From a bacterium (lineage in GTDB: Bacteria; Vulcanimicrobiota; Xenobia; Xenobiales; JADMJV01), in assembly GCA_030149525.1 (NCBI GenBank), contig JASBRJ010000274.1, forward strand, positions 1-64,000: a stretch of 64,000 bases of DNA. Direction: 5' to 3'. The position numbers and the translations under genes are program-made. Positions within the stretch are counted from its first letter, which is position 1. Each line of letters begins with the position of its first letter. Positions 1 to 64,000 of this stretch are shown here, piece after piece. Under the pieces are notes generated by a model. The model made no database searches. It was not told the DNA's origin and was given only the letters and a program-made list of their open reading frames with translations.

Positions 1-467
1 CCAACACCCCGGCCTTTGGCCGGGGACGGGGCCCATCGCAGGCGCGAGCGTTTCGCCATCGTCCGTTACCCGTAAAGGACGAAGGCGCCCCGCTGGCTCT
101 CCCATCCCGCGGGGGTGTGGAGAGCCCACGGGGGCGGCTCCAGGAAGTCGTTGCTCGTAACATCCACAAGGTGCAAACGAGCAAGGTGGTACCGGCGGTG
201 AACTCGCGAGAGACGGTTGACAGCTCTGGGCCTTCGGCCACCCAACAGGTCTGTTTTCCCTCCCCGAATTCACCTTAAGGAAGCTGGTCAGGGTCCCGCG
301 CTTAGGCGCGGGATTGCGGGGCCGGTGGCCCCGATGGGGCTTGCCAGCCCCAAACCCCGCCTGCCGATGTGAGCCGCTTCGCGTCTCCCACCGGTTCGAC
401 GAAACAGCTTAACAACAGATTTGCAAACGCAGTGCTACCGAAGGTATCGATCTCGGTCAATCAACCC
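1..467 (-). mobile_element. Group II intron-like RNA, 5' part, cut by window edge
   Basis: Read on the minus strand, this segment starts directly after a perfect-looking terminator hairpin (468-497) and matches, block by block, the plus-strand segment 45,661-45,966. Shared blocks include GACAGACCTGTTGG, GGCCGAAGGCCCAGAG, GAGTTCACCGCCGGTACC, GTTACGAGCAA and GAGAGCCAGCGGGGCGCCTT. Strongly conserved unpaired blocks joined by variable hairpins indicate a structured RNA rather than a protein gene. The related plus-strand locus carries a canonical group II domain V further 3', and insertion just after a terminator stem is the known habit of class C introns, so I read this as domain I of such an intron. 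This copy is about 150 nt longer than the other near its 5' end. The 3' part lies beyond the window, so an internal reverse transcriptase cannot be judged. Confidence 0.55.
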
Positions 468-497
468 GAAAGAAGCTCGGTTTTCCGGGCTTCTTTC
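468..497 (-). terminator. Terminator-like hairpin preceding the intron
   Basis: Two 13-nt arms (468-480 and 485-497) pair at 12 positions around a four-base loop. On the minus strand the hairpin immediately precedes the intron-like element, the position used by group IIC introns as a landing site. There is no U-tract after it, as expected if the intron split the stem from its tail. Confidence 0.5.
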
Positions 498-1250
498 ACG
501 TCTTCATGAGCAAAATGATCTTGAGGCCGGTTCGTGGTGGGGAATCAGTTAATGGCCGCCTTGGCCAGAGCACCATGCCGTCACTCGCGATCCGGCCGTC
601 GGCACTGATCCTTCTCGTTTGCACTAGCCTTCTTTCCACTGGTCTCGCCGGCACCCGCTTACTCCCTGGAGTGTTCGTTCTTTTCCGAAAAGAGCGAGCA
701 CTCCAGAGCACCCAGGCCTCTCCCTCTGTCAGGCTAGCAAGCTGCTTGATGATGCAGGCCTTCCCGGCGGAGCTGACCGGGCCGCCACGATCCCGAGAGC
801 CTTCTCCGCCCATGCCCTGAAATCTAATCCTTCCAGGAGCCGCTCAGGCCTGCATCCTCGGCGGCTCTTGGGGGCTGAGGCCTTTTGGGAACTCCGGTGC
901 GGCAAATTCATCTTTGGCGAATAAATGAAAAAGCCCGTTAAATCAAGGCTTAGGCTCTCTTGGTTCTCCGACAGTGCTTGCCCGAGGACTTCAAGCCCGA
1001 ACACGCCGTTGAGCTTTGCAAGGAGCCCCAACTAAAGCTCGGCCGGTTTCTCTCTCCGTCAGGCTCACACACATCCTTACGAGTTTCATCGAGCCAACGG
1101 CATCCGCTCAAACCTGAGCTTCGGCGAATGGGTTCAGGTCTCAGGGTTTGTCCGATTGAGTCTTAAGCGCACCGGCTGTGGCGCCTTCAACATTCATTTT
1201 CAACAGACTATTTAACGAACTTATCACGTAACCGTGTCATCATCATTGTC
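498..1250. other. Gap with no convincing gene
   Basis: Several open frames of 60-105 codons exist on both strands, but none has a ribosome binding site, recognisable motif or codon pattern that stands out, and they overlap one another. The only structure I see is an inverted repeat at 666-706. The region may be decayed flank of the intron-like element. Confidence 0.5.
666..706. repeat. Long hairpin, possible bidirectional terminator
   Basis: Arms 666-685 and 687-706 are complementary at 18 of 20 positions with almost no loop. The stem ends in a TTTTC/GAAAA core, so it could act as a terminator or as a remnant repeat. No adjacent gene is clear. Confidence 0.4.
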
Positions 1251-2603
1251 ATGAAAATCGAACCGCGTACACTGCCCCGGATTTCTGCCAGGTCGCTGCC
1301 TCAGAAACCAAATGAGCCTCGGCACTGGCCGAAGGAGACGTTGCTCCTTTCCTCGGAGCGCGAGCCCGAAGTTTTACTGTTGCCTCCGCCCACTCGGTCG
1401 TTTCCCAAACAAGAGCAAGAGAGTAGCAAGCTCTCTCCGGAAGAGCAACAGGTTTGGCGAGAGCGGTTCGGACCGGACCCACTGCAGCTGGGTTCGGACA
1501 AAGAAGAGGCGGTGAAACACCTGCAGGACTTTCTGAACCAGCGAGAGTTGACCAGCCTTCTGGTGGACGGAGACTTCGGCTCCATGACAAGACTTGCTGT
1601 CTTGTGCGCTCAAGAGAGACTCGGCTTGGAGCAGTCGGGTATCTTCGATGAGGTCACTCGGGAGGCGCTTTTACAGGCGGACAAGTACGTCCAGGACCCC
1701 CTCAAGCTGACTCCCATGGAGCGGGAAATGTGGGCCGGTCGGTTCGGTTCCGAGCCGCTCAAGCGAGGGCAGGACAACGTGCGTGTTCGTCACCTGCAGA
1801 CTTTTCTCAATCAAAGAGAGCGTTTGAGGCTCCTGGTGGATGGCGATTTCGGGCCGTCCACCGAGAACGCGGTCAAGGCGACTCAGAAGCGTTTGGGCCT
1901 GGAGGAGACCGGGGTGGTTGACGAGACCACCAAACTAGCTCTCCTCCACGCCGCACGCGTCGTCCCCGAGGGGGGCAATGGACACGACGCCGTCAAAGCA
2001 CGCATTCAAGAAGCGTTGCAACAGGAACACAATTTCTTCGGTGGACAGACCATCGATGCCTCGGGTCGAATCACCAAGCAGGGACGCAAGGAATACGAAA
2101 CCGGCTTCGATACCCGAATAGGTGACTACTGGACCAGCATCGGTCTCCGCTATGACGGCGACGATCGCGACGTGCCCTGGTCTGCTGCTTTCATTTCCTA
2201 CGTTCATAAGGAGTCCGGAGTGGGAAGCCAGTTCAAAGCTGGACCGGCTCACGCAAGCTACATTCGAGATTCCATATCCGCCAAACGAGAGGGTCGTGAA
2301 GACGCTGCCTACTGGGGTCACCGAACTTCTGAGCGAGCCCCCCAGGTGGGAGACCTTATCGGACGGGCGCGACAGTCGGGAGTCGACTACGACAACCAAC
2401 CGGAATTCTACAAAAGCCATACCGATATTGTGGTGGAAGTAGGCGATGGCTACGTGGACATGATTGGCGGCAACGTAGGCGATTCAGTAACCCGAACCCG
2501 AGTCACCACCGACGCCGAGGGGCTTGTCGTCAACCGGCAACGGTATTTTGTGGTGATGGAGCCTAAGAATCTTTCCGGGCCTGAGGAGGCTCGGAGCGCC
2601 TAA
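1251..2603 (+). CDS. Peptidoglycan-binding / DUF2272 protein
   Basis: A 450-residue protein. After a low-complexity, proline/glutamate-rich N-terminus come two similar blocks of about 75 residues (roughly 75-145 and 155-235), each with the pattern HLQxFLNQR...LLVDGDFG...A....Q..LGLE.TG..D..T..ALL. This is the peptidoglycan-binding domain type 1 fold. The C-terminal 180 residues carry the DUF2272 pattern: PWSAAFISYV, an HASYI segment, a PQVGDLI turn and HTDIVVEV...VDMIGGN, which places it among NlpC/CHAP-like wall hydrolase folds. No signal peptide is visible, so export by another route or release by lysis must be assumed. Its stop codon overlaps the stop of the convergent MFS gene by four bases. 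A wall-acting role is inferred, not shown. Confidence 0.75.
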   Translation: MKIEPRTLPRISARSLPQKPNEPRHWPKETLLLSSEREPEVLLLPPPTRSFPKQEQESSKLSPEEQQVWRERFGPDPLQLGSDKEEAVKHLQDFLNQRELTSLLVDGDFGSMTRLAVLCAQERLGLEQSGIFDEVTREALLQADKYVQDPLKLTPMEREMWAGRFGSEPLKRGQDNVRVRHLQTFLNQRERLRLLVDGDFGPSTENAVKATQKRLGLEETGVVDETTKLALLHAARVVPEGGNGHDAVKARIQEALQQEHNFFGGQTIDASGRITKQGRKEYETGFDTRIGDYWTSIGLRYDGDDRDVPWSAAFISYVHKESGVGSQFKAGPAHASYIRDSISAKREGREDAAYWGHRTSERAPQVGDLIGRARQSGVDYDNQPEFYKSHTDIVVEVGDGYVDMIGGNVGDSVTRTRVTTDAEGLVVNRQRYFVVMEPKNLSGPEEARSA

Positions 2604-3871
2604 GCCGGACCAGGCGTCAAAACTTTTCCAGCCACCACTAGCCCGGAAGCATCGTCGCTAACAGGTGACATGGCCCACAACGCGGGTTTCCACACCAGAA
2701 GTGCGAGGGTGGCGGCGGCTGTTCCTGCGGCCATGAGGACTCCTGAAGAGAGGAGGCTGAAGTGTTCGGCCCACCAACCGAGGAGCAAGGTTCCTACGGG
2801 GATGAGGGCTCGGTCCATGAGGATGAGGCTGACCACCCGGCCCTGGAACTTTTTGGGAACACCCATTTGGGCGAGGATGCGGCTGACGGTTCGGTAGGCC
2901 TGACTGGCTCCACCGGCAACGAACATGGCCACGGCGGCGACGGCGAAATTGGGAGCCAGAAAGCCTACCAGCAAGGACGCGGAGAAGAGCAAGAGGGTAA
3001 CGATCTGGAAGCTCCCTTTGAGGACGCGCTGGGAATTGCCGATGATGGTGGCAGAGGACACCAGGCTGCCTACGGCCGTGAGAGAGACGAGAGTCCCTAC
3101 ACCTTCAGGACCGCATTTGATCAACTCCTTGGCGAACATCGGCAACATCGAGAGGTAGGGGAAGGCCAGAATCATAGGCGCTACCATGAGTGCAATCAGG
3201 AGCTTCAGTCTGGGGTGTGCGGCCACGTAGGAGAGGGCCTCTCTCATTCCCGTATCGGAGGTGGTGGCTCGTTTGCTGGAACACTCGGTTTCCGGTTGGC
3301 AGAAGGTGGAGAGGGCGCACAAAGCGGTTCCCACTGAGGCCAGGGCAAAGATTCCGGGGAGATTCCAGTGGACCAGCAGATAGCCGGCAGCAGACGGACC
3401 AACCACTCGACCCAGATTGAGGACCGAGGCGTTGCTGGCAAGAGCCCTAGGCAGTTCCTGAGGACACAATTCGGAGAGGAAGAGATTGCGAGCCGGGGGT
3501 TCCATTCCGGCTACCAACTCGCGCAGAAAAACCATGACACAAAGCACCGTGAGCGAGGCTTTCGTGACCAGCGCCCAGCCCACTCCGAAGGTGAAGAGAG
3601 CGGCCAGAAGATAGATCAACGACAGAAGCTTTCGACAGCTGTAGCGGTCGGCTAAGATACCCGACGGCACACTGACCAGAACCACGGGGATCAGGCGACA
3701 AGCGTTCACAACACCCACGGCCGAGGCGGATTTAAAGAGTACCAGAACCATCCAGTTGAGGGTCACGAGATAGACCCACTCGGCCATTCGAGCCGACAGA
3801 AAACCGTAGTGGAAACGCTTGAGTGAGAGGCGGCATTCATCTATAGACCGGGGCGAACAAACCATCGTCAT
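2600..3871 (-). CDS. MFS transporter, enterobactin-exporter-like
   Basis: A 423-residue integral membrane protein with about twelve hydrophobic segments and the MFS loop 2-3 signature (GILADRYSCRKLL, around residues 70-83). A second segment with MEPPARNLFLSEL, at the central part of the N-terminal half, and the VGPSAAGYL motif are typical of the MFS_3 group that includes enterobactin exporter EntS and macrolide efflux proteins. Substrate cannot be read from sequence. The gene stands alone, convergent with the DUF2272 gene and downstream of an ECF sigma gene on the same strand with a 66-nt gap, so it may be read from the sigma-factor operon. Confidence 0.8.
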   Translation of the reverse strand: MTMVCSPRSIDECRLSLKRFHYGFLSARMAEWVYLVTLNWMVLVLFKSASAVGVVNACRLIPVVLVSVPSGILADRYSCRKLLSLIYLLAALFTFGVGWALVTKASLTVLCVMVFLRELVAGMEPPARNLFLSELCPQELPRALASNASVLNLGRVVGPSAAGYLLVHWNLPGIFALASVGTALCALSTFCQPETECSSKRATTSDTGMREALSYVAAHPRLKLLIALMVAPMILAFPYLSMLPMFAKELIKCGPEGVGTLVSLTAVGSLVSSATIIGNSQRVLKGSFQIVTLLLFSASLLVGFLAPNFAVAAVAMFVAGGASQAYRTVSRILAQMGVPKKFQGRVVSLILMDRALIPVGTLLLGWWAEHFSLLSSGVLMAAGTAAATLALLVWKPALWAMSPVSDDASGLVVAGKVLTPGPA

Positions 3872-3937
3872 ACCTACCTTTAAGATTTGATCTTACGTTG
3901 CCGTTGAAAAGGAAACCATAGACGAATTATTAGCAGA

Positions 3938-4477
3938 TTATGAACGAATTGTGTCCGAGCTTTTGAGTCTCTCAGCCAGGCGCTGACGGGCCTTATTAAG
4001 CCTTGAGCGAACCGTGCCTACGGGTACCTGAAGGGTCTGCGAAATATCCTCATAACTCAGACCGAGGAGTTCGCGAAGGGCCAGAACATCCCGGTCTTTT
4101 TGATGCAGTCCGGATAAAGCTCTCCTGAGGACGATAGAATCCACCAGGGAGTTGCTGTCTCCCTCGCTGGAAAGGGCTTCGGGAAGTTCTTGGTGGTCCG
4201 GGAGGCTCTTTTGTTGGCGATAAGCCACATGAAGAACCAGGCGGCAGAGCCAACCGATGAAGGCTCGAGGGTCTTTCAACTGGTGGAGTTTGCGGTAGAC
4301 CAGAAGATAGCTCTCCTGCAGCACGTCGTCGCAGAGATTCGGTCCCACTAAGGAGTAGGCTAATTTTCTGGCGTGGTCGACAGTCAGGCGAAACACTTCC
4401 TCAAAAGCGACTCGATCCCCGGCCTGAGCCAGAACGACCTGGCCCATGAGACGTTGTCGATCCTTAGGAGCGGTCAA
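3938..4477 (-). CDS. ECF-type RNA polymerase sigma factor
   Basis: A 179-residue sigma-70 family protein with region 2 (around residues 15-80, including DDVLQESYLLVYRKL and FIGWLCRLV) and region 4 (around 115-165, with LxLRELLGLSYEDISQTL and VGTVRSRLNKARQRL). I chose the TTG start because GGAG sits six bases upstream and the codon overlaps the stop of the preceding gene (TTGA). An ATG ten codons further in has no good ribosome site. The gene follows a large membrane protein and a Ser/Thr kinase on the same strand. ECF groups linked to Ser/Thr kinases are known to be controlled by phosphorylation, so kinase-to-sigma signalling is a reasonable inference here. Confidence 0.85.
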   Translation of the reverse strand: MTAPKDRQRLMGQVVLAQAGDRVAFEEVFRLTVDHARKLAYSLVGPNLCDDVLQESYLLVYRKLHQLKDPRAFIGWLCRLVLHVAYRQQKSLPDHQELPEALSSEGDSNSLVDSIVLRRALSGLHQKDRDVLALRELLGLSYEDISQTLQVPVGTVRSRLNKARQRLAERLKSSDTIRS

Positions 4478-6177
4478 TGGAGGCTCCAGAGATCGTTCTC
4501 GAGAGACTTTTGAGGAATGCGAGAGTCATGGAGCCGGAGTTCTTGGCCGACGCGCTTTAAGGTCCATCGGGAGTCAGGGGGAAGTCCGATTTGTTGCAGA
4601 CTCTTGGGAAGATGGCCGTTTTCAGAGCGAAAGAGCATGATTTTTGCCAGAATGACTGTGGTTTCTCGGAGTGCTCTCTCCTCAAGACTGGGAGAAGCCT
4701 GTGCGATGACACCCCGATAGAAGAGGGAGAGGTCTGAGTCGTCTTGTCCTCGGGTGAGGAGCAGCTTTTTGGCCGAGGTGAAACCTTGGCTGTACGACTC
4801 GCGATGCCGCAACCACTCCTCAGTCAACTCGACACATTTCTTGTCTTCAAGAAGCTGAGTGGGGCTTGATGAAACCTGGTAGCCGAGAATCCTCATTGGC
4901 GAAGGAGGCAGATCGTTTACGAACCGGACCGATAGCAGCGAGTCGACGTTCCGGCGGACGGTCACGGCTGGAGAGGGGCGCTTCAAAGTTCCCTTAAGAA
5001 TCGAAATGACTTTCGTATCGTAGTCTTCAAGAGCAGAGAGACGCCGGCTGTTCAGCTCTTCGAGTGATGCGAGAGCCTGCTTGAGTTCCCGAGCATTCCT
5101 CGCCGGACTCTTCAGCCATGGGATCACGCCTCGGGTCCACGGAGTATCATCGTAGGAGGGCCTCACTCCATGAAAAAGCCGACCTTCTATCAACGTAGTC
5201 AGACGGACCGGGTCATTTGTCAGTTGGCTTCGGGCGGTGAATTGCTCAAGTGTGAGAAAACAGGCTTTAAGTTCTGGAACAGAGGTAGGTGGATGGTCTT
5301 GTAGAGCTGTCAGAGCCCTTTTCTCCAACATCTGGAACTGGTCTAATTCCTCAGAGCCGATTTCGTGGAGGGTCAAGTCGTTTGGAATTTTCGGCACGAT
5401 GCTCTGAATCAAGGAGCGCTCCAGGTCGCGCCAAGAGTTGACCGGCCCGTCTTGCGGTAGCCGGGCCACGGGAAAGGAACGGAAGATGGGCTCCACTTCG
5501 GCTTTCCACTCTTGAACGGAACGGTTCAGGCGAGTTTGCTGATAGGCGAATGTCCAGGGGGCGATGAGAAGAATCAGGAGAAGAAAGCGGGGAAACTTTC
5601 CAGGAGCAAAGTGGTAGAGCCAGGGGAAATGAGAGCGCACTTTCCCCACAAAGAATGTTACCGCAAGAGTGCAGATAAGGAGCGTGCCCAGAGATGACCA
5701 GGTGAAGATGGCCTCCAGTTGATGTTGTAGGGTCTCTGCCAGAACGTAGTCCAGCGGCTTCTGACCGATGACCCCCTCGTATCGTGTTTGCTTTGTGATC
5801 ACCGCTACGGGGACCAGTTGCCAAATGGGAACGGTTACCAGCATAACGGGAAGCCACAGGAGGAGAGCGCCGCGCCGGAGTCCGAAACGGGTGGCGACCA
5901 CGGGTCGAAAGAGAAGAGCGGCAATAAGAGCGACACCCAAGCCACCCAGCAGATGAAGCGGTTGGTTCCAATCTCCGCTCAGAAGAGCCGTGGCGGTGAA
6001 GAGGAATAACAAGGAGAGGAACCCGTTGGCGAAAGAGTGAGCTAATCGATCCCTAAAGCGATAAGCTTCAGGGGCGGCATTGTCCGGTAGGGCCAGTCGA
6101 GGCGGCTCGGTTTCCTCGATATTTTTGTTCAGAGCGGCCCACAAACGGGCGGTGTTTTGACTCTCGTCGGCTTCCAT
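4474..6177 (-). CDS. Unrecognised polytopic membrane protein
   Basis: A 567-residue protein of unknown family. A polar N-terminus (1-45) leads into six or so hydrophobic helices between about 48 and 225, followed by a soluble domain of some 340 residues. Near the C-terminus, LRETTVILAKIMLFRSENGHLPKSL resembles in outline a pattern seen at the end of many uncharacterised planctomycete-type membrane proteins, where a helix precedes a short domain beginning near G.LP.SL. A GGAG ribosome site lies five bases before the ATG. It lies between the kinase and the sigma factor and overlaps the latter, so it may be a membrane sensor or anti-sigma partner, but no anti-sigma zinc motif is visible. Confidence 0.6.
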   Translation of the reverse strand: MEADESQNTARLWAALNKNIEETEPPRLALPDNAAPEAYRFRDRLAHSFANGFLSLLFLFTATALLSGDWNQPLHLLGGLGVALIAALLFRPVVATRFGLRRGALLLWLPVMLVTVPIWQLVPVAVITKQTRYEGVIGQKPLDYVLAETLQHQLEAIFTWSSLGTLLICTLAVTFFVGKVRSHFPWLYHFAPGKFPRFLLLILLIAPWTFAYQQTRLNRSVQEWKAEVEPIFRSFPVARLPQDGPVNSWRDLERSLIQSIVPKIPNDLTLHEIGSEELDQFQMLEKRALTALQDHPPTSVPELKACFLTLEQFTARSQLTNDPVRLTTLIEGRLFHGVRPSYDDTPWTRGVIPWLKSPARNARELKQALASLEELNSRRLSALEDYDTKVISILKGTLKRPSPAVTVRRNVDSLLSVRFVNDLPPSPMRILGYQVSSSPTQLLEDKKCVELTEEWLRHRESYSQGFTSAKKLLLTRGQDDSDLSLFYRGVIAQASPSLEERALRETTVILAKIMLFRSENGHLPKSLQQIGLPPDSRWTLKRVGQELRLHDSRIPQKSLENDLWSLH

Positions 6178-6240
6178 AACTTCTCCGTTTCAAGGTCATG
6201 GAGGCAAGCCGGCGAGAAAAAGTTCATTTTTCTTGCAAAC

Positions 6241-9200
6241 CTACCCTAATCCGAAGAACTTCCCGATTCGCCCCATAACCGACCCGGGAAACCACTCTAC
6301 TTCAGATCGACCCTCTTTCTCGGAGAGTAACCACGAGACTTCCCATAAACGGAACTGACCGCTCCTGGAACGGGTCGTGAAGTAGCGGCCGTTGCAAGTC
6401 ATGGAGAGGTGAGTGATGCCGTCTTCGTGAGCCACGAACCGGTCGAGTGGTCGACCCTGGCCGAGATCGAAGAGGTGGATTTCTCCGGCGTTGTCCACGC
6501 AGACCCCCAGCGCCGTTTCCAGATTCATGGCCGCCGAGATGATGGGATTACCGGTCGGCTGAAAGCTGAAGAGAGAGCGGCCGCTTCTCTGATGGGTCCA
6601 GCTGAGGCCTCCGTCTTGGAAGCCGAGCATTCTCACCTTGCTGTCGGGAACGTCGGCACAAAAAGTGACTTCTGAGGTAAGGGCATCCTCATGAGCTGGT
6701 CCGTTGAGGCTGGTCGTATTCTTTTTGAGACAGGCCATGAGGTAGCCCTGATGGGTGATAATGAGTGCCTTTTCGTCCTCCAGGATGAAGGCGTCTTTGA
6801 GAGACCGCTCCCACAAAGGCAACGCTTCCGACATCCTCCCGCTGCCAAGGCCAAGGGTAAAGGCTTGACCTGAGACAGTCTGTATGAGAGCGGATTCTCC
6901 ATGGAACTGCACCTTGGAGATTCTCCCGGTCTTGAGCCTGTCTTGAAACTGGACTTCTCCCGATTCGACCAGGTAGTAACCGAAGTCTCCTTCCAGGCCA
7001 AGAAGAAGAATAAGGTCGCCTCCACCTTTCTGCTTAAGGAGGTGAGCGGCCACCGGCTGGTAGCCGGGACGTATGACCAGCTTGCTTTCGATCCTGGGCC
7101 CAGAGATCTCGAACAGTTCGAGCATGTCGGCCTTCGCCAGCAACAGGCGACTCCCGTCGGAAGTGAATTGGGCCGAGACGACATCGGGGATGTAGAGCCG
7201 TTCCCAGACGGCCTCCAGACCCTCTCGTTTCAACTCCGAGCACAACTTCCACTGAAGGTCGAGGGCTTCTTCCGACTGCTGGAAGCCGCTGACGCTGCGG
7301 GCTCGCCTCAGGGCTTGATAGGAGTCGTAGAGAAGGCCTCCATTCTTAAAGGCAAGTGCTTCTTGGTAATGCTGAAGGTAGCTTTCATAACTGTTAATAA
7401 GTTCAGGATAGCTTTGCCCCTGGGTGATAAGGAGTTGCCGTTCAAAGACACGGTAATCCTCATCGAGTTGCCAAATACGATACTCCCCCTCCTCATCCTG
7501 ACTGAGTGCGCAGCGACCGTCTCGGGCAACTTGGATGAGAATCGGTTTGGCCACACTCTCTTCCCAAGTCCTGAGATGTCGGAACGGATTCAACTGGTAG
7601 AGGCGGAGATACGGTTCTCGCCAGAGGAGGCAACGTTTCCCGTCCGAGTCCAGAGAGCAAGGGCCCTTTCCCCGCAGAAGTGTTTGTCCGTCTTGGTCGA
7701 GCACGGCGTGCTCCAGGGGGGAGCTTGCCACAAGGAGTTGGCCGCTCGCATCGAAGCTGAGCGTTTCCGGGAGGAAACCGAGTTCCACCTGGGCGGAGAT
7801 TCTGCGCTCCCCCAGGTTGTAGCAACGAACCAAACTATTACGATAAGAGACAGCCACCAAATCTCTTCCCAGGCACAACTGTCGGGATTCTGCGGGATTG
7901 TCCACCGAGGGAGGCCAGGAGAGCGGGATTACCTGGAAGGAGGCGTTTAGGGCGGAGAGTCGCCCGTCGGATGTTAGGAGTCCCAGGCCGTTCTGATCGT
8001 AGGTAAAGGCTGCAAGGGTTTGAGATGATAGCTCCAGGCCCTTGGCAAAAGTGAGGGGAGTCGCCCTCTGGTGGGCCAGTTCGAGCAGAAAAAAACCTTC
8101 GCTGGTTTGGGCCAGAAGCCGCGACAGTTTGACGTCTCGGGCAACGACTCGACCTTCGGTTCGCGCGAGTTGTTGCCAACGTTTCAGGTCCCAAATCTCG
8201 AAAGCGCTCCGGTCTTGAAGAAGCAATATTTGATCCTCGGCATCGCTCCAGACGACCGGGGTAGAGTAAAGTTCCCGTTTAGCCTGTCGAAGAACACCGT
8301 CGCGCTCCAGAGGGAGTCCCAGGACCTCCGATTCGTCCATGGCAAGAAGCGTGTCCGAGTGAGGAGAAAGGGCGATTTTGACACTGAGGCGGTGATGGCG
8401 ATTTCGGTGTCGACTCCCCAGCGGAGGGAAGTAGACATGACCGTCGGCCACAGTTGTGCGCTCCTGAGCCATCTTTTGTCGTTGTCTGGTGGGAAGATCG
8501 TTGGGCATTCTTTGGGCCGCTTTTTGATAGCTTTGTACAGCCGCATCGAAATCTCCGGCGTACATGGCGGCGTCTCCCTCGAGCCGATGGAGATATCCCG
8601 ATTTCTCGTCCTCGGGTATGCGACTGAGAAAGTCAACCGCTTCTCGGCCGTGGCCGCATTCGATGTGGAGAAGGGCTACGCCGAAGTCCGCCCTGGCCCG
8701 CTCTAATCGCAGGAGTGCTTCCTTGCGGGTCAACTTGCCTTCGCGTAAATCCAGTTGAACCAGGTTGTAGAGACACTGAGGGTGTCCCGCCTCAAGCATC
8801 AGGCCTTTCAAGAGCAGTTCCCGTGCTTTTTCGCTCTTGCCTAGACTGTAGAGGGAAGCCGCCGCGTTGTTGAGCAGATCCGGCCGTTCGCCTCCGGGGA
8901 CAGGAGACGGTCTCTGATACCGATGCCCACTGAGGTTGTAAAGACCCTCGGAGAGTTCGGTTAAGACCGCCTCTGCCGAATGGGGGCGCTGAGCCTGATG
9001 TTTTGAAAGCAGTCGGAGACAGAGTGCGGCAAGTGCTGGAGGGATATCCTCTCGAAGGCTGCACGGGTGGGGAGGTTCCTGGCCGATATGGCGCTCGATG
9101 ATCTGAATCGGAGTCGAACCCAGGTCGGGTGGGTCGAACGGCCGTTGCCCGCAGAGCAATTCGAACATGATGACTCCGAGTGAGTAGAGATCGGTGGTTT

Positions 9201-9822
9201 CGTCGACGGAAAGCGGGTTCAACCACTGTTCCGGGGCACCGTAGCGAGGCGTTCCCATGGCTCCGGCTGTAACCCCAGAATTACAGGGAAGCGGTCCCTC
9301 CAGTCCCGGGTCAAGTTCGGCACTACCGAGGGTTTTCACCAGACCGAAATCGGTGATACAGACGCGGCCGTCGCCATGAATCATTAAGTTTTCCGGCTTG
9401 AGGTCGCGGTGAACCATTCCCTTAGAATGGGCGTGGACCAAACCCTCCACAATTTGGAGCAAAATCTGGATTATGCGCTCCCACTGCCCCGGGACTACTG
9501 CCCCCTGGTCCATCTTGGACTTCAAGGAGCCGCCGCTCAAGAGGTCTAGGAATAGTCCGGGCAGTTCTCCGATAGGTTGAACGAACCAGCAGCGCACGAT
9601 ATTGGGATGAACACCCAGGCGGATCCAGGATTCTGCTTCTTTGAGGTAGAGTTCTCTCGATCTCTTGTCCTGCACCACCTTAGGCAGCGGAACCTTCAGA
9701 GCAAAGTCTCGGTCCCACTCCAGGTGACGTAGGCGATAGACCTGACCCTGACCACCTTTTCCGATCAGAGCTTGGAGAACGAATCGGCCGTCTAGGACCT
9801 GTCCAGGCTGTAAATCCCCCAC
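6241..9822 (-). CDS. Ser/Thr protein kinase with TPR and beta-propeller tail
   Basis: A 1193-residue cytosolic protein. The N-terminal 300 residues form a Hanks-type kinase domain: glycine loop IGKGGQGQVY, lysine in FALKVPL, catalytic loop HRDLKPENLM, DFG in ITDFGLVK, and the activation segment ending GTPRYGAPEQW. Residues of about 315-465 are TPR-like (NNAAASLYSLGKSEKAREL, GDFDAAVQSYQKAA). The remaining 700 residues are made of repeated short beta segments with WD-like spacing and end in AHEDGITHLSMTCNGRYF...FRLWEVSW, a typical WD40 blade. No membrane segment is present, unlike many bacterial PknB-type kinases. The start is GTG. It heads a cluster with a membrane protein and an ECF sigma factor, so it probably phosphorylates a component of that pathway. 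Confidence 0.85.
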   Translation of the reverse strand: MGDLQPGQVLDGRFVLQALIGKGGQGQVYRLRHLEWDRDFALKVPLPKVVQDKRSRELYLKEAESWIRLGVHPNIVRCWFVQPIGELPGLFLDLLSGGSLKSKMDQGAVVPGQWERIIQILLQIVEGLVHAHSKGMVHRDLKPENLMIHGDGRVCITDFGLVKTLGSAELDPGLEGPLPCNSGVTAGAMGTPRYGAPEQWLNPLSVDETTDLYSLGVIMFELLCGQRPFDPPDLGSTPIQIIERHIGQEPPHPCSLREDIPPALAALCLRLLSKHQAQRPHSAEAVLTELSEGLYNLSGHRYQRPSPVPGGERPDLLNNAAASLYSLGKSEKARELLLKGLMLEAGHPQCLYNLVQLDLREGKLTRKEALLRLERARADFGVALLHIECGHGREAVDFLSRIPEDEKSGYLHRLEGDAAMYAGDFDAAVQSYQKAAQRMPNDLPTRQRQKMAQERTTVADGHVYFPPLGSRHRNRHHRLSVKIALSPHSDTLLAMDESEVLGLPLERDGVLRQAKRELYSTPVVWSDAEDQILLLQDRSAFEIWDLKRWQQLARTEGRVVARDVKLSRLLAQTSEGFFLLELAHQRATPLTFAKGLELSSQTLAAFTYDQNGLGLLTSDGRLSALNASFQVIPLSWPPSVDNPAESRQLCLGRDLVAVSYRNSLVRCYNLGERRISAQVELGFLPETLSFDASGQLLVASSPLEHAVLDQDGQTLLRGKGPCSLDSDGKRCLLWREPYLRLYQLNPFRHLRTWEESVAKPILIQVARDGRCALSQDEEGEYRIWQLDEDYRVFERQLLITQGQSYPELINSYESYLQHYQEALAFKNGGLLYDSYQALRRARSVSGFQQSEEALDLQWKLCSELKREGLEAVWERLYIPDVVSAQFTSDGSRLLLAKADMLELFEISGPRIESKLVIRPGYQPVAAHLLKQKGGGDLILLLGLEGDFGYYLVESGEVQFQDRLKTGRISKVQFHGESALIQTVSGQAFTLGLGSGRMSEALPLWERSLKDAFILEDEKALIITHQGYLMACLKKNTTSLNGPAHEDALTSEVTFCADVPDSKVRMLGFQDGGLSWTHQRSGRSLFSFQPTGNPIISAAMNLETALGVCVDNAGEIHLFDLGQGRPLDRFVAHEDGITHLSMTCNGRYFTTRSRSGQFRLWEVSWLLSEKEGRSEVEWFPGSVMGRIGKFFGLG

Positions 9823-9865
9823 CGTCCGAACATTCTGGCACTGCAGGCGTTAGCCTGCCCCTCTC

Positions 9866-10258
9866 CTACCAGAAAGTTCGCATGGGATTGTCGCTCCAGG
9901 AAGAGACGAGACTTGCTGCCTCGCTTTCGAGTTCCCAATTTTTGAGGTCTCGTTTCACCAATTCGATGAGTTGAAAGTTGGGTTGAGAAAATTGAACGGC
10001 GACGCAGTAGCGGCGGCCGCCGAAAGCTGATTCGACTCGGCGCACCTCGCATAGTGTGGGGTTGAGTTCATGTTTTCCGAGCTTGAAGGCGAGCTCAAGC
10101 TTTTCTCCCAGAGGGAGTTGATAGGGGGAATCGAGCAGCGCCCCTCCTTGGGAAAGATCCATGGTTTTCACGCCGAACACGGGATTTTCCCCGACCTTGA
10201 CCTTCGCGGTGATAGAGTGCAGCACCCTGGGGGCTGAACGCTGGTCCTTCGCACTCAT
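9866..10258 (-). CDS. PilZ-domain protein
   Basis: A 130-residue protein with the PilZ pattern: basic APRV near the N-terminus, then DLSQGGALLDSP and a beta-rich C-terminal half (PTLCEVRRVE...RYCVAVQF). PilZ domains bind cyclic di-GMP through an RxxxR motif and a (D/N)xSxxG motif. The second is intact, while the first is only partly recognisable, so ligand binding is uncertain. I place the start at 10,258 because GGAG lies eight bases upstream. A longer frame to 10,333 exists. It ends 43 nt before the Ser/Thr kinase start on the same strand and may be co-transcribed with it. Confidence 0.7.
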   Translation of the reverse strand: MSAKDQRSAPRVLHSITAKVKVGENPVFGVKTMDLSQGGALLDSPYQLPLGEKLELAFKLGKHELNPTLCEVRRVESAFGGRRYCVAVQFSQPNFQLIELVKRDLKNWELESEAASLVSSWSDNPMRTFW

Positions 10259-10359
10259 GGCGAGGGCTCCGTGTATGAGAAAATGGTTATACTCACCCTT
10301 ATATATTGAAAGCTTCATCCTTCGACCTGTCAAGACCCCTAAGAGGTCCTTTTTGAGAC

Positions 10360-10788
10360 ATGAACCCTGGAATGACCTGGATCATTGATAGAAAGGTCGT
10401 TTTCGTATATAAAGTTGGGGTGAAGTTCACCTCGATAATCACAGCCGTTGTGGCAGCCCTTGTTCTTTGGGGTCTGTCCGGTCTTTGTGCGGCGAGCGCG
10501 GAGCCGCTCCCGGTGGATTCCCCGGCGCTGATCGAGCAATTTTGTGGTAGTCGCCCCCCGGCGAGTCTTCTCTGCCCCAAAACCGGGCTCAAAGAGTGTC
10601 GTTGTTTTTTGTCCAGTAAGTCGGCGACAGCGGAGACGCTCTTTCTCCAAACTCCAGAGATAAAGACGGCCCCCCGCCGTCGCATGAGTCGCCCTTTGAC
10701 CCGATTGTTGCCTCGTACCGAATACCGTCTAGTAGAGTCGAAGCATCAGCCCTCTCCACTTGAACGTCCGCCCCGTTTCGCGGCTTAG
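10360..10788 (+). CDS. Small secreted protein, unrecognised
   Basis: A 142-residue frame whose residues 22-46 form a good signal peptide (positive start, long hydrophobic core, AASA before the mature part). The mature part has four cysteines within about 40 residues and an arginine/proline-rich tail. A GTG at 10,420 would place the signal peptide at the exact N-terminus and is a likely alternative start. The gene runs divergently from the PilZ gene and about 70 nt before the SCO-like gene. No family recognised. Open frames on the other strand here lack comparable features. Confidence 0.4.
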   Translation: MNPGMTWIIDRKVVFVYKVGVKFTSIITAVVAALVLWGLSGLCAASAEPLPVDSPALIEQFCGSRPPASLLCPKTGLKECRCFLSSKSATAETLFLQTPEIKTAPRRRMSRPLTRLLPRTEYRLVESKHQPSPLERPPRFAA

Positions 10789-10861
10789 CAAATAACCGTT
10801 TAGCCCCTTCGAAACATGTTCAGTTGACTCGACCTTTCAATGAGTCCTGGAGAGGAAAATT

Positions 10862-11428
10862 ATGCGTACCTTTCAGAAATTCTTACTTTTATTGTTGCTG
10901 GCCACCATCACTCCCGTTCTGGCCGAGAGTCTCTCTGTGGGAGACACCGTTCCTGATTTCACCTTAATCAATCAAAACGGAGAGAAAACATCTCTCTCGG
11001 ACTTCAAAAATAAGGGTGTGGTCCTCAGTTTTCTTTACACCTCGTGTCCTTACCCCAGCAAATGCCCTATGATCGGGCGCAAGCTGTCAAGCCTTGCGGA
11101 GCTGACCCAGAAGGTCGGTTCGGGAGACGAATTACAGGTTGTGGCCATTACTCTCGACCCTAAGAACGACACCCCGGAGGCTCTCAAGGCCTACGCTCAG
11201 GGCTTTGATGAGAGCCACCGAAACTGGATGTTTCTGACCGGTTCGGAGCAGGATGTGGCCAAGATTGCTGGGGGATTCGGAGTCGTCTATTGGGATCAAG
11301 ACGGTGTCATTCAACACAACATGAAGACAGTCTATATCGATCCTCAGCGGCGAATCCAGATCGTGAAGTCCGGTAGCGATTGGCGACCCGGCGAGTTTGC
11401 TGCTGAAATTCAGCGGATGAAAAAGTAA
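10862..11428 (+). CDS. SCO1/SenC-like thioredoxin-fold protein
   Basis: A 188-residue exported protein with a signal peptide ending near AES (residue 22). The thioredoxin fold follows: VGDTVPDFTLINQNG, then the redox/metal pair in SCPYPSKCP (Cys62 and Cys68), and a conserved histidine in QHNMKTVYI near residue 151. The CPxPxxCP form and the distant histidine are the pattern of SCO-like copper chaperones, which load copper into cytochrome oxidase or act as thiol oxidoreductases. No oxidase gene lies beside it. AGGAAA eight or so bases before the ATG supports the start. A peroxiredoxin-like role is the alternative. Confidence 0.75.
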   Translation: MRTFQKFLLLLLLATITPVLAESLSVGDTVPDFTLINQNGEKTSLSDFKNKGVVLSFLYTSCPYPSKCPMIGRKLSSLAELTQKVGSGDELQVVAITLDPKNDTPEALKAYAQGFDESHRNWMFLTGSEQDVAKIAGGFGVVYWDQDGVIQHNMKTVYIDPQRRIQIVKSGSDWRPGEFAAEIQRMKK

Positions 11429-11467
11429 TCCCTACGGTCGCGCCTCGGCACGGGGCGCGGCCCGGAT

Positions 11468-12079
11468 TTACGGCGTTTTAATCTTGATCGACTCCACCAG
11501 GACCAGTTCGCAAGCACCGTTGCCTGAGTCGTTGCGTGTGAGTGAACTCCTCCAGCGCCATCCGTCGGTGGCGCTCACCTCCACAAGGTAACCCTCGATG
11601 GTGACGATATCTTCTGCTTCCACATCGGTGAGCTTTGAGTCGGTGTAGCTATCTTTGCCGATCATGTGCATGTTGGCCGTGTGGCTCTTGACTACGCTTG
11701 AAGGAGCCCCCGGGTCATCCCACTCGTAGCGATAGTATCGGTGAAGTTTGTAGAAGTCGAACTGTTGCAGTACGGCTGTATCGGAGGCCGGCCCCCAGGC
11801 CACGGTGAGATCCATGGGAGAGACATCGGCTTCCCGGTCGGTACGGTATCGGTCGGCGATAATCACTCGGGCCGTCATGTCGAATTTAGCCAGAGCCTGG
11901 ATGAGATAACCGTTCTTTTTCCACTGTTTTTTCTCTTTGAGATCCGTTTGGACAGGTTCCTCGGGAGCCACGGCTTGCCCCGGTGGGTACTCCCAACGGT
12001 TTCCCAGGCCGAAGACGAGAAACAGAATGAGACCGGCCAGAACGACGATGAAGATCAATAAACTCTTGTAAGACGTCAT
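11468..12079 (-). CDS. Membrane-anchored protein, unrecognised
   Basis: A 203-residue protein with one N-terminal membrane helix (about 7-27) and a soluble, presumably periplasmic, domain. The domain is rich in aromatic residues (FYKLHRYYRYEW, near 105) and ends in a beta-rich segment that includes ATDGWRWRSSLTRND and CELVLVES. I do not recognise the family with certainty. Similar single-helix proteins with a Y..YRYxW segment occur widely as uncharacterised genes. It is convergent with the SCO-like gene, leaving 39 nt between stops, which hold a GC-rich hairpin (GCGCCTCGGCACGGGGCGCGGC) that may terminate both. Confidence 0.55.
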   Translation of the reverse strand: MTSYKSLLIFIVVLAGLILFLVFGLGNRWEYPPGQAVAPEEPVQTDLKEKKQWKKNGYLIQALAKFDMTARVIIADRYRTDREADVSPMDLTVAWGPASDTAVLQQFDFYKLHRYYRYEWDDPGAPSSVVKSHTANMHMIGKDSYTDSKLTDVEAEDIVTIEGYLVEVSATDGWRWRSSLTRNDSGNGACELVLVESIKIKTP

Positions 12080-12315
12080 GGGAGTTGCCCTCCTGGAACG
12101 AACCCAGTTCCAGAGACATCAGCGTCTATGAGCCCGCGAGCCCAAAGGGGAGTCGTCGAAAAGATGAAAAAGAGAACTCTCCAGCGCATGTCTTCAATAG
12201 TTTTTACAATCTGTTAACATATTAAACAGTTTAGAGAATTTTGGTGGAAGATGTTCTGGTAGAGTAGTGGAAAGTAAAGGCGATAAGAAAATATCGTCGG
12301 GCAAGGATACGCAGG

Positions 12316-13245
12316 ATGTCTAGAATTAACAATAACAGCGGAATCAATAATTCCCCTCGTCCCTTTTTCGCGCAGTGGGCCGGTCAACAGACCAGTGGAG
12401 TGTCTTCCTACGGATCCTCCAATTTCATCAACTCTCGGGGACATTTCGAGAAAACTCTCTATGGAATGCGCCAGCTCAATCAGGGATTCGCCTCTTTTCT
12501 GGGCGGGCAATCGCCGCTCGGTCAGAACCCCAGTCGTCCGTTCTGGGCTCAGTTTCTTCAGTCTCAACATCCCGGCACCGCCGTCACCATGAAGTTTCCC
12601 TCCGACGCCGAAGACGGCGGCGGAAATCCCAATCCTACACCAGGGCCCGGTCCTATTCAGACTATGAAGTATCCTTCCGACAATGAAGACGGCGGAGGCG
12701 GTCCCAAGCCCACACCCGGTCCCGGTCCTATCGCCACCATGAAGTTCCCGTCCGACAATGAAGACGGCGGAGGCGGCCCCAAGCCAACCCCCGGCCCCGG
12801 ACCTATCTATACCACCATGAAGTTTCCGTCCGACAACGAAGACGGCGGAGGCGGCCCCAAGCCCACACCCGGTCCCGGTCCGATCGCCACCATGAAGTTC
12901 CCGTCCGACAACGAAGACGGCGGAGGCGGCCCCAAGCCGACCCCCGGCCCCGGGCCGATCGATAGCACCAAGAAGAACGACGCCGACAAAGAAGACGGCG
13001 GCGGCGGCCCCAAGCCCACCCCCGGTCCCGGTCCGATCGCCACCATGACGTGTCCATCCGACACTGAAGACGGCGGCGGCGGCCCCAAGCCGACCCCAGG
13101 GCCCGGACCCGGCCCGATCACCACCATGAAGTTTCCTTCCGACAATGAAGACGGCGGAGGAGGGCCCACGCCGCTTCCCGGGCCGAAACCCGGGCCTATC
13201 ACGACCCTCAAGTTTCCCTCCGACAACGAGGACGTGGGAGTCTAG
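12316..13245 (+). CDS. Multi-core microviridin-type graspetide precursor
   Basis: A 309-residue precursor. Two segments match the PFFARFL leader motif that docks microviridin ligases: PFFAQW (residues 16-21) and PFWAQFL (75-81). From residue 91 the protein is nine repeats of about 25 residues, each a core TMKFPSDNED followed by a GGGGPKPTPGPGPI linker. Cores start at residues 91, 116, 141, 167, 192, 218, 243, 270 and 297. Seven keep Thr, Lys, Ser, Asp and Glu/Asp in the TxKxPSDxED spacing that forms the two esters and one amide of microviridins. The sixth (TKKNDADKED) and seventh (TMTCPSDTED) are degenerate. The final core ends the protein, without a linker. An ATP-grasp ligase follows 28 nt later. 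Function as protease inhibitor is only an analogy to known microviridins. Confidence 0.88.
   Translation: MSRINNNSGINNSPRPFFAQWAGQQTSGVSSYGSSNFINSRGHFEKTLYGMRQLNQGFASFLGGQSPLGQNPSRPFWAQFLQSQHPGTAVTMKFPSDAEDGGGNPNPTPGPGPIQTMKYPSDNEDGGGGPKPTPGPGPIATMKFPSDNEDGGGGPKPTPGPGPIYTTMKFPSDNEDGGGGPKPTPGPGPIATMKFPSDNEDGGGGPKPTPGPGPIDSTKKNDADKEDGGGGPKPTPGPGPIATMTCPSDTEDGGGGPKPTPGPGPGPITTMKFPSDNEDGGGGPTPLPGPKPGPITTLKFPSDNEDVGV
12586..13234 (+). repeat. Nine tandem core-linker repeats
   Basis: About 75-nt units, one per core peptide, differing mostly at third codon positions in the first five units and more strongly in units 6-9. The repeats are so regular that a frame of 358 codons also stays open on the other strand, which I regard as a by-product of the repeat composition. 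Confidence 0.85.
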
Positions 13246-13273
13246 AGACTCTTCCACCTGAGTCGTTTCAAAG

Positions 13274-14242
13274 ATGGTTTTGCTGCTCACCCACAGTGGT
13301 GACTTCTACACTGTTGATCTGGTTCAGGCTGCGCTGCAGGAATTGGGGACTCCGTTCTTTCGAGTCAACACCGATCTTCTTCCAGTTCAGTATCCGGTCT
13401 CGGTGGATTTCGCCGCCGGTGAACCGGTCCTGACGTTCCATCTAGAGGAGGCGCCGGTTCGCTTGAGTTCGACTCAGGTGAAGAGCGTTTGGTGTCGAAG
13501 GTTGTGGCCGGCTCAATTCCCCGAGGATTGTCCGCTGGACCTCGTAGAACAGTGTCGGCCCGCGGCCACTCAGCTTGTTCTGGACGGATTGGCGCTTTTT
13601 CGAGATGCTCTCTGGATGAATCCCATCGATCACGGAACACGCGCGGAATCGAAGATTCTGCAACTTAACCTGGCCCATGAGATTCAGATGCCCACGCCGG
13701 AAACGCTTATCACTAACGAGCCGCAAAAGATTCATGACTTCTTCCATCGTCACCAGGGCAAGATTATCACGAAACTTCTGGTCCCCACCGTGGTCTCCAT
13801 GGAGTTTCATCAAGACTTTACCTATACATGCATGGTCCGCGAAGAGCATCTGGCCCACCTGAATCAGGTGAGGGGAAGGCCCCAGATATTTCAGCCTTTT
13901 CTCAGAAAGCTCAGGGAATACCGGGTGGCGGTGGTCGGTGAGCAGTTCTTCGTCGGAGCTCTGGACGTGCCGTCGACCGGTCCCCTCGCCATCGACTGGC
14001 GCCAGGCCACGGAGAACGACGGGCTAAAATGGGAAAACAGGGCCCTACCCGACGAGATCGCGGATAAGGCCCTGCAGTTAATGGAGCTTCTTGGTCTCAC
14101 CTTCGGCGTCTTCGATTTTGTAGAAACTCTAGACGGGGAGTTCTACTTCCTCGAAGTCAACCAGGCCGGGGAATGGGGAATGCTGCAAAGAGATCTTGAG
14201 CTTCCCATCGCCCAGGCCATAGCTCGTGAGCTCAGCGTCTAG
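13274..14242 (+). CDS. ATP-grasp graspetide ligase, MvdD/MdnC-like
   Basis: A 322-residue protein of the ATP-grasp ribosomal peptide maturase group. The N-terminus VLLLTHSGDFYTVDLV, followed by RVNTDLLP, is the typical opening of MvdC/MvdD-type enzymes. The C-terminal half has the ATP-grasp core with acidic metal ligands in FDFVETLDGEFYFLEVNQAGEW. It follows the multi-core precursor in the same direction. Microviridins normally need two such ligases, one for esters and one for the amide. Only one is present here, with no acetyltransferase, so it may form only the esters, do both steps, or act with an enzyme encoded elsewhere. The stop codon overlaps that of the convergent aldehyde dehydrogenase (CTAG). 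Confidence 0.88.
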   Translation: MVLLLTHSGDFYTVDLVQAALQELGTPFFRVNTDLLPVQYPVSVDFAAGEPVLTFHLEEAPVRLSSTQVKSVWCRRLWPAQFPEDCPLDLVEQCRPAATQLVLDGLALFRDALWMNPIDHGTRAESKILQLNLAHEIQMPTPETLITNEPQKIHDFFHRHQGKIITKLLVPTVVSMEFHQDFTYTCMVREEHLAHLNQVRGRPQIFQPFLRKLREYRVAVVGEQFFVGALDVPSTGPLAIDWRQATENDGLKWENRALPDEIADKALQLMELLGLTFGVFDFVETLDGEFYFLEVNQAGEWGMLQRDLELPIAQAIARELSV

Positions 14243-15588
14243 CCGATCATAATACTTTTGGTATTGATGAACTCACGGATTCCGTGTCCACCATGTTCTC
14301 GACCGTAGCCACTGTTCTTGACTCCACCGAAAGGCAGATTCGGCTGAGCCAGATGGTAGGCGTTGATGTTCACCATTCCGGTGTCGAAATATTTTCTGGC
14401 CATCTCAATCGCTTTGCCTTTGTCGGCCGAGAAGATACCGCCGCCCAGTCCGAAAACAGAGTCGTTGGCGATACGCATGGCGTCTTCGGCGTCTTTAGCC
14501 TTAATGAGTGAGGCTACCGGACCGAACAGCTCTTCGTCGTAGGCCGGCATACCCGGTTTCACATTTTCCAGCAAGGTGGGAGGGTAAAAGAAGCCGGCGC
14601 CTTCGGGGATTTCTCCGCCCAGTAGACAGGTGGCACCACGTTGGATCGACTCTTTGACCTGTTCGTGGAGTTTTTCACGCAGGTCTTGCCGTGCCATGGG
14701 TGCCGTTTCCACCTCTTTGGCGGCCGCCACAAAGCGCTTTTTGAATTCCTCGTAGATGGATTCCACAACGATGAAACGCTTGGCCGCCACACAGGTTTGG
14801 CCGGCGTTGTTGAATCGACCCATAGAACAGGCTTCTATCGTCTTGTCGAGTTCCGCGTCGGCCAAAACGATGTAGGCGTCGTTGCTTCCCAGTTCTAGAA
14901 CCGTCTTTTTCAGCGCTTTAGCAGCCTTTTTGGCGATTTTCCGCCCGGCGGCCGAGCTTCCGGTGAAAGTGACTCCGCGAACTCTCTTGTGCTTGATGAC
15001 AGATTCCGCAACGTCATGATCGATTTTCAGATGGAGGAAGATGCCTTCGGGGAGACCGGCCTCTTTGGCCAGTTCTTCCAGCTTTTCCGCCATGCCCCAA
15101 ACGTTGGCAGCGTGCTTCAGGAGCACGCCGTTACCGGCCACCAGGTTGGGGGCGGTGTATCGAATAACCTGATAGATGGGGAAGTTCCAGGGCTGAATGC
15201 CGAAAATGACGCCGATAGGTTGGTGAGTGACCAGAGCGCGACCGCCTCCCTCTAGGGGATGATTCTCGTCTTGAAGTTCGCGGGGACCATGCTCGGCAGT
15301 GTATTCGCAGATGGAGCTGCAGAGGTCGACCTCTTGTTTGCCTTCTTCCAGAAGTTTTCCCATCTCCCGGTTCATCAGTTCAGCCAAGGAATCTTTATGC
15401 TTCTGTAGGGTCTCACCGAGCTTTTTGACCAGTTTGGCCCTTTCCGCAATAGGGGTTTCGCGCCAGTCTAGAAAGCTCTTGTGGCACTGCTCTACCTTTT
15501 GCAAGGCTTCATCTTTGCTGAGAAGTTCGAAGGTGTTCAGTTGTTCTTCCGTTGCCGGATTTTTCGTTTGTAAAGTTTGAGTAGACAT
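14239..15588 (-). CDS. NAD(P)-dependent aldehyde dehydrogenase, Sad/YneI-like
   Basis: A 449-residue ALDH superfamily enzyme that oxidises an aldehyde to the acid. Seen are the glycine motif of the cofactor site (VTFTGSSAAGRKIA), the general-base glutamate in LELGSND, the catalytic cysteine in FNNAGQTCVAAKRF, and the C-terminal PFGGVKNSGYGREHG. Length and motif wording are closest to succinate-semialdehyde dehydrogenases of the short YneI/Sad type, but the substrate is not certain. No neighbouring 4-aminobutyrate gene supports a specific pathway. It is convergent with the graspetide ligase and is followed 70 nt later on the same strand by nothing but the divergent end of the oxidase locus. 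Confidence 0.85.
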   Translation of the reverse strand: MSTQTLQTKNPATEEQLNTFELLSKDEALQKVEQCHKSFLDWRETPIAERAKLVKKLGETLQKHKDSLAELMNREMGKLLEEGKQEVDLCSSICEYTAEHGPRELQDENHPLEGGGRALVTHQPIGVIFGIQPWNFPIYQVIRYTAPNLVAGNGVLLKHAANVWGMAEKLEELAKEAGLPEGIFLHLKIDHDVAESVIKHKRVRGVTFTGSSAAGRKIAKKAAKALKKTVLELGSNDAYIVLADAELDKTIEACSMGRFNNAGQTCVAAKRFIVVESIYEEFKKRFVAAAKEVETAPMARQDLREKLHEQVKESIQRGATCLLGGEIPEGAGFFYPPTLLENVKPGMPAYDEELFGPVASLIKAKDAEDAMRIANDSVFGLGGGIFSADKGKAIEMARKYFDTGMVNINAYHLAQPNLPFGGVKNSGYGREHGGHGIREFINTKSIMIG

Positions 15589-15660
15589 GAAAACAGCATC
15601 CCATGTCTTGGCAGCCAGCTTACCCGTCGAAAGAGTCGCTTGGGGGCACTCGACCGGACG

Positions 15661-17211
15661 CTATACCACGTTCACCAGTTGCATCATTCCGATATCTTCA
15701 TGGACAAGGACATGGCAATGAAGCACAAACATCCCCTTGAAGTCGGGGAACCTCTGTCTTACGGTAACGCTTCCCATAGGTGGGATGTCGACCGTGTCGA
15801 GCCATATCGGTTCTGTCAAGGGAAAACCGTTAAGTTCGCCCGTCGAGGTGGCCACGACTTGAAACGGATTGATATGGATATGGTGGGAATGCCAGGCTCC
15901 GCTGGTGTTGGAAAGGGTCCATTCGATCACCGCATTGAGTGGGATGGTTTGGTCGACTCTATGGGGATCGAACCTTTCACCGTTAATGGTGAAGTTAGAA
16001 GCCTGAGCGTTGCCGATCATAGGCCCGTTCATGTTGCTGACACTGTAGACGAGATCTCTTCGTTCGGTGATTTCCGAGGCATCAATGGTGGGAAGTTGAG
16101 CCGGTGTTGGTAGGACCGAGGGGAGGGTCATGTTTTGTTGAGGGCCCGCCACAACCACGGTGGCCAGGACAACTTCGGGGGTAGGGGCGCCTCCACCGTT
16201 TTGGAAGCTTTTCTTCACAATGCGATAGGTCCCCGGGGTCTGAAATTGAAGCAAGAGATCGGCTCAGTTAGCCGGAGCCAGACGGATCTCCGAGAGCGGC
16301 TTGACTTGCTTGAGAGTGATGCCGTCGAGGGACATGACGTTGAGAGTTGTGCTGTCTATCGCCAGGGGCATGGTGTTGCGGGCGCTTCCGTTGAGAACGC
16401 GAAGGCGTATGGTGCGACCCGGTGCCACTGTGAGTTCCGGTTGATATTGGCCGTTAACTAGAAAGAACGAGTCGGCTCTCACAAAGGGAGAAGGAACCAC
16501 ATAGTCGGGCACCTGAAAAGGCTCGGAGCTGGGAGGTTGGGAGGAGATTCCCGACAGGTTGATTTCGGAAATGACGAAGTCAAGATCGGTGGCCGCTCTC
16601 ACCTCGGGCACTTCATCGGCCCCTCCCTCCACGATCAGAAGGCCGAGCATACCGCTGAGGAGATGCATGGCGGTTTTGCCGTGGGTGTGGGCGTGGTACC
16701 AGAAAGTCCCCGCCGGATGATCCTCGGGAATGTCGTAGACGTAGGTGTAGGAGGTCCCGGGCTCAATGTTGATAAGGACGTTGTCCTGATCAGGGGAGAC
16801 ATGAAGTCCGTGGGTGTGGAGATTGATGGTGTTGAAATGGTGGGGCGTGTTGTGGTCGGGCGGAACGGGGTCGGTGTTAGGCGGCAAATTGTTGTGGAGC
16901 TGAATGGTCAACTGGTCGCCCGGTTTGACTCGAAGAGTGGGACCGCCCAGAAAGCCGTTCCAGGTTCTCAGTCGAGCCGTCCGATTCCCTACCGGTGTTG
17001 TCACCGTGACATCGGCATAGGAGATGTTGAAGGTGGTCAACAGGCGACCGCCGGTAGAGCGAATTTCGGGTGGCTGGGTCATCCCCGCTGCGGGTGGTCC
17101 GAAGTCTGTTAGGACGGGAGAGAAGCTGTTGGAGCCACCTCCGCAACCGGTGGCCACGGCAGCAGCAGCCAACGAACCTATTCTCAGAAAATCACGACGC
17201 GAAACACTCAA
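15661..17211 (-). pseudogene. Multicopper oxidase interrupted by in-frame TGA
   Basis: A three-domain multicopper oxidase of 516 codons that is open throughout except for a TGA at 16,264-16,266. The stop falls inside LAPAN-stop-ADLLLQF, where family members read LAPGxRADLL, so a CGA (Arg) to TGA change is the simplest explanation. Upstream are a twin-arginine signal (RRDFLRIG), a possible lipobox before Cys23, and the copper motifs HTHGLH and YHAHTHG. The other two copper motifs, HSHHIH and HCHVLVHEDIGMM, lie after the stop. A protein ended at the stop would lose type 1 copper ligands and be inactive. Natural readthrough or a sequencing error are alternatives. Other genes here use TGA as a normal stop. 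Confidence 0.8.
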
Positions 17212-17299
17212 GACAAAATCCTCCCAATCGATCTTGCATTTTACGACGGGAGAGCCCTGCCTTCAATGAGGCGCTAAACTTTGCTTGAAATGACGTGGC

Positions 17300-17725
17300 T
17301 CATCTCTCAATATCCTGACGAATCCGCTTTTCCAGGCTGGCCAATGCAGCCTCCACCGAGGCTGAGAGTCCCTCTCCCCAGGAGTAATCCGAGGCCTCTA
17401 CGGCATAGAGGAGAAAGTGGGGTGGCAATTTGCCCGAGGCTTCGGCAAGCTTGAGGGTTTCCACAACGGGCCCTCGATGACTGGAGGTGACGGCTTCGGG
17501 TTTTTCCTTAGGAATCTCGTCCCAGGTCCAACGATGGATCTGTCCGGGAGTGTCTCCCTGTACGGCGTCCACCATGATCGCTTGTTCATGCCCTTCCAAT
17601 CGGCTCAGCAGACTGAGGGGGTCGCCGGGCCAGTGGAAGCGCTCCTGAGTTGGGAAGAGATCCAACAGACGCGGACCAACGCCGTCGTCTCGGCGAAACC
17701 GATTCCCCGCCGCCACCAGTATCAC
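17300..17725 (-). CDS. Hydrogenase maturation protease, HycI/HoxW family
   Basis: A 141-residue endopeptidase that trims the C-terminus of the [NiFe] large subunit after nickel insertion. It shows [18 protein letters not shown] at the start, a VDAVQGDTPG segment with the second nickel-sensing acid, and SSHRGP in the third conserved position. I place the start at GTG 17,725, which overlaps the large-subunit stop as GTGA and fits the family length. A longer frame to 17,773 exists. Being last in the hydrogenase operon and cotranslated with its substrate fits a dedicated role. Confidence 0.85.
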   Translation of the reverse strand: MILVAAGNRFRRDDGVGPRLLDLFPTQERFHWPGDPLSLLSRLEGHEQAIMVDAVQGDTPGQIHRWTWDEIPKEKPEAVTSSHRGPVVETLKLAEASGKLPPHFLLYAVEASDYSWGEGLSASVEAALASLEKRIRQDIER

Positions 17726-19023
17726 AGCCGTTCGATATCCAGTCGGAGGAAATGGGTGGCGCAGGAAATGCAAGGGTCGTAGTTGCGAATGGCCTGCTCA
17801 CATTGGGCCCTCATCTCCTCGGTGGGGAGATGGAGAAGAGTAGGGATGAGGCGCCTGAGATCGTCTTCCATGCGGGCCTGATTTTGAGAAGTGGGGGGGA
17901 CGATTTCCGCCCTTTTGATCAGTCCGTTCTCATCGACGTCGTAGCTGTGAAAAAGAATGCCGCGAGGGGCCTCGGTGAACCAGGAGCCGGAACCTACCTT
18001 GATATCAGGCTCAAGGTGGGGGCGATCCGGCCGTTGATAGGAATCTATAATTCGGAGGGCTTCCTGACAGGCATAGAGAGTTTCTAAGGCTCGGGCAATG
18101 ATGCTCTTGAACGGGTTGTTGCAGGGCGGAGTAAAGCCTCGTTCGGCGGCAATTTTTTGAAGCGAAGCGGGGAGTTGCTCGAAGCAGAGATTGAAGCGTG
18201 CCAGCGGGCCTACCTGATAACTTCCCCCGGTGTCTCTTCTTAGACAGTGGAGGGCGTTGGAGTGTTCTACCTGACGCTCTTCAAAAACGGTGGTGAACTC
18301 ATCGGCGCAGATATCGATCCCCTTATTGGAGACAAGGCGGCCCCGATTCATAGGGTACTCACGAGGGTCTTTCAAAGAGACGAACTCGTAGTCGATCTCA
18401 AGCTCGGGAAAGGGGAAGTCGGCCACCCAGTCGAGCACCTCGCGAGCGATGTTGCGGGCCTCTTTGAGAGAGGGGATGAGTTCTCTCAACTCTTTTCTCT
18501 CGGGCGCCCGGTAGAAGCCGCCCACCCGCACGTTGATGGGGTGAACTTCTCGACCTCCTACGACTGTAACCAGAGCGTTGCCCGCCTTCTTTAATCGCAA
18601 CCCTTGCTCTACCACCTGGGGAAACCGCTGGTTCAACTCCAGAACACTGGACAGGCCGAAAAAATCCGGGGCGTGGAGCATGAGGATGTGAAGTGCGTGA
18701 CTCTCGATCCATTCTCCACAATAGAGAAGGCGCCGCAGTTGGGCATAGTTCTCTCCTAACTTCAAGCCGAAGGCCTGTTCCAGGGCGTGAACCGAACTCA
18801 TTTGATAGGCTACCGGACAGATTCCGCAGATTCGAGCTGTGATGTCGGGGACCTCATTGTAGCTCCGGCCCTGGAGAAAGGCCTCGAAGAAGCGTGGAGG
18901 CTCGAAGATTTGAAATCGAAGGGCCACGATCTCATCGTCCTTGAGAGTGACATGAAGGGCTCCCTCGCCCTCCACTCGGGCCAACGCTTTCACTTCGATG
19001 ACGCGTTTAGAGCTATTCTTCAT
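17722..19023 (-). CDS. hydA: [NiFe] hydrogenase large subunit, group 3b-type
   Basis: A 433-residue catalytic subunit. The N-terminal nickel motif is [13 protein letters not shown] and the C-terminal one is DPCISCATH, followed by a nine-residue tail that the adjacent protease should remove after the histidine. The start at 19,023 overlaps the small-subunit stop by eleven bases. An upstream extension of 60 residues is in frame but reads as noise. With the small subunit, a flavoprotein and a 4Fe-4S protein it forms a soluble NAD(P)-linked hydrogenase of the sulfhydrogenase type, which can consume or evolve hydrogen. Confidence 0.92.
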
Positions 19024-19780
19024 GGCGAAGACTCTCTTCCTTGAAGGCCGGGGCCTCGGCGTTGAAGGTTCGAAAGACTCGAGAGATCTCTTGAGACGAC
19101 ATCCCGTGGTCTTTGAGTCGCTGGGCCAGAGCGGCGGTGTTGGGGGTTTCCATGGGGCCGAAGCAGCCGTAGCAGCCACGGTTATAGGCGGGGCAAAGAG
19201 CACCGCATCCGGCTTGAGTGACCGGTCCTAAACAGGGCGTTCCGTGGGCCACGGTGACGCAGACAAGGCCTCGGCGTTTGCACTCCATACAGAGACTGTG
19301 ATTGGGGATGTTGGGGCGCCGCTTGTTGAGGAAGGCGTTAGCTACCTCCAGGAGTTGCCGTTTGTTGATAGGACAGCCTCGAAGTTCAAAATCAACCTTC
19401 ACATGTTGGGAGATGGGGCTCACCTTGTCCAGAGTCTCGATGTAGTCCGGCCTTGCGTAAACCACCGAGAGAAAGTCGCGGACATCGGCAAAGTTTCTCA
19501 AGGCCTGGATGCCTCCCGAGGTGGCGCAAGCTCCGATGGTCACTAAGAACTTGGATTGGCTTCGAATCTCCTGAATGGCTCTTCTCTCGTGGGGAGTCGA
19601 GACACTTCCCTCCACCAATGAGAGGTCATAGGGGCCTGGTTGAATCCGGCTTGAGGCCTCCAGGAAGTAGGCGATCTCCAGCTGGTCGGCGAGGGTAAGA
19701 AGTTCGTCTTCGCAGTCCAATAGGGAAAGCTGACAGCCGTCGCAAGAGGAGAATTTCCACACCGCGAGTTTTTTCTTCAT
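19013..19780 (-). CDS. hydD: [NiFe] hydrogenase small subunit, group 3b-type
   Basis: A 255-residue electron-transfer subunit. The proximal cluster is built by [10 protein letters not shown] near the N-terminus, GACATSGG in the middle and [17 protein letters not shown] later. Further cysteines in [11 protein letters not shown] and [10 protein letters not shown] should hold additional 4Fe-4S centres. I place the start at ATG 19,780, which overlaps the stop of the flavoprotein gene as ATGA and puts the cysteine motif at residue 13-16, as in the family. The frame can be extended by seven codons. Confidence 0.9.
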
Positions 19781-20595
19781 AGTTCTTTGACTTTCAGCCA
19801 TGGCAGGAGGCCTTCACAGTCGATCACCGGGCCGTCCTTGCAAAGAAAGAGTGGCCCGTATTGGCAGTGACCACAATGGCCTACCCCGCACTGCATGTTT
19901 CTCTCCAAGGAGACAAAGCACCGGGCAGGCTGAACACCCAGTCCCAAAAGCTCCCGCATAGAGAATCGCATCATGATCGGAGGGCCGCAGATAAAGGCGG
20001 TGGCGTTCGAAGCGTCTATGAGTTGGGCGGCCGTCCGACAGAGCGAAGTGACGACTCCCACATGACCGTTCCATTCGGGGTCGGCAATATCGAGTGTGAC
20101 GAAGACCTCCAGGTCGTGCCCGTCTTGCCACTGCTTTAACTCCTCTCCAAAGACAAGCCGTTCCAGGCTTCGAGCGCCATAGAGCAAGATCACGCGGCCG
20201 AAGCTGCTCCGGCTATGGAGAACTTCGTAAATGACCGGTCGAAGCGGGGCCAAGCCAAGACCTCCCGCCATTAGAAGCAAGTCGCCACCCAACGCTTTTT
20301 CGACCGGCCACCCTCGCCCGAAGGGACCGCGAAGCCCGAAGCTGTCGCCGGGGCGAAGTTCGGTAAGGGCCCGGCTCACGGCACCTACGTTTTGAACGGT
20401 GTGAATCACCGTGTGGTCGGTGTAGGGCTTCCCGCTGATGGAGATCGGTATCTCACCTTTGCCGAAGGCGTAGAGCATGTTGAACTGGCCCGGGCGGAAA
20501 TGAAAAGGCACCCCATTTTTTGAGCGAGCTTCCAGGCTGAAGGTCACTTCATTATCCCGGGAGACTTCGGTGACTTCGAAGAGGGCGGGGATCAT
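19777..20595 (-). CDS. hydG: Hydrogenase FAD/NAD(P)-binding subunit
   Basis: A 272-residue ferredoxin-reductase-like subunit of the sulfhydrogenase gamma type. It has an FAD barrel ([18 protein letters not shown]), a nucleotide site ([17 protein letters not shown]) and a NAD(P) half with FICGPPIMM. The C-terminus carries four cysteines (CGVGHCGHC, then FLCKDGP) for a 2Fe-2S cluster. It passes electrons between NAD(P) and the iron-sulfur chain of the hydrogenase. ATGA overlap with the preceding gene and with the next one indicates tight translational coupling. Confidence 0.9.
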
Positions 20596-21056
20596 TTGTC
20601 GACCCTTCGATGGGAGTGGATGTCTAGAAGTTGCAGTCGAGTTTGGCCCAAGCGACCCACGAAGGTTTTCAGCATCCCTTTGAGCACCCGGTTGCCGAAA
20701 TCTTGATCTGTGTCCATCATATTTCGTAGTTTGGCGGCATCGAGGGCTATGAGTTTGGACGGTTCCACGGCGCGGATATCAAAGGTTGCCTCATACGGGG
20801 GAAACAACCAGGACCAGCCGATCTCTGTTCCCGCACCCTCGGTTTGAAGGCGCCGAGAACCGCCGCCCGGCAGAGCCAAATCGATGGAGACCAGCCCCTC
20901 TACCAGCAGGTAGAAATGGTCACAATCGGAGCCTTCACGAAGCAAGGCTTCTCCCGGCCGGTATTCCACCCAGCGGGCCAACGGCAACAGTTTTTCTAAC
21001 TGCCCCTCGGTAAAGAGCGTGGCGAAGGGGTGTTTTTTTAGGTCAGCTGTTCGCAT
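20592..21056 (-). CDS. Cyclic-nucleotide-binding domain protein in hydrogenase operon
   Basis: A 154-residue single-domain protein of the CAP/CNB fold: LARWVEYRPGEALLREGSDCDHFYLLVEG, a beta-barrel with GAGTEIGWSWLF in the phosphate-binding cassette position, then a helix (IALDAAKLRNMM). No DNA-binding domain follows, so it is not a CRP-type regulator. It lies between the 4Fe-4S and flavin subunit genes with overlaps of 14 and 4 bases. Comparable cNMP-binding genes occur in some group 3b hydrogenase operons. A regulatory or structural role on the enzyme complex is inferred. The phosphate-binding cassette is not canonical, so ligand binding is open. Confidence 0.8.
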   Translation of the reverse strand: MRTADLKKHPFATLFTEGQLEKLLPLARWVEYRPGEALLREGSDCDHFYLLVEGLVSIDLALPGGGSRRLQTEGAGTEIGWSWLFPPYEATFDIRAVEPSKLIALDAAKLRNMMDTDQDFGNRVLKGMLKTFVGRLGQTRLQLLDIHSHRRVDK

Positions 21057-22152
21057 GGGAGGCACCGTCCTTTTCTCGAATGACCGCCGCTTCCTCAGTG
21101 ATATCGATGCCCACCGGACACCACACGATGCAGCGACCACAACCAACGCATCCCGATTCGTCGAACTGATCATGCCAGGTGGCGAGTTTGTGAGTCATCC
21201 ATTGGCGGTATCTCGCTTCGGCGCTAGACCGCTGAGAGTTGCCGCTAGTCAGGGTGAACTGCTCGGAAAAACAGGAGTCCCACTGTCTGACTCGTTGGCT
21301 TTCAAGCCCGGCTAGATCGGTCATCTCTTCCACCGAGAAGCAAAAGCAGGTGGGGCAGACCATGGTGCAGTTTCCGCAAGTGAGGCATCGGTCGCCGACG
21401 TCTTTCCAGCGGGGGTGATTGAGATTGTTTTTCAGCAGTTCCGCTAGACCTTCGGTATCGAGCGTCCGACCCATCTGCCGGCAAACATGTTCCTCTTGCC
21501 GGGCGGCCTCCGAGAGTGCGTGGGAAGAAGCCTCCTCGGTTGGTAAGCGGCCAAGAACTGCCCGACCGCGTGCGCTTCGAGCTTCCAGCAGAAAAATCTC
21601 CTCAAGCTCCGTCAGGGTGATATCGTCGCCGCTCTTTAAGGTGGGGCCGGTCTCAGTGGAAACGCAGAAACAGGCTCCGCCTGCCCGACTACAGTTGACT
21701 CCCACAAGGAAGACGGATTCTCGTCGCTCCTGATAGGGTTTGTCGGGGTGGAGTTGCTCTAAGAAGACCCGATCCTGCTTGAGAATCGCCTCCATTTCAC
21801 AGGCTCTGACCCCGAGGAAGGCTTGCTTCTTGTGCCAGGACTCTGATTTGAACTCAAGCCCCTGGTCGGTTTTTTTAGTTTTGTACAAGCAGAGGTTGGG
21901 TGGGTGAAGATACTTCTTCCAACTTTGAGGGCCCAGGGTGAAGGCGAAATATCGGTTTGCCGGGTCTCGTTTCAACCTATACCGCCCGGCTTCTTGCTCC
22001 TCTATCCATCCGCGAGGAAGTTCTTCTGCCGAGTCCAACGGCCCGTAAATGATCGCTCCCTCGCCCATTCGAGGGCCCAAGACCTCGTATCCCTCCTCTC
22101 GCAAGGCCTGAATGAGAAGGGAAAGGTTGTCTTTGGCAAGAGCTCTCATCAC
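21043..22152 (-). CDS. hydB: Hydrogenase 4Fe-4S subunit
   Basis: A 369-residue sulfhydrogenase beta-type subunit. The N-terminal part includes FLGVRACEMEAI and VNCSRAGGACFCVSTETGP, typical of the family. Two 4Fe-4S motifs follow near the C-terminus, CLTCGNCTMVCPTC and CVGCGRCIVWCPVG. It relays electrons between the small subunit and the flavin subunit or an external ferredoxin. As first gene of the operon it has about 86 nt of upstream sequence after the hybrid kinase gene, where the promoter probably lies, though I cannot point to a clear box. Confidence 0.9.
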   Translation of the reverse strand: MMRALAKDNLSLLIQALREEGYEVLGPRMGEGAIIYGPLDSAEELPRGWIEEQEAGRYRLKRDPANRYFAFTLGPQSWKKYLHPPNLCLYKTKKTDQGLEFKSESWHKKQAFLGVRACEMEAILKQDRVFLEQLHPDKPYQERRESVFLVGVNCSRAGGACFCVSTETGPTLKSGDDITLTELEEIFLLEARSARGRAVLGRLPTEEASSHALSEAARQEEHVCRQMGRTLDTEGLAELLKNNLNHPRWKDVGDRCLTCGNCTMVCPTCFCFSVEEMTDLAGLESQRVRQWDSCFSEQFTLTSGNSQRSSAEARYRQWMTHKLATWHDQFDESGCVGCGRCIVWCPVGIDITEEAAVIREKDGASHANS

Positions 22153-22238
22153 GGTATCTCCAATCTACCAGATCTGCTCCACCCTTCCCCTGACATGGAT
22201 CAGTCGGTAGGCGCCGCTTGGGAATTGCCAACCAACCA

Positions 22239-23717
22239 CTAGATGACTTTTCTCATCATGCTGAAAAGATCGTTGGCCGTGTAGGGTTTGGGGAGAATTG
22301 GCGTGTTTCTCACCAACTCGCTTTCGCGTTCGAGTCGAGAGTCGTTGTAACCGGAGGAGAAGAAGGCCGGCAAGTGGGGATTCTGCTTCCGCATCTCTGC
22401 CAGGGCCTCCGTACCGTTCATCTCAGGCATGAGCATATCCAAAATGGCCAGGTCGATCTCCCGGCCGTGTTTCTCAAAAAGCTCTAAGGCCTCTTTCCCG
22501 TTTTTAGCGAACAGGGTTCTACATTTAGCCTTCTTCAAAATGAGACGGATGGTCTGTCGCACCTGCTCGTTGTCTTCGGCCACCAACACCGTCTTACCGG
22601 CAAGGCTTCGCAGCTCAAGCGGTTCTTGCGATTCCCTTTTGATGGGAGATGTGCCGGTGGCTAGAGGTAGTTCGATGACAAAGGTTGTTCCATGGCCGGG
22701 TCGACTTTTGACCCGGATTTTGCCGCCATGGCTTTCCACAATGCCGTAGACTGTAGACAGCCCTAAGCCCGAGCCTTTTCCCTCGGCCTTGGTGGTGAAA
22801 AACGGCTCAAAAATCGACTCGAGATTTCCAGGCTCGATCCCGCAGCCTTGATCCTGAAAGGTCAAACAAGCGAATTCGCTTCCGGAAATGACCGAGTTCT
22901 CAAGAGTTATGGTGATGATCCCACCATTCTCGCTCATAGCGTCTCGGGCGTTGACCACCAGATTGACCAGAATCTGTTCGAACAGAGCCCTGTCCAACAG
23001 CACCTGGGGAAACGAGCCGGGAGGGCGCCAATCGATTGTGATATGATCTCCCAGCAGGCGCTCTGTCATTTTAACGACGTCGGAAATCGCTTGGGGAAGA
23101 TCGAGATACTCTTCTTGGAGCGGTTGCCTCCGGCTGGTTAGAAGCAGTTGCCTGGTAAGAGAAGCCGCTCTTTCGGCAGCGGTCAAGATTCTTTCGGTCT
23201 CCTCACAGGTTTTGGCCGAATTGTCGGTCTGCTCCATGATCAGCTGAGCACTGCTGAAAATCACCTGGAGAATGTTGTTGAAGTCATGTACCACGCCTCC
23301 GACCAAACGACCGATAGCCTCCATCTTTTGCGACTGGCGATACTGCCTGAGCAATTGGTTTCGCTCGGTCATATCGGTAGATACACCGGTAAAGTATCGT
23401 TTGCCGTCGGAGTCTTGAAAGAGGCGTGCTGCCATGTGAACTTCGAAGGTGGAGCCGTCCTTTCGACGGGCTAGGAAATCAAAATCCCCATATCCCTCTT
23501 TTTGAAGAACCTGCATGATCCGAAGCGGCACCTCCGGGTCCACGCAATGGTGGTCGGGAGACGTTCCCACTATCTCTTCGAGAGAAGAGTAGCCCCACAT
23601 CTTTAGATAGGCGGGGTTGGCGTAAACGAACTTTCCGTTCTCGTCCACGATGTCAAAACCGGACATCATGGTTTCTATGGCATCGCTCTTGAGCCTCAAC
23701 TCATCTTCCAGCTTCAT
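22239..23717 (-). CDS. PAS hybrid sensor histidine kinase with receiver
   Basis: A 492-residue soluble protein. Residues 10-120 are a PAS/PAC domain ([24 protein letters not shown]...[10 protein letters not shown]). The kinase core follows: H-box [16 protein letters not shown] near 145, N-box [13 protein letters not shown]1 [10 protein letters not shown]-box [22 protein letters not shown] receiver domain ends the protein with the phosphoacceptor aspartate in [13 protein letters not shown] and a lysine in LPKPYT. No membrane helix is seen, so it senses a cytosolic signal. It is upstream of the hydrogenase operon on the same strand, 86 nt away, but a functional link is not shown. Confidence 0.9.
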
Positions 23718-23785
23718 GTCTGTGGATCTGCCCCTCTCAACAATCTTTACCAGGCCATCGGGATCCTGTCCAGAAGGCGGTCTAT

Positions 23786-24508
23786 GTGAATCTTTTGGAA
23801 TGTAGCTGTCAGCCGAACGAAACTCTTGAGGAGCATTTTCAGAATCTGAACCGAAAATACGTCAACGGGCAAGGAACGCTTGCCCTCATCGAGCGCCTAC
23901 GAGAGTTCCCCGACGAAAGAACTGTCTACGGCCTGACCTCGGTCGACAGGCTTTGCCTTCTCAGCCAAGACGACTATACCACCCCCTGGTGGGTGGTGAT
24001 AACCTCCCATGGCATAGATGATTTTAGAATCGAGTGTCGCCTCCCTCAGGAACAAGCTCCCTGGCGAGGAGCGCAGATCCTTGGAAGGACAAAAGACCTG
24101 GGCAAGGCGGTGGAAATGGTGGTCAAAGGCCTGATTCTTTCGCGCGGCTGGAACACGGAGATCGGTGATCGGCCCATCGGTCTCGATGAAATCATCGAGG
24201 ATTCGTTGAGCCTCTTTCGACTTCCCGGGGCGGAAGAAGCCTGTCGAGGCCTTCTGCGAGGCTGGGAGAATCAGATCAAAGTGTGTCCAGCCACCGAGGA
24301 GGAGGTCCTCGTCACAGTGCTTGCTCGAACATCCGAAAAGGAAGCGCTCGGCTATCGACACGACGCCGCAGAAACAAGCTCCCGATGGGGCCTGATAGAG
24401 CCTGAGTCCCAGCGGTTGCCCTCTCCCGACTTCTGGTTTTATTGGATGGACGACGCTTTTTGTGCCTCAGCCGCCTGGGACGGCCCGGCTCCACCGAAGT
24501 TGGGTTGA
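23786..24508 (+). CDS. Unrecognised soluble protein
   Basis: A 240-residue protein starting at GTG with AGAAGG about ten bases upstream. It has no signal peptide or membrane helix. A tryptophan-rich strand (TTPWWVVITSHGI) and an acidic, helical C-terminal half are its visible features, along with FWFYWMDDAFCASAAW close to the end. I do not recognise a family. It is divergent from the hybrid histidine kinase, and the two share a short intergenic region. The next gene downstream starts after 92 nt. Confidence 0.6.
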   Translation: MNLLECSCQPNETLEEHFQNLNRKYVNGQGTLALIERLREFPDERTVYGLTSVDRLCLLSQDDYTTPWWVVITSHGIDDFRIECRLPQEQAPWRGAQILGRTKDLGKAVEMVVKGLILSRGWNTEIGDRPIGLDEIIEDSLSLFRLPGAEEACRGLLRGWENQIKVCPATEEEVLVTVLARTSEKEALGYRHDAAETSSRWGLIEPESQRLPSPDFWFYWMDDAFCASAAWDGPAPPKLG

Positions 24509-24600
24509 CTCGGCTGGGGAGTGTCACTTTGATGTTCACTTAATGTTAACGATTTCAGGTCTTTTTCATTGTACTGTCGTGGACAAGGAAAAGACTAACA

Positions 24601-26088
24601 GTGAACATTGGCTCCTCTCCATACCGACTATCGAAAGCCCCAAGGCAGGCACCCAGGCCGGAGCTAAAGCTTGAGTACCCTTCTGAGGAGGTCGAGCCTG
24701 CTCGAAACGGTCGGCCTGTCGTTCTGCTCCATGGGACTATTGTAGAGAAAGACGGAATAGAAGAGTTTCGCAAGTTCGCCCTGTCCCAGGGACACCCGGT
24801 CAACCACCGTTCCTATCCCACCATCACGAAGGGTGGGCTCATCGAAGAGTCGACGGAGATCGCGTCCAGAGAAGTGAATAAGTCTCGGGCCGAGGTGGCT
24901 CGTGGTCGCATTGAGGCTTTGAAAGAAAGGACTCCTGAAGCGCTTACGGAGTTTTTTCAGATCGATGCCGAACTCTACGGTGAGCGAGACCCCGACGCTG
25001 AGAAAATTCTCCCTCATCTACCGGGTTTGGTGGCTCAGGTGGAGTCGGTGGTGACGGGCCCTCAGGCTCAGATCGAAAGCCGTCTCGGTCGAAGTCTGAA
25101 AGCGATTGAGGCTGACCTCGTCGAAGGTCTTAAGAAGGACGGACTCACCGAGCAGAAGGCTGCGGCTATTGCTGAGGAACTTCTCGATACTGTGGCTCCG
25201 AAGGCGATTGTCATCGGCCATAGCGCCGGAGGGTTTGTGGCTCAAACGTTGGCTGTCAACCCTGAAACCCAGGACGGCGACGACCCGTTCGCCTATGACG
25301 GCGGTAACGGAGTGGGCGAAGTGGTGCTCCTGTCTTCCCCGGTTGGAAAAGGGTTGCCTCAACCGGCTCCGACGGGAATTCTAGAACTGCCCTTCTACAA
25401 TTACGACCGCACGGTTCTCCAACCGGCAGAGAAGAATCCGCTGGTCACTTTGGCTCGATTAAATCCTCTGACAAACCTCGCCTACACGTCCTCCAAGTCA
25501 TTGCTAAAGACTCTTTTCTACGTTGGTACACAAGTCTCCACCACCATGACAAGCCCGATGGTGCATCTGGCGAAGCCCGGCTACGCGCAAGTGGAAGAAA
25601 GCCACGAATTCTTCAATCAATACGTCAAGGACCGAGAGATACCCGAGGGGCTGACGGTGATTTCTGTGACCAGCCCTCTGGATAAACTCGTCCAGGAGGA
25701 ACGGTCCAGGCTCTCCGACGAGATGGAAAACGGCCACAACTATTCATTTGATCTCGACGTTACTGAAGAACAGGTCAAGAAGGAACGTCCCACCTGGACT
25801 CATGTCATAATGACCGAGCAACCCGAGCATTTGAAGAAAGAGTATTCCGAGGATATCCTGGCTCAGCCGAAGGCTCTGATGAAGCTCTTGAACCCCAAAA
25901 ACGACGAGGGAGTTCGAGTCAAGGCCCTGGACATCTTGTGGGCCGGATTAGAGACCTCCCCGGACTACTTGAAGGCTCACCCGGAAGTCAAAGACGTGTT
26001 GGAGAAGGTGGCCGCCGAGCGTCTCCCGTTTGAGGACTCCGCTTCTTACAAAGCTTACTCTCTGCTCGCCATGTCTTCCAATCTTTGA
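24601..26088 (+). CDS. Alpha/beta hydrolase, lipase-like
   Basis: A 495-residue protein starting at GTG. VVLLHGTIVEKDG near residue 40 provides the oxyanion strand, and IVIGHSAGGFVAQ near 205 the nucleophile elbow with Ser. A charged helical insertion of about 100 residues separates them. Candidate acid and histidine are in SPLDKLV and TWTHVIM. The C-terminal 80 residues are a separate helical segment. No signal peptide, so the enzyme is probably cytosolic, though several genes in this window with similar plain N-termini could use a non-standard export route. The substrate is unknown. The 3' end overlaps the convergent TetR gene by 34 bases. Confidence 0.75.
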   Translation: MNIGSSPYRLSKAPRQAPRPELKLEYPSEEVEPARNGRPVVLLHGTIVEKDGIEEFRKFALSQGHPVNHRSYPTITKGGLIEESTEIASREVNKSRAEVARGRIEALKERTPEALTEFFQIDAELYGERDPDAEKILPHLPGLVAQVESVVTGPQAQIESRLGRSLKAIEADLVEGLKKDGLTEQKAAAIAEELLDTVAPKAIVIGHSAGGFVAQTLAVNPETQDGDDPFAYDGGNGVGEVVLLSSPVGKGLPQPAPTGILELPFYNYDRTVLQPAEKNPLVTLARLNPLTNLAYTSSKSLLKTLFYVGTQVSTTMTSPMVHLAKPGYAQVEESHEFFNQYVKDREIPEGLTVISVTSPLDKLVQEERSRLSDEMENGHNYSFDLDVTEEQVKKERPTWTHVIMTEQPEHLKKEYSEDILAQPKALMKLLNPKNDEGVRVKALDILWAGLETSPDYLKAHPEVKDVLEKVAAERLPFEDSASYKAYSLLAMSSNL

Positions 26089-26588
26089 AGCAAACCTTCT
26101 ATCTCACCCGGCGGTAGGGAAAGGCCGAACATCTCGTTGTACCAGATTCCGTCGATGGCCGCTCTTATGAGACTGGCATCTATGGGATCATGTCCGTCGG
26201 ATAGAGCTTTCGCATGCCAGGTCGTAAAACGTTCTTGAGCCAGCACCAACAGTTCGGGCTCGATGGCAAGTATCGCAAACAGAGTGTGGATCTCCCGCAC
26301 GTGGGCGGCCCGCTTGCTGGGGAAGCTGGCACGAATGTAAGCCAGAAGCCAGGTCTTCGCTCCCTTCTCTAACTCTTCTTGGACCGCTTTGTCGAACTCG
26401 TCCAAGAGTCCTAACACCAGGTTCTCCAGGAGAGATTTCTTCGTCCCGAAGTGATAGAGGATTCCACCTTTGCTGACTCCGGCACGTTTAGCGACTGTGG
26501 AAAGTGTGAGTTGAGAAGCGCCGCCTTCCAGCGCGACCTGACGCCCGGCTTCCAGCAGTTTATTTCGAGTTTCTTCGGCCTTACCCAT
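26055..26588 (-). CDS. TetR/AcrR family transcriptional repressor
   Basis: A 177-residue protein with the N-terminal helix-turn-helix LTLSTVAKRAGVSKGGILYHFGTKKSLL (residues 26-55) of TetR regulators, and a ligand-binding helical domain of the TetR_C type. It is followed on the opposite side, 28 nt upstream on the same strand, by an SMR efflux gene, so it most likely controls that transporter in response to a toxic cation or similar ligand. Confidence 0.9.
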   Translation of the reverse strand: MGKAEETRNKLLEAGRQVALEGGASQLTLSTVAKRAGVSKGGILYHFGTKKSLLENLVLGLLDEFDKAVQEELEKGAKTWLLAYIRASFPSKRAAHVREIHTLFAILAIEPELLVLAQERFTTWHAKALSDGHDPIDASLIRAAIDGIWYNEMFGLSLPPGEIEGLLQRLEDMASRE

Positions 26589-26616
26589 AGGGCCCCGTTC
26601 GCGGAGTCGCTACCAT

Positions 26617-26934
26617 TTAACCTTGCGAGGTTCGAACCAGAATCGCACCACCGATAATGAGAATGGAACCCCAGGTTTGTTGTGGAGTGATGGTCTCCTG
26701 GAAGACCAGGTATCCTGCCAAGAGATTTCCTGTGATCCCAAGCCCCGCCCACAAGCAGTAGGCGACCGAGAGGGGAATCTCTTTGACCGCCTTGGACAGA
26801 AAGAAGATGGATAGGGAGAAGAGCGCCACGCTCAAAAACGTGTGGAAAGACTCCTCAAACCCCTTGCTGAGCCGAAGGAATGTGCTGGCAAAAATCTCGC
26901 TGACGATAGCGCCGAGTAAAAAGACGTACGACAT
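26617..26934 (-). CDS. SMR-family multidrug efflux protein
   Basis: A 105-residue, four-helix small multidrug resistance protein (EmrE/QacE/SugE type) that exchanges toxic cations for protons. It has the membrane-embedded glutamate in LLGAIVSEIFASTFLRLSKGF, PLSVAYCLWAGLG in helix 3 and GSILIIGGAILVR in helix 4. I place the start at 26,934 because the family begins within a few residues of the first helix. A frame reaching 27,018 adds 28 charged residues and is less likely. It reads into the TetR gene downstream. Confidence 0.85.
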   Translation of the reverse strand: MSYVFLLGAIVSEIFASTFLRLSKGFEESFHTFLSVALFSLSIFFLSKAVKEIPLSVAYCLWAGLGITGNLLAGYLVFQETITPQQTWGSILIIGGAILVRTSQG

Positions 26935-27027
26935 AAAACTGACCGTCTGGACGGTTTTCTCTTTTCGGTCCCATTCCTTCACTTTCACGATGATTTCATG
27001 ATGATTTTCTAAACTCAAAACACGCTT

Positions 27028-28221
27028 ATGAATGTACTGTCCTCGAAAACACCGACAAGATTAGCTCCCATGCAGCCTCCCCAGGGTGGATTCGCCCTGG
27101 CGGGACAGATGGATCAGGAGATACGGTCAGGCTCCTTAGACTCTTTGGAACTCCGGTATGTCAACGATTCCTATGAGAGGGAAAAGGCTCGGACTCTCGC
27201 CGACTTCGGCATGAAGTCCGCTGTCTACGGCACAATGGGTCTCTTGGGTGGCTTTGCTTTGACTGAGGGCCTGCCCCTGGGGGCGGCTGTGGGAGTCGGT
27301 CTGGGCGCATACCTAGCCTGGAATTCTTCTCTTCGTCATTCTACCGGGAAGGTGACCGTCAAACACGATGGACAGGTCCGTCAGGCCCGATATTTCGGCT
27401 CGGCAAAGAACTACCGTAAGACACCGGAGGAAGTTCGAGCAGAACTCATTCTTAAACAGGTTCTGGGAGAGCAGATCGGACCCTACACGCCCCGTCCCGG
27501 TGAGGTGCCTGAGCCTGAATCTTTAGGAGCCCTCAACGATCGCAGGGAGCAATTGAATGCACTGAACAAAGAGAGACGTCTGGTGGCAGACTTCGGTCAG
27601 AAATCACATTATGGATATCAGGTCATCAATTTAGTTGACGATCTTACGGCGGCGAAGTTGATCAAGGGGGGCAAGGACGTCTACGCCGTCAGTGGAAGTT
27701 CGGCCGACGTCAAGCACACCTTGGAGGTCTCCGGAACCAATGAACGCGGTTCCCAGAGACTGGAGCAGTCAGGAACCTATATCGACAGAACTTATGACTA
27801 CACTTTGACCCCTCTGAAAAGCGAAGAGAGTCTGGATCACATCCCTGACGGCGAGGGATTACCCGAGGGGATGGTCGGTGTTTATAAGAATTTTGACTCG
27901 TGCTCCGTGAGCATTGCGACCGATAGTCAGACCGGCTACGGCATGGTCGACGGGGAACAAAGCGCCAACACTCACGAGTTTAGACGATTCAGCCGAGACC
28001 GAAGTTTGGACCTGGGCTCTCGGAATAAGGCACAGGTCGTCACGAAAAGCTCCATCAACGTGAGAGATCTTGTCACTTTGTCCGGTGTCTTGGGCGGTAT
28101 GCTCACTGGGATGCATCTGGCTCCCGCTGTAAAAGCGGCCGGGCTGATGGGGGGAGTCATCGGTGGTGTGGCAGGACGAGAATTGGGATGGATAGCCCAG
28201 GATCATATGCCTCGCTTTTAG
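27028..28221 (+). CDS. Glycine-zipper protein, paralogue of the gene at 29,092
   Basis: A 397-residue protein of unknown family. A Gly/Ala-rich hydrophobic segment at about 63-96 (GTMGLLGGFALTEG, LGAAVGVGLGAYLAW) and another near the C-terminus (SGVLGGMLTGMH...GLMGGVIGGVAG) look like glycine-zipper membrane-inserting segments. Between them are NYRKTPEEV, a charged helix ending ERRLVADFGQKSHYG, and a Ser/Thr-rich beta region. The gene two places downstream repeats this order and several motifs, including KTPxE, ERRLxADxGxKxxYG and GDGxGLPE. The ATG has no strong ribosome site. I infer a membrane-associated structural or effector protein, nothing more. Confidence 0.6.
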   Translation: MNVLSSKTPTRLAPMQPPQGGFALAGQMDQEIRSGSLDSLELRYVNDSYEREKARTLADFGMKSAVYGTMGLLGGFALTEGLPLGAAVGVGLGAYLAWNSSLRHSTGKVTVKHDGQVRQARYFGSAKNYRKTPEEVRAELILKQVLGEQIGPYTPRPGEVPEPESLGALNDRREQLNALNKERRLVADFGQKSHYGYQVINLVDDLTAAKLIKGGKDVYAVSGSSADVKHTLEVSGTNERGSQRLEQSGTYIDRTYDYTLTPLKSEESLDHIPDGEGLPEGMVGVYKNFDSCSVSIATDSQTGYGMVDGEQSANTHEFRRFSRDRSLDLGSRNKAQVVTKSSINVRDLVTLSGVLGGMLTGMHLAPAVKAAGLMGGVIGGVAGRELGWIAQDHMPRF

Positions 28222-28293
28222 CTTCGTCTCGTTTTCAGTTCGATTTCAGCCTCCTACGATAAGCTAACAGCAATCAAAAAGCGGAGGAAATCC

Positions 28294-29085
28294 ATGTCTA
28301 TGACTCTCAACGCTTCTTCTCACTCCAATGCAAGTAAAAAGGTAGTCGTTACAAGCGGGACCCAGAGATCCCAGGTGTCTACCGAATCCCAAATGTTCTC
28401 CAAAGATGCCCCGGTAGTGACCGGCGAGCAGGGGATGAGCACCCAAGAAACTTTTGAAATGGCCGCACCTGGTCAACAAGACTTTAGCGCCGAGCAATCG
28501 CTGGCCAAACTGGCCCGTGCTTCGGCATCTCCCAAGACTCATGGGAGCAGCTTTTCGAGCCTCGATGCCGACGACAAAAAAGAAGTTCGTCGCATCATGA
28601 AAGACCTCAACAAACAGGCTCGACTTTTCGCTCGTAATGAGGAGGGGCAACTGGTTCGCATCGGCCCTGGTACCGGCAAAGAGCTCTTGGATGCCAACAA
28701 GCCTATTGAGATTGTGAGCAGACTGGGCTCCATCAGGACAGAGACGGGTGAGTCGAAGCGTCACAGTGTTCACAAAGAAGACTGGTTCAGTGTCGACGAC
28801 AAATACAGTTCTTCTAGCTCAAGCTCCGAGAAAATCGATAAGCTCGAGTACTCGGCCTGGCCTATCACCCAGTGGGATAGCCTTCTCTGGCATGATGAAG
28901 ACGACATGCAAGGCGTTCCAGGGACACCGATTCTACCTGCCAACGGACAGCCTGTTGTGGTTTCTCGTGAGTGGGAGTCGAAGTGGAGTCGCTACTCCGA
29001 AGAGAATGTTGGATTCTTCACTGTGGATACCACAATCGACAGAGCCTCTGGTCACTCCAACATACGAGAAGTTCCCAACTCCTAG
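28294..29085 (+). CDS. Ser-rich protein in glycine-zipper gene cluster
   Basis: A 263-residue protein with GGAGG seven bases before the ATG. The first 80 residues are polar and rich in Ser, Thr and Gln. The central part (ARLFARNEEGQLVRIG...ELLDANKPIEIVSRL) aligns loosely with the equivalent segments of both flanking glycine-zipper proteins. A run of six serines lies near 190. No hydrophobic segment. It looks like a soluble relative of its neighbours that lost or never had the zipper parts. Family unknown. Confidence 0.55.
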   Translation: MSMTLNASSHSNASKKVVVTSGTQRSQVSTESQMFSKDAPVVTGEQGMSTQETFEMAAPGQQDFSAEQSLAKLARASASPKTHGSSFSSLDADDKKEVRRIMKDLNKQARLFARNEEGQLVRIGPGTGKELLDANKPIEIVSRLGSIRTETGESKRHSVHKEDWFSVDDKYSSSSSSSEKIDKLEYSAWPITQWDSLLWHDEDDMQGVPGTPILPANGQPVVVSREWESKWSRYSEENVGFFTVDTTIDRASGHSNIREVPNS

Positions 29086-29091
29086 ATCAGC

Positions 29092-30690
29092 GTGAATATT
29101 CCCTCTTCCCAAACGGGCCTGCGAGCAGCGTCCGGTAGGCTCCCTATGGTCTCCGGGCAGGCGCTTGGCCGGGTCGACGAAGCGCTTTCTCAGGGAGAAC
29201 TTCCTCAAGACATCTTTCTTCAGCAAGATGCTGAGAGTGGAGGCTTGTCCCTGGTATCGCGCTCCGGTCCGGGAGCAGTTCCTTTGGACGGTAACCGGAG
29301 TGGAGTGAAGAACGCTCGCAACGGTACGCTAGCACGGTCTCTCGCAGGAGCACCTCTCTTCATGGCACCGGGTGCCATGTTGGGATATGTGGGGATGCCT
29401 GGATATCCCCTGGTGGGGGCTGCGGTGGGTGCCGGGGTCGGTTTGGCCATGCTCTACGATGTTATCAATCGTGACCGGGGCGAGGTGGAAGTCAACTCGT
29501 CGGTGGGAGAGGGCACTAGAACGTGGTGGGGGACGCCGGAGAACTATGAAAAGACTCCTCAAGAGCAACACCTAATTCTTAACGCCTCGGGTGCCCTGGG
29601 GGACAGGGTCGTTCCTGTTCAGAACTATATCCCGCCGGGCGGTTCCGATCCTCAGCTCTTGAGAGAGTTGGATTCCCACAAGGAGAGACTCAAGGCTCTC
29701 GGTTCAGAGCGACGCCTCCTTGCTGATCTGGGAGGCAAGACTCGATACGGTCAACCTGCCCTTCAGTTGATTGACGCCGGTGCTGCCCGCGAGTTGATGA
29801 GTCGAGGCCAAAGTGTTCACCTGATCGATTGCGACGAGGTTTCCGAGGTGGTGAAACGTTTCCAATCGGAGTCACACTCAGGCACCCATGACAAAAAAGC
29901 CGTCGAAAGCTACAGCTACACTGAGAGCAGTTTCTCTTACCGATTACAGGAGTTGAGGACGCCGGCCGACCTGCACGACGCGGGTGACGGCAAAGGTCTG
30001 CCGGAAAATTTTCTGGGCGTACCCCGAGATAGCAACCGCTTTAGTAAGAATACGCGCTTCGGCCAAGCCAAAGCCGACAGAGTGCGCGAGGGCAAAGACG
30101 ACAAAACCACAGAGTCACACAGTCAGACGGTGATCGGTCCGGGCGAGATCAAGAAGGATTCCGCTCTCCTCAACTCCATTCGCTCCATGACCGACCCGTC
30201 CACTCGTGGATACGCCATAGCAGGCGGTGTGCTTGGAATGTGTGCGGGTCTTGCCGTTCCTGGAGTTGACCCCGCTTGTGCCGCCACTCTGGGTGGAGTC
30301 GCCGGTCATTTCGTAGGCCGGGTGAGTGTGGCGAAAGCGGCGCGCAACAGAGAGTCTGCGCCTATCTTAAAGAAGGTTCTTGCAGGAGCCGGTGCGATAG
30401 CCGGGGTCGGACTTGGAGTCATGGCTGCCGCCCAAACTGGAGACGTAGGCATGGTAGCCGCCTCGACTGTGGCCGGACTCGGAGGAGCCAGCGCCGGACT
30501 GTGGTTGATGAGGGGTAAGCCTCACGCCGCCGAAGCCGCCCTGGGTGGCTTTGCACTGGGAGGAGCGCTAGGCATAGCCAACTCTTTTATCGGTCCGAGT
30601 TTGCCGGCTACTATCGCCCTGGGGGCTTTAGGGGCCAGTCTTGGTGGGACGGTGGGCTACTTGATGGCCGACCGCAAGCCCGGAGTTTAG
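29092..30690 (+). CDS. Large glycine-zipper protein
   Basis: A 532-residue protein starting at GTG six bases after the previous stop. It repeats the architecture of the gene at 27,028: Gly-rich hydrophobic segment (about 105-140, VGMPGYPLVGAAVGAGVGLAML), ENYEKTPQEQ, charged helix with ERRLLADLGGKTRYG, Ser-rich middle, GDGKGLPENFLGV. The C-terminal 190 residues are almost wholly glycine-zipper repeats (GGVLGMCAGLAV, GAGAIAGVGLGVMAA, GGFALGGALGIANS), enough for about six membrane passes. Such repeats occur in pore-forming and membrane-inserting proteins. No assigned family, and a role in membrane remodelling or contact toxicity is speculation. Confidence 0.6.
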   Translation: MNIPSSQTGLRAASGRLPMVSGQALGRVDEALSQGELPQDIFLQQDAESGGLSLVSRSGPGAVPLDGNRSGVKNARNGTLARSLAGAPLFMAPGAMLGYVGMPGYPLVGAAVGAGVGLAMLYDVINRDRGEVEVNSSVGEGTRTWWGTPENYEKTPQEQHLILNASGALGDRVVPVQNYIPPGGSDPQLLRELDSHKERLKALGSERRLLADLGGKTRYGQPALQLIDAGAARELMSRGQSVHLIDCDEVSEVVKRFQSESHSGTHDKKAVESYSYTESSFSYRLQELRTPADLHDAGDGKGLPENFLGVPRDSNRFSKNTRFGQAKADRVREGKDDKTTESHSQTVIGPGEIKKDSALLNSIRSMTDPSTRGYAIAGGVLGMCAGLAVPGVDPACAATLGGVAGHFVGRVSVAKAARNRESAPILKKVLAGAGAIAGVGLGVMAAAQTGDVGMVAASTVAGLGGASAGLWLMRGKPHAAEAALGGFALGGALGIANSFIGPSLPATIALGALGASLGGTVGYLMADRKPGV

Positions 30691-30773
30691 AACTTCAAGC
30701 TCCACATGCATCGAATCTCAACAATCTCTGCATTCCACCTTAAAAATCATGGGTTAAACTAGTAACAGAAGGT

Positions 30774-30855
30774 CCTCAGCACAACCGATTCACGAAACAT
30801 TGAGGCGAAATGCCGTGATCCTGGACTGGGTGGTGTCGTGACATTGTGCTGAAGG
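30774..30855 (+). ncRNA. Candidate structured RNA element
   Basis: In the 275-nt gap, arms 30,774-30,784 and 30,844-30,855 pair over eleven bases with one bulge, and a nested five-base stem (30,791-30,795 with 30,836-30,840) lies inside. A terminator follows 12 nt later. The unit could be a small RNA or the leader of the ABC exporter operon. It matches no RNA class I recognise. Confidence 0.3.
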
Positions 30856-30867
30856 TACCTCTTAAAG

Positions 30868-30911
30868 AATAAGCCACCTGGACGCACCCGAACGAGTCTA
30901 AGTGGCTTATT
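30868..30911 (+). terminator. Terminator-like hairpin upstream of ABC operon
   Basis: Ten-base perfect arms AATAAGCCAC (30,868-30,877) and GTGGCTTATT (30,902-30,911) enclose a 24-nt loop, followed by GACTTT. The stem is good but the U-tract is short. It could end transcription from the glycine-zipper genes or act as an attenuator for the operon that starts 55 nt later. Confidence 0.45.
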
Positions 30912-30965
30912 GACTTTCAGAGGGTTCCCAGCCAACTTTGTAAATCAGTTAGGGCTGGAGGATCT

Positions 30966-32747
30966 TTGTTTCGCTCTAACGTGTTTGTTCATCTCGTCTC
31001 GATCATGTGGCGCCATTCCAAGGGCCACCGGGGTCGAGTCGTTGCCTATCTGACCCTATCAGTGACGGCTATTCTTGTTCAGTTGGCCATTCCGCTGGTG
31101 ATGGCTCAGTTGATGAACAACCTCCAATCGTTGTCCGGGGCGGCTCTAGCCTCTGAGACCAAGCGCCTTCTTCTGCAGTATGTGGCCCTGGGGTTTCTCT
31201 TCTGGTTTCTGCATGGTCCAAGCCGGGTGCTTGAGGTGGGCATCGCCTTCAAAGTTAAACACGCCTTTCAAGACTGGATGATGAAGCGGGTGACCTCGCT
31301 CCCCATGAAGTGGCATAAGGACCACCATTCGGGGAGCATCATCGACGGTATTGCCCGGGCGGTTTATGCCATGGGCGAGTTCTGTGAGGGAGGCTTTGAG
31401 CTTCTTCAGATGGCCACTCGGTTCGTGGGTTCCATCGCCATGCTCACCTGGTTTGCTCCCGGCATCGGGCTAGGAATGTTGGGCATCGCTTTGCTGGTGG
31501 CCTTCGTCATCACCCTCTTCGACCGTTATCTGGTGCCCAAATACGAGAAGCTTAACTATCGTTATACTAAAGTGGCGGCGGCCATCCAGGATTATCTCAC
31601 CAATATCGGTACGGTGCTGAGCTTGCGCTTGGAGAAACGGGTGGTGGAAGAGATCAGCACTCGGACTATGGCCAACTACGATCTCTACCGGGGAAACAAC
31701 ACGGTGAACGAGTTGAAGTGGTTTGCCACCTCAAGATTGATCGACGTGGCCCAGGCGGCCTTTCTGCTCTATTTGATTCTGTCCGTCCCCAACGGGGCCA
31801 AGGTGGGGAACGTCTACGCGGTTTCCGAGTACCTCAAGCTGCTGGGTGAAGTGTTCATCACTTTCACCTGGAAGTACGGGCGGGTGGTGTCTCAGAGCAC
31901 CAGGGTGCGTGGCATTCAGTATATCGAAGACGACTACGATCGTCTCATCGGCCAGTCCGCCACCGCCGAACTTCCCGAGGATTGGAAGGAGTTGACCATC
32001 CAGGGGCTCCGCTTTCAGTTTGAGCCCGCCGAGGGTGAGGAGCCGAGAGAGAACGACCGGCCTTACGCGGTGGATATCGAGAGTCTGAATCTCAAGCGGG
32101 GTGTAAGATACGCAGTCGTTGGGGAGAGCGGTGGCGGCAAATCCACCTTTCTGACCCTTCTACGAGGGCTGAACCAACCTCAAGAGCAGCCTGAAGTGAT
32201 CTGTGACGGAGAGCCGTTGCCTTACGGTCTTCACCACATCAACCACCACACAACCCTCATCCCTCAACATCCGGAAATCTTCTCCGACACCATTCGTTTC
32301 AATGTCACCGTGGGAATTCCATGTTCTGATGAGAGGGTTGTTGAGGCCTTGCAAACCGCGCGTCTGGAGAAGGTTCTCAAACGTCTACCCAACGGTCTGG
32401 AAACCAACATCGCCGAGAAAGGCGTCAATCTCAGTGGAGGGGAGCGGCAAAGGTTGGCCCTTGCCCGAGGAGTCTTCTTCGAAGGGGAGATTCACTCGGC
32501 GCTGGTCCTCCTCGACGAACCGACCAGCAGCGTGGACAGCGCCAATGAGCAGAAGATTTATGAGAACTTACTGGAGCAGTTTTCCGATCGTTGCGTTCTC
32601 TCCGCTCTTCACAAGTTTCATCTCCTCTCTCTCTTCGATGAGGTGATGGTTTTTGAAGAGGGAAAGCTCACCCACGCCGGTCCTGTGGAGGAGTATATGA
32701 GTCGGTTGAATCCTGGGGATACATTGGTGCGGGGTGATGGGGAGTGA
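30966..32747 (+). CDS. ABC exporter, fused membrane and ATPase domains
   Basis: A 593-residue type IV ABC exporter half-transporter. Six helices fill residues 20-330, followed by the ATPase: Walker A GESGGGKST, Q-loop in LIPQHPEIF, signature LSGGERQRLALARG, Walker B ALVLLDEPTSS and the switch histidine in SALHKFHLL. TTG is used as start because GGAGG sits five bases before it and no better codon is near. There is no C39 peptidase domain, so it would export without leader cleavage. It begins a coupled four-gene run and most likely exports the product of the three enzymes that follow. Confidence 0.88.
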   Translation: MFRSNVFVHLVSIMWRHSKGHRGRVVAYLTLSVTAILVQLAIPLVMAQLMNNLQSLSGAALASETKRLLLQYVALGFLFWFLHGPSRVLEVGIAFKVKHAFQDWMMKRVTSLPMKWHKDHHSGSIIDGIARAVYAMGEFCEGGFELLQMATRFVGSIAMLTWFAPGIGLGMLGIALLVAFVITLFDRYLVPKYEKLNYRYTKVAAAIQDYLTNIGTVLSLRLEKRVVEEISTRTMANYDLYRGNNTVNELKWFATSRLIDVAQAAFLLYLILSVPNGAKVGNVYAVSEYLKLLGEVFITFTWKYGRVVSQSTRVRGIQYIEDDYDRLIGQSATAELPEDWKELTIQGLRFQFEPAEGEEPRENDRPYAVDIESLNLKRGVRYAVVGESGGGKSTFLTLLRGLNQPQEQPEVICDGEPLPYGLHHINHHTTLIPQHPEIFSDTIRFNVTVGIPCSDERVVEALQTARLEKVLKRLPNGLETNIAEKGVNLSGGERQRLALARGVFFEGEIHSALVLLDEPTSSVDSANEQKIYENLLEQFSDRCVLSALHKFHLLSLFDEVMVFEEGKLTHAGPVEEYMSRLNPGDTLVRGDGE

Positions 32748-33720
32748 AGGACCACATTTCCCAGGAGACGAACTCCACCGGGTGACGGAGAACCTGCCAA
32801 GACTGAACGACACTGGTGTACTCTGTCTGGGCGAGTATCGATTTGAGCGTTTAGCTCTCGGCGCCATGCGACTTCTGTCTACCAACGCCGAGAAAGACGG
32901 CCGCTCCATCGAGTGTTACGCCGACCCCGTCGACCCCGAAGCCAATTGTGCCCTGATGCGGGCGGCCGTGAGCCAGTGCGGTATCGGGTATGTGGATTTT
33001 GCCCGAGGGTATGGGGCGCGTCCCGGGGCCGGTGAGCGTTGGTTCATGAAATGGATGGAGCCTTACCTGAAAGAGGTTTTATGGGCCACCAAGGTGGGCT
33101 ACGACCGGGATGCCGAGGGCGGTTGGGTTCTCGATCTTGATCCTGATTTTTTGCGCCGAGAGATTGAACTCAGTGTGGAGTTATTGGGCAAGCCGATTCC
33201 TCTTCTCTATCTGACCGCCGGTAGCACCGACGATGTGACCATTCGTCATCGCCAGAAGAGTGTTGTGGACTCTTTCCGACCGCTCTTAGAGTGTTATGAG
33301 CGTGGCGAGGCGACCCATCTCGGGGTGGCCAATGTGACGGCTCAGGAGCTTCAGCAACTGTTGGACGTAGCCCCCATCGGAATGGTGCAAAACAAATTCA
33401 CGGTGTCTTCTCTGGCTCAACCGGAGCAGAGGGCGGTGCTCGATCTGTGTCGTTCCAAGAATATCCCGTTCGTGGCCTGGGGCATATTTCAGTCCGACGA
33501 CGACGGACCGTGGGTTCCCGGAGATCAACTGGTAGAGGCGGCAAGAGAGATGTCGGTGACGCCTCAGGAAGCCTCCATCGCGATTCTCCTCAACTACGAC
33601 CCCAACTTTGTCGTCCTCACGGGAGTGTCTCGCCCCAAATCGTTAGCATCCAGTGTACGGGCCGCCAACATGAAGGTGCCTGTGGAAATTCTGAACCGAT
33701 TCCGATCCGAACGGGACTGA
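32737..33720 (+). CDS. Aldo/keto reductase-like protein
   Basis: A 327-residue TIM-barrel protein of the aldo/keto reductase superfamily, which reduces carbonyls with NADPH. Seen are the opening strand LGAMRLL, the YVDFARGYG segment with the catalytic tyrosine region, the lysine in WATKVGY, and the cofactor end SIAILLNYDPNFVVLTGVSRPKSL. The strand that usually supplies the catalytic histidine reads PLLYLTAG here, so that histidine seems missing and activity may differ. The start overlaps the ABC gene by eleven bases (a GTG one codon earlier is possible). The stop overlaps the next start as TGATG. Confidence 0.78.
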   Translation: MGSEGPHFPGDELHRVTENLPRLNDTGVLCLGEYRFERLALGAMRLLSTNAEKDGRSIECYADPVDPEANCALMRAAVSQCGIGYVDFARGYGARPGAGERWFMKWMEPYLKEVLWATKVGYDRDAEGGWVLDLDPDFLRREIELSVELLGKPIPLLYLTAGSTDDVTIRHRQKSVVDSFRPLLECYERGEATHLGVANVTAQELQQLLDVAPIGMVQNKFTVSSLAQPEQRAVLDLCRSKNIPFVAWGIFQSDDDGPWVPGDQLVEAAREMSVTPQEASIAILLNYDPNFVVLTGVSRPKSLASSVRAANMKVPVEILNRFRSERD

Positions 33721-35045
33721 TGGAAGAGGGGCGGCCAGAGGCGGGACAGGCCGTCGTGTCGGGCCTTGGCCCCAACGGGGTGGCTGCGGCTCTGGAGCTT
33801 TTAAAGAGAGGCTACCGAGTGACGGTGGTGGAGAAACGCTCCAAGTACACGCGCCCTATCCATCTCCATCTTCGCTCCACCTACCTGCAGGATATCCGTC
33901 GCCTGAGTGAAGAGCTTTTCCAGCGCCTGATGGCTATCGCTACACCCATCGAAGAGAACTCGCGAACAGGATCTCAAGCTTGCGACCCCGTCCCCAACTA
34001 TCTTCAAGACCGACGAGCCACCCCGAGAGAAGGGGAGCCCTGCCCTGTCTGGTCTCGACTCTCGACGCCTCCGGAAAGGCATGTGCGTCTGGACAACGCC
34101 GAGCGGCTTTTCTACGAGTTTCTTCAGGAAAAGGCTGCGGAGCACGATTCCAAGCTGACTATCCGCAGAGGTCCGGTTCTTCAACTTCAACCCACGCCCC
34201 ACGGTTATTACCGAGTTCTGCTGCAGGGAGAATCGGAAGACTTAGGCGTGCCCGCTCTGGTGGTGATCGCCGAGGGGGGCAAGAGTGTGACGGTGCGTGA
34301 TTTGGGGTTGGAGAGTGTTCGATTCTCTTATCCCAAGTATTTCATGAGCGCTCATGTGACAGTCCCTTTCGGCCCTCGAACCCGGCGAATCGACACCGAC
34401 GTTCGCGAACTGGTGGACGACCCTGGAGTGACGCCTGCCGAGGTGAGTCTGTGGGCCAGCGGGCACGGTGACTCCAATGAGGGGACCTGGGTTGTTCTGG
34501 AAGTTCCCGAGGCTCTACTTCATCAGCACCCGGATCAGGCTGAGGAATATTTCCTCAAAGGGGCGCTTCTTTTGATGGGGGCGCCTGTTGGGGCGGCCGC
34601 CAAGGAGCTACGAGCCAAGATCAAGGAGACGTTGCATAAAGGAGCTCTTCTGAGCCGTAAGCGGGGGGCGAACCTTCCGGGAATGGAAGCGGCCAGCAAG
34701 AAGACCTTCGCCGGGACCTTCAAATTCGAACAGCAGTGTCTTCGTTTTCCCGCTGCGGGTAAAAATGTTGTGGTTTTGGGAGACGCCGCGGGGATGGGGC
34801 ATCACGCCCTCAGTTCGGGGCTCGAGATGGGAGCCTATGATCTGGTGGCTCTGGGTGTGCTGTGTGAGGAGCTTCAGCGAGCTTCAGAACCAAAGGAGTG
34901 CATCGCTCGATACGCCGAGGCGGTTCGAAACTCCAGGCTGCGACTTTTGGGTCTTGGTATGAACGAGTATTACCCGGATTCTGCAGCCGGACGGTTACGG
35001 ATGCTTCATCGGGCCGCCGAGCTTTTCGGAGAGGGTGAAAGCTGA
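33720..35045 (+). CDS. FAD-dependent oxidoreductase
   Basis: A 441-residue flavoprotein of the group that includes FAD monooxygenases and geranylgeranyl-reductase-like enzymes. The N-terminal Rossmann motif is VSGLGPNGVAAALELLKRG followed by VTVVEKR, and the second FAD motif is VVVLGDAAGMGHH near residue 350. The first is slightly divergent (GLGPNG in place of GxGxxG). It overlaps both neighbours by one base (TGATG), so its synthesis is tied to the aldo/keto reductase and to the large multidomain protein. Substrate unknown. Tailoring of a peptide-like or lipid-like product is inferred from context. Confidence 0.8.
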   Translation: MEEGRPEAGQAVVSGLGPNGVAAALELLKRGYRVTVVEKRSKYTRPIHLHLRSTYLQDIRRLSEELFQRLMAIATPIEENSRTGSQACDPVPNYLQDRRATPREGEPCPVWSRLSTPPERHVRLDNAERLFYEFLQEKAAEHDSKLTIRRGPVLQLQPTPHGYYRVLLQGESEDLGVPALVVIAEGGKSVTVRDLGLESVRFSYPKYFMSAHVTVPFGPRTRRIDTDVRELVDDPGVTPAEVSLWASGHGDSNEGTWVVLEVPEALLHQHPDQAEEYFLKGALLLMGAPVGAAAKELRAKIKETLHKGALLSRKRGANLPGMEAASKKTFAGTFKFEQQCLRFPAAGKNVVVLGDAAGMGHHALSSGLEMGAYDLVALGVLCEELQRASEPKECIARYAEAVRNSRLRLLGLGMNEYYPDSAAGRLRMLHRAAELFGEGES

Positions 35046-38000
35046 TGTCTCAGGGGAAAGCGACCCTGGAGGGGATCGTTCGAAAGCTGGGGGCCCTGGC
35101 TCAGCAGGGAGAACCGGTGGCCATTTTGTGGGACATGGACGGCACGTTGGTGGACACTCGTCCACGCATGCTGGCCTCAGTTCACACCTACGGTCGTACC
35201 GATGTAGAATTGACCGATGTGTCGCCCTCATGGCAGGAGACGGCTCACCGTTTAGGTCTCGACCCGGACAGATTTCGAGCCGTTTGGCAGCGCGTTTTCT
35301 GGGCCTACGAAAGCTTTGATGCCGATATCGAGAACGAAGAGGTGGCGGCCCTGGCTCGACTGGCAGAGTCCTTGGGGATTCAGACAGTCATCGTTACCGG
35401 GCGTATTGAAGAGTTGCGACCGGTCACCGCGCGTCAACTGGACCGTCTGGGGCTCAAGCCGACTCGGGTTTTCTTGAAGTCGGAGATGGGTGATTGCACT
35501 CCCTCGGTGAAGGCGAAGGTGATCACGCAGTTGGCTCAGGAAGGTCTGACCATGGGGGCCTTTGTCACCGACAGTCCTGAAGAGATCGCGGCGGTCACTC
35601 CCGAGGTGCTCTCTCATGCTCGGGATCTGGAATGTATTTTCGTGGAGTTGGAGGGGCTGTCTCCTCAGTTGAGAGAGGGAGTTCACAGGCTCACGGTTCC
35701 GTTTCGAAACGGGCCGCGTGTGGCGGCAAAGCCTGCAGAGCTAGCGGTGGGAGAGGGGAGTCTTGCTTTCGGCTTTGAGGCGGAGTACGAGATTGAGCGT
35801 GCCGACGCTTTGCTTCGACTTTACGACCCGTTGCCCGAGGCGGGTTTGTCGGCGGGTGAGTGGCACGGTTTGACGGCGGTGGAGCGGGCGGAGTGGGTGT
35901 ACAGTCAGTTCCCTGAGCCTCATTCTGAAGAGTTCGATCTCCCTTTGAAGCGCAACGAAACGAATCCGCTCCTCGATTTTCTCCCCTCCGGTTTGTTCGT
36001 CGATTCCGACGGCAATATCGAAGTGGTCTCTCGGCCCACCGAGGATCTGTCTTTGTTGTGGAGTCAGATAGAAAGGCTGGAGAATGCCGTGGGGCCGCCG
36101 CTTCTTCAGGTGACGATCTCGGCTCCTGGGGAGTGTCTGTGGGAGGACCCGAAGGCGCTTGACGGCTACCTCACCTTCTCTCATTTTTTGGATATCTTGG
36201 AGCGGATGCAGATAGGAGTTCGGCAGTACTCCGAAAACCCGGATCGAGAAGTGCTCTTGCCTTTTTTGCATCCCTGGCTGGGGCCCATGACGGCGGGCAA
36301 GCATCGTTTTATGCGCCAGTATCTGGAGGCGAACTGTCGGGGGGAACGGTTGGATGAGAAGTGGGTTCGATTGGTGGACCGGGCCTTCTCGTCGTTTAAG
36401 TACATTACGGGGAGTGCCTACAGACCGGCCTTGGCGGGCAAGGACAGAATCGCCATTGAAATTCGGGATGCTCACCGTAATAAAGCGTTATTGGCCCAAC
36501 GGGTGAGCCGACACGCCGTCTCTTTGATGAGCGGGCTTGAACCTTACAAGCCGTTTGCCGGAACCTGGGCTTTTGATTCCGAGACCGATTATGAGAAGCT
36601 CTCGCCTCGGGTTCGGGAGATGTTGGAGTCGGTGATTCCCACTCGGGAAAGGCCTGAGATCGACTTCATGTATAGCGACTATGACAGAATCGCTTTGCAG
36701 GTCTATCGCAATTTTGCCAAGCCGCTTAAGGACTATTCTGATGTGGAAGCCGCTCTTGATGATGGTGGGGACTCGGACCGGTTGGCCGTTGCTCGACAAG
36801 CCTATGTTGAGAAGCTTGGAAAGCTTGCTTTAGAGCGTGAGGAAAAATCTGAGGAGCAGATTTGTCGAGAACTCCAGGGGGCTCTGGCTCGGTTTGCGGT
36901 TGAGAGCGGTTTGGCGGAACGGTTTCAACGCTTCAGTGAAAGGTGCTTGAGTCGACCCTCGGCGCGGGAGGCTCTCAATGAGGTTCATCGATTCTTGCCT
37001 CTCACTCGGGCGCTTCCTCGAACAGCCTGGAGAGGGTCTCTGAAGAGTCGACTGGAGCGGCTTGTGTCGTTGTGGCCTGAGCAAGTTCGAGTTTGCTCGG
37101 AGGCTTCGGTGGTCAGCCGAGGAGGGGAGGAGGCGTCTCGGCCTCTGGTTCTGCTCTCGGCGGAGGGGCTTTCCCATTCGGAGAAAGAGGCTTTGAGATG
37201 TGACTTTGTCGATGCCGTGGCTTCTCAAACTCTCGGTATTCGGGCCACCGACCGGGGGAGTTTGGAGCTGAGGTTCGGGCGGTTTTGCTATTCCCCGGGC
37301 GGTTGGTCCACCGAGGAGAACGAGTATCGACCGTTTGCCGTGGGGGCGGGGATGGAGCTTGTTCTCTGTCTTTCTAGTTTGGAGAGCTACTGCATGGGTC
37401 GTCAGTTGGCCGCTCACAGGCCTTGCGATGAAGCGGCCCGGAGAGTTTCGGCGAGTGGTTGGCTTCGTCATCTTTCCATGGGGTTGAGCGGGGAGACGTT
37501 GGAACGGGCTTTGGGTCTGCCCCAGCCTGAGAGTATTGAGACGGCGATCATGGTTTTAGAGCGGGTGGTGCGTTGTGCCGATTCGCCTCGATTGGGCTTT
37601 GTGGTGCAGTGGACCGAGCGTTCGGTGGAGGAGTGGCTGGCCCGACATGGTGGTGCTGAGAAGCCCGTACTTCGCTTTGAGCCGTCGACCATCGCTTCCG
37701 GATTTCCCCTGAGCCTGAAGAGCGAGAAGCCGTTTTCTCGGCGTCTTGAGGAGTTGGTGGAGCGCTGGCCGGGTCATGCTCGGCTGGTGGAGAATGTGCC
37801 GTTTGTTTTCGGTAAGGGAACCAAGCCGAGACGGGTTCTGGTGGTGGCGCTCAAGGGTCTCGACGACGACGAATTCGATGCTTTTCGCGAGGACTATTTA
37901 GACATTATCGGAGCCGATACGGTTTCTTTTCCGTGTCGACTTCGAGCCGAGCATCTTCGGGCCAGAGTGGGGAAGTTGGCGCTGGCTCTGAGCGCCGAGG

Positions 38001-38455
38001 GGGTCAGAGTCGACTTTTATGAGCCTCCTTGGAACAGGCGTCGCATGGAGGCTGTTATCGAACTTGAGCCGTCGGAGGTGTCTCGGTTGAGGCAGTATAT
38101 CGGTGCAGTTATCGATGATACGTTGGGGATGCTTGGGCCGATCACTCTGGGGGCCGGCTGTCGTAAAGCGGCCAATCGGCTGAACGACAATCGACCGGCC
38201 GACGGTGGAAGACACAACTGCACCACCTGGGTAACCCTGTCTCCTGTTTGTGAGGACGGACGAGACCTCGCTCAGTTGGTGGAGATGCCTGATTCCTGGA
38301 CCTCTCATGACAATCCGGGATGGTGGTCCATGTTTCTCACCGGGGCTTCTCGAAGCGACCGGGTTCACACAGTGATCTACTGGACCGACTTGCCTTTAGG
38401 CGAAGACCCGACTCGACCGGGGGAACCGATCGAGTGGGATTTCAATCCGCATTAG
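35045..38455 (+). CDS. HAD / amidoligase-like / duplicated C-terminal domain fusion
   Basis: An 1136-residue cytosolic protein. Residues 1-215 are a HAD-type phosphatase (WDMDGTLVDTRP with Asp30 and Asp32, VTGR at 117-120, FVTDSPEE near 176). Residues 238-600 open with AFGFEAEYEI and continue with DGNIEVVSRP (322-331) and IAIEIRDAHRN (469-479), the layout of glutamine-synthetase-fold carboxylate-amine ligases (amidoligases). The rest is two copies of a domain, each with an R-LE-LV--WP opening and a beta segment (VLLSAEGLS / VVALKGLDD). The last copy ends with HNCTTWV near 1057-1063, reminiscent of NlpC/LRAT-type cysteine enzymes, which the first copy lacks. I infer ATP-driven amide bond formation. 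The ligase and C-terminal assignments are by motif pattern only. Confidence 0.6.
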   Translation: MSQGKATLEGIVRKLGALAQQGEPVAILWDMDGTLVDTRPRMLASVHTYGRTDVELTDVSPSWQETAHRLGLDPDRFRAVWQRVFWAYESFDADIENEEVAALARLAESLGIQTVIVTGRIEELRPVTARQLDRLGLKPTRVFLKSEMGDCTPSVKAKVITQLAQEGLTMGAFVTDSPEEIAAVTPEVLSHARDLECIFVELEGLSPQLREGVHRLTVPFRNGPRVAAKPAELAVGEGSLAFGFEAEYEIERADALLRLYDPLPEAGLSAGEWHGLTAVERAEWVYSQFPEPHSEEFDLPLKRNETNPLLDFLPSGLFVDSDGNIEVVSRPTEDLSLLWSQIERLENAVGPPLLQVTISAPGECLWEDPKALDGYLTFSHFLDILERMQIGVRQYSENPDREVLLPFLHPWLGPMTAGKHRFMRQYLEANCRGERLDEKWVRLVDRAFSSFKYITGSAYRPALAGKDRIAIEIRDAHRNKALLAQRVSRHAVSLMSGLEPYKPFAGTWAFDSETDYEKLSPRVREMLESVIPTRERPEIDFMYSDYDRIALQVYRNFAKPLKDYSDVEAALDDGGDSDRLAVARQAYVEKLGKLALEREEKSEEQICRELQGALARFAVESGLAERFQRFSERCLSRPSAREALNEVHRFLPLTRALPRTAWRGSLKSRLERLVSLWPEQVRVCSEASVVSRGGEEASRPLVLLSAEGLSHSEKEALRCDFVDAVASQTLGIRATDRGSLELRFGRFCYSPGGWSTEENEYRPFAVGAGMELVLCLSSLESYCMGRQLAAHRPCDEAARRVSASGWLRHLSMGLSGETLERALGLPQPESIETAIMVLERVVRCADSPRLGFVVQWTERSVEEWLARHGGAEKPVLRFEPSTIASGFPLSLKSEKPFSRRLEELVERWPGHARLVENVPFVFGKGTKPRRVLVVALKGLDDDEFDAFREDYLDIIGADTVSFPCRLRAEHLRARVGKLALALSAEGVRVDFYEPPWNRRRMEAVIELEPSEVSRLRQYIGAVIDDTLGMLGPITLGAGCRKAANRLNDNRPADGGRHNCTTWVTLSPVCEDGRDLAQLVEMPDSWTSHDNPGWWSMFLTGASRSDRVHTVIYWTDLPLGEDPTRPGEPIEWDFNPH

Positions 38456-39690
38456 CTTCTGCTGTGGGCTCTGGCTTGCATCTGGCGTACGAATTCCACT
38501 ACGGCGTCGGAGGCTCGGTCCACTTCGATGTCCCGTTTCTCAGGGCCCGGTTGAAACGATTGGGCCGTTTCCATAACCAGGCCCACTTTGCCCAGGGAGT
38601 CCACGTAGCTTGCCAGTCCGCCACTCACGGGGTAGAGGCCGTTGTCGGGGAGCAGCTTGTAGTCCACACCTTCCATGGCGCCGTTCATGGCGTTACAGAT
38701 GCTTTCGTATTCTTCCGGTTTGACATCGTGGGTGCCGCTTCCGGAAATGAGAAGCTGACCGAAGCTGTGGACGTCTAAGAGACCTAACGAATTTCGTTCT
38801 TGATCCAACAGATTCTTGATGACTTTCGCTTCGGGCTCCACCAGTGGGCCTTCGCCCCGATACATGTCGAGGTTGGGCTGATCGTTGGCTCCGAAGTCAT
38901 CGAGATAGGAGCCTTTGCTGTCGCCTTTGATGCGATAGTAGTGGGGAAATTGGCGATTGAGATCTACGCCTGTCACTTCGCCCTGATCGTTTCGCATAGT
39001 GTTTTTGCGCCACAGGGGGTCGACCTCACGGGTGTAAACGTAGCCGTCGGGATTGACGTTGGGAAGCATCCAGATTTCCATGTCTTCCAGGGCGCCTTCG
39101 GCGTCTCCGGCCAGAAGTTTTTCACTGGCGGTGGCCACCACGTCGTTTGTGATCCATTCTCTGGCGTGGATGTTTCCGGTGACGATAACACTTGGCTTGT
39201 TCTTAGATTCTTCGCTGTGCACATCGTTGGAGAGGCGCATGGCGAGAATAGGGCGGCCTTCGGTGGACTGACCGATGTTCACCACATCGACTCTATCGGG
39301 GTTAGCCGCCGCAATGGAGTACATTCGGGAGTAGATGCCTTCAAGCGATGGGTAGTCGTCTTTGTAGACGGAGGGTTGGCCGATCATGTGTTGTCGGACC
39401 TGAAGGAGAAAGTCTTCTACGTTAGTTTTGTCGTCGGGGTCGTTAACGGCCCGTTTGCTGGCCTCGATCATCTCTTCTAGAGAGAGTTTCCCGTTCTTGT
39501 CGGTGTCGTAGTAAACGGCAAACTTCATGCCTTTGTTGAGAATGGGATAAACTTTGTCGCCCACGGTCATTTCGTAGGTGTCGAATTCGAAACGGGGGAT
39601 ATGGCCGATTTTGACCTTTTCGTCTTTGGCAGGTGCAGCTTTGTGAGTGGGAAGAGCAGCAGTTGGTTGATTTTGTGTCTTTACGACCAT
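38452..39690 (-). CDS. M14 zinc carboxypeptidase with EF-hand-like loop
   Basis: A 412-residue metallocarboxypeptidase. Zinc ligands are in GNIHAREWI (HxxE) and DVHSFGQ, with the arginine motif DLNRQFP, PNVNPDGY, and the catalytic glutamate in VMETAQSF. Upstream of the catalytic domain, near residues 65-76, YDTDKNGKLSLEEM fits a calcium-binding EF-hand loop. No signal peptide is seen, although the polar N-terminus could hide a non-classical signal. It should remove C-terminal residues from peptides. It is convergent with the preceding operon, its stop overlapping that gene's stop by four bases, and an IS element now sits 70 nt before its start. Confidence 0.88.
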   Translation of the reverse strand: MVVKTQNQPTAALPTHKAAPAKDEKVKIGHIPRFEFDTYEMTVGDKVYPILNKGMKFAVYYDTDKNGKLSLEEMIEASKRAVNDPDDKTNVEDFLLQVRQHMIGQPSVYKDDYPSLEGIYSRMYSIAAANPDRVDVVNIGQSTEGRPILAMRLSNDVHSEESKNKPSVIVTGNIHAREWITNDVVATASEKLLAGDAEGALEDMEIWMLPNVNPDGYVYTREVDPLWRKNTMRNDQGEVTGVDLNRQFPHYYRIKGDSKGSYLDDFGANDQPNLDMYRGEGPLVEPEAKVIKNLLDQERNSLGLLDVHSFGQLLISGSGTHDVKPEEYESICNAMNGAMEGVDYKLLPDNGLYPVSGGLASYVDSLGKVGLVMETAQSFQPGPEKRDIEVDRASDAVVEFVRQMQARAHSRS

Positions 39691-39749
39691 GAAATCAAAC
39701 CTCGTCTGTTTTAGTTTCGGGGGCAGCCTAAATCGGGAGTGTTAAGGGA

Positions 39750-39759
39750 GTGTTAAAGA
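39750..39759. repeat. Target site duplication, left copy
   Basis: GTGTTAAAGA directly precedes the left end of the IS element and is repeated exactly at 41,310-41,319. Ten bases is within the range generated by IS4-family transposases. Confidence 0.85.
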
Positions 39760-41309
39760 CAATGCCCATGAAATTAGTTGATCCGGACATCTAGGTAAAG
39801 AGGGGACCTCTCTAGCATGTTGGTTTTGCGACAAACTAACCGAAGAAAGGTCCCCGAATCGACATGCAGCGCACTGGTCTAGAATTCCTTGGAGAGCTTA
39901 CGAGCAAGTTTCTTACAAGGCTTATTGGAGACGGTATTTTAGATGAAGCTACCGATACGATAGTTGATAATTGGCATAGTGAGAGAGAGGTGCGCTTTCG
40001 TTCCTGCCACGCTACCCCCAAATTGACGATTTGGCTTTTGCTACTAATGGCTCTTTACCGAGACCTCGGCATCTACAGCGTGTACCAGAAGCTCTTGTCG
40101 TTCATGTCCGCCGCTAGACCGGACTTCGAACTCAAGTCAGTCACTGCGGAAGCTCTCGTCAAGGCGAGGGCGAGACTGGGCTCCCAACCACTACAAGAAC
40201 TCTTTATGAAACAGACTGGGGCAATGAGTGTCCCGAGCAGCTTCAAAGGCCATCGTCTATGGGCTTTGGATGGTTCAGAATTTACCCTTTCAGACACGCC
40301 TGAAAACGTTGCGGAGTTCGACCGTAGAGCGGACGCTTGCTACCCAAGCGCAAAGGCGGTTCTTCTGCTTGATGTCCATGGAAGAAGAGTTCGAAACTGT
40401 GCCTGGACGAGCTGGAGAAAGCACGAACTCAATTGCGCCTCAGCCGTTACTTCCAGTCTCGGCAAAGGAGACTTGCTCTTGCTAGATAGCGGCTACGCGT
40501 CTTTCAGGTTCTTTTGGGAACTGGTGCAGCAAAGGGGTGCATCTTTTGTTTGCAGAGTGACTTCGCAGTGGAACCCGGAAGTGGTCGAAGAGCTCTCGCT
40601 CGGCGACACCATTGTGAGAGTGAAAACGAACAAAAAAGACCGTGCAGAATTTTATCGCCAGGGAATCAATCCTAATCGAGAAATGCTGTGCCGCCTTATC
40701 ACATTTAAAGTCGGTTCGGGCGAAGTGATCCGGCTTCTAACAAACCTGACTGATTCTCGGAAATACAAGAAGACAACACTCGCCAAGCTTTACCATAGGC
40801 GCTGGGAAATCGAAACCTCCTTCGACGAAATCAAGAATGATCTTTTCTCGGTAAGGAGAGGGAAGCAGCCCACTCACTTCCGCAGCAAAAGCCCGCAGGG
40901 AGTATATCAAGAAGCCTGGGCTCTCTTGATTTGTTACAACCTGGTCAGGGACTTGATGGTTGAAGCTGCAGAATCTACGAGAGTACAGCCTAGAGAGCTC
41001 AGTTTTACGAGAGCAACGGCACTGATTAATGAATTCATCCACTTCTCTGCTTGTCTTAAGCAGAAGCCCAAAATTGCCGCCCTCAGAGCCTCACTTGTTG
41101 AACGAATCGGTCTTTCAGTCATTGATAGACCGCAGCGACCTAGAAGCTGTTGTCGAAGGGTCAAAAAGAAGATGACAAGATTCCGGAGGAAACGTCCCGG
41201 TGACCCTACCGAAGAGCGGAAAATCAGTATCCGAATCCGCTTTCTTGATGTCGTACTTGGAGTGAAGACTAAAGAGGTGACTCGCTATTGAATAATTTCA
41301 CCAGCATTG
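39760..41309 (+). mobile_element. IS4-family insertion sequence, complete
   Basis: A 1550-bp element bounded by imperfect inverted ends that both begin CAATGC and share TGAAATTA a few bases further in. It carries a single transposase gene and is flanked by a perfect 10-bp target duplication, so insertion looks recent and intact. It landed between an MFS gene (stop at 41,325) and the carboxypeptidase gene (start at 39,690), which would otherwise be about 75 nt apart on the same strand. Confidence 0.88.
39864..41291 (+). CDS. IS4-family transposase
   Basis: A 475-residue DDE transposase. The first catalytic aspartate is in LWALDGSEF, the second in LLLLDSGYASF and the glutamate in the YHRRWEIETSFDEIK signature of the IS4 family. 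The C-terminal 80 residues are strongly basic. Length is normal for the family and the frame is intact, so it is probably active. It is read away from the carboxypeptidase gene and towards the MFS gene end. Confidence 0.92.
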   Translation: MQRTGLEFLGELTSKFLTRLIGDGILDEATDTIVDNWHSEREVRFRSCHATPKLTIWLLLLMALYRDLGIYSVYQKLLSFMSAARPDFELKSVTAEALVKARARLGSQPLQELFMKQTGAMSVPSSFKGHRLWALDGSEFTLSDTPENVAEFDRRADACYPSAKAVLLLDVHGRRVRNCAWTSWRKHELNCASAVTSSLGKGDLLLLDSGYASFRFFWELVQQRGASFVCRVTSQWNPEVVEELSLGDTIVRVKTNKKDRAEFYRQGINPNREMLCRLITFKVGSGEVIRLLTNLTDSRKYKKTTLAKLYHRRWEIETSFDEIKNDLFSVRRGKQPTHFRSKSPQGVYQEAWALLICYNLVRDLMVEAAESTRVQPRELSFTRATALINEFIHFSACLKQKPKIAALRASLVERIGLSVIDRPQRPRSCCRRVKKKMTRFRRKRPGDPTEERKISIRIRFLDVVLGVKTKEVTRY

Positions 41310-41319
41310 GTGTTAAAGA
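41310..41319. repeat. Target site duplication, right copy
   Basis: Exact repeat of 39,750-39,759 at the right end of the IS element. The MFS stop codon begins five bases further on, so the gene itself was not damaged. Confidence 0.85.
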
Positions 41320-41324
41320 GGTGT

Positions 41325-42512
41325 CTAGGACCGGTCGAGCTTCAGGAAGGTGGAGAGGGCAGTGGCCAGGAGAAAAACATAAGTGAGGCTGAGGTGGACG
41401 GCTGTGTCCGCGCTCAAGAATCCGGCCGCAGCACTCACTACGCTGACGCCGAGAATCATCAGTGAGCCCATCAGCGCGCTGGCGGTGCCTGCGGCGTCGG
41501 GGAAGATGCTGAGGACTCGGCCCCAGATATTGGGGAAGACGGTCCCGCCGATGATGAAGAGGAGAAATGTGGGGATTATGAGGCTCCAGAAACCCAGGGG
41601 AGTGACCAGGGCTATCCCCAGCATTAGGAAGGCCAATGAAAGCATACTGATGAGGCCTGTGCGAATGATCTGGGCGCGAGGGAACGAGCGGACCCATCGT
41701 TTGTTGGAGAGGTTCCCCAAGAACCAGGCTAGACCCAGCCACAGAACCACCCGCCCGAACTCCGATGGCGTGAATCCCAGTCCTTTTTGAATCAAGAACG
41801 GGCCCAACACGTTGAATACGATCATCACCGAGTAGAGCAGGCCGAGAAGCGCCACCGAAAGATAAAACTCGCGATGAAACAGAACTCGCCGGTAGGACGT
41901 TAAGACGGCTTTCGGCCTCAACGGCACTCGGTCCGGTGCCGTCTCCGGCCACCACAAGAGGACCGCCAGAAAGAGCAGGCTTGAATAGAGAGTCAAGAAC
42001 TGAAAGTTGGAGTTCCATCCGTAATACTCTTGCAGGTAGCCGCCCAGAACCGGAGACATCACCGGCCCCACCGACCAGGCGATGGTCATAGTGTTGGCCA
42101 TCCGCATCCGCTCCTCACCCTCGAAGGCGTCGGTGAGCGAGGCTTTCGTCAGAACCGCCGGTCCTGACACTCCGATCCCCTGAAGCACCCGGGCAAAGAG
42201 CAAGACTTCAAGTGTCTCCGCGCCGGAGGCGATCAACGAACCCAGCACAAAAAGCCCGGTCCCGAATATCAGTGGCAGGCGCCGCCCGAACGAATCGGCC
42301 AGGGTCCCGAACACAGGTTGAGCCAACCCGTAGGCCAGCAGATAGATCGGAATCGTCAACGACACAGCACTCTTGGTCACTCCAAGAGCTGTAGACATCG
42401 ACGGAAGCGAAGGGATAAAAATATCGATCCCCGCTCCCGAAAGAGGCACTCCGAAAAGAATCAGGAGCTTTAATATCGTCTTCTGGGACTCGGTCATGTC
42501 AGAGTGTCTCAT
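41325..42512 (-). CDS. MFS drug exporter, Bcr/CflA type
   Basis: A 395-residue transporter with twelve hydrophobic segments. DIFIPSLPSM near residue 30, the loop motif GTLADSFGRRLP and ARVLQGIGVSGPAVLTKASLTD in helices 4-5 are characteristic of the Bcr/CflA proton-driven drug efflux group. The ATG five codons later (MTESQ) is an equally possible start. It formerly lay just upstream of the M14 carboxypeptidase gene on the same strand, which the IS insertion has now separated. Confidence 0.87.
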   Translation of the reverse strand: MRHSDMTESQKTILKLLILFGVPLSGAGIDIFIPSLPSMSTALGVTKSAVSLTIPIYLLAYGLAQPVFGTLADSFGRRLPLIFGTGLFVLGSLIASGAETLEVLLFARVLQGIGVSGPAVLTKASLTDAFEGEERMRMANTMTIAWSVGPVMSPVLGGYLQEYYGWNSNFQFLTLYSSLLFLAVLLWWPETAPDRVPLRPKAVLTSYRRVLFHREFYLSVALLGLLYSVMIVFNVLGPFLIQKGLGFTPSEFGRVVLWLGLAWFLGNLSNKRWVRSFPRAQIIRTGLISMLSLAFLMLGIALVTPLGFWSLIIPTFLLFIIGGTVFPNIWGRVLSIFPDAAGTASALMGSLMILGVSVVSAAAGFLSADTAVHLSLTYVFLLATALSTFLKLDRS

Positions 42513-42585
42513 TCCATGCCGGGTCGGGGATTAAACTGTAAGTGGACTTTTGGGTTTAGATTTCGTCCAGGTGCTTTCGGGTTTG

Positions 42586-42749
42586 GAGTGCAGCTTCTTG
42601 GGAATTCGCCCCCACCCAGAATCCCGGATCATCTCGACTATGCTCACTTCGCCTCATTTACGTGTACCCGACACGCGCAATCGGACGAAGCAAGCATAGT
42701 CGAGCGCCCGAAATCCTGGGTGGGGGCGAATTCCCAAGAAGCTGCACTC
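42586..42749. repeat. 164-bp palindromic element
   Basis: Outer arms of 33 bases (42,586-42,618 and 42,717-42,749) are perfect inverted copies. A second pair of 12 bases (42,633-42,644 and 42,693-42,704) and a small central hairpin (CGTGT/ACACG around 42,661-42,675) nest inside. DNA or RNA here could fold into one long cruciform. It is not an ordinary terminator. A small non-autonomous element or an inverted duplication of a gene end are possible, since both arms read inward as VQLLGNSPPPRI. I see no second copy in the window. Confidence 0.8.
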
Positions 42750-42993
42750 GTAACTGTTTCAGGTTTTCGGTAAGCTCTTTGCCGAGAGGAGATTTGTTGA
42801 GGACTTCTCTTGCCAGGCTCGGGCTTTCTAGAAGACCCGGAAGCCCATCTGAGGTCCCCGAGCGGCTCTCTTATTTAGCCACGTTTAACGGGAGTAGCGA
42901 GAGTTGCTCGGCAGAATCGAGAAAGCGGTGGCCTCGGCCTGAAAGATAAGTTTGGGTGGTAACTTCGCCAAGGACCGCTCTCGCGGAGCGGCG
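42750..42993. other. Gap beside the palindrome, possible gene remnant
   Basis: No intact gene. On the minus strand, a stretch of about 40 codons leading into the right arm of the palindrome reads like real protein (LAREVLNKSPLGKELTENLK) but is preceded by a stop, so it may be the decayed end of a lost gene. Confidence 0.35.
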
Positions 42994-43569
42994 CTAGCGC
43001 ACAGGCCAAAACCACGCCCGCCCATCGAGAGTCTCGAAGTCTCCCAGTCCGCCCTCCATGGCGTCCAGTGCGCTCTGAAATAGTCGTACGTCGCTGAGGG
43101 GGAGTTTCAAGACAAGCTCTCCTGACTTTTCCGCAAACCTCGGTCGTCTATCCATAGTGAATCGCAGTCTGTGAAATGGAACGACCTTCGTGTCTCCCGT
43201 GAGCACGCTTTCTATTACTTTTCTTGTCGGTGATGAATGCTCGAGAATAAGGCTCTCGTCCTCGGAACAGATCAAGACATAGGATTCGAGCAACCGGCTA
43301 CACTGCTGGCAACTCTGTGGTGTGGCCGAGAAGTTGTAACACGGAAAGTTGTCGTTGTCTGGAAAGCTCCAGGAAAAGAAATTCTCTAGGGCCTGCTGAC
43401 ATTTCGCATTTCGAGACACACGAAGTACATTTTCTGCCTCTGGAAGGGGATTTTTTAGACTAGTACCGGGTGTACTTGAGAAAAAATTCGCTTCCAGAGG
43501 CTGGAAATGGGCAACTGTGACGACGGAATGCTGAATGTCAACAGGCCCTAGTTGGATGACTTTACTCAT
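42994..43569 (-). CDS. Unrecognised protein in accessory region
   Basis: A 191-residue soluble protein with a cysteine cluster in the middle (CYNFSATPQSCQQC, near 95-110) that could bind metal. It has more A+T in its codons than the core genes around it. No family recognised. It follows the HNH endonuclease gene on the same strand, 40 nt downstream, and may be co-transcribed with it. Confidence 0.5.
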   Translation of the reverse strand: MSKVIQLGPVDIQHSVVTVAHFQPLEANFFSSTPGTSLKNPLPEAENVLRVSRNAKCQQALENFFSWSFPDNDNFPCYNFSATPQSCQQCSRLLESYVLICSEDESLILEHSSPTRKVIESVLTGDTKVVPFHRLRFTMDRRPRFAEKSGELVLKLPLSDVRLFQSALDAMEGGLGDFETLDGRAWFWPVR

Positions 43570-43609
43570 TTTGGCTATGTCTGTGGGCTCACAGTCTCAT
43601 CCTTCCCTG

Positions 43610-45307
43610 CTAAGAGGCAAACACCGACCAGTCAACACCGCATCTCGCTTTGTAGGAGTCCATTTCTCCGCCCGTCCAGCCAATTTCGTAGTCAAGCCAT
43701 TCGGCGATATGCAGGTCAACCTGGCGGTCTAAGCGGTTCCCGAACTGGTCGAAGAAAAGCAATCTGCCGTCGGATTGGCGTTCGATTTTGAGAAGTCCGT
43801 CGTGGGTGTTCTTGTGGCAGGCGGAACACAGGCCTATGAGGTTCCCGGGCTCGGTCTTTCCGCCTTTGGAGTAGCTTTCCAGGTGATGGATGTGGAGCCA
43901 AATTCGATTGCAGCACCCAGGGGTGCTACAACACCAGCAGTCGCGGCGTAAGATTTCTCTAGATTGGGCTTTGGTGGTGCTTCGGGCGTTGATGGTGAAG
44001 CGGACTCGGGTGCTTGCCCAAGGATTTTGGATAGGGTCAATTCGAACCCGGTGCGGGTCCAGTTGGGATATCAATTCTTCGTTTATTGAAGCTATACCGA
44101 GAGCCTCGGCCAGTAATTCGGCGGCGCTGCCGGATTGGACCCGGTGCGGGTTCGTTGGAGAGATGAGCTTTCCATCCCCCCCTTCACCCAAGGCCTCGGC
44201 CAGAAATTTTGCAGCCTGGTCAGGCTCGACCCGGTGCGGGTTCACCTGAGAGATAAATCCTTCATTGATTGAGTTGGTGCCGTGGACTTTGCCAAGCATT
44301 AGGGCAGCGAGTTCGGTTTGAACCCGGTGCGGGTCCATCCCAGCGATGAGCCCTTCATTGAACTCTACCCCCAAGGCCTGCGCCAAAAGTTCATTAGCGT
44401 GCCCCGACTGAACCCGGCGCGGGTCCAACTCAAAGCACTCAGGAACATCATCATCATCATCAGCCTCAATAAGCCCCATCTCCACAGCAGTTTCCCGAGC
44501 TTCGGCCACCACAGGAATGAGTCGAGCCCGCTCCGCCTGGAGATCCTTATCGGCCTCCTCAAGGACCTTGGCCTTCGACTCTTCGTCGAGCGGATGATTG
44601 GCCTGATACGAAGTGAGAAGTTCTTTCATGAACTCAGCATGAGTCATGGCTTTATCCTGTTTCAAAGAGAACGCTCGCTTGGCAGCATCGTACAGAACAC
44701 TTGTCTCCGGGTCGAAGGGACATTGAAAGTAGGACCGATAGGCGGTCTCCTCCAGGTCCACTTCGCCCGGCACGGCTCCAGGTGGAGTCTTACTCACCAA
44801 CGCCTGAATCTGCTTGTCATTGTAACGTCCGGCAAGCTGCAACCAATATGCCTCGGTTTCCTCAACGGCAACCCGAACAATCTCTCTCAATTTGCCCCAG
44901 GCAATCCGCCCCTCTTCCGCCGCCAACGATAACTCCGGCAAGAGAACCAACGCCCGAGCTACCCGCTTGAACTCATTGGCCTCCCATTTCTCCATCCCCA
45001 ACTTTGCCACGGCATAATGAGTGGAAGACGAACATCCAAACTTCTTAAAGTCGCCGGTCTCTTGAATCGCCAAAAGGCAACGACCCAGGGTAAGACGACT
45101 GGAAGTCAACGTTCCCACGGCTCTCAAGGCGAGTTGATGACGCACCCGTTCGCCCATGGAAATCAGCTCGGCAAGTCGGAATCTTTTGGGGTCTATGGAT
45201 AAGGGTCTCAGGCTCAAATTCGGCTCCTTTGAAGAAGGTTTTATATGACGTAAGAACGGCTTCATAAAACCAGTTTTGTCAACTGTAACACCTTCGACGG
45301 AGCCCAC
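43610..45307 (-). CDS. HNH endonuclease with inserted repeat array
   Basis: A 565-residue protein. The N-terminal 260 residues are helical and resemble the DUF222-like region of 13E12-type HNH proteins. Residues of about 285-425 are a run of four 30-residue repeats plus a partial fifth, each opening DPHRVQ. The HNH nuclease follows, with paired cysteines in CWCCSTPGC, LHIHHLESYSKGG, and LCSACHKNTHDG. The nuclease motif seems intact. The start is GTG. An ATG fourteen codons later is possible. Such proteins are usually mobile-element linked and are also seen next to intron and IS sequences as here. The role of the repeat array is unknown. Confidence 0.75.
   Translation of the reverse strand: MGSVEGVTVDKTGFMKPFLRHIKPSSKEPNLSLRPLSIDPKRFRLAELISMGERVRHQLALRAVGTLTSSRLTLGRCLLAIQETGDFKKFGCSSSTHYAVAKLGMEKWEANEFKRVARALVLLPELSLAAEEGRIAWGKLREIVRVAVEETEAYWLQLAGRYNDKQIQALVSKTPPGAVPGEVDLEETAYRSYFQCPFDPETSVLYDAAKRAFSLKQDKAMTHAEFMKELLTSYQANHPLDEESKAKVLEEADKDLQAERARLIPVVAEARETAVEMGLIEADDDDDVPECFELDPRRVQSGHANELLAQALGVEFNEGLIAGMDPHRVQTELAALMLGKVHGTNSINEGFISQVNPHRVEPDQAAKFLAEALGEGGDGKLISPTNPHRVQSGSAAELLAEALGIASINEELISQLDPHRVRIDPIQNPWASTRVRFTINARSTTKAQSREILRRDCWCCSTPGCCNRIWLHIHHLESYSKGGKTEPGNLIGLCSACHKNTHDGLLKIERQSDGRLLFFDQFGNRLDRQVDLHIAEWLDYEIGWTGGEMDSYKARCGVDWSVFAS
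44037..44436 (-). repeat. DPHRVQ coding repeats, about 91 bp period
   Basis: Within the HNH gene the sequence CCGGTGCGGGT and close variants recur at about 44,050, 44,140, 44,230, 44,322 and 44,412, spaced 90-93 bases and encoding the DPHRVQ opening of each unit. Units differ at many other positions, so the expansion is not very recent. Confidence 0.8.
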
Positions 45308-45630
45308 TTGGGACCTCGCGAAATCGAGGTGGATTCGGGCTTCTTTTTTGAAGAATTTTTCCCTTAAGAAGCACTCCGAAATTCGACCCTGGGGCCTGGT
45401 AAAGACTCGGCAGGATTCACCGGAAGAGTCGTTTCGTTGAGTGACCCACTAGCTCTTGACCACTTTGGCCACAACTTCGAAGGGAGTGCAGATGCTGCCA
45501 GGAGCCGACATTCCAGGGGTTGGGGAATCAGACGGTGACTGAACGTTTTTTTGCTTCCCTTGATCAAGGGACTCCGCGCGCTTTGGCTTTGGAGAGAACG
45601 AGGTTGGCGTGTTGTGGAGGTTAAGCAAAT
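45308..45630. other. Gap without a convincing gene
   Basis: About 320 bases between the HNH gene and the intron hairpin. A minus-strand frame of 67 codons at 45,364-45,567 has no ribosome site or recognisable motif. A CTTCTTTTTTGAAG hairpin with a T-run near 45,340-45,360 may be a promoter-proximal or terminator element. Confidence 0.45.
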
Positions 45631-45660
45631 GAAGAAAGCTCGGTGTACCGAGCTTTCTTC
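45631..45660 (+). terminator. Perfect terminator hairpin preceding intron
   Basis: Arms GAAGAAAGCTCGGT and ACCGAGCTTTCTTC are fully complementary with a two-base loop. The intron-like element begins straight after it, exactly as at the left edge of the window, where a similar hairpin with the same CCGAGCTT core precedes the other copy. Confidence 0.65.
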
Positions 45661-45966
45661 GGGTTGTTCAGAGAGTTCCGGCCCTAAGCAGCTTCCAGAG
45701 GTGAACTCGGCGAGGTAAGACAGACCTGTTGGATGGCCGAAGGCCCAGAGTTGTCAACCGTTTACCCCAAGGGCACGTAGTCTAGTGAGTTCACCGCCGG
45801 TACCGACCTTACTTCGACCGAAGGGAGTCCCTTTAGGGACCCCTTGGGGACGTTACGAGCAAGACTTATTCGAGCTGCCCCAGTGGGATGCGAGAGCCAG
45901 CGGGGCGCCTTCGTTCTTTATCTGTAAAGGACGGTGGCGACACGCTCGCCGCGTGAGCGGCGGTGC
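45661..45966 (+). mobile_element. Group II intron-like RNA, 5' part
   Basis: The plus-strand homologue of the element at 1-467, with the same order of conserved blocks and compensating hairpin changes. After the block GGCGCCTTCGTTCTTTATC it ends in a hairpin (CGCTCGCC...GGCGGTG) and then runs directly into the stop codon of a minus-strand gene. The 3' domains resume only at about 47,116, so the intron appears split by the toxin/immunity cassette. No reverse transcriptase is encoded between the two parts. Confidence 0.55.
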
Positions 45967-46416
45967 CTAAACGATAGGGTGGGAGTAGCTAAGCAGCTTA
46001 TCTTGAGCCTCCAGATGCTCCAAGGCAGTCGAAATAGTCTCTTTTGAAGTTTCTCTAACAAGAATGAATGAAGGAAGCTCAGTGTAGTTCTCTTTACAGT
46101 TACTCATTAAATTTGATACGTGTTCTACGGTAAAGAAATTTAGAAGTCTTTGTGCCGAGTTAGAAAGATGGAGAGTAACCTCAACAAATTCCTCCGTAGA
46201 ATCACACCGGTCTACACTTGACCATTTTTCTAACTCCAACAATGAAGTTTCAATGCTCACAAAGCAACCAGAAGGATACTTTCTCTTTCGTCCATTGTTG
46301 TCGACGATAGTAACTTGATGTCTCTCTTTATCTTCAGAGATTAAGTCGTAGATTCTGCCGCGCTTTAAGCCCTTGTAAACGCTCTCTGTGCGACATTTTA
46401 ACTTCTTATTGTCCAT
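45967..46416 (-). CDS. Putative immunity protein of RHS toxin
   Basis: A 149-residue soluble protein without signal peptide. Its ATG overlaps the end of the toxin-like gene by eleven bases, the tight coupling expected for a toxin/immunity pair. The protein is helical in the C-terminal half and has marked A+T bias compared with core genes. I recognise no immunity family, so the role rests on position. A frame extending upstream to 46,632 runs inside the toxin gene and is rejected as start. The stop codon touches the intron-like sequence. Confidence 0.6.
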   Translation of the reverse strand: MDNKKLKCRTESVYKGLKRGRIYDLISEDKERHQVTIVDNNGRKRKYPSGCFVSIETSLLELEKWSSVDRCDSTEEFVEVTLHLSNSAQRLLNFFTVEHVSNLMSNCKENYTELPSFILVRETSKETISTALEHLEAQDKLLSYSHPIV

Positions 46417-46879
46417 ACATGCTCCTAAGCGTTTGAATAACAGCTTTTTGATTGGCTTTGCTACTCTTGCCGACAATTTCATACCCATCGGGTGTGTTCC
46501 TAAAATAGAGCCTTCCACCATCTTTTCCTCGAGCTTCGAAAATTCCGTTAAAGAGATTTTTCTTCCCAGTACTTGGATTGACTTGGCCCACCGCCTGTTT
46601 CTCAAAAGGAAGGTCAAGAGCGTTCTGCACATCTACGTTCTTGCCAGCTTTTTCGGCCTGTTTGACGAGCCCGTTGTTTCTCTTGACTGAAGACGATATT
46701 TTGATGGGGCTACAACCTTCACCATTGGCCGACATCTGCATGTTTTGGCCAAGACGGCTCACCTTCGGACCGAGGAATGCCAATAGACTTCCTCCGGCTA
46801 GGGGTCCCACCGCAAAAGCAGGAATAGCTCCTCCCGATAGTTCACCCGTTGCGAGTGCAAGCGTTGGGTTTGATGCCAT
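46406..46879 (-). CDS. RHS-type C-terminal toxin domain, detached
   Basis: A 157-residue frame. Residues 1-55 are a Gly/Ala-rich hydrophobic stretch (LATGELSGGAIPAFAVGPLAGGSLLAF), as often found between an RHS core and its toxin. Residues 60-157 form a compact domain (NLFNGIFEARGKDGGRLYFRN, then GYEIVGKSSKANQKAVIQTL) that looks like a RelE-type RNase fold, though this is by pattern only. There is no ribosome site before the ATG and a stop lies two codons upstream, so it probably continued from the RHS frame at 46,903-47,113 before a frameshift. Confidence 0.55.
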   Translation of the reverse strand: MASNPTLALATGELSGGAIPAFAVGPLAGGSLLAFLGPKVSRLGQNMQMSANGEGCSPIKISSSVKRNNGLVKQAEKAGKNVDVQNALDLPFEKQAVGQVNPSTGKKNLFNGIFEARGKDGGRLYFRNTPDGYEIVGKSSKANQKAVIQTLRSMYGQ

Positions 46880-46902
46880 CCCTCACAACGTAGAGAGCCC
46901 AA

Positions 46903-47113
46903 CTATATCTCTAAGAACGCACCTCCAGCCGTCATGAGATTTCCGACACCTTCCAAAGCCCGTCCACTTGTGTCTTTAACCCAGCGAACAAAGAGAGAGT
47001 TGAATGGCGATCTCCCCCTAAAGCCATCAAAGTGATGTTGTATCACCCACGGGTCGTGGCTGGGCGGAACAAGCCTCGCCGGGTCCGCTTCATTCACTGG
47101 GTTTGTGGTGTAG
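46903..47113 (-). pseudogene. RHS core-end remnant
   Basis: Read on the minus strand, the segment starts NYTTNPVNEADPARL, which matches the end of RHS repeat cores (YxxNNPxNxxDPxGL), the point where variable toxin domains join. It continues for about 55 residues to GVGNLMTAGGAFLEI and a stop. The remaining RHS core is absent: upstream the frame is closed and the sequence changes to intron-like RNA at about 47,115. It is out of frame with the toxin segment that follows. This is a displaced RHS tail rather than a working gene. Confidence 0.6.
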
Positions 47114-47115
47114 TT

Positions 47116-47550
47116 TTAGAGATTCAGCCCCCCGCTCGCCCAATCGGGTCCCTGCTGAGAAACCTGCCCGGCTGCGGAACATGAACCCGGTGCCCAATTG
47201 TAAGAAGCTGGGCCGGAAATCAAAGGCGGTAAACCCGATTTGGATGGCGGCTAACGATCAAAAAGACCCCCACACGACAGCCGGTGCTGTTACCTGGAGG
47301 TCGGTCGCTTTCGTCAAGTCGCCACGGTTCGGATGTGGCTCTCAATGTTGCGCCAACAAAGTCAACGGGCAAAGCACTCCAGGAAATACCTCAAAGACAG
47401 AGCCTGGTTTCGCCTTCCGCTGCCTCAACTTCTACACCCCAGCGTCTGGCAAGCTAACCGGTGAATGCCTTCGGTGGGAGCCCCGTGCGGGAAATCCGCA
47501 CGCCGGGTTCTGTGGGGGACCGGGGAGAGTGCTCTCCCCGGTCTACCTAC
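47116..47550 (+). mobile_element. Group II intron, 3' part with domains V and VI
   Basis: About 435 bases of structured sequence. ATGGCGGCTAACGAT near 47,243 resembles a domain III motif. A canonical domain V lies at 47,478-47,510, followed by a domain VI hairpin with eleven-base perfect arms (ACCGGGGAGAG/CTCTCCCCGGT) and an end at about CTACCTAC, 47,550. Coding frames over this stretch are incidental. The expected 5' half on the same strand is at 45,661-45,966. The two parts could be one intron with the toxin cassette placed inside, or remains of different copies. Confidence 0.65.
47478..47510 (+). ncRNA. Group II intron domain V
   Basis: GAGCCC pairs with GGGTTC at the base, a two-base CC bulge follows on the 3' strand, and CGTGCGG pairs with CCGCACG around a GAAA-type loop. 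The AGC of the catalytic triad is present. This is the signature that identifies the element as a group II intron. Confidence 0.8.
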
Positions 47551-47610
47551 CATGGGGAAACGCTCGCGCCTGCGATGGGCCCCTTCTCCGGCCAAAAGCC
47601 GGGGATGAGG
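47551..47610 (+). repeat. Third intron-derived block
   Basis: Immediately after the intron 3' end, about 60 bases (shared block ACGCTCGCGCCTGCGATGGG) match the reverse complement of positions 1-60, which belong to the 5' part of the left-edge copy. So fragments of a second intron abut this one, as if one copy had inserted into another or the two had recombined. Confidence 0.6.
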
Positions 47611-47662
47611 GGTCCATGAGGAGGAGCGCATTTTGCGAGACCTTGGTATCACCATAAACGAG

Positions 47663-48028
47663 TTAGGTGCCGTGCCAAAAGACTCTACTTACTACGCCGT
47701 TGTCAACGTAGACCAGTAGATGGAGAGTGCCGCCAAAGCCGGTCGAGTAAAACCATCTCTCTCCAGTAACAGACGGCAAATCATCCGGCGTTAGCTTTTG
47801 GTCGTTCCCTCCTTCAAACCAGGGTTCTCCGTGAACTACGGATTCTAAGCCAGGCTTGTGTATGGCGCCAGGAGGGCCCAATCTGGCTAGGACATCAGAC
47901 GACTTTTCCCCCACCTTCGGCTGCTCTTCAGAAAACCTGAAAGGCATCATTACCAAGGTAATTACAGCCATCAGAAATAGAAAGATCGAAATTGGAATTA
48001 GAGCTTTCTCGAATCCGAGTTTTCCCAT
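47663..48028 (-). CDS. Small membrane protein, unrecognised
   Basis: A 121-residue protein with one N-terminal membrane helix (ALIPISIFLFLMAVITLVMM, residues 8-27). The soluble part includes DVLARLGPPGAI and RWFYSTGFGGTLHLLVYVDNGVVSRVFW, with the shape of SmpA/BamE-like or lipoprotein-anchored folds, but no family is certain. I choose the ATG at 48,028 because GGAGAG lies six bases upstream. The frame opens four codons earlier. It follows two other small genes on the same strand. Confidence 0.55.
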   Translation of the reverse strand: MGKLGFEKALIPISIFLFLMAVITLVMMPFRFSEEQPKVGEKSSDVLARLGPPGAIHKPGLESVVHGEPWFEGGNDQKLTPDDLPSVTGERWFYSTGFGGTLHLLVYVDNGVVSRVFWHGT

Positions 48029-48071
48029 AATACTCTCCATTCACTTCATTCATTCGTTGACAATAGTGCGA

Positions 48072-48446
48072 CTAAGGAAATTGGCAATTATACTCTTCCG
48101 CACAGGCGTTCTCGCATGAAGTGAGCGGCTTCTCCACTGCCAGCACGCTACCACGAAGACTATAACGCAAATCGGCGACGTCAAAGCCGATAGCTAGTAA
48201 GCGTAGTAGTTCGAGAAGTTCGGCCTGCGCCTCTGGAACAACTGCGTAAACTGTGTCTGCCAGTTCCACTATTGCGGGCTTTGCCGCCGAGGGGCGCCAA
48301 CCTTGATGGAAGAGTTCGTCTCTCAGAACTTTCAACGCCTGCTTTGCGGCTCTCTTTGCTCTGCCACGATCGATTAAGGACCCAATAATTTTGGGATTGC
48401 CCCTAACTGTCTTATAGGTGTTCCGTTTTACTTCAGGGTCGGTCAT
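48072..48446 (-). CDS. Small soluble protein, unrecognised
   Basis: A 124-residue protein with a basic N-terminal third (SLIDRGRAKRAAKQALKVLRD) and a helical, hydrophobic centre (AELLELLRLLAIGFDVADL), ending in a tail with two cysteines. The ATG overlaps the stop of the preceding gene (ATGA), so the two are made together. No known family. An accessory pair, perhaps another immunity or small toxin-like unit, cannot be excluded. Confidence 0.5.
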   Translation of the reverse strand: MTDPEVKRNTYKTVRGNPKIIGSLIDRGRAKRAAKQALKVLRDELFHQGWRPSAAKPAIVELADTVYAVVPEAQAELLELLRLLAIGFDVADLRYSLRGSVLAVEKPLTSCENACAEEYNCQFP

Positions 48447-48745
48447 AGGGAGGAGCGCTCTTCAGGGACAAAAACGATGTTGTAGTCCGAAACCTTAAGA
48501 AGATATTCTTCGATAATTTCCGTGCAAGTATTGGTAAGGATCGTAGCCATGCAGGCAGGAACAAGAACGCTAAGGTTTTTCTGGTCCAGCGAAATCGTTC
48601 TCGTTCGTTTAAAATTTAAGGCTGCAACGAGGATTTCTTCCGTTCTTTCAGAGTCGCTTGTGAACGCTGCCAATTTCATGGCCTCAATCGTTTTCTTCTT
48701 TATCCGTTGCTCCGGGGAGAGCGGAGTTTGTCTCTCGAGACCCAT
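48443..48745 (-). CDS. Small soluble protein, first of coupled pair
   Basis: A 100-residue protein, charged and helical at the N-terminus (SPEQRIKKKTIEAMKLAAF) with a more hydrophobic C-terminal half (LSVLVPACMATILTNTCTEIIEEYLL). GGAAG lies about fourteen bases before the ATG. It shares four bases with the next gene. The base composition is more A+T rich than that of core genes. No family recognised. Confidence 0.5.
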   Translation of the reverse strand: MGLERQTPLSPEQRIKKKTIEAMKLAAFTSDSERTEEILVAALNFKRTRTISLDQKNLSVLVPACMATILTNTCTEIIEEYLLKVSDYNIVFVPEERSSL

Positions 48746-49233
48746 TAGAAATTAACTAACTTCCAAGCGCGAGGCTCTATCATCACAGACCGGTTCCTTC
48801 GCTTTCTACTAGTGAAAGTATAGCAAAAAGACCTGTCTCTGTGCCCCCGGCCTTCTGGGAATCGAAACTGCGTTGTAGGCGTGACTTGACCGGGTTTTAG
48901 GGGTCGATAAAGCGTAATGGCCTCTGCATCGAATTCGTATTATCGCGCTGTATCCTGTGAATCGAACAGTCGGCACAGTACGGGAGGACCTCTCTCAGTG
49001 ATCTCATTCCGAGCCCTGGCGAAGTAAACGCCTGCTGTCCCGCTGCTTAGAACCCTCAACGTACACATCCCCAAGACTGAGCGAGCGTTCTGCTCATCGT
49101 TATACGGGGAAGTCTGCTCTGCCATCGTTTCTAAATTTTACCCTACCGTACAAAGATTGCAACGAGCCCCCCTGCAGCCAAATTGTAACCAGCCCCCGCT
49201 ACCCTAAAAACAATCAACCAATTTGGAGTCATT
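48746..49233. other. Gap at the right end of the accessory stretch
   Basis: About 490 bases with little to see. A minus-strand frame of 61 codons (48,940-49,125) has no ribosome site and no recognisable motif, and I do not call it as a gene. Near 49,160-49,200, two similar C-rich blocks (ACGAGCCCCCCTGCAG and ACCAGCCCCCGCTACC) stand in front of the depolymerase gene. Confidence 0.45.
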
Positions 49234-50658
49234 ATGCCCGCTACAAAGCCTATTCAACTGGAAAGCCGAGACCCGGTGGAGATTCAGCCGGGGGAGACGG
49301 ATCGTTTTACTCACGCGCTGAGCGGATTCAATTCTTTTCTTTATCCGTTCCATTCTGCCACCTACGGGTTTCAGCAAGCGACCTTTACAGCCTGGGCGCG
49401 AGCCTTTCGCTGGTGGGAGACCTGTTTTGATGCGGAGCCGCTGGGGGCACCCTTGCCCTATCAAACCTTGACCCGAGATATTCTGGCGGCCAATCGCGAG
49501 ATTTGTGAGTTGATGGCGAAAGACTACGGGAAGCCGAGCTTTGAAATCGAGGAAGTGGTGATCGACGGCGAGCCGGTGAAAGTGACCGAGCGGGTGGTGG
49601 CTCAGTCACCGTTTTGTAATCTGCTCCATTTTCAACGAAAGGTGAAGCGAAACGATCCGAAGGTTCTGATCGTGGCTCCCTTGTCCGGCCACTTTGCCAC
49701 TCTTCTCAGACCCACGGTGAAGCGGATGTTGGAGGAGCACGACGTCTACATTACCGATTGGAACAGCGCTCGCGATGTGCCCCTTGAGGCGGGAGACTTT
49801 GGGGTGGACCACTACGTGTCCCATGTCAAACAGTTCCTGGAGGTGGTCGGCCCCGAGGCGAGTGTTCTGGCTGTGTGTCAGCCGGTTGTGCCGGTGTTGG
49901 CGGCGGTGTCGTTGCTAGCTCAGGAAGAGTCGCCCCACCAACCGGTTGCCATGGTTTTGATGGGTGGACCGGTGGACACGGAAGCTGCCACGAGTGAGGT
50001 GACGGAACTTGCCGAAGGCAATGAGATCGAGTTTTTTGAGAACAACCTCATCGGCGTGGTTCCTCCAGGATTTCCGGGGGCCGGTCGCAAGGTGTTTCCC
50101 GGTTTCGTGGCTCTTGGGAGCTTTCTTGCCATGAATCCCGGTCGCCATGTGAAGTCTTACATGCAGATCTGGAACGACCGAATCCAGGGTCGCCACGCCG
50201 CCGCCGATAAGAAGGTTCGGTTCTACGACGAATACAACGCTGTTCTGGATAACTACGGACGTTTCTATCTGGAGACGGTCCAGGAAGTGTTCAAAGACGA
50301 AGACCTGGCCAAGGGCAAGATGCGCCACTTCGGCTACCTCATCGAACCGGCTCTGATCAAAAAGACCGCTCTGATGACGGTGGAGGGAGCCAGAGACGAT
50401 ATCTCCCCTCCCGGTCAGACCACTGCTGCCCACATCCTCTGCAGCGGTCTCAAGCCGGAGCAGAAGTTCCACTACCTGGAAGAAGAGGCGGGTCACTACG
50501 GAATCTTCAGTGGAAGAAAGTGGCGAAATAAAGTGGCTCCCCGTATAACCACTTTCCTACGAAAGGCGGCTGAGCAACGAGGACTGTCTTACCAGCCGTC
50601 CACCAGTCAAGCGGAGATAGCTACCTACTGTTTGAGCCCTGAAGTGTCTCCAGAATAA
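49234..50658 (+). CDS. phaZ: Intracellular polyhydroxybutyrate depolymerase
   Basis: A 474-residue PhaZ-type enzyme of the alpha/beta hydrolase fold, which breaks stored PHB granules to 3-hydroxybutyrate units. The nucleophile is a cysteine in VLAVCQPVVPV, as in intracellular depolymerases of the Ralstonia type rather than the serine of most hydrolases. The acid is in EGARDDISPPGQT and the histidine in EEAGHYGIFSGRKW. The N-terminus has no signal peptide. GGAG six bases before the ATG supports the start. It indicates a carbon-storage lifestyle, but no synthase gene is in the window. Its 3' end overlaps the convergent MerR-type gene by 38 bases. Confidence 0.88.
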   Translation: MPATKPIQLESRDPVEIQPGETDRFTHALSGFNSFLYPFHSATYGFQQATFTAWARAFRWWETCFDAEPLGAPLPYQTLTRDILAANREICELMAKDYGKPSFEIEEVVIDGEPVKVTERVVAQSPFCNLLHFQRKVKRNDPKVLIVAPLSGHFATLLRPTVKRMLEEHDVYITDWNSARDVPLEAGDFGVDHYVSHVKQFLEVVGPEASVLAVCQPVVPVLAAVSLLAQEESPHQPVAMVLMGGPVDTEAATSEVTELAEGNEIEFFENNLIGVVPPGFPGAGRKVFPGFVALGSFLAMNPGRHVKSYMQIWNDRIQGRHAAADKKVRFYDEYNAVLDNYGRFYLETVQEVFKDEDLAKGKMRHFGYLIEPALIKKTALMTVEGARDDISPPGQTTAAHILCSGLKPEQKFHYLEEEAGHYGIFSGRKWRNKVAPRITTFLRKAAEQRGLSYQPSTSQAEIATYCLSPEVSPE

Positions 50659-51010
50659 GACATTCGCCACCTTGACCACATCCCTCAACAAGCTCGGAGA
50701 GGTGCTTCTCCAGGGCTTTGAGTTTTTCGATCTTAAGCTGCACGGAGTGAAGATGCCGGAGAGCCATCTCGCAAGCTTTTCGACACGAGTCGGGCTCTTG
50801 ATCAAGGCTTGCCAACTCTTCAATCTCTTGGAGAGAAAAGCCGATATCTTTGGCCCGTCGGATGAACTTCAGACGTTCTAAATGGGACTCGCTGTAACGA
50901 CGATAACCTCGCGCCGGTTTTGCCGGTCGAATAAGCAACCCTCGGTTCTCGTAGTAGCGAACGGTTTCTACGTTCACGTCCGCTTCTCTGGCCAGTCGAC
51001 CGATTGTCAT
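50621..51010 (-). CDS. MerR-family metal-responsive regulator
   Basis: A 129-residue regulator. The winged helix is typical: TIGRLAREADVNVETVRYYENRGLL, then RGYRRYSESHLERLKFI. A dimerisation helix follows. Cysteines at 76, 80, 111 and 117 provide candidate metal ligands, more alike to MerR/PbrR than to CueR, although the CysX5Cys spacing at the end differs from mercury MerR. It is divergent from the thioredoxin-like gene, with a MerR-type promoter between, so that gene is the likely target. Confidence 0.85.
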   Translation of the reverse strand: MTIGRLAREADVNVETVRYYENRGLLIRPAKPARGYRRYSESHLERLKFIRRAKDIGFSLQEIEELASLDQEPDSCRKACEMALRHLHSVQLKIEKLKALEKHLSELVEGCGQGGECLILETLQGSNSR

Positions 51011-51024
51011 TTGCCTACCACCTC

Positions 51025-51056
51025 TTGACTCCGTAGTTAGGTACAGACTTTAGGAT
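51025..51056 (+). promoter_or_regulatory. MerR-type promoter/operator
   Basis: TTGACT (51,025-51,030) and TAGGAT (51,051-51,056) are separated by 20 bases, the overlong spacing MerR activators correct by twisting DNA. The spacer holds a dyad, ACTCCGTA and TACAGACT around GTTAGG, whose left arm equals that of the known mercury operon operator. It faces the thioredoxin-like gene starting at 51,064. Confidence 0.65.
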
Positions 51057-51063
51057 AGCTCTC

Positions 51064-51807
51064 ATGAGAAATCAAGACATCCGTACCGGCATCATAGCTT
51101 TCCTATTAATGCTGCTGGTCGGTTCAACGGCCTGGGCCGATACCGAAGCCTGCGTCGTATGCTCGGTGAATCAAGGGGTGATCCACCTGGAGGATTGCCC
51201 CCTGAAAGAGCGCGTAGGCACCGAGACTTTCTACTTCTGTAAGCGAGGTTGCCGAGACGAATTTCTCAGCGACCCGGAGAGTTGGTCCCGAAAATTCGCC
51301 GCCCTGAAGATCGACACGACCCAAACAGAGGCTGGAAGCCTACCCGATTTTCGCTTCCCCTTGGAACCCATAGGCAGCCTGTCCCGGGCGGACTTGGAAG
51401 GCAAAGTCGTGGTCATCAATATGTGGGCCACCTGGTGTGCCCCCTGTATGGCGGAAATGCCGGACCTGATAAAGCTTCAGGAGCAACTGTCGAATGAGGG
51501 GTTGGCGGTTCTTGCCCTGTCTTTTGACAAGACCTCCGAAGCGCATCGCAAGGGGATTAAGGACCTGGGTCTCAACTTCGTTTCCATCGAGGCCAATAAA
51601 CCGGAAGTGCAAAATTTCCTCAAACAGGTCGGCCCCCCCGAGTCGATTCCTGTCACCCTGATCGTGGACCGCGAGTTTAAGATTGTGAAAAGATTCAACC
51701 GCCCCATCGACTACCAAACCTTGAAAGACGTCGTGAAGCCGCTCCTCCAGAAAGGCGGTGATGAGGTCTCCAGCAACGATGAAGGCGGCTCGATCGTTCC
51801 CAGTTGA
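51064..51807 (+). CDS. Exported thioredoxin-like protein with metal-type N-domain
   Basis: A 247-residue protein. After a signal peptide (cleavage near AWA-DT, residue 25) comes a small cysteine domain of the YHS type: CVVC (30-33), DCPL (45) and YFCKRGCRDEF (59, 63), the sort that binds heavy metals. From about residue 93 follows a TlpA/ResA-type thioredoxin domain with WATWCAPC (Cys125, Cys128) and cis-proline segment SIPVTLIV. The promoter type suggests induction by a metal. A role in reducing or handling metal-damaged thiols in the periplasm is inferred. Confidence 0.78.
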   Translation: MRNQDIRTGIIAFLLMLLVGSTAWADTEACVVCSVNQGVIHLEDCPLKERVGTETFYFCKRGCRDEFLSDPESWSRKFAALKIDTTQTEAGSLPDFRFPLEPIGSLSRADLEGKVVVINMWATWCAPCMAEMPDLIKLQEQLSNEGLAVLALSFDKTSEAHRKGIKDLGLNFVSIEANKPEVQNFLKQVGPPESIPVTLIVDREFKIVKRFNRPIDYQTLKDVVKPLLQKGGDEVSSNDEGGSIVPS

Positions 51808-51830
51808 CCTGGCTGACCCGGCGAGGGTGC

Positions 51831-52353
51831 AGCCGTCCGTGGGGCGGCATCAATTACCAAAAGACGATGGAACTACACTACCAGGGTCGTTCCCGGCATC
51901 GATGTTGAGCGGGCTCAATGGCGCAACACTCTCACCTACCGGGTGAATCCGGACCTCCAACTGGGGGTGGAATACAATCCTCTGGGAGACGATGTGGGCT
52001 TGCTGGCTAACTGGCGTATCCTCAGGGAGTCCAAGTCCACTCCGGCGGTTATGGTGGGCACCAGTTCCGACAGGATCGGCACGCCCAGAGGTCGGGCCTA
52101 CTACATGACGGTCTCCAAAGAGGTGGCCGATGATCTCGGTGTCTACGTGGGAGTTATGTACGGAGAACACGAGAATAAGATCCGCATTCCCGCCGGGGTC
52201 TCCTACCGATTTGATGATAACTGGAGCGCCCTCTTCGCCTACGACGGCGTGAACGCCCATCCTATGGTGACCTATTCCTGGGATCGTTATAACCTCACTT
52301 TCTTGATGGTGGGCTCAAAGTATCCGGGCCTGTCCTTCGGAGTGGGTTTTTAG
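51831..52353 (+). pseudogene. Outer-membrane beta-barrel fragment with frameshift
   Basis: From 51,943 a frame of 136 codons encodes alternating beta strands ending in SFGVGF with a C-terminal phenylalanine, as in outer membrane barrels. Before it, coding character continues in this frame back to about 51,883 (VVPGIDVERAQW), and then in a different frame (RPWGGINYQKTMELHYQ) to about 51,834. A single-base change near 51,880 would join them. No start or signal peptide is found upstream, so the gene is probably a truncated and frameshifted remnant. A short protein from GTG 51,943 is the alternative. Confidence 0.5.
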
Positions 52354-52362
52354 AAAAAAGAC

Positions 52363-52393
52363 TTGACCTTCCAATCGTTGGAAGGTTTATGCT
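52363..52393 (+). promoter_or_regulatory. CueR-type copper promoter
   Basis: TTGACC (52,363-52,368) and TATGCT (52,388-52,393) with 19 bases between. The perfect dyad ACCTTCC-N7-GGAAGGT (52,366-52,386) is the textbook CueR box. It lies 19 bases before the copA start, and cueR is encoded next in the operon. Confidence 0.9.
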
Positions 52394-52411
52394 GAGTGCA
52401 GAAGGTGTCCT

Positions 52412-54673
52412 ATGACGAACTCAGCATCAAATAAATCCGTATCATCACTCACCCTGGCTCTCAGCGGAGTAGGCTGCGCTTCCTGTATCGCTAAGATTGA
52501 GAACGCCCTGGCTTCAGTGGACGGGGTGAAAACGGCGGCCGTGAACCTTGCCGCCAAAACCGTCCTCATCGAGTCGGACCAACCAAGGCCGAACCCGGCT
52601 CCTATGATTGCGGCGGTGGAAAAAGCCGGATACGGAGCCACTCTTTTGAAGAAAGACGAGCCCGCCGAGGGCCCGTCGGTGGAAGAAGAGCTATCTCATC
52701 TGAAGTCTCAAACGCTGCTGGCAGCCATCCTCACTCTGCCCGTCTTTATTCTGGAGATGGGCTCCCATCTTTATCAACCGTTCCATCATTGGGTGATGGC
52801 GAGTCTCGGTCAGAGCATGAGTTGGGGAGTCCAATTTCTTCTTACCACTCTGCTTCTACTCGGCCCCGGAAGGCGCTTTTTTACCCACGGTCTCAAGGCG
52901 CTCTTCCAGCGGAGCCCCTCCATGGACAGCCTGGTAGCCCTGGGAAGCGGTTCGGCTTATGTCTACTCGCTGGTGGCCACCTTTCTTCCAGGCGTCCTGC
53001 CCCAAGGCACGGCTCAAGTTTACTACGAGTCCGCCGCTCTCATCATCACCCTGATCCTGGTTGGTCGTTACTTCGAGGAAAAAGCGAAGGGGCGAACCGG
53101 CGAGGCCATCGCCAAGCTCATGGACCTGAACCCCAAAACAGCCCGAGTGGAACGAAACGGAGAGTTCGTGGAAGTGCCTCTAGCCTCGGTTGTGGTGGAG
53201 GATCGCATCCAGGTGAGACCGGGAGAGACGGTCCCCGTGGACGGCACGGTGGAAAGCGGTAGCTCATTCGTCAATGAAGCCATGATCACCGGTGAGTCGG
53301 TGCCCGTTGAGAAGAGCGAGGGGGCCACCGTCATCGGAGGAACTCTCAATCAAAAAGGTTCCTTCATCTTCCGCGCTACAGGCGTAGGGGAAGACACCAT
53401 GCTCAGCCGCATCATCGATCTGGTGGGTCGGGCCCAGTCGTCCAAGCTTCCTTTGCAGACGGCCGTCAATCAGGTCACCGCCTGGTTCGTCCCGGCCGTC
53501 CTTGTCATCGCTTCTGTCACCTTTCTCGTGTGGTTACAGTTCGGTCCACAACCGGCGCTCAACCACGCTCTGGTGGCCGCCGTCTCGGTTCTCATCGTGG
53601 CATGTCCTTGCGCTATGGGACTGGCCACTCCCACCTCGATTATGGTAGGGGTGGGGCGAGGGGCTGAGTCGGGGCTATTGTTTAGAGGGGGAGAGGCACT
53701 GCAAACTCTCAAGAACTCTAGAGTGGTTGCCTTCGATAAAACGGGGACTCTCACCAGAGGCCAACCCGCCCTCACCGACTTTCAACTTCTTCACCCGGCA
53801 GAGCAAGACACTGTCCTGAGACAGATCGCCTCCCTGGAGAGCGGTTCGGAACACCCCATCGCTCAGGCTCTGGTGGACGGGGCAGAGGAGAGGGGTCTCA
53901 AAGTTGTGCCACCCCAGGAGTTCGAGAGTCTCACTGGGCTGGGTGTTCAGGGCAAGGTGGACGGTGTGACAATTCGGGTGGGCTCGGCCTCCTGGATGAG
54001 AACCCTGGGTCACTCCCTTGACAAATCCCTAAACGACTTCAACACTCTAGCCTCCTCCGGAAAATCGGCCCTCTACGCCGAGATCGACGGACAACTGGCA
54101 GCGCTTGTGGCCGTGGCCGACCCACTAAAAGACTCCACCCGGGCCGCAGTGAAACAGCTACAAGAATCGGGCTTCAAGGTGGCCATGCTCACCGGAGACA
54201 ACGGGGAAACGGCTCGGGCCATCGCCCGCCAGTGTGGAATCGACGAGGTGAAAGCGGAGCTGAGCCCCGAGGGCAAGGTCAAGGCGATTGAGGAGTTGCA
54301 ACGACAGTTCGGTCAGGTGGCCTTCGTGGGCGACGGAATCAACGACGCCCCGGCTCTTGCCACCGCAGAAGTGGGTCTTGCCATCGGCTCGGGCACCGAC
54401 ATCGCCATAGAATCGGCCGATATCGTTGTCCTCTCCCAGGATCTCACAGCAGTGGCAAGAGCGGCTGCACTCAGCAAAGCCACTCTCAAAAATATCTGGC
54501 AGAACCTGTTCTGGGCCTTCGCCTACAACGTGGTGTTGATCCCGGTGGCCGCAGGCGCTCTCTATCCCACCGCAGGGATACTGCTCTCACCGGCTCTTGC
54601 CGCAGGAGCCATGGCGTTCTCCAGCGTGTTTGTGCTGCTCAACGCACTCCGACTGAAAGGTGTCAAATTATGA
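52412..54673 (+). CDS. copA: Copper-exporting P-type ATPase
   Basis: A 753-residue P1B ATPase that pumps Cu(I) out of the cytosol. One N-terminal heavy-metal domain with GVGCASCIAKIE, eight membrane segments, the CPC motif in IVACPCAMGLATPTS, phosphorylation site DKTGTLT, SEHPIA with the class-specific histidine, and the hinge GDGINDAPALA. TGES in the actuator domain is present as MITGESVPVEKS. Transcribed from a CueR-type promoter and joined to cueR by a four-base overlap. Confidence 0.95.
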   Translation: MTNSASNKSVSSLTLALSGVGCASCIAKIENALASVDGVKTAAVNLAAKTVLIESDQPRPNPAPMIAAVEKAGYGATLLKKDEPAEGPSVEEELSHLKSQTLLAAILTLPVFILEMGSHLYQPFHHWVMASLGQSMSWGVQFLLTTLLLLGPGRRFFTHGLKALFQRSPSMDSLVALGSGSAYVYSLVATFLPGVLPQGTAQVYYESAALIITLILVGRYFEEKAKGRTGEAIAKLMDLNPKTARVERNGEFVEVPLASVVVEDRIQVRPGETVPVDGTVESGSSFVNEAMITGESVPVEKSEGATVIGGTLNQKGSFIFRATGVGEDTMLSRIIDLVGRAQSSKLPLQTAVNQVTAWFVPAVLVIASVTFLVWLQFGPQPALNHALVAAVSVLIVACPCAMGLATPTSIMVGVGRGAESGLLFRGGEALQTLKNSRVVAFDKTGTLTRGQPALTDFQLLHPAEQDTVLRQIASLESGSEHPIAQALVDGAEERGLKVVPPQEFESLTGLGVQGKVDGVTIRVGSASWMRTLGHSLDKSLNDFNTLASSGKSALYAEIDGQLAALVAVADPLKDSTRAAVKQLQESGFKVAMLTGDNGETARAIARQCGIDEVKAELSPEGKVKAIEELQRQFGQVAFVGDGINDAPALATAEVGLAIGSGTDIAIESADIVVLSQDLTAVARAAALSKATLKNIWQNLFWAFAYNVVLIPVAAGALYPTAGILLSPALAAGAMAFSSVFVLLNALRLKGVKL

Positions 54674-55095
54674 GTTATTCCATCAGCGAAGCGGCTGAAA
54701 AGTCAGGCATATCGGCCAAGATGATCCGATACTACGAGAAGACCGGCCTGGTGCCGCCCGCCCAACGGGCCGACTCCGGCTACAGAAAATACTCCGACAA
54801 AGCGATTCACCGGCTCCAGTTCGTCCGTCGAGCCCGCGACCTGGGGTTCTCGGTAAAAGATATCGAAGAGCTGCTGGCTCTGTGGAGCGACCAGAATAGA
54901 GCCAGTGCCGACGTTAAGAAACTGGCCGAGGGTCATGTCCACGCCCTTCGTGAGAAAATGGACGAGATTCAACAGATGGTAGACACCTTGCAACATCTCA
55001 TCGAATGCTGCCACGGCGACGACCGGCCCGACTGCCCCATCATCGAGAATCTCGGTCACCCCGAACAGACCAGGAACTCCACGCTGAACACATAA
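54670..55095 (+). CDS. cueR: Copper-responsive MerR-family regulator CueR
   Basis: A 141-residue activator. The helix-turn-helix starts SISEAAEKSGISAKMIRYYEKTGLV. The Cu(I) site is the cysteine pair in CHGDDRPDCPII (Cys114 and Cys122), with the spacing of E. coli CueR, and the serine typical of +1 metal sensors is at residue 79. It starts within the copA stop (ATGA), so the regulator is made as part of its own target operon. Confidence 0.92.
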   Translation: MSYSISEAAEKSGISAKMIRYYEKTGLVPPAQRADSGYRKYSDKAIHRLQFVRRARDLGFSVKDIEELLALWSDQNRASADVKKLAEGHVHALREKMDEIQQMVDTLQHLIECCHGDDRPDCPIIENLGHPEQTRNSTLNT

Positions 55096-55108
55096 ACCCG
55101 CCCGACCC

Positions 55109-56680
55109 GTGAAATGGTTCCTCGCCATATTGTCAGGCTTCATGCTGTTTCTGGCCACCGCGCCGAGACCCATGTTCTTTTTGGCCTGGCTAGCTTTCGT
55201 GCCCCTTTTGTGGGCGCACCGTAACTCCACGGTGAAGAGGGCTTTCTTACTCGGCTGGGTGGCCGGTATTGTGGCCAACTTCGGAAACTTCTACTGGATC
55301 TATGAGCTGGTTGTGGCTCACTCGGCAATCCCTGCCGTGGGTGGGATTCTGGTCACCCTGCTTCTGGCTATCCAGCAGGGCCTCAAGGAAGCGATTTGGC
55401 TGGGAGCGGCCCGCTACCTGGGTGACAAATTAGCCCCCGCCGCCGTTACCTACTCGGTGGTCTACGTGGCGGTGGAGTTTCTCTATCCCATCATTTTTCC
55501 CATTCATCTGGGAGACACCCAGGCCTACTCGCTTTACACCCGACAGGTTATGGATATAGCCGGTCCGGCTGGTTTGAGTGCGGTTATCATGGCGTTCAAT
55601 CTGACCCTTTTCCAGTTTCTCGACCAGAAGCGCCGCCCCCGGTATCTCGCTGCCGCCGCCGCCATTCTCGTCGGCACCCTGGGATACGGGTACGCCCGGG
55701 TGGTGCAATACGACCGAATCATCGCCCGGGCCGACAAAATTCGAGTGGGGATGGTGGAGAACAATATCGGGGTGGGCCAGACCACCATGGAAACGGCCCG
55801 TAGGCAGATTATGCTTGCCGCTCAGCTTGCCGCCACCGAGAACCCTGATCTTATCGTCTTCCCTGAAACGGCCATCAAGACGCCGCCGCCAACTCATAAG
55901 GTCGGCGACTTCATCGCCCCCTCGGCAAGTTCTCGTTTTTACCCCCTCTCCATGACAGAATCGGCGCAAAACGAGATTTACTCTGTACAGCAGGGATACA
56001 ACACCCCTGTTCTCTTCGGTTCCACTGCCATCGACCCCGACCGACCAGGCCCAGTCCCCGGCCGCCCCGCTCTGTTCAACGGAGCCTTTCTGCTCGATGA
56101 GAACGGCAAAGTTCTGGGCACGGCCCTCAAGAACAAGCTGCTCATGTTCGGCGAGTACGTCCCCGGCTCGTCCTGGTTCCCCTGGATTTACAGTGAGGTC
56201 CTCACCAAGGCCTCGGCTCTTTATCCAGGTGAGCAGCCATCGGCCATTCCCTTCAACGGTCACAAGATCGGCGTCTCCATCTGCTATGAGGACATCCTGC
56301 CCGGATTCTCCTATGAGCTTTTGCAGAAGAAGCCCAATCTGCTGGTGAATCTCACCAACGACGGTTGGTTTGGGAAAACCGCCGAGCCTTACACCCATTT
56401 GGCGCTTGCTCAGGCAAGGGCCGTGGAATCCAGGCTGTTTATGGTCCGCTCGACCTGTACTGGGGTGAGTGCTTACATCGATCCGTTAGGCAGGGTACTT
56501 TCCCAGAGCGATATCGACGAGCCGGAAGTGATGGTGGCCGAGGTTGCGTGGCTCAAAGGGGGGAGTCTGTTCTCCGTCATTGGGCTCTATTTCCCCTGGC
56601 TTTGCGTTTTACTCACAGTATCGTCGATTTGGTGGACCAGGAGAAGCCGGAAGGGGTATGAGGCTCCAAAGAGAATATAA
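55109..56680 (+). CDS. lnt: Apolipoprotein N-acyltransferase
   Basis: A 523-residue inner-membrane enzyme that adds the third acyl chain to lipoproteins, which marks a diderm cell. Six hydrophobic segments fill the N-terminal 200 residues. The nitrilase domain follows with its triad: Glu in VFPETAIKT, Lys in LKNKLLMFGEYVP and Cys in GVSICYEDILP. A last membrane helix (LFSVIGLYFPWLCVLLTVSS) is at the end. The start is GTG, 13 bases after cueR. It may be read from the copper promoter as well as its own. Confidence 0.93.
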   Translation: MKWFLAILSGFMLFLATAPRPMFFLAWLAFVPLLWAHRNSTVKRAFLLGWVAGIVANFGNFYWIYELVVAHSAIPAVGGILVTLLLAIQQGLKEAIWLGAARYLGDKLAPAAVTYSVVYVAVEFLYPIIFPIHLGDTQAYSLYTRQVMDIAGPAGLSAVIMAFNLTLFQFLDQKRRPRYLAAAAAILVGTLGYGYARVVQYDRIIARADKIRVGMVENNIGVGQTTMETARRQIMLAAQLAATENPDLIVFPETAIKTPPPTHKVGDFIAPSASSRFYPLSMTESAQNEIYSVQQGYNTPVLFGSTAIDPDRPGPVPGRPALFNGAFLLDENGKVLGTALKNKLLMFGEYVPGSSWFPWIYSEVLTKASALYPGEQPSAIPFNGHKIGVSICYEDILPGFSYELLQKKPNLLVNLTNDGWFGKTAEPYTHLALAQARAVESRLFMVRSTCTGVSAYIDPLGRVLSQSDIDEPEVMVAEVAWLKGGSLFSVIGLYFPWLCVLLTVSSIWWTRRSRKGYEAPKRI

Positions 56681-56702
56681 CTCAGTAGAGGGATAGGACG
56701 TC

Positions 56703-57122
56703 ATGAGAACCCCGACGATGGGACTAAGGGGGGGTTTTGCACTGACACTTGAGCTACTCTTAGGAATGGTAGTTCTCCTTTTATCAATCCTGGCATTGTT
56801 TACCCTGTTCCCATCTGCCGACAGGGCCATCGTGAACGCCGATCATCGAACCCAGGCCTTGAGTCTTGCACGTCAGTTGATGGAGCAACAGATGGCCAAG
56901 CCTTATGCTTCGCTCCCTGTGGGGGCCACCAGCGGGAGCCAAACGCGCGACCATACTCAGCGTCGCGGAGCCAGGCCCGCTCACGAATACCTCTATTCCG
57001 TGGATGTGACCCAGCCGGACCCGTCAAAGGACATTAAGAAGGTCGTGGTTCAGGTGAAATGGTCCCGTCAAGAGCGAAACTCCGAGGTGACTCTCGTTAG
57101 CTCCAAGGGGAGAATGTGGTGA
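56703..57122 (+). CDS. Prepilin-like protein, PilV type
   Basis: A 139-residue protein with a type IV prepilin N-terminus: a short basic leader ending GG, then FALTLELLLGMVVLLLSILALF. The glutamate falls at +6 of the mature protein rather than the usual +5. The soluble part is short with LSLARQLMEQQMAKPYASLP, typical of minor pilins. It opens a three-gene cluster with two further prepilin-like genes, which together may form a minor pilin tip of a type IV pilus or type II secretion-like system. Confidence 0.75.
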   Translation: MRTPTMGLRGGFALTLELLLGMVVLLLSILALFTLFPSADRAIVNADHRTQALSLARQLMEQQMAKPYASLPVGATSGSQTRDHTQRRGARPAHEYLYSVDVTQPDPSKDIKKVVVQVKWSRQERNSEVTLVSSKGRMW

Positions 57123-57733
57123 AGCGTCGAGGTTTCACGATCCTTGAGACCGTGCTTGTGATGAGTATCCTTTCCGGACTGATGCTGCTCGTGACGATCT
57201 TCTTTTCTCGGGCCCGCCACTACACTTCGGAGACGGAGACCTATTCGAGAGTCCAGCGCCAGGCTAACATTTGCATCAGGAAGTTGGCCGACGCTTTCTA
57301 TTCGGCGAGCCGTAAGTATACTCAATACTACGGAAATTCCGTCATCTTCTTATCCAGCGACCCAGTCCAATCCACCGACCCCAGGCTTGAGTTCGACCCA
57401 CTTACCGGCAAAATCATGTGGAAAAAGTGGATGCTTTTCGCTCATGACGCGGCCAAGGAAGAAGTGTACTCGGAGCAGGTCCCTCTGGATAGTCCGACGG
57501 CTGAACTTCTGAACCTGCCGGCCCCGGATGTCGATCTCCCCTACTTTGCTTCCAACGCTTTGGCCACACGAAGAATAGTGGCCCGCAATGTGAAGGACTT
57601 CAACGTCCAGGGAACCGGTGTGAGCTTTATTGTCACCGTGACCTGTGAGGACAGTGCGCCGGTCCCGGGTAGGACCGACAACGACAAGATTGTGGAAGTC
57701 TCGGTGACATCCGAGATTTCCCTCCTAAACTAG
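57116..57733 (+). CDS. Prepilin-like protein, PilW/PulJ type
   Basis: A 205-residue protein with leader MVKRRG and mature start FTILETVLVMSILSGLMLLV, Glu at +5 as expected for recognition by the prepilin peptidase. The rest is a beta-rich globular domain (YYGNSVIFLSSD..., FDPLTGKIMWKKW, VSFIVTVTCED). The GTG start overlaps the previous gene by seven bases, with GGGGAGA upstream. Confidence 0.78.
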   Translation: MVKRRGFTILETVLVMSILSGLMLLVTIFFSRARHYTSETETYSRVQRQANICIRKLADAFYSASRKYTQYYGNSVIFLSSDPVQSTDPRLEFDPLTGKIMWKKWMLFAHDAAKEEVYSEQVPLDSPTAELLNLPAPDVDLPYFASNALATRRIVARNVKDFNVQGTGVSFIVTVTCEDSAPVPGRTDNDKIVEVSVTSEISLLN

Positions 57734-57747
57734 AATGAGGAGCCACG

Positions 57748-59463
57748 ATGAAACTCGGTAAAAAGCGGAAAAAGGGGTTTGTTCTACCGACCCTTGTTAT
57801 GTTGACCATGGTGCTACTTCTATTGACCGGAGCCGTTCTCGATCTGGGGACAGTCGGGCTTCGTACCGCAACCCTGGACCAACAAACGGAGACGGCCCTG
57901 TACGCCGCCGAGGCCGGTCTTGTTCAAGCCGCCGAGGAGTACACCACCAACGGTGAGTTTAGCGGGACCTTCAAAGGCACGCTGGCAGAGAACGACTCTT
58001 CCTTCGAGGTCGAACTCTACACTAACGATACTCCCGGTCCGGCCACGCTTCCCAACGGAGTTCAGATTCCGGAACAAACAGTCTATTTTCGTTCGACGGG
58101 AATCAGCCCGAACGGTACCAGAAAAGAGTGCGGTGCCCTCTTTCGCAAAGGGCTGGGCTCGTTCCAGGTGGGAGCCCTGGCCAATAGCCTTACGGCTCAG
58201 ACCAGCCAATTGGATGCCTACAATTCCGACAACGAAGCTCCCGGTTACAGTGGTCCCGGGTTTGACCCTGCCGCCGCTCAAAGCAACCGTGCTATCGTCG
58301 CCAGCAATGAGGGATCGGGGACCGTCTTCGATCTTCAAGACACGACCGTCAAAGGAGCCGTCTACGTTGGACCAGGGGGAGACCCCAACGCTCAAATCGC
58401 GAAGTCCGGCAGCACCGTAGTTGCCAGCGCCGGGGCTCTAACCTCTCCTATTGATCCGGAGGATGTGGTGGTGCCCACGCTGCCTGATGGAGCGAGTGGC
58501 AACGGTGCCGGTTCAGGGACCTCCCCGGGCTCTATTCCTCCCCAAGTTGTTACACTTGCGAATATGACCGTCAATGTGCAGGCCAACGGAAATATCCAAT
58601 TTTCGAACTCTTGTTTCTCCATGACGCTTCAGCCCAACGGGAATTTCACCGCAACGGAGAATCCAGGGAGCCCGTTTGCCGGAGGGACACTTTCCACCAC
58701 AGGAAATATTTACGACATCCAGGCCGGCGCCTCTCCTACATCGAGTTCGGGCTCTAATAAAAATGGTGGTACCGGATTCAATATTACTGCGAGCCCATCG
58801 AGCTTTGGGATAGCAGGAAGTTGGCATAACTTCAGCATCGATTCGTCGGGTATGATCACGGCCGACAATGGACCGAGTGGGCTGGTGGGGAGTTCCTCCT
58901 CAGGGTATCTGTCAACAACAACTCTTTCCGCACCGCCATGGCTGACCAGCGTCCTGACCGGTGGGGCTAGCGAGAACGACGCCGACAATCCCCTGGATCT
59001 TGAGCCGGGAGCATACGACGAAGTCAATATCGACGCCATTGCTAGCCGATTGACCGATGACGGAACCTATGTGATAAAGCGACTCAACGTCACTGACGGC
59101 GGCTCCCTCGAACTTCCCGCCGGGAGCGACAATGTCACCATCTATGTGACTGAGTCTCTGTCTATTGAAGGGGAGAACGCTATCGTCAACACTTCGAGGA
59201 AGGCTCCCAATCTGAAGATCTACTACACCGGCACGGACCCCGTGAAGGTGGCGGGGGGTTCCCAGGCGTTCTTTACCCTACTGGCAGAAGATGCCGATGT
59301 GACCCTCGAGGGGCCCAACGCCACTCCCAGTGAATTCTACGGAGCTCTGGTGGGCCGGACTGTCACCATCAACAATGCAAACTTCCACTACGATGTGGCC
59401 ACTGCGGGGATAGGAACGGGAACCGATTCGTCTACGCTCACGCTCCTGAGTCGCCATCGTTAG
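57748..59463 (+). CDS. PilX/GspK-like protein with polymer-like domain
   Basis: A 571-residue protein. The leader KRKKG and FVLPTLVMLTMVLLLLTGAV form a prepilin-type N-terminus without glutamate at +5, as in PilX/GspK, and ALYAAEAGLVQAAEEY is the usual PilX helix. The long remainder is Gly/Ser/Asn-rich and beta-helical in character, ending with a domain containing TYVIKRLNVTDGGSLELPAGSDNVTIYV, where a bactofilin-like or DUF7305-type fold is likely. AGGAG lies seven bases before the ATG. Its stop overlaps that of the convergent acyltransferase fusion. Confidence 0.75.
   Translation: MKLGKKRKKGFVLPTLVMLTMVLLLLTGAVLDLGTVGLRTATLDQQTETALYAAEAGLVQAAEEYTTNGEFSGTFKGTLAENDSSFEVELYTNDTPGPATLPNGVQIPEQTVYFRSTGISPNGTRKECGALFRKGLGSFQVGALANSLTAQTSQLDAYNSDNEAPGYSGPGFDPAAAQSNRAIVASNEGSGTVFDLQDTTVKGAVYVGPGGDPNAQIAKSGSTVVASAGALTSPIDPEDVVVPTLPDGASGNGAGSGTSPGSIPPQVVTLANMTVNVQANGNIQFSNSCFSMTLQPNGNFTATENPGSPFAGGTLSTTGNIYDIQAGASPTSSSGSNKNGGTGFNITASPSSFGIAGSWHNFSIDSSGMITADNGPSGLVGSSSSGYLSTTTLSAPPWLTSVLTGGASENDADNPLDLEPGAYDEVNIDAIASRLTDDGTYVIKRLNVTDGGSLELPAGSDNVTIYVTESLSIEGENAIVNTSRKAPNLKIYYTGTDPVKVAGGSQAFFTLLAEDADVTLEGPNATPSEFYGALVGRTVTINNANFHYDVATAGIGTGTDSSTLTLLSRHR

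Positions 59464-64000: not shown

Follow-up and report, generated by a model that had tools for sequence, protein, structure and literature searches.

A four-gene operon of an ABC exporter, two redox enzymes and a 1136-residue protein that for the most part apparently belongs to no described family

In the 64,000-nucleotide stretch of bacterial DNA analysed here (the window), we have identified a four-gene operon (30966-38455, + strand) in which open reading frames and the sequences at the gene junctions place an ABC exporter, an aldo/keto reductase, a FAD enzyme and a 1136-residue protein (the giant) in succession, with overlaps of 11, 1 and 1 bases. We tentatively read it as a young, lineage-specific and co-translated tailoring-and-export operon, with a chance that we put somewhat short of even. 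As judged from sequence comparisons, the absence of a described family over most of the length of the giant is supported. A first-pass annotation of this DNA had proposed an undescribed pathway for biosynthesis or modification and export; the operon, the exporter, the two redox enzymes and the family-less giant stand. Its amidoligase-like label was not supported by tests, and the four-gene order, whose conservation it named as a check, was not found in related genomes.

The overlaps and the size of the giant, both of which had been claimed earlier, agree with the coordinates and the junction sequences. The reductase starts with ATG at 32737 and the exporter stop codon ends at 32747, an overlap that would become 14 bases with the alternative GTG start at 32734; the TGA codons of the reductase and the FAD enzyme end at 33720 and 35045, respectively, and each has one base in common with the ATG of the following gene. 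The exporter itself starts with TTG at 30966, with GGAGG a few bases 5' of it, and an ORF of the FAD enzyme from 33447 was rejected as a spurious upstream extension of the real gene. At its 3' end, the gene of the giant overlaps a convergent gene for an M14 carboxypeptidase by 4 bases (38452-38455). The overlaps support an operon but are not remarkable in themselves, given that other genes of this genome overlap similarly, on the minus strand for instance at 4474-4477 and 20592-20595.

Table 1. Features of the operon and its upstream region (positions in the window)
Feature	Coordinates	Strand	Basis or remark
Strong hairpin	30867..30912	+	Between upstream gene cluster and exporter; fold of 30840-30966
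ABC exporter half-transporter, 593 aa	30966..32747	+	Pfam ABC_tran 2e-20, ABC_membrane 9.5e-15
Aldo/keto reductase, related to PRK10376 subfamily	32737..33720	+	Pfam Aldo_ket_red 4.9e-23; NF007695 5.9e-26
FAD-dependent oxidoreductase/monooxygenase-like protein, 441 aa	33720..35045	+	Pfam FAD_binding_3 4.3e-5 (8.8e-5 in another search)
Giant multidomain orphan protein, 1136 aa	35045..38455	+	ORF list; no homologue at E<=0.001
Giant, HAD phosphatase domain	35045..35749	+	Pfam Hydrolase 1.2e-8; phrog_415 1.9e-8; motif positions
Giant, middle domain	35750..36724	+	Amidoligase-like motif order by eye; no Pfam/NCBIfam match
Giant, C-terminal repeat, first copy	37019..37744	+	Cys replaced, RVSASGW at 800
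Giant, C-terminal repeat, second copy	37718..38452	+	HNCTTW, Cys1059

The first protein consists of membrane and ATPase domains without a C39 peptidase domain, and its matches to ABC_membrane and ABC_tran together with Walker A (386), the LSGG signature (489) and Walker B (513) identify it as an ABC exporter; ALHK follows at 547. Its orthologues, at about 60-62% identity, were found in three of 37 other related genomes, but the other three operon genes are absent around them, and the sequence around these orthologues contains no match to any further ORF of the window. Conservation of the gene order, an earlier suggestion for checking the pathway, is thus not seen, and no second genome with the same four-gene order was found among the genomes examined within one phylum. 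Because the exporter stands alone in its relatives, its original substrate cannot need the other enzymes of the operon.

The relatives of the two redox enzymes in related genomes are overall only 25-35% identical. For the reductase, the match to NF007695 is under the cut-off of that model, the best relatives of solved structure (PDB) are AKR13B2 (2.3e-15) and pyridoxine 4-dehydrogenase (6e-14), and relatives in related genomes are limited to two of 37, at 28-29% identity only. The FAD enzyme has the motifs GLGPNG at 15 and GDA at 354, and its relatives in six of 57 genomes (four of them at 26-30% identity) are solo genes, located near an Lnb_N (PF13387) gene in three genomes (L015, L017, and L018); this setting hints at a different role. 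Exporters and redox enzymes are frequently encountered in detoxification, and the four genes might be a detoxification or stress operon: reactive compounds would be inactivated by the redox enzymes and removed by the exporter, the giant would repair or modify something damaged, and no product would be made. The exporter kept alone in relatives, the solved relatives of the reductase and the resemblance of the HAD domain of the giant to a phage polynucleotide-kinase phosphatase would all fit such a role. Nonetheless, one would not expect a multidomain enzyme of 1136 residues in a simple detoxification operon, and the four genes have neither an overlapping nor a directly adjoining regulator gene; we regard this explanation as rather unlikely.

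The giant had no homologue at E<=0.001 in 148 other genomes of the same phylum, and searches of plasmid and phage sequences with it (tblastn), as well as scans of viral contigs, yielded no lead. Also, six exact 8-residue patterns searched in wider genome contigs gave nothing confirmed, a search estimated to miss relatives below ~70-75% identity. Since no homologues of the giant were found, the case named earlier as speaking against the pathway, in which such homologues occur by themselves in a housekeeping role, was not encountered either. Several weak resemblances were set aside: those to the bacterial proteasome activator, to QatB (E 0.0014 over a helical stretch) and to a Methylobacterium sequence (E=1) were taken as chance. 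The weak matches within the phylum (E 0.0016-0.09) were rejected as well; of four translated loci among them that matched residues 898-950, three looked MoaA-like by eye. A single-sequence AlphaFold model of the complete giant reached a pLDDT of 35.4, too low for a structure search. The N-terminal domain, however, can be assigned; in addition to the profile matches (Table 1), the motifs of HAD phosphatases, which we take to be the catalytic DxD, T, K, and D, are intact as DMDGT at 30, TGR at 118, the K motif at 154 and TDSPEE at 175.

The first-pass annotation called the giant amidoligase-like, a description that fails profile tests and is better viewed as an interpretation than as an observation. 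With residues 225-570, no model of Pfam or NCBIfam matched even at E<=10, and a PF12224 search of the same genome hit two other loci but not the gene of the giant. In hhalign against ten Amidoligase_2 proteins, the middle domain scored 20.7, inside the range of 60 shuffles (mean 14.3, maximum 21.5), and membership in Amidoligase_2 was rejected on these grounds; one match of the middle domain in G010 (E 0.0089) was noted. Conceivably, albeit with low probability, this domain could be a divergent amidoligase with a glutamine-synthetase fold, which would link an amine to a carboxylate within a product of peptide-like nature. GFEAEYEIE (243), GNIEVVSRP (323) and IEIRDAH (471) occur in the appropriate order, and the first two, written as the ordered pair GFExE...E[IV]V[ST]xP, were found among 286 distinct ORFs only in seven amidoligase ORFs and three copies or fragments of the giant gene. 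The same pattern appeared in four of 20000 shuffles, but it was written after the sequence had been seen. Amidoligases usually carry an HxH motif, and QVT stands in the giant where it is expected. The motif pair common to the giant and amidoligases is suggestive only, keeping the amidoligase reading as a lead.

The C-terminal part of the giant is composed of two repeat copies with 28% identity over 113 residues (HMMER 8.2e-5), only the second of which keeps a Cys residue (Table 1). AlphaFold with a two-row alignment of the repeat gave a pLDDT of 38.8, likewise too low for a structure search. Given the NC motif and the Lnb_N genes near the FAD relatives, Lnb_N was considered as a relative of this region, but hhalign and hmmsearch against an 18-protein alignment were negative.

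In codon use, the giant deviates from the typical pattern (rank 11 of 87 ORFs): its third-position GC skew is +0.29 versus about 0 in the exporter and the reductase, and in the strand bias over 34-40 kb, its G/T-ending codons are unlike those of its neighbours. The bias of the M14 gene has the same direction as that of other minus-strand genes, but is extreme. The signal is modest, with two of the four operon genes looking native, and lends weak support to a newer origin of the giant gene. That acquired genes merely came to lie behind a resident exporter, being translated but not working together, with the giant perhaps decaying or newborn, would fit a gene order conserved in no genome examined and an IS4-type transposase (39864-41291) 1.4 kb past the operon, but is improbable in view of four intact frames with exact stop-start overlaps and intact HAD, ATPase, and FAD motifs.

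Upstream of the exporter, the fold of 30840-30966 has -46.8 kcal/mol (z -4.1), equalled by none of 200 shuffles; its hairpin occurs once in the window, has matches in other loci examined only from the same place, and is likely a terminator or leader. The earlier statement that carriers, NRPS modules and obvious precursor peptides are missing was borne out: Pfam detected no carrier, condensation or NRPS/PKS domains in the four proteins, and among ORFs of at least 20 residues that touch the 30691-30965 gap, none was a convincing precursor; the + strand has a single such ORF (30910-31053), which runs across the start of the exporter in a different frame. The suggested search for a short precursor gene thus came back empty, with no homologous operon found for comparison, and a short precursor gene adjoining maturation genes, as in RiPP clusters, is absent from the operon. 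Elsewhere in the window, a microviridin-type precursor with nine units and an MvdD-type ligase are encoded at 12316-14242.

In the tailoring-and-export reading that we prefer, a resident family exporter would have become coupled to three newer genes. The giant would build or remodel a small substrate, possibly peptide-like or phosphorylated; its HAD domain would dephosphorylate this substrate, the middle domain might perform amide chemistry, and the second C-terminal repeat might catalyze Cys-dependent cleavage or transfer, while the copy that lacks Cys would have a structural or regulatory function. Both redox enzymes may adjust the oxidation state of the substrate, and the ABC exporter would carry the product out. 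This reading is weakened by the solitary exporters of the relatives, the missing carrier, precursor and NRPS/PKS parts, the middle and C-terminal domains that fit no described family, the low pLDDT values, the setting of the FAD relatives and the modest codon-use signal. A bolder version, for which we see only a slim chance, is that a new family of multifunctional enzymes (HAD, highly divergent amide ligase, and Cys enzyme with an inactive copy) is seen here for the first time in the giant, which together with the redox enzymes would produce and release small exported compounds of a new class. If the operon does make an exported compound, it would be overlooked by tools seeking carriers or precursors. 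The giant shows that Eremiobacterota-type genomes can encode large, well-formed enzymes for which no family is detectable, and its anatomy (HAD, motif positions, and Cys1059 versus the Cys-less repeat) makes direct tests possible. A passage of one report describes another family of the same phylum, with ~8 Mb genomes, as having an exceptional wealth of biosynthetic clusters (PMC9259500).

In comparison with known systems, ABC exporters on plasmids of Legionella, Comamonadaceae, and Agrobacterium are 31-35% identical across the full length and have the HHSG region in common with the exporter examined here, but have different neighbours, and neither a FAD enzyme nor an aldo/keto reductase nor a giant is annotated in their vicinity. 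The Lnb_N proteins near the FAD relatives have the Cys motif NSC, whereas that of the giant is HNC. Amidoligase_2 (PF12224), members of which in the same genome are C342 (with a fused amidotransferase domain) and C136, shares the order of two short motifs with the giant, which differs in having no profile match and in carrying the HAD and duplicated C-terminal domains. As for HAD phosphatases, including the PNK type (PF25109 and the phrog_415 polynucleotide kinase), the giant matches both the domain and the catalytic motifs; unlike the PNK type, no kinase domain was found in the giant, and its HAD domain is fused to about 900 further, unassigned residues.

The four ORFs of the proposed operon were all found as the first-pass annotation had described them, and the junction sequences bore out its overlaps: 11 bases between the exporter and reductase genes (ATG at 32737), then one base at each of the next two junctions. 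The FAD gene starts at 33720, and a longer listed ORF from 33447 is its upstream extension within the reductase gene. Other short gene overlaps are present in the same window; the overlaps here thus mark coupling and are nothing rare. Most likely, the operon yields an exported small compound: the 1136-residue protein would act centrally in making it, the reductase and the FAD enzyme would supply two redox steps, and the compound would then leave the cell by the exporter. What the sequence shows is the coupling of the genes, the exporter, the two redox families, the HAD domain and a repeat in which a single Cys is present; substrate, order of the steps and any amide chemistry are matters that we infer throughout. 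The main rival reading is a detoxification operon instead of a product pathway. A narrow literature search, by which absence from print is not proven, found no paper joining three of amidoligase, aldo keto reductase, ABC exporter and haloacid dehalogenase.

In terms of families, the exporter matches ABC_tran (2e-20) and ABC_membrane (9.5e-15) with the full set of ATPase motifs, and no peptidase domain is among its Pfam matches. The reductase (Aldo_ket_red, 4.9e-23) is closest to the PRK10376 subfamily, scoring below that model's cut-off; in the alignment with a relative from the related genome G004, the column that we take to be the catalytic His position holds T in the window protein and R in the relative. 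The FAD enzyme matches FAD_binding_3 weakly, and its closest solved relative is a MICAL1 protein (7.6e-5 across 58 residues).

The 1136-residue protein begins with a HAD domain (residues 1-235; Hydrolase 1.2e-8, HAD 1.3e-7; phrog_415 polynucleotide kinase 1.9e-8), in which the DMDGT, TGR, K and TDS motifs are all in place, with roles that we assume to be the usual ones. Segments spanning residues 225-1136 had no Pfam or NCBIfam match at E<=10, and two segments searched against PDB sequences gave nothing above chance. A feature beyond the first-pass account is a tandem duplication (residues 659-900 and 892-1136): BLASTP aligns the copies at 28% identity across 113 aa, HMMER gives 8.2e-5 in a search of the protein's own genome, and identity is 27% in the full alignment, whose two input segments share nine residues. 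R-HNCTTW stands at 1056 in the second copy and R-VSASGW at 800 in the first, and Cys is therefore kept in one copy only.

The middle domain contains, by eye, GFEAEYEIE, GNIEVVSRP and IEIRDAH, which is the order seen in amidoligases. The protein had been called amidoligase-like; against an alignment of ten Amidoligase_2 proteins (three encoded by members of this genome family, seven by plasmids, with 11 plasmid records matched), hhalign gave 20.7, not above chance (60 shuffles: mean 14.3, maximum 21.5). A two-motif pattern is present in nine of the ten aligned proteins, in 10 of 286 distinct ORFs of at least 200 aa (seven amidoligase ORFs and three copies or fragments of the 1136-residue protein) and in 4 of 20000 shuffles, and counts as a lead, not a test, since it was composed after the sequences were seen.

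No match to this protein was found at E<=0.001 among 148 other genomes of the phylum, or by tblastn among 72,556 plasmid and 50,697 phage records; a search of 149 genomes with its repeat profile (E<=0.01) returned the protein alone. A genome-contig scan with six exact patterns, which would overlook moderately diverged relatives, yielded no confirmed match. In a comparison of 87 ORFs, drawn from the window plus three further stretches of the genome, its codon-use distance ranks 11, and third-position GC skew is +0.29 for its gene, +0.13 for the FAD gene and about 0 for the exporter and reductase. A newer or foreign gene that may have joined a resident exporter would fit these sequence data, which are modest evidence. 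Exporter relatives occur in 3 of 37 other related genomes (E<=1e-40, identity 61-62%), and the four-gene order was not conserved: around the three copies there was no match to any other window ORF. Reductase relatives were found in 2/37 (E<=1e-15, 28-29%) and FAD relatives in 6/57 other genomes, one of these being marginal (5.5e-4); the FAD relative in G003 is interrupted by stops. A genome-contig scan with a FAD alignment returned five loci. At loci L015, L017 and L018 the FAD relative lies near an Lnb_N-domain gene, the L017 call resting on alignment with the L015 and L018 copies and the PF13387 match there, not on a Pfam library scan. Genomes of the sister genus (G001-G005) each encode 4-5 Lnb_N (PF13387) proteins, and G000 encodes one; one of those in G002 lies close to an Amidoligase_2 gene (locus L021).

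The precursor gene sought in the upstream gap (30691-30965) was not seen: on the + strand, the one ORF of at least 20 aa touching the gap overlaps the exporter start. A hairpin lies in the gap (folding of 127 nt gives -46.8 kcal/mol, z -4.1, 0/200 shuffles as good) and occurs once within the window; among 94 loci compared, no further copy was found apart from the same place. Further upstream, 27028-30690 (+) carries three genes. P0007 is the middle one; P0008 and P0005 on either side of it are glycine-rich, related to each other (31.5% across 184 aa) and matched by no Pfam family. The M14 carboxypeptidase gene adjoins the operon but is convergent and not a member; its third-position composition is unusual.

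Coordinates of the operon and other features in the window
Feature	Positions	Strand	Match or remark
Multi-core microviridin-type precursor and MvdD-type ATP-grasp ligase	12316-14242	+	PF12559, PF21068
Exporter	30966-32747	+	
Aldo/keto reductase	32737-33720	+	
FAD enzyme	33720-35045	+	
1136-residue protein	35045-38455	+	
M14 zinc carboxypeptidase	38452-39690	-	6.4e-47; convergent with operon; 4-base overlap with end of 1136-residue protein gene
HNH-containing ORF	43610-45307		
Group II intron domain	47476-47551	+	Rfam match, 45.3 bits
885-aa fusion of carrier, AMP-binding and acyltransferase domains	59460-62117	-	

Also, we noticed by eye a similar short N-terminal M/V-[KQN]-I-x-[SP]-like stretch in many lineage proteins whose families (Lnb_N, FAD enzyme, hydrolase and peptidoglycan-binding) are unrelated, at window positions 1251, 24601, 27028 and 29092 and at loci L015, L017, L018, L021 and L057; it is perhaps a common sorting signal.

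As for known systems, a literature search found no paper linking microviridin with Eremiobacter. The microviridin-type precursor in the window (309 aa; PF12559 7.6e-34, six stretches passing) has a leader containing PFFAQWA and about nine units, e.g. TMKFPSDNEDGGGGPKPTPGPGPI, and is followed after 28 bases by the MvdD-type ligase (PF21068, 1.2e-19). Relatives of this ligase (46-49%) are found in G002, G005 and G006, each adjoined by a second ligase, and further copies lie in G000, at C122 and C160. This microviridin-type locus merits separate study.
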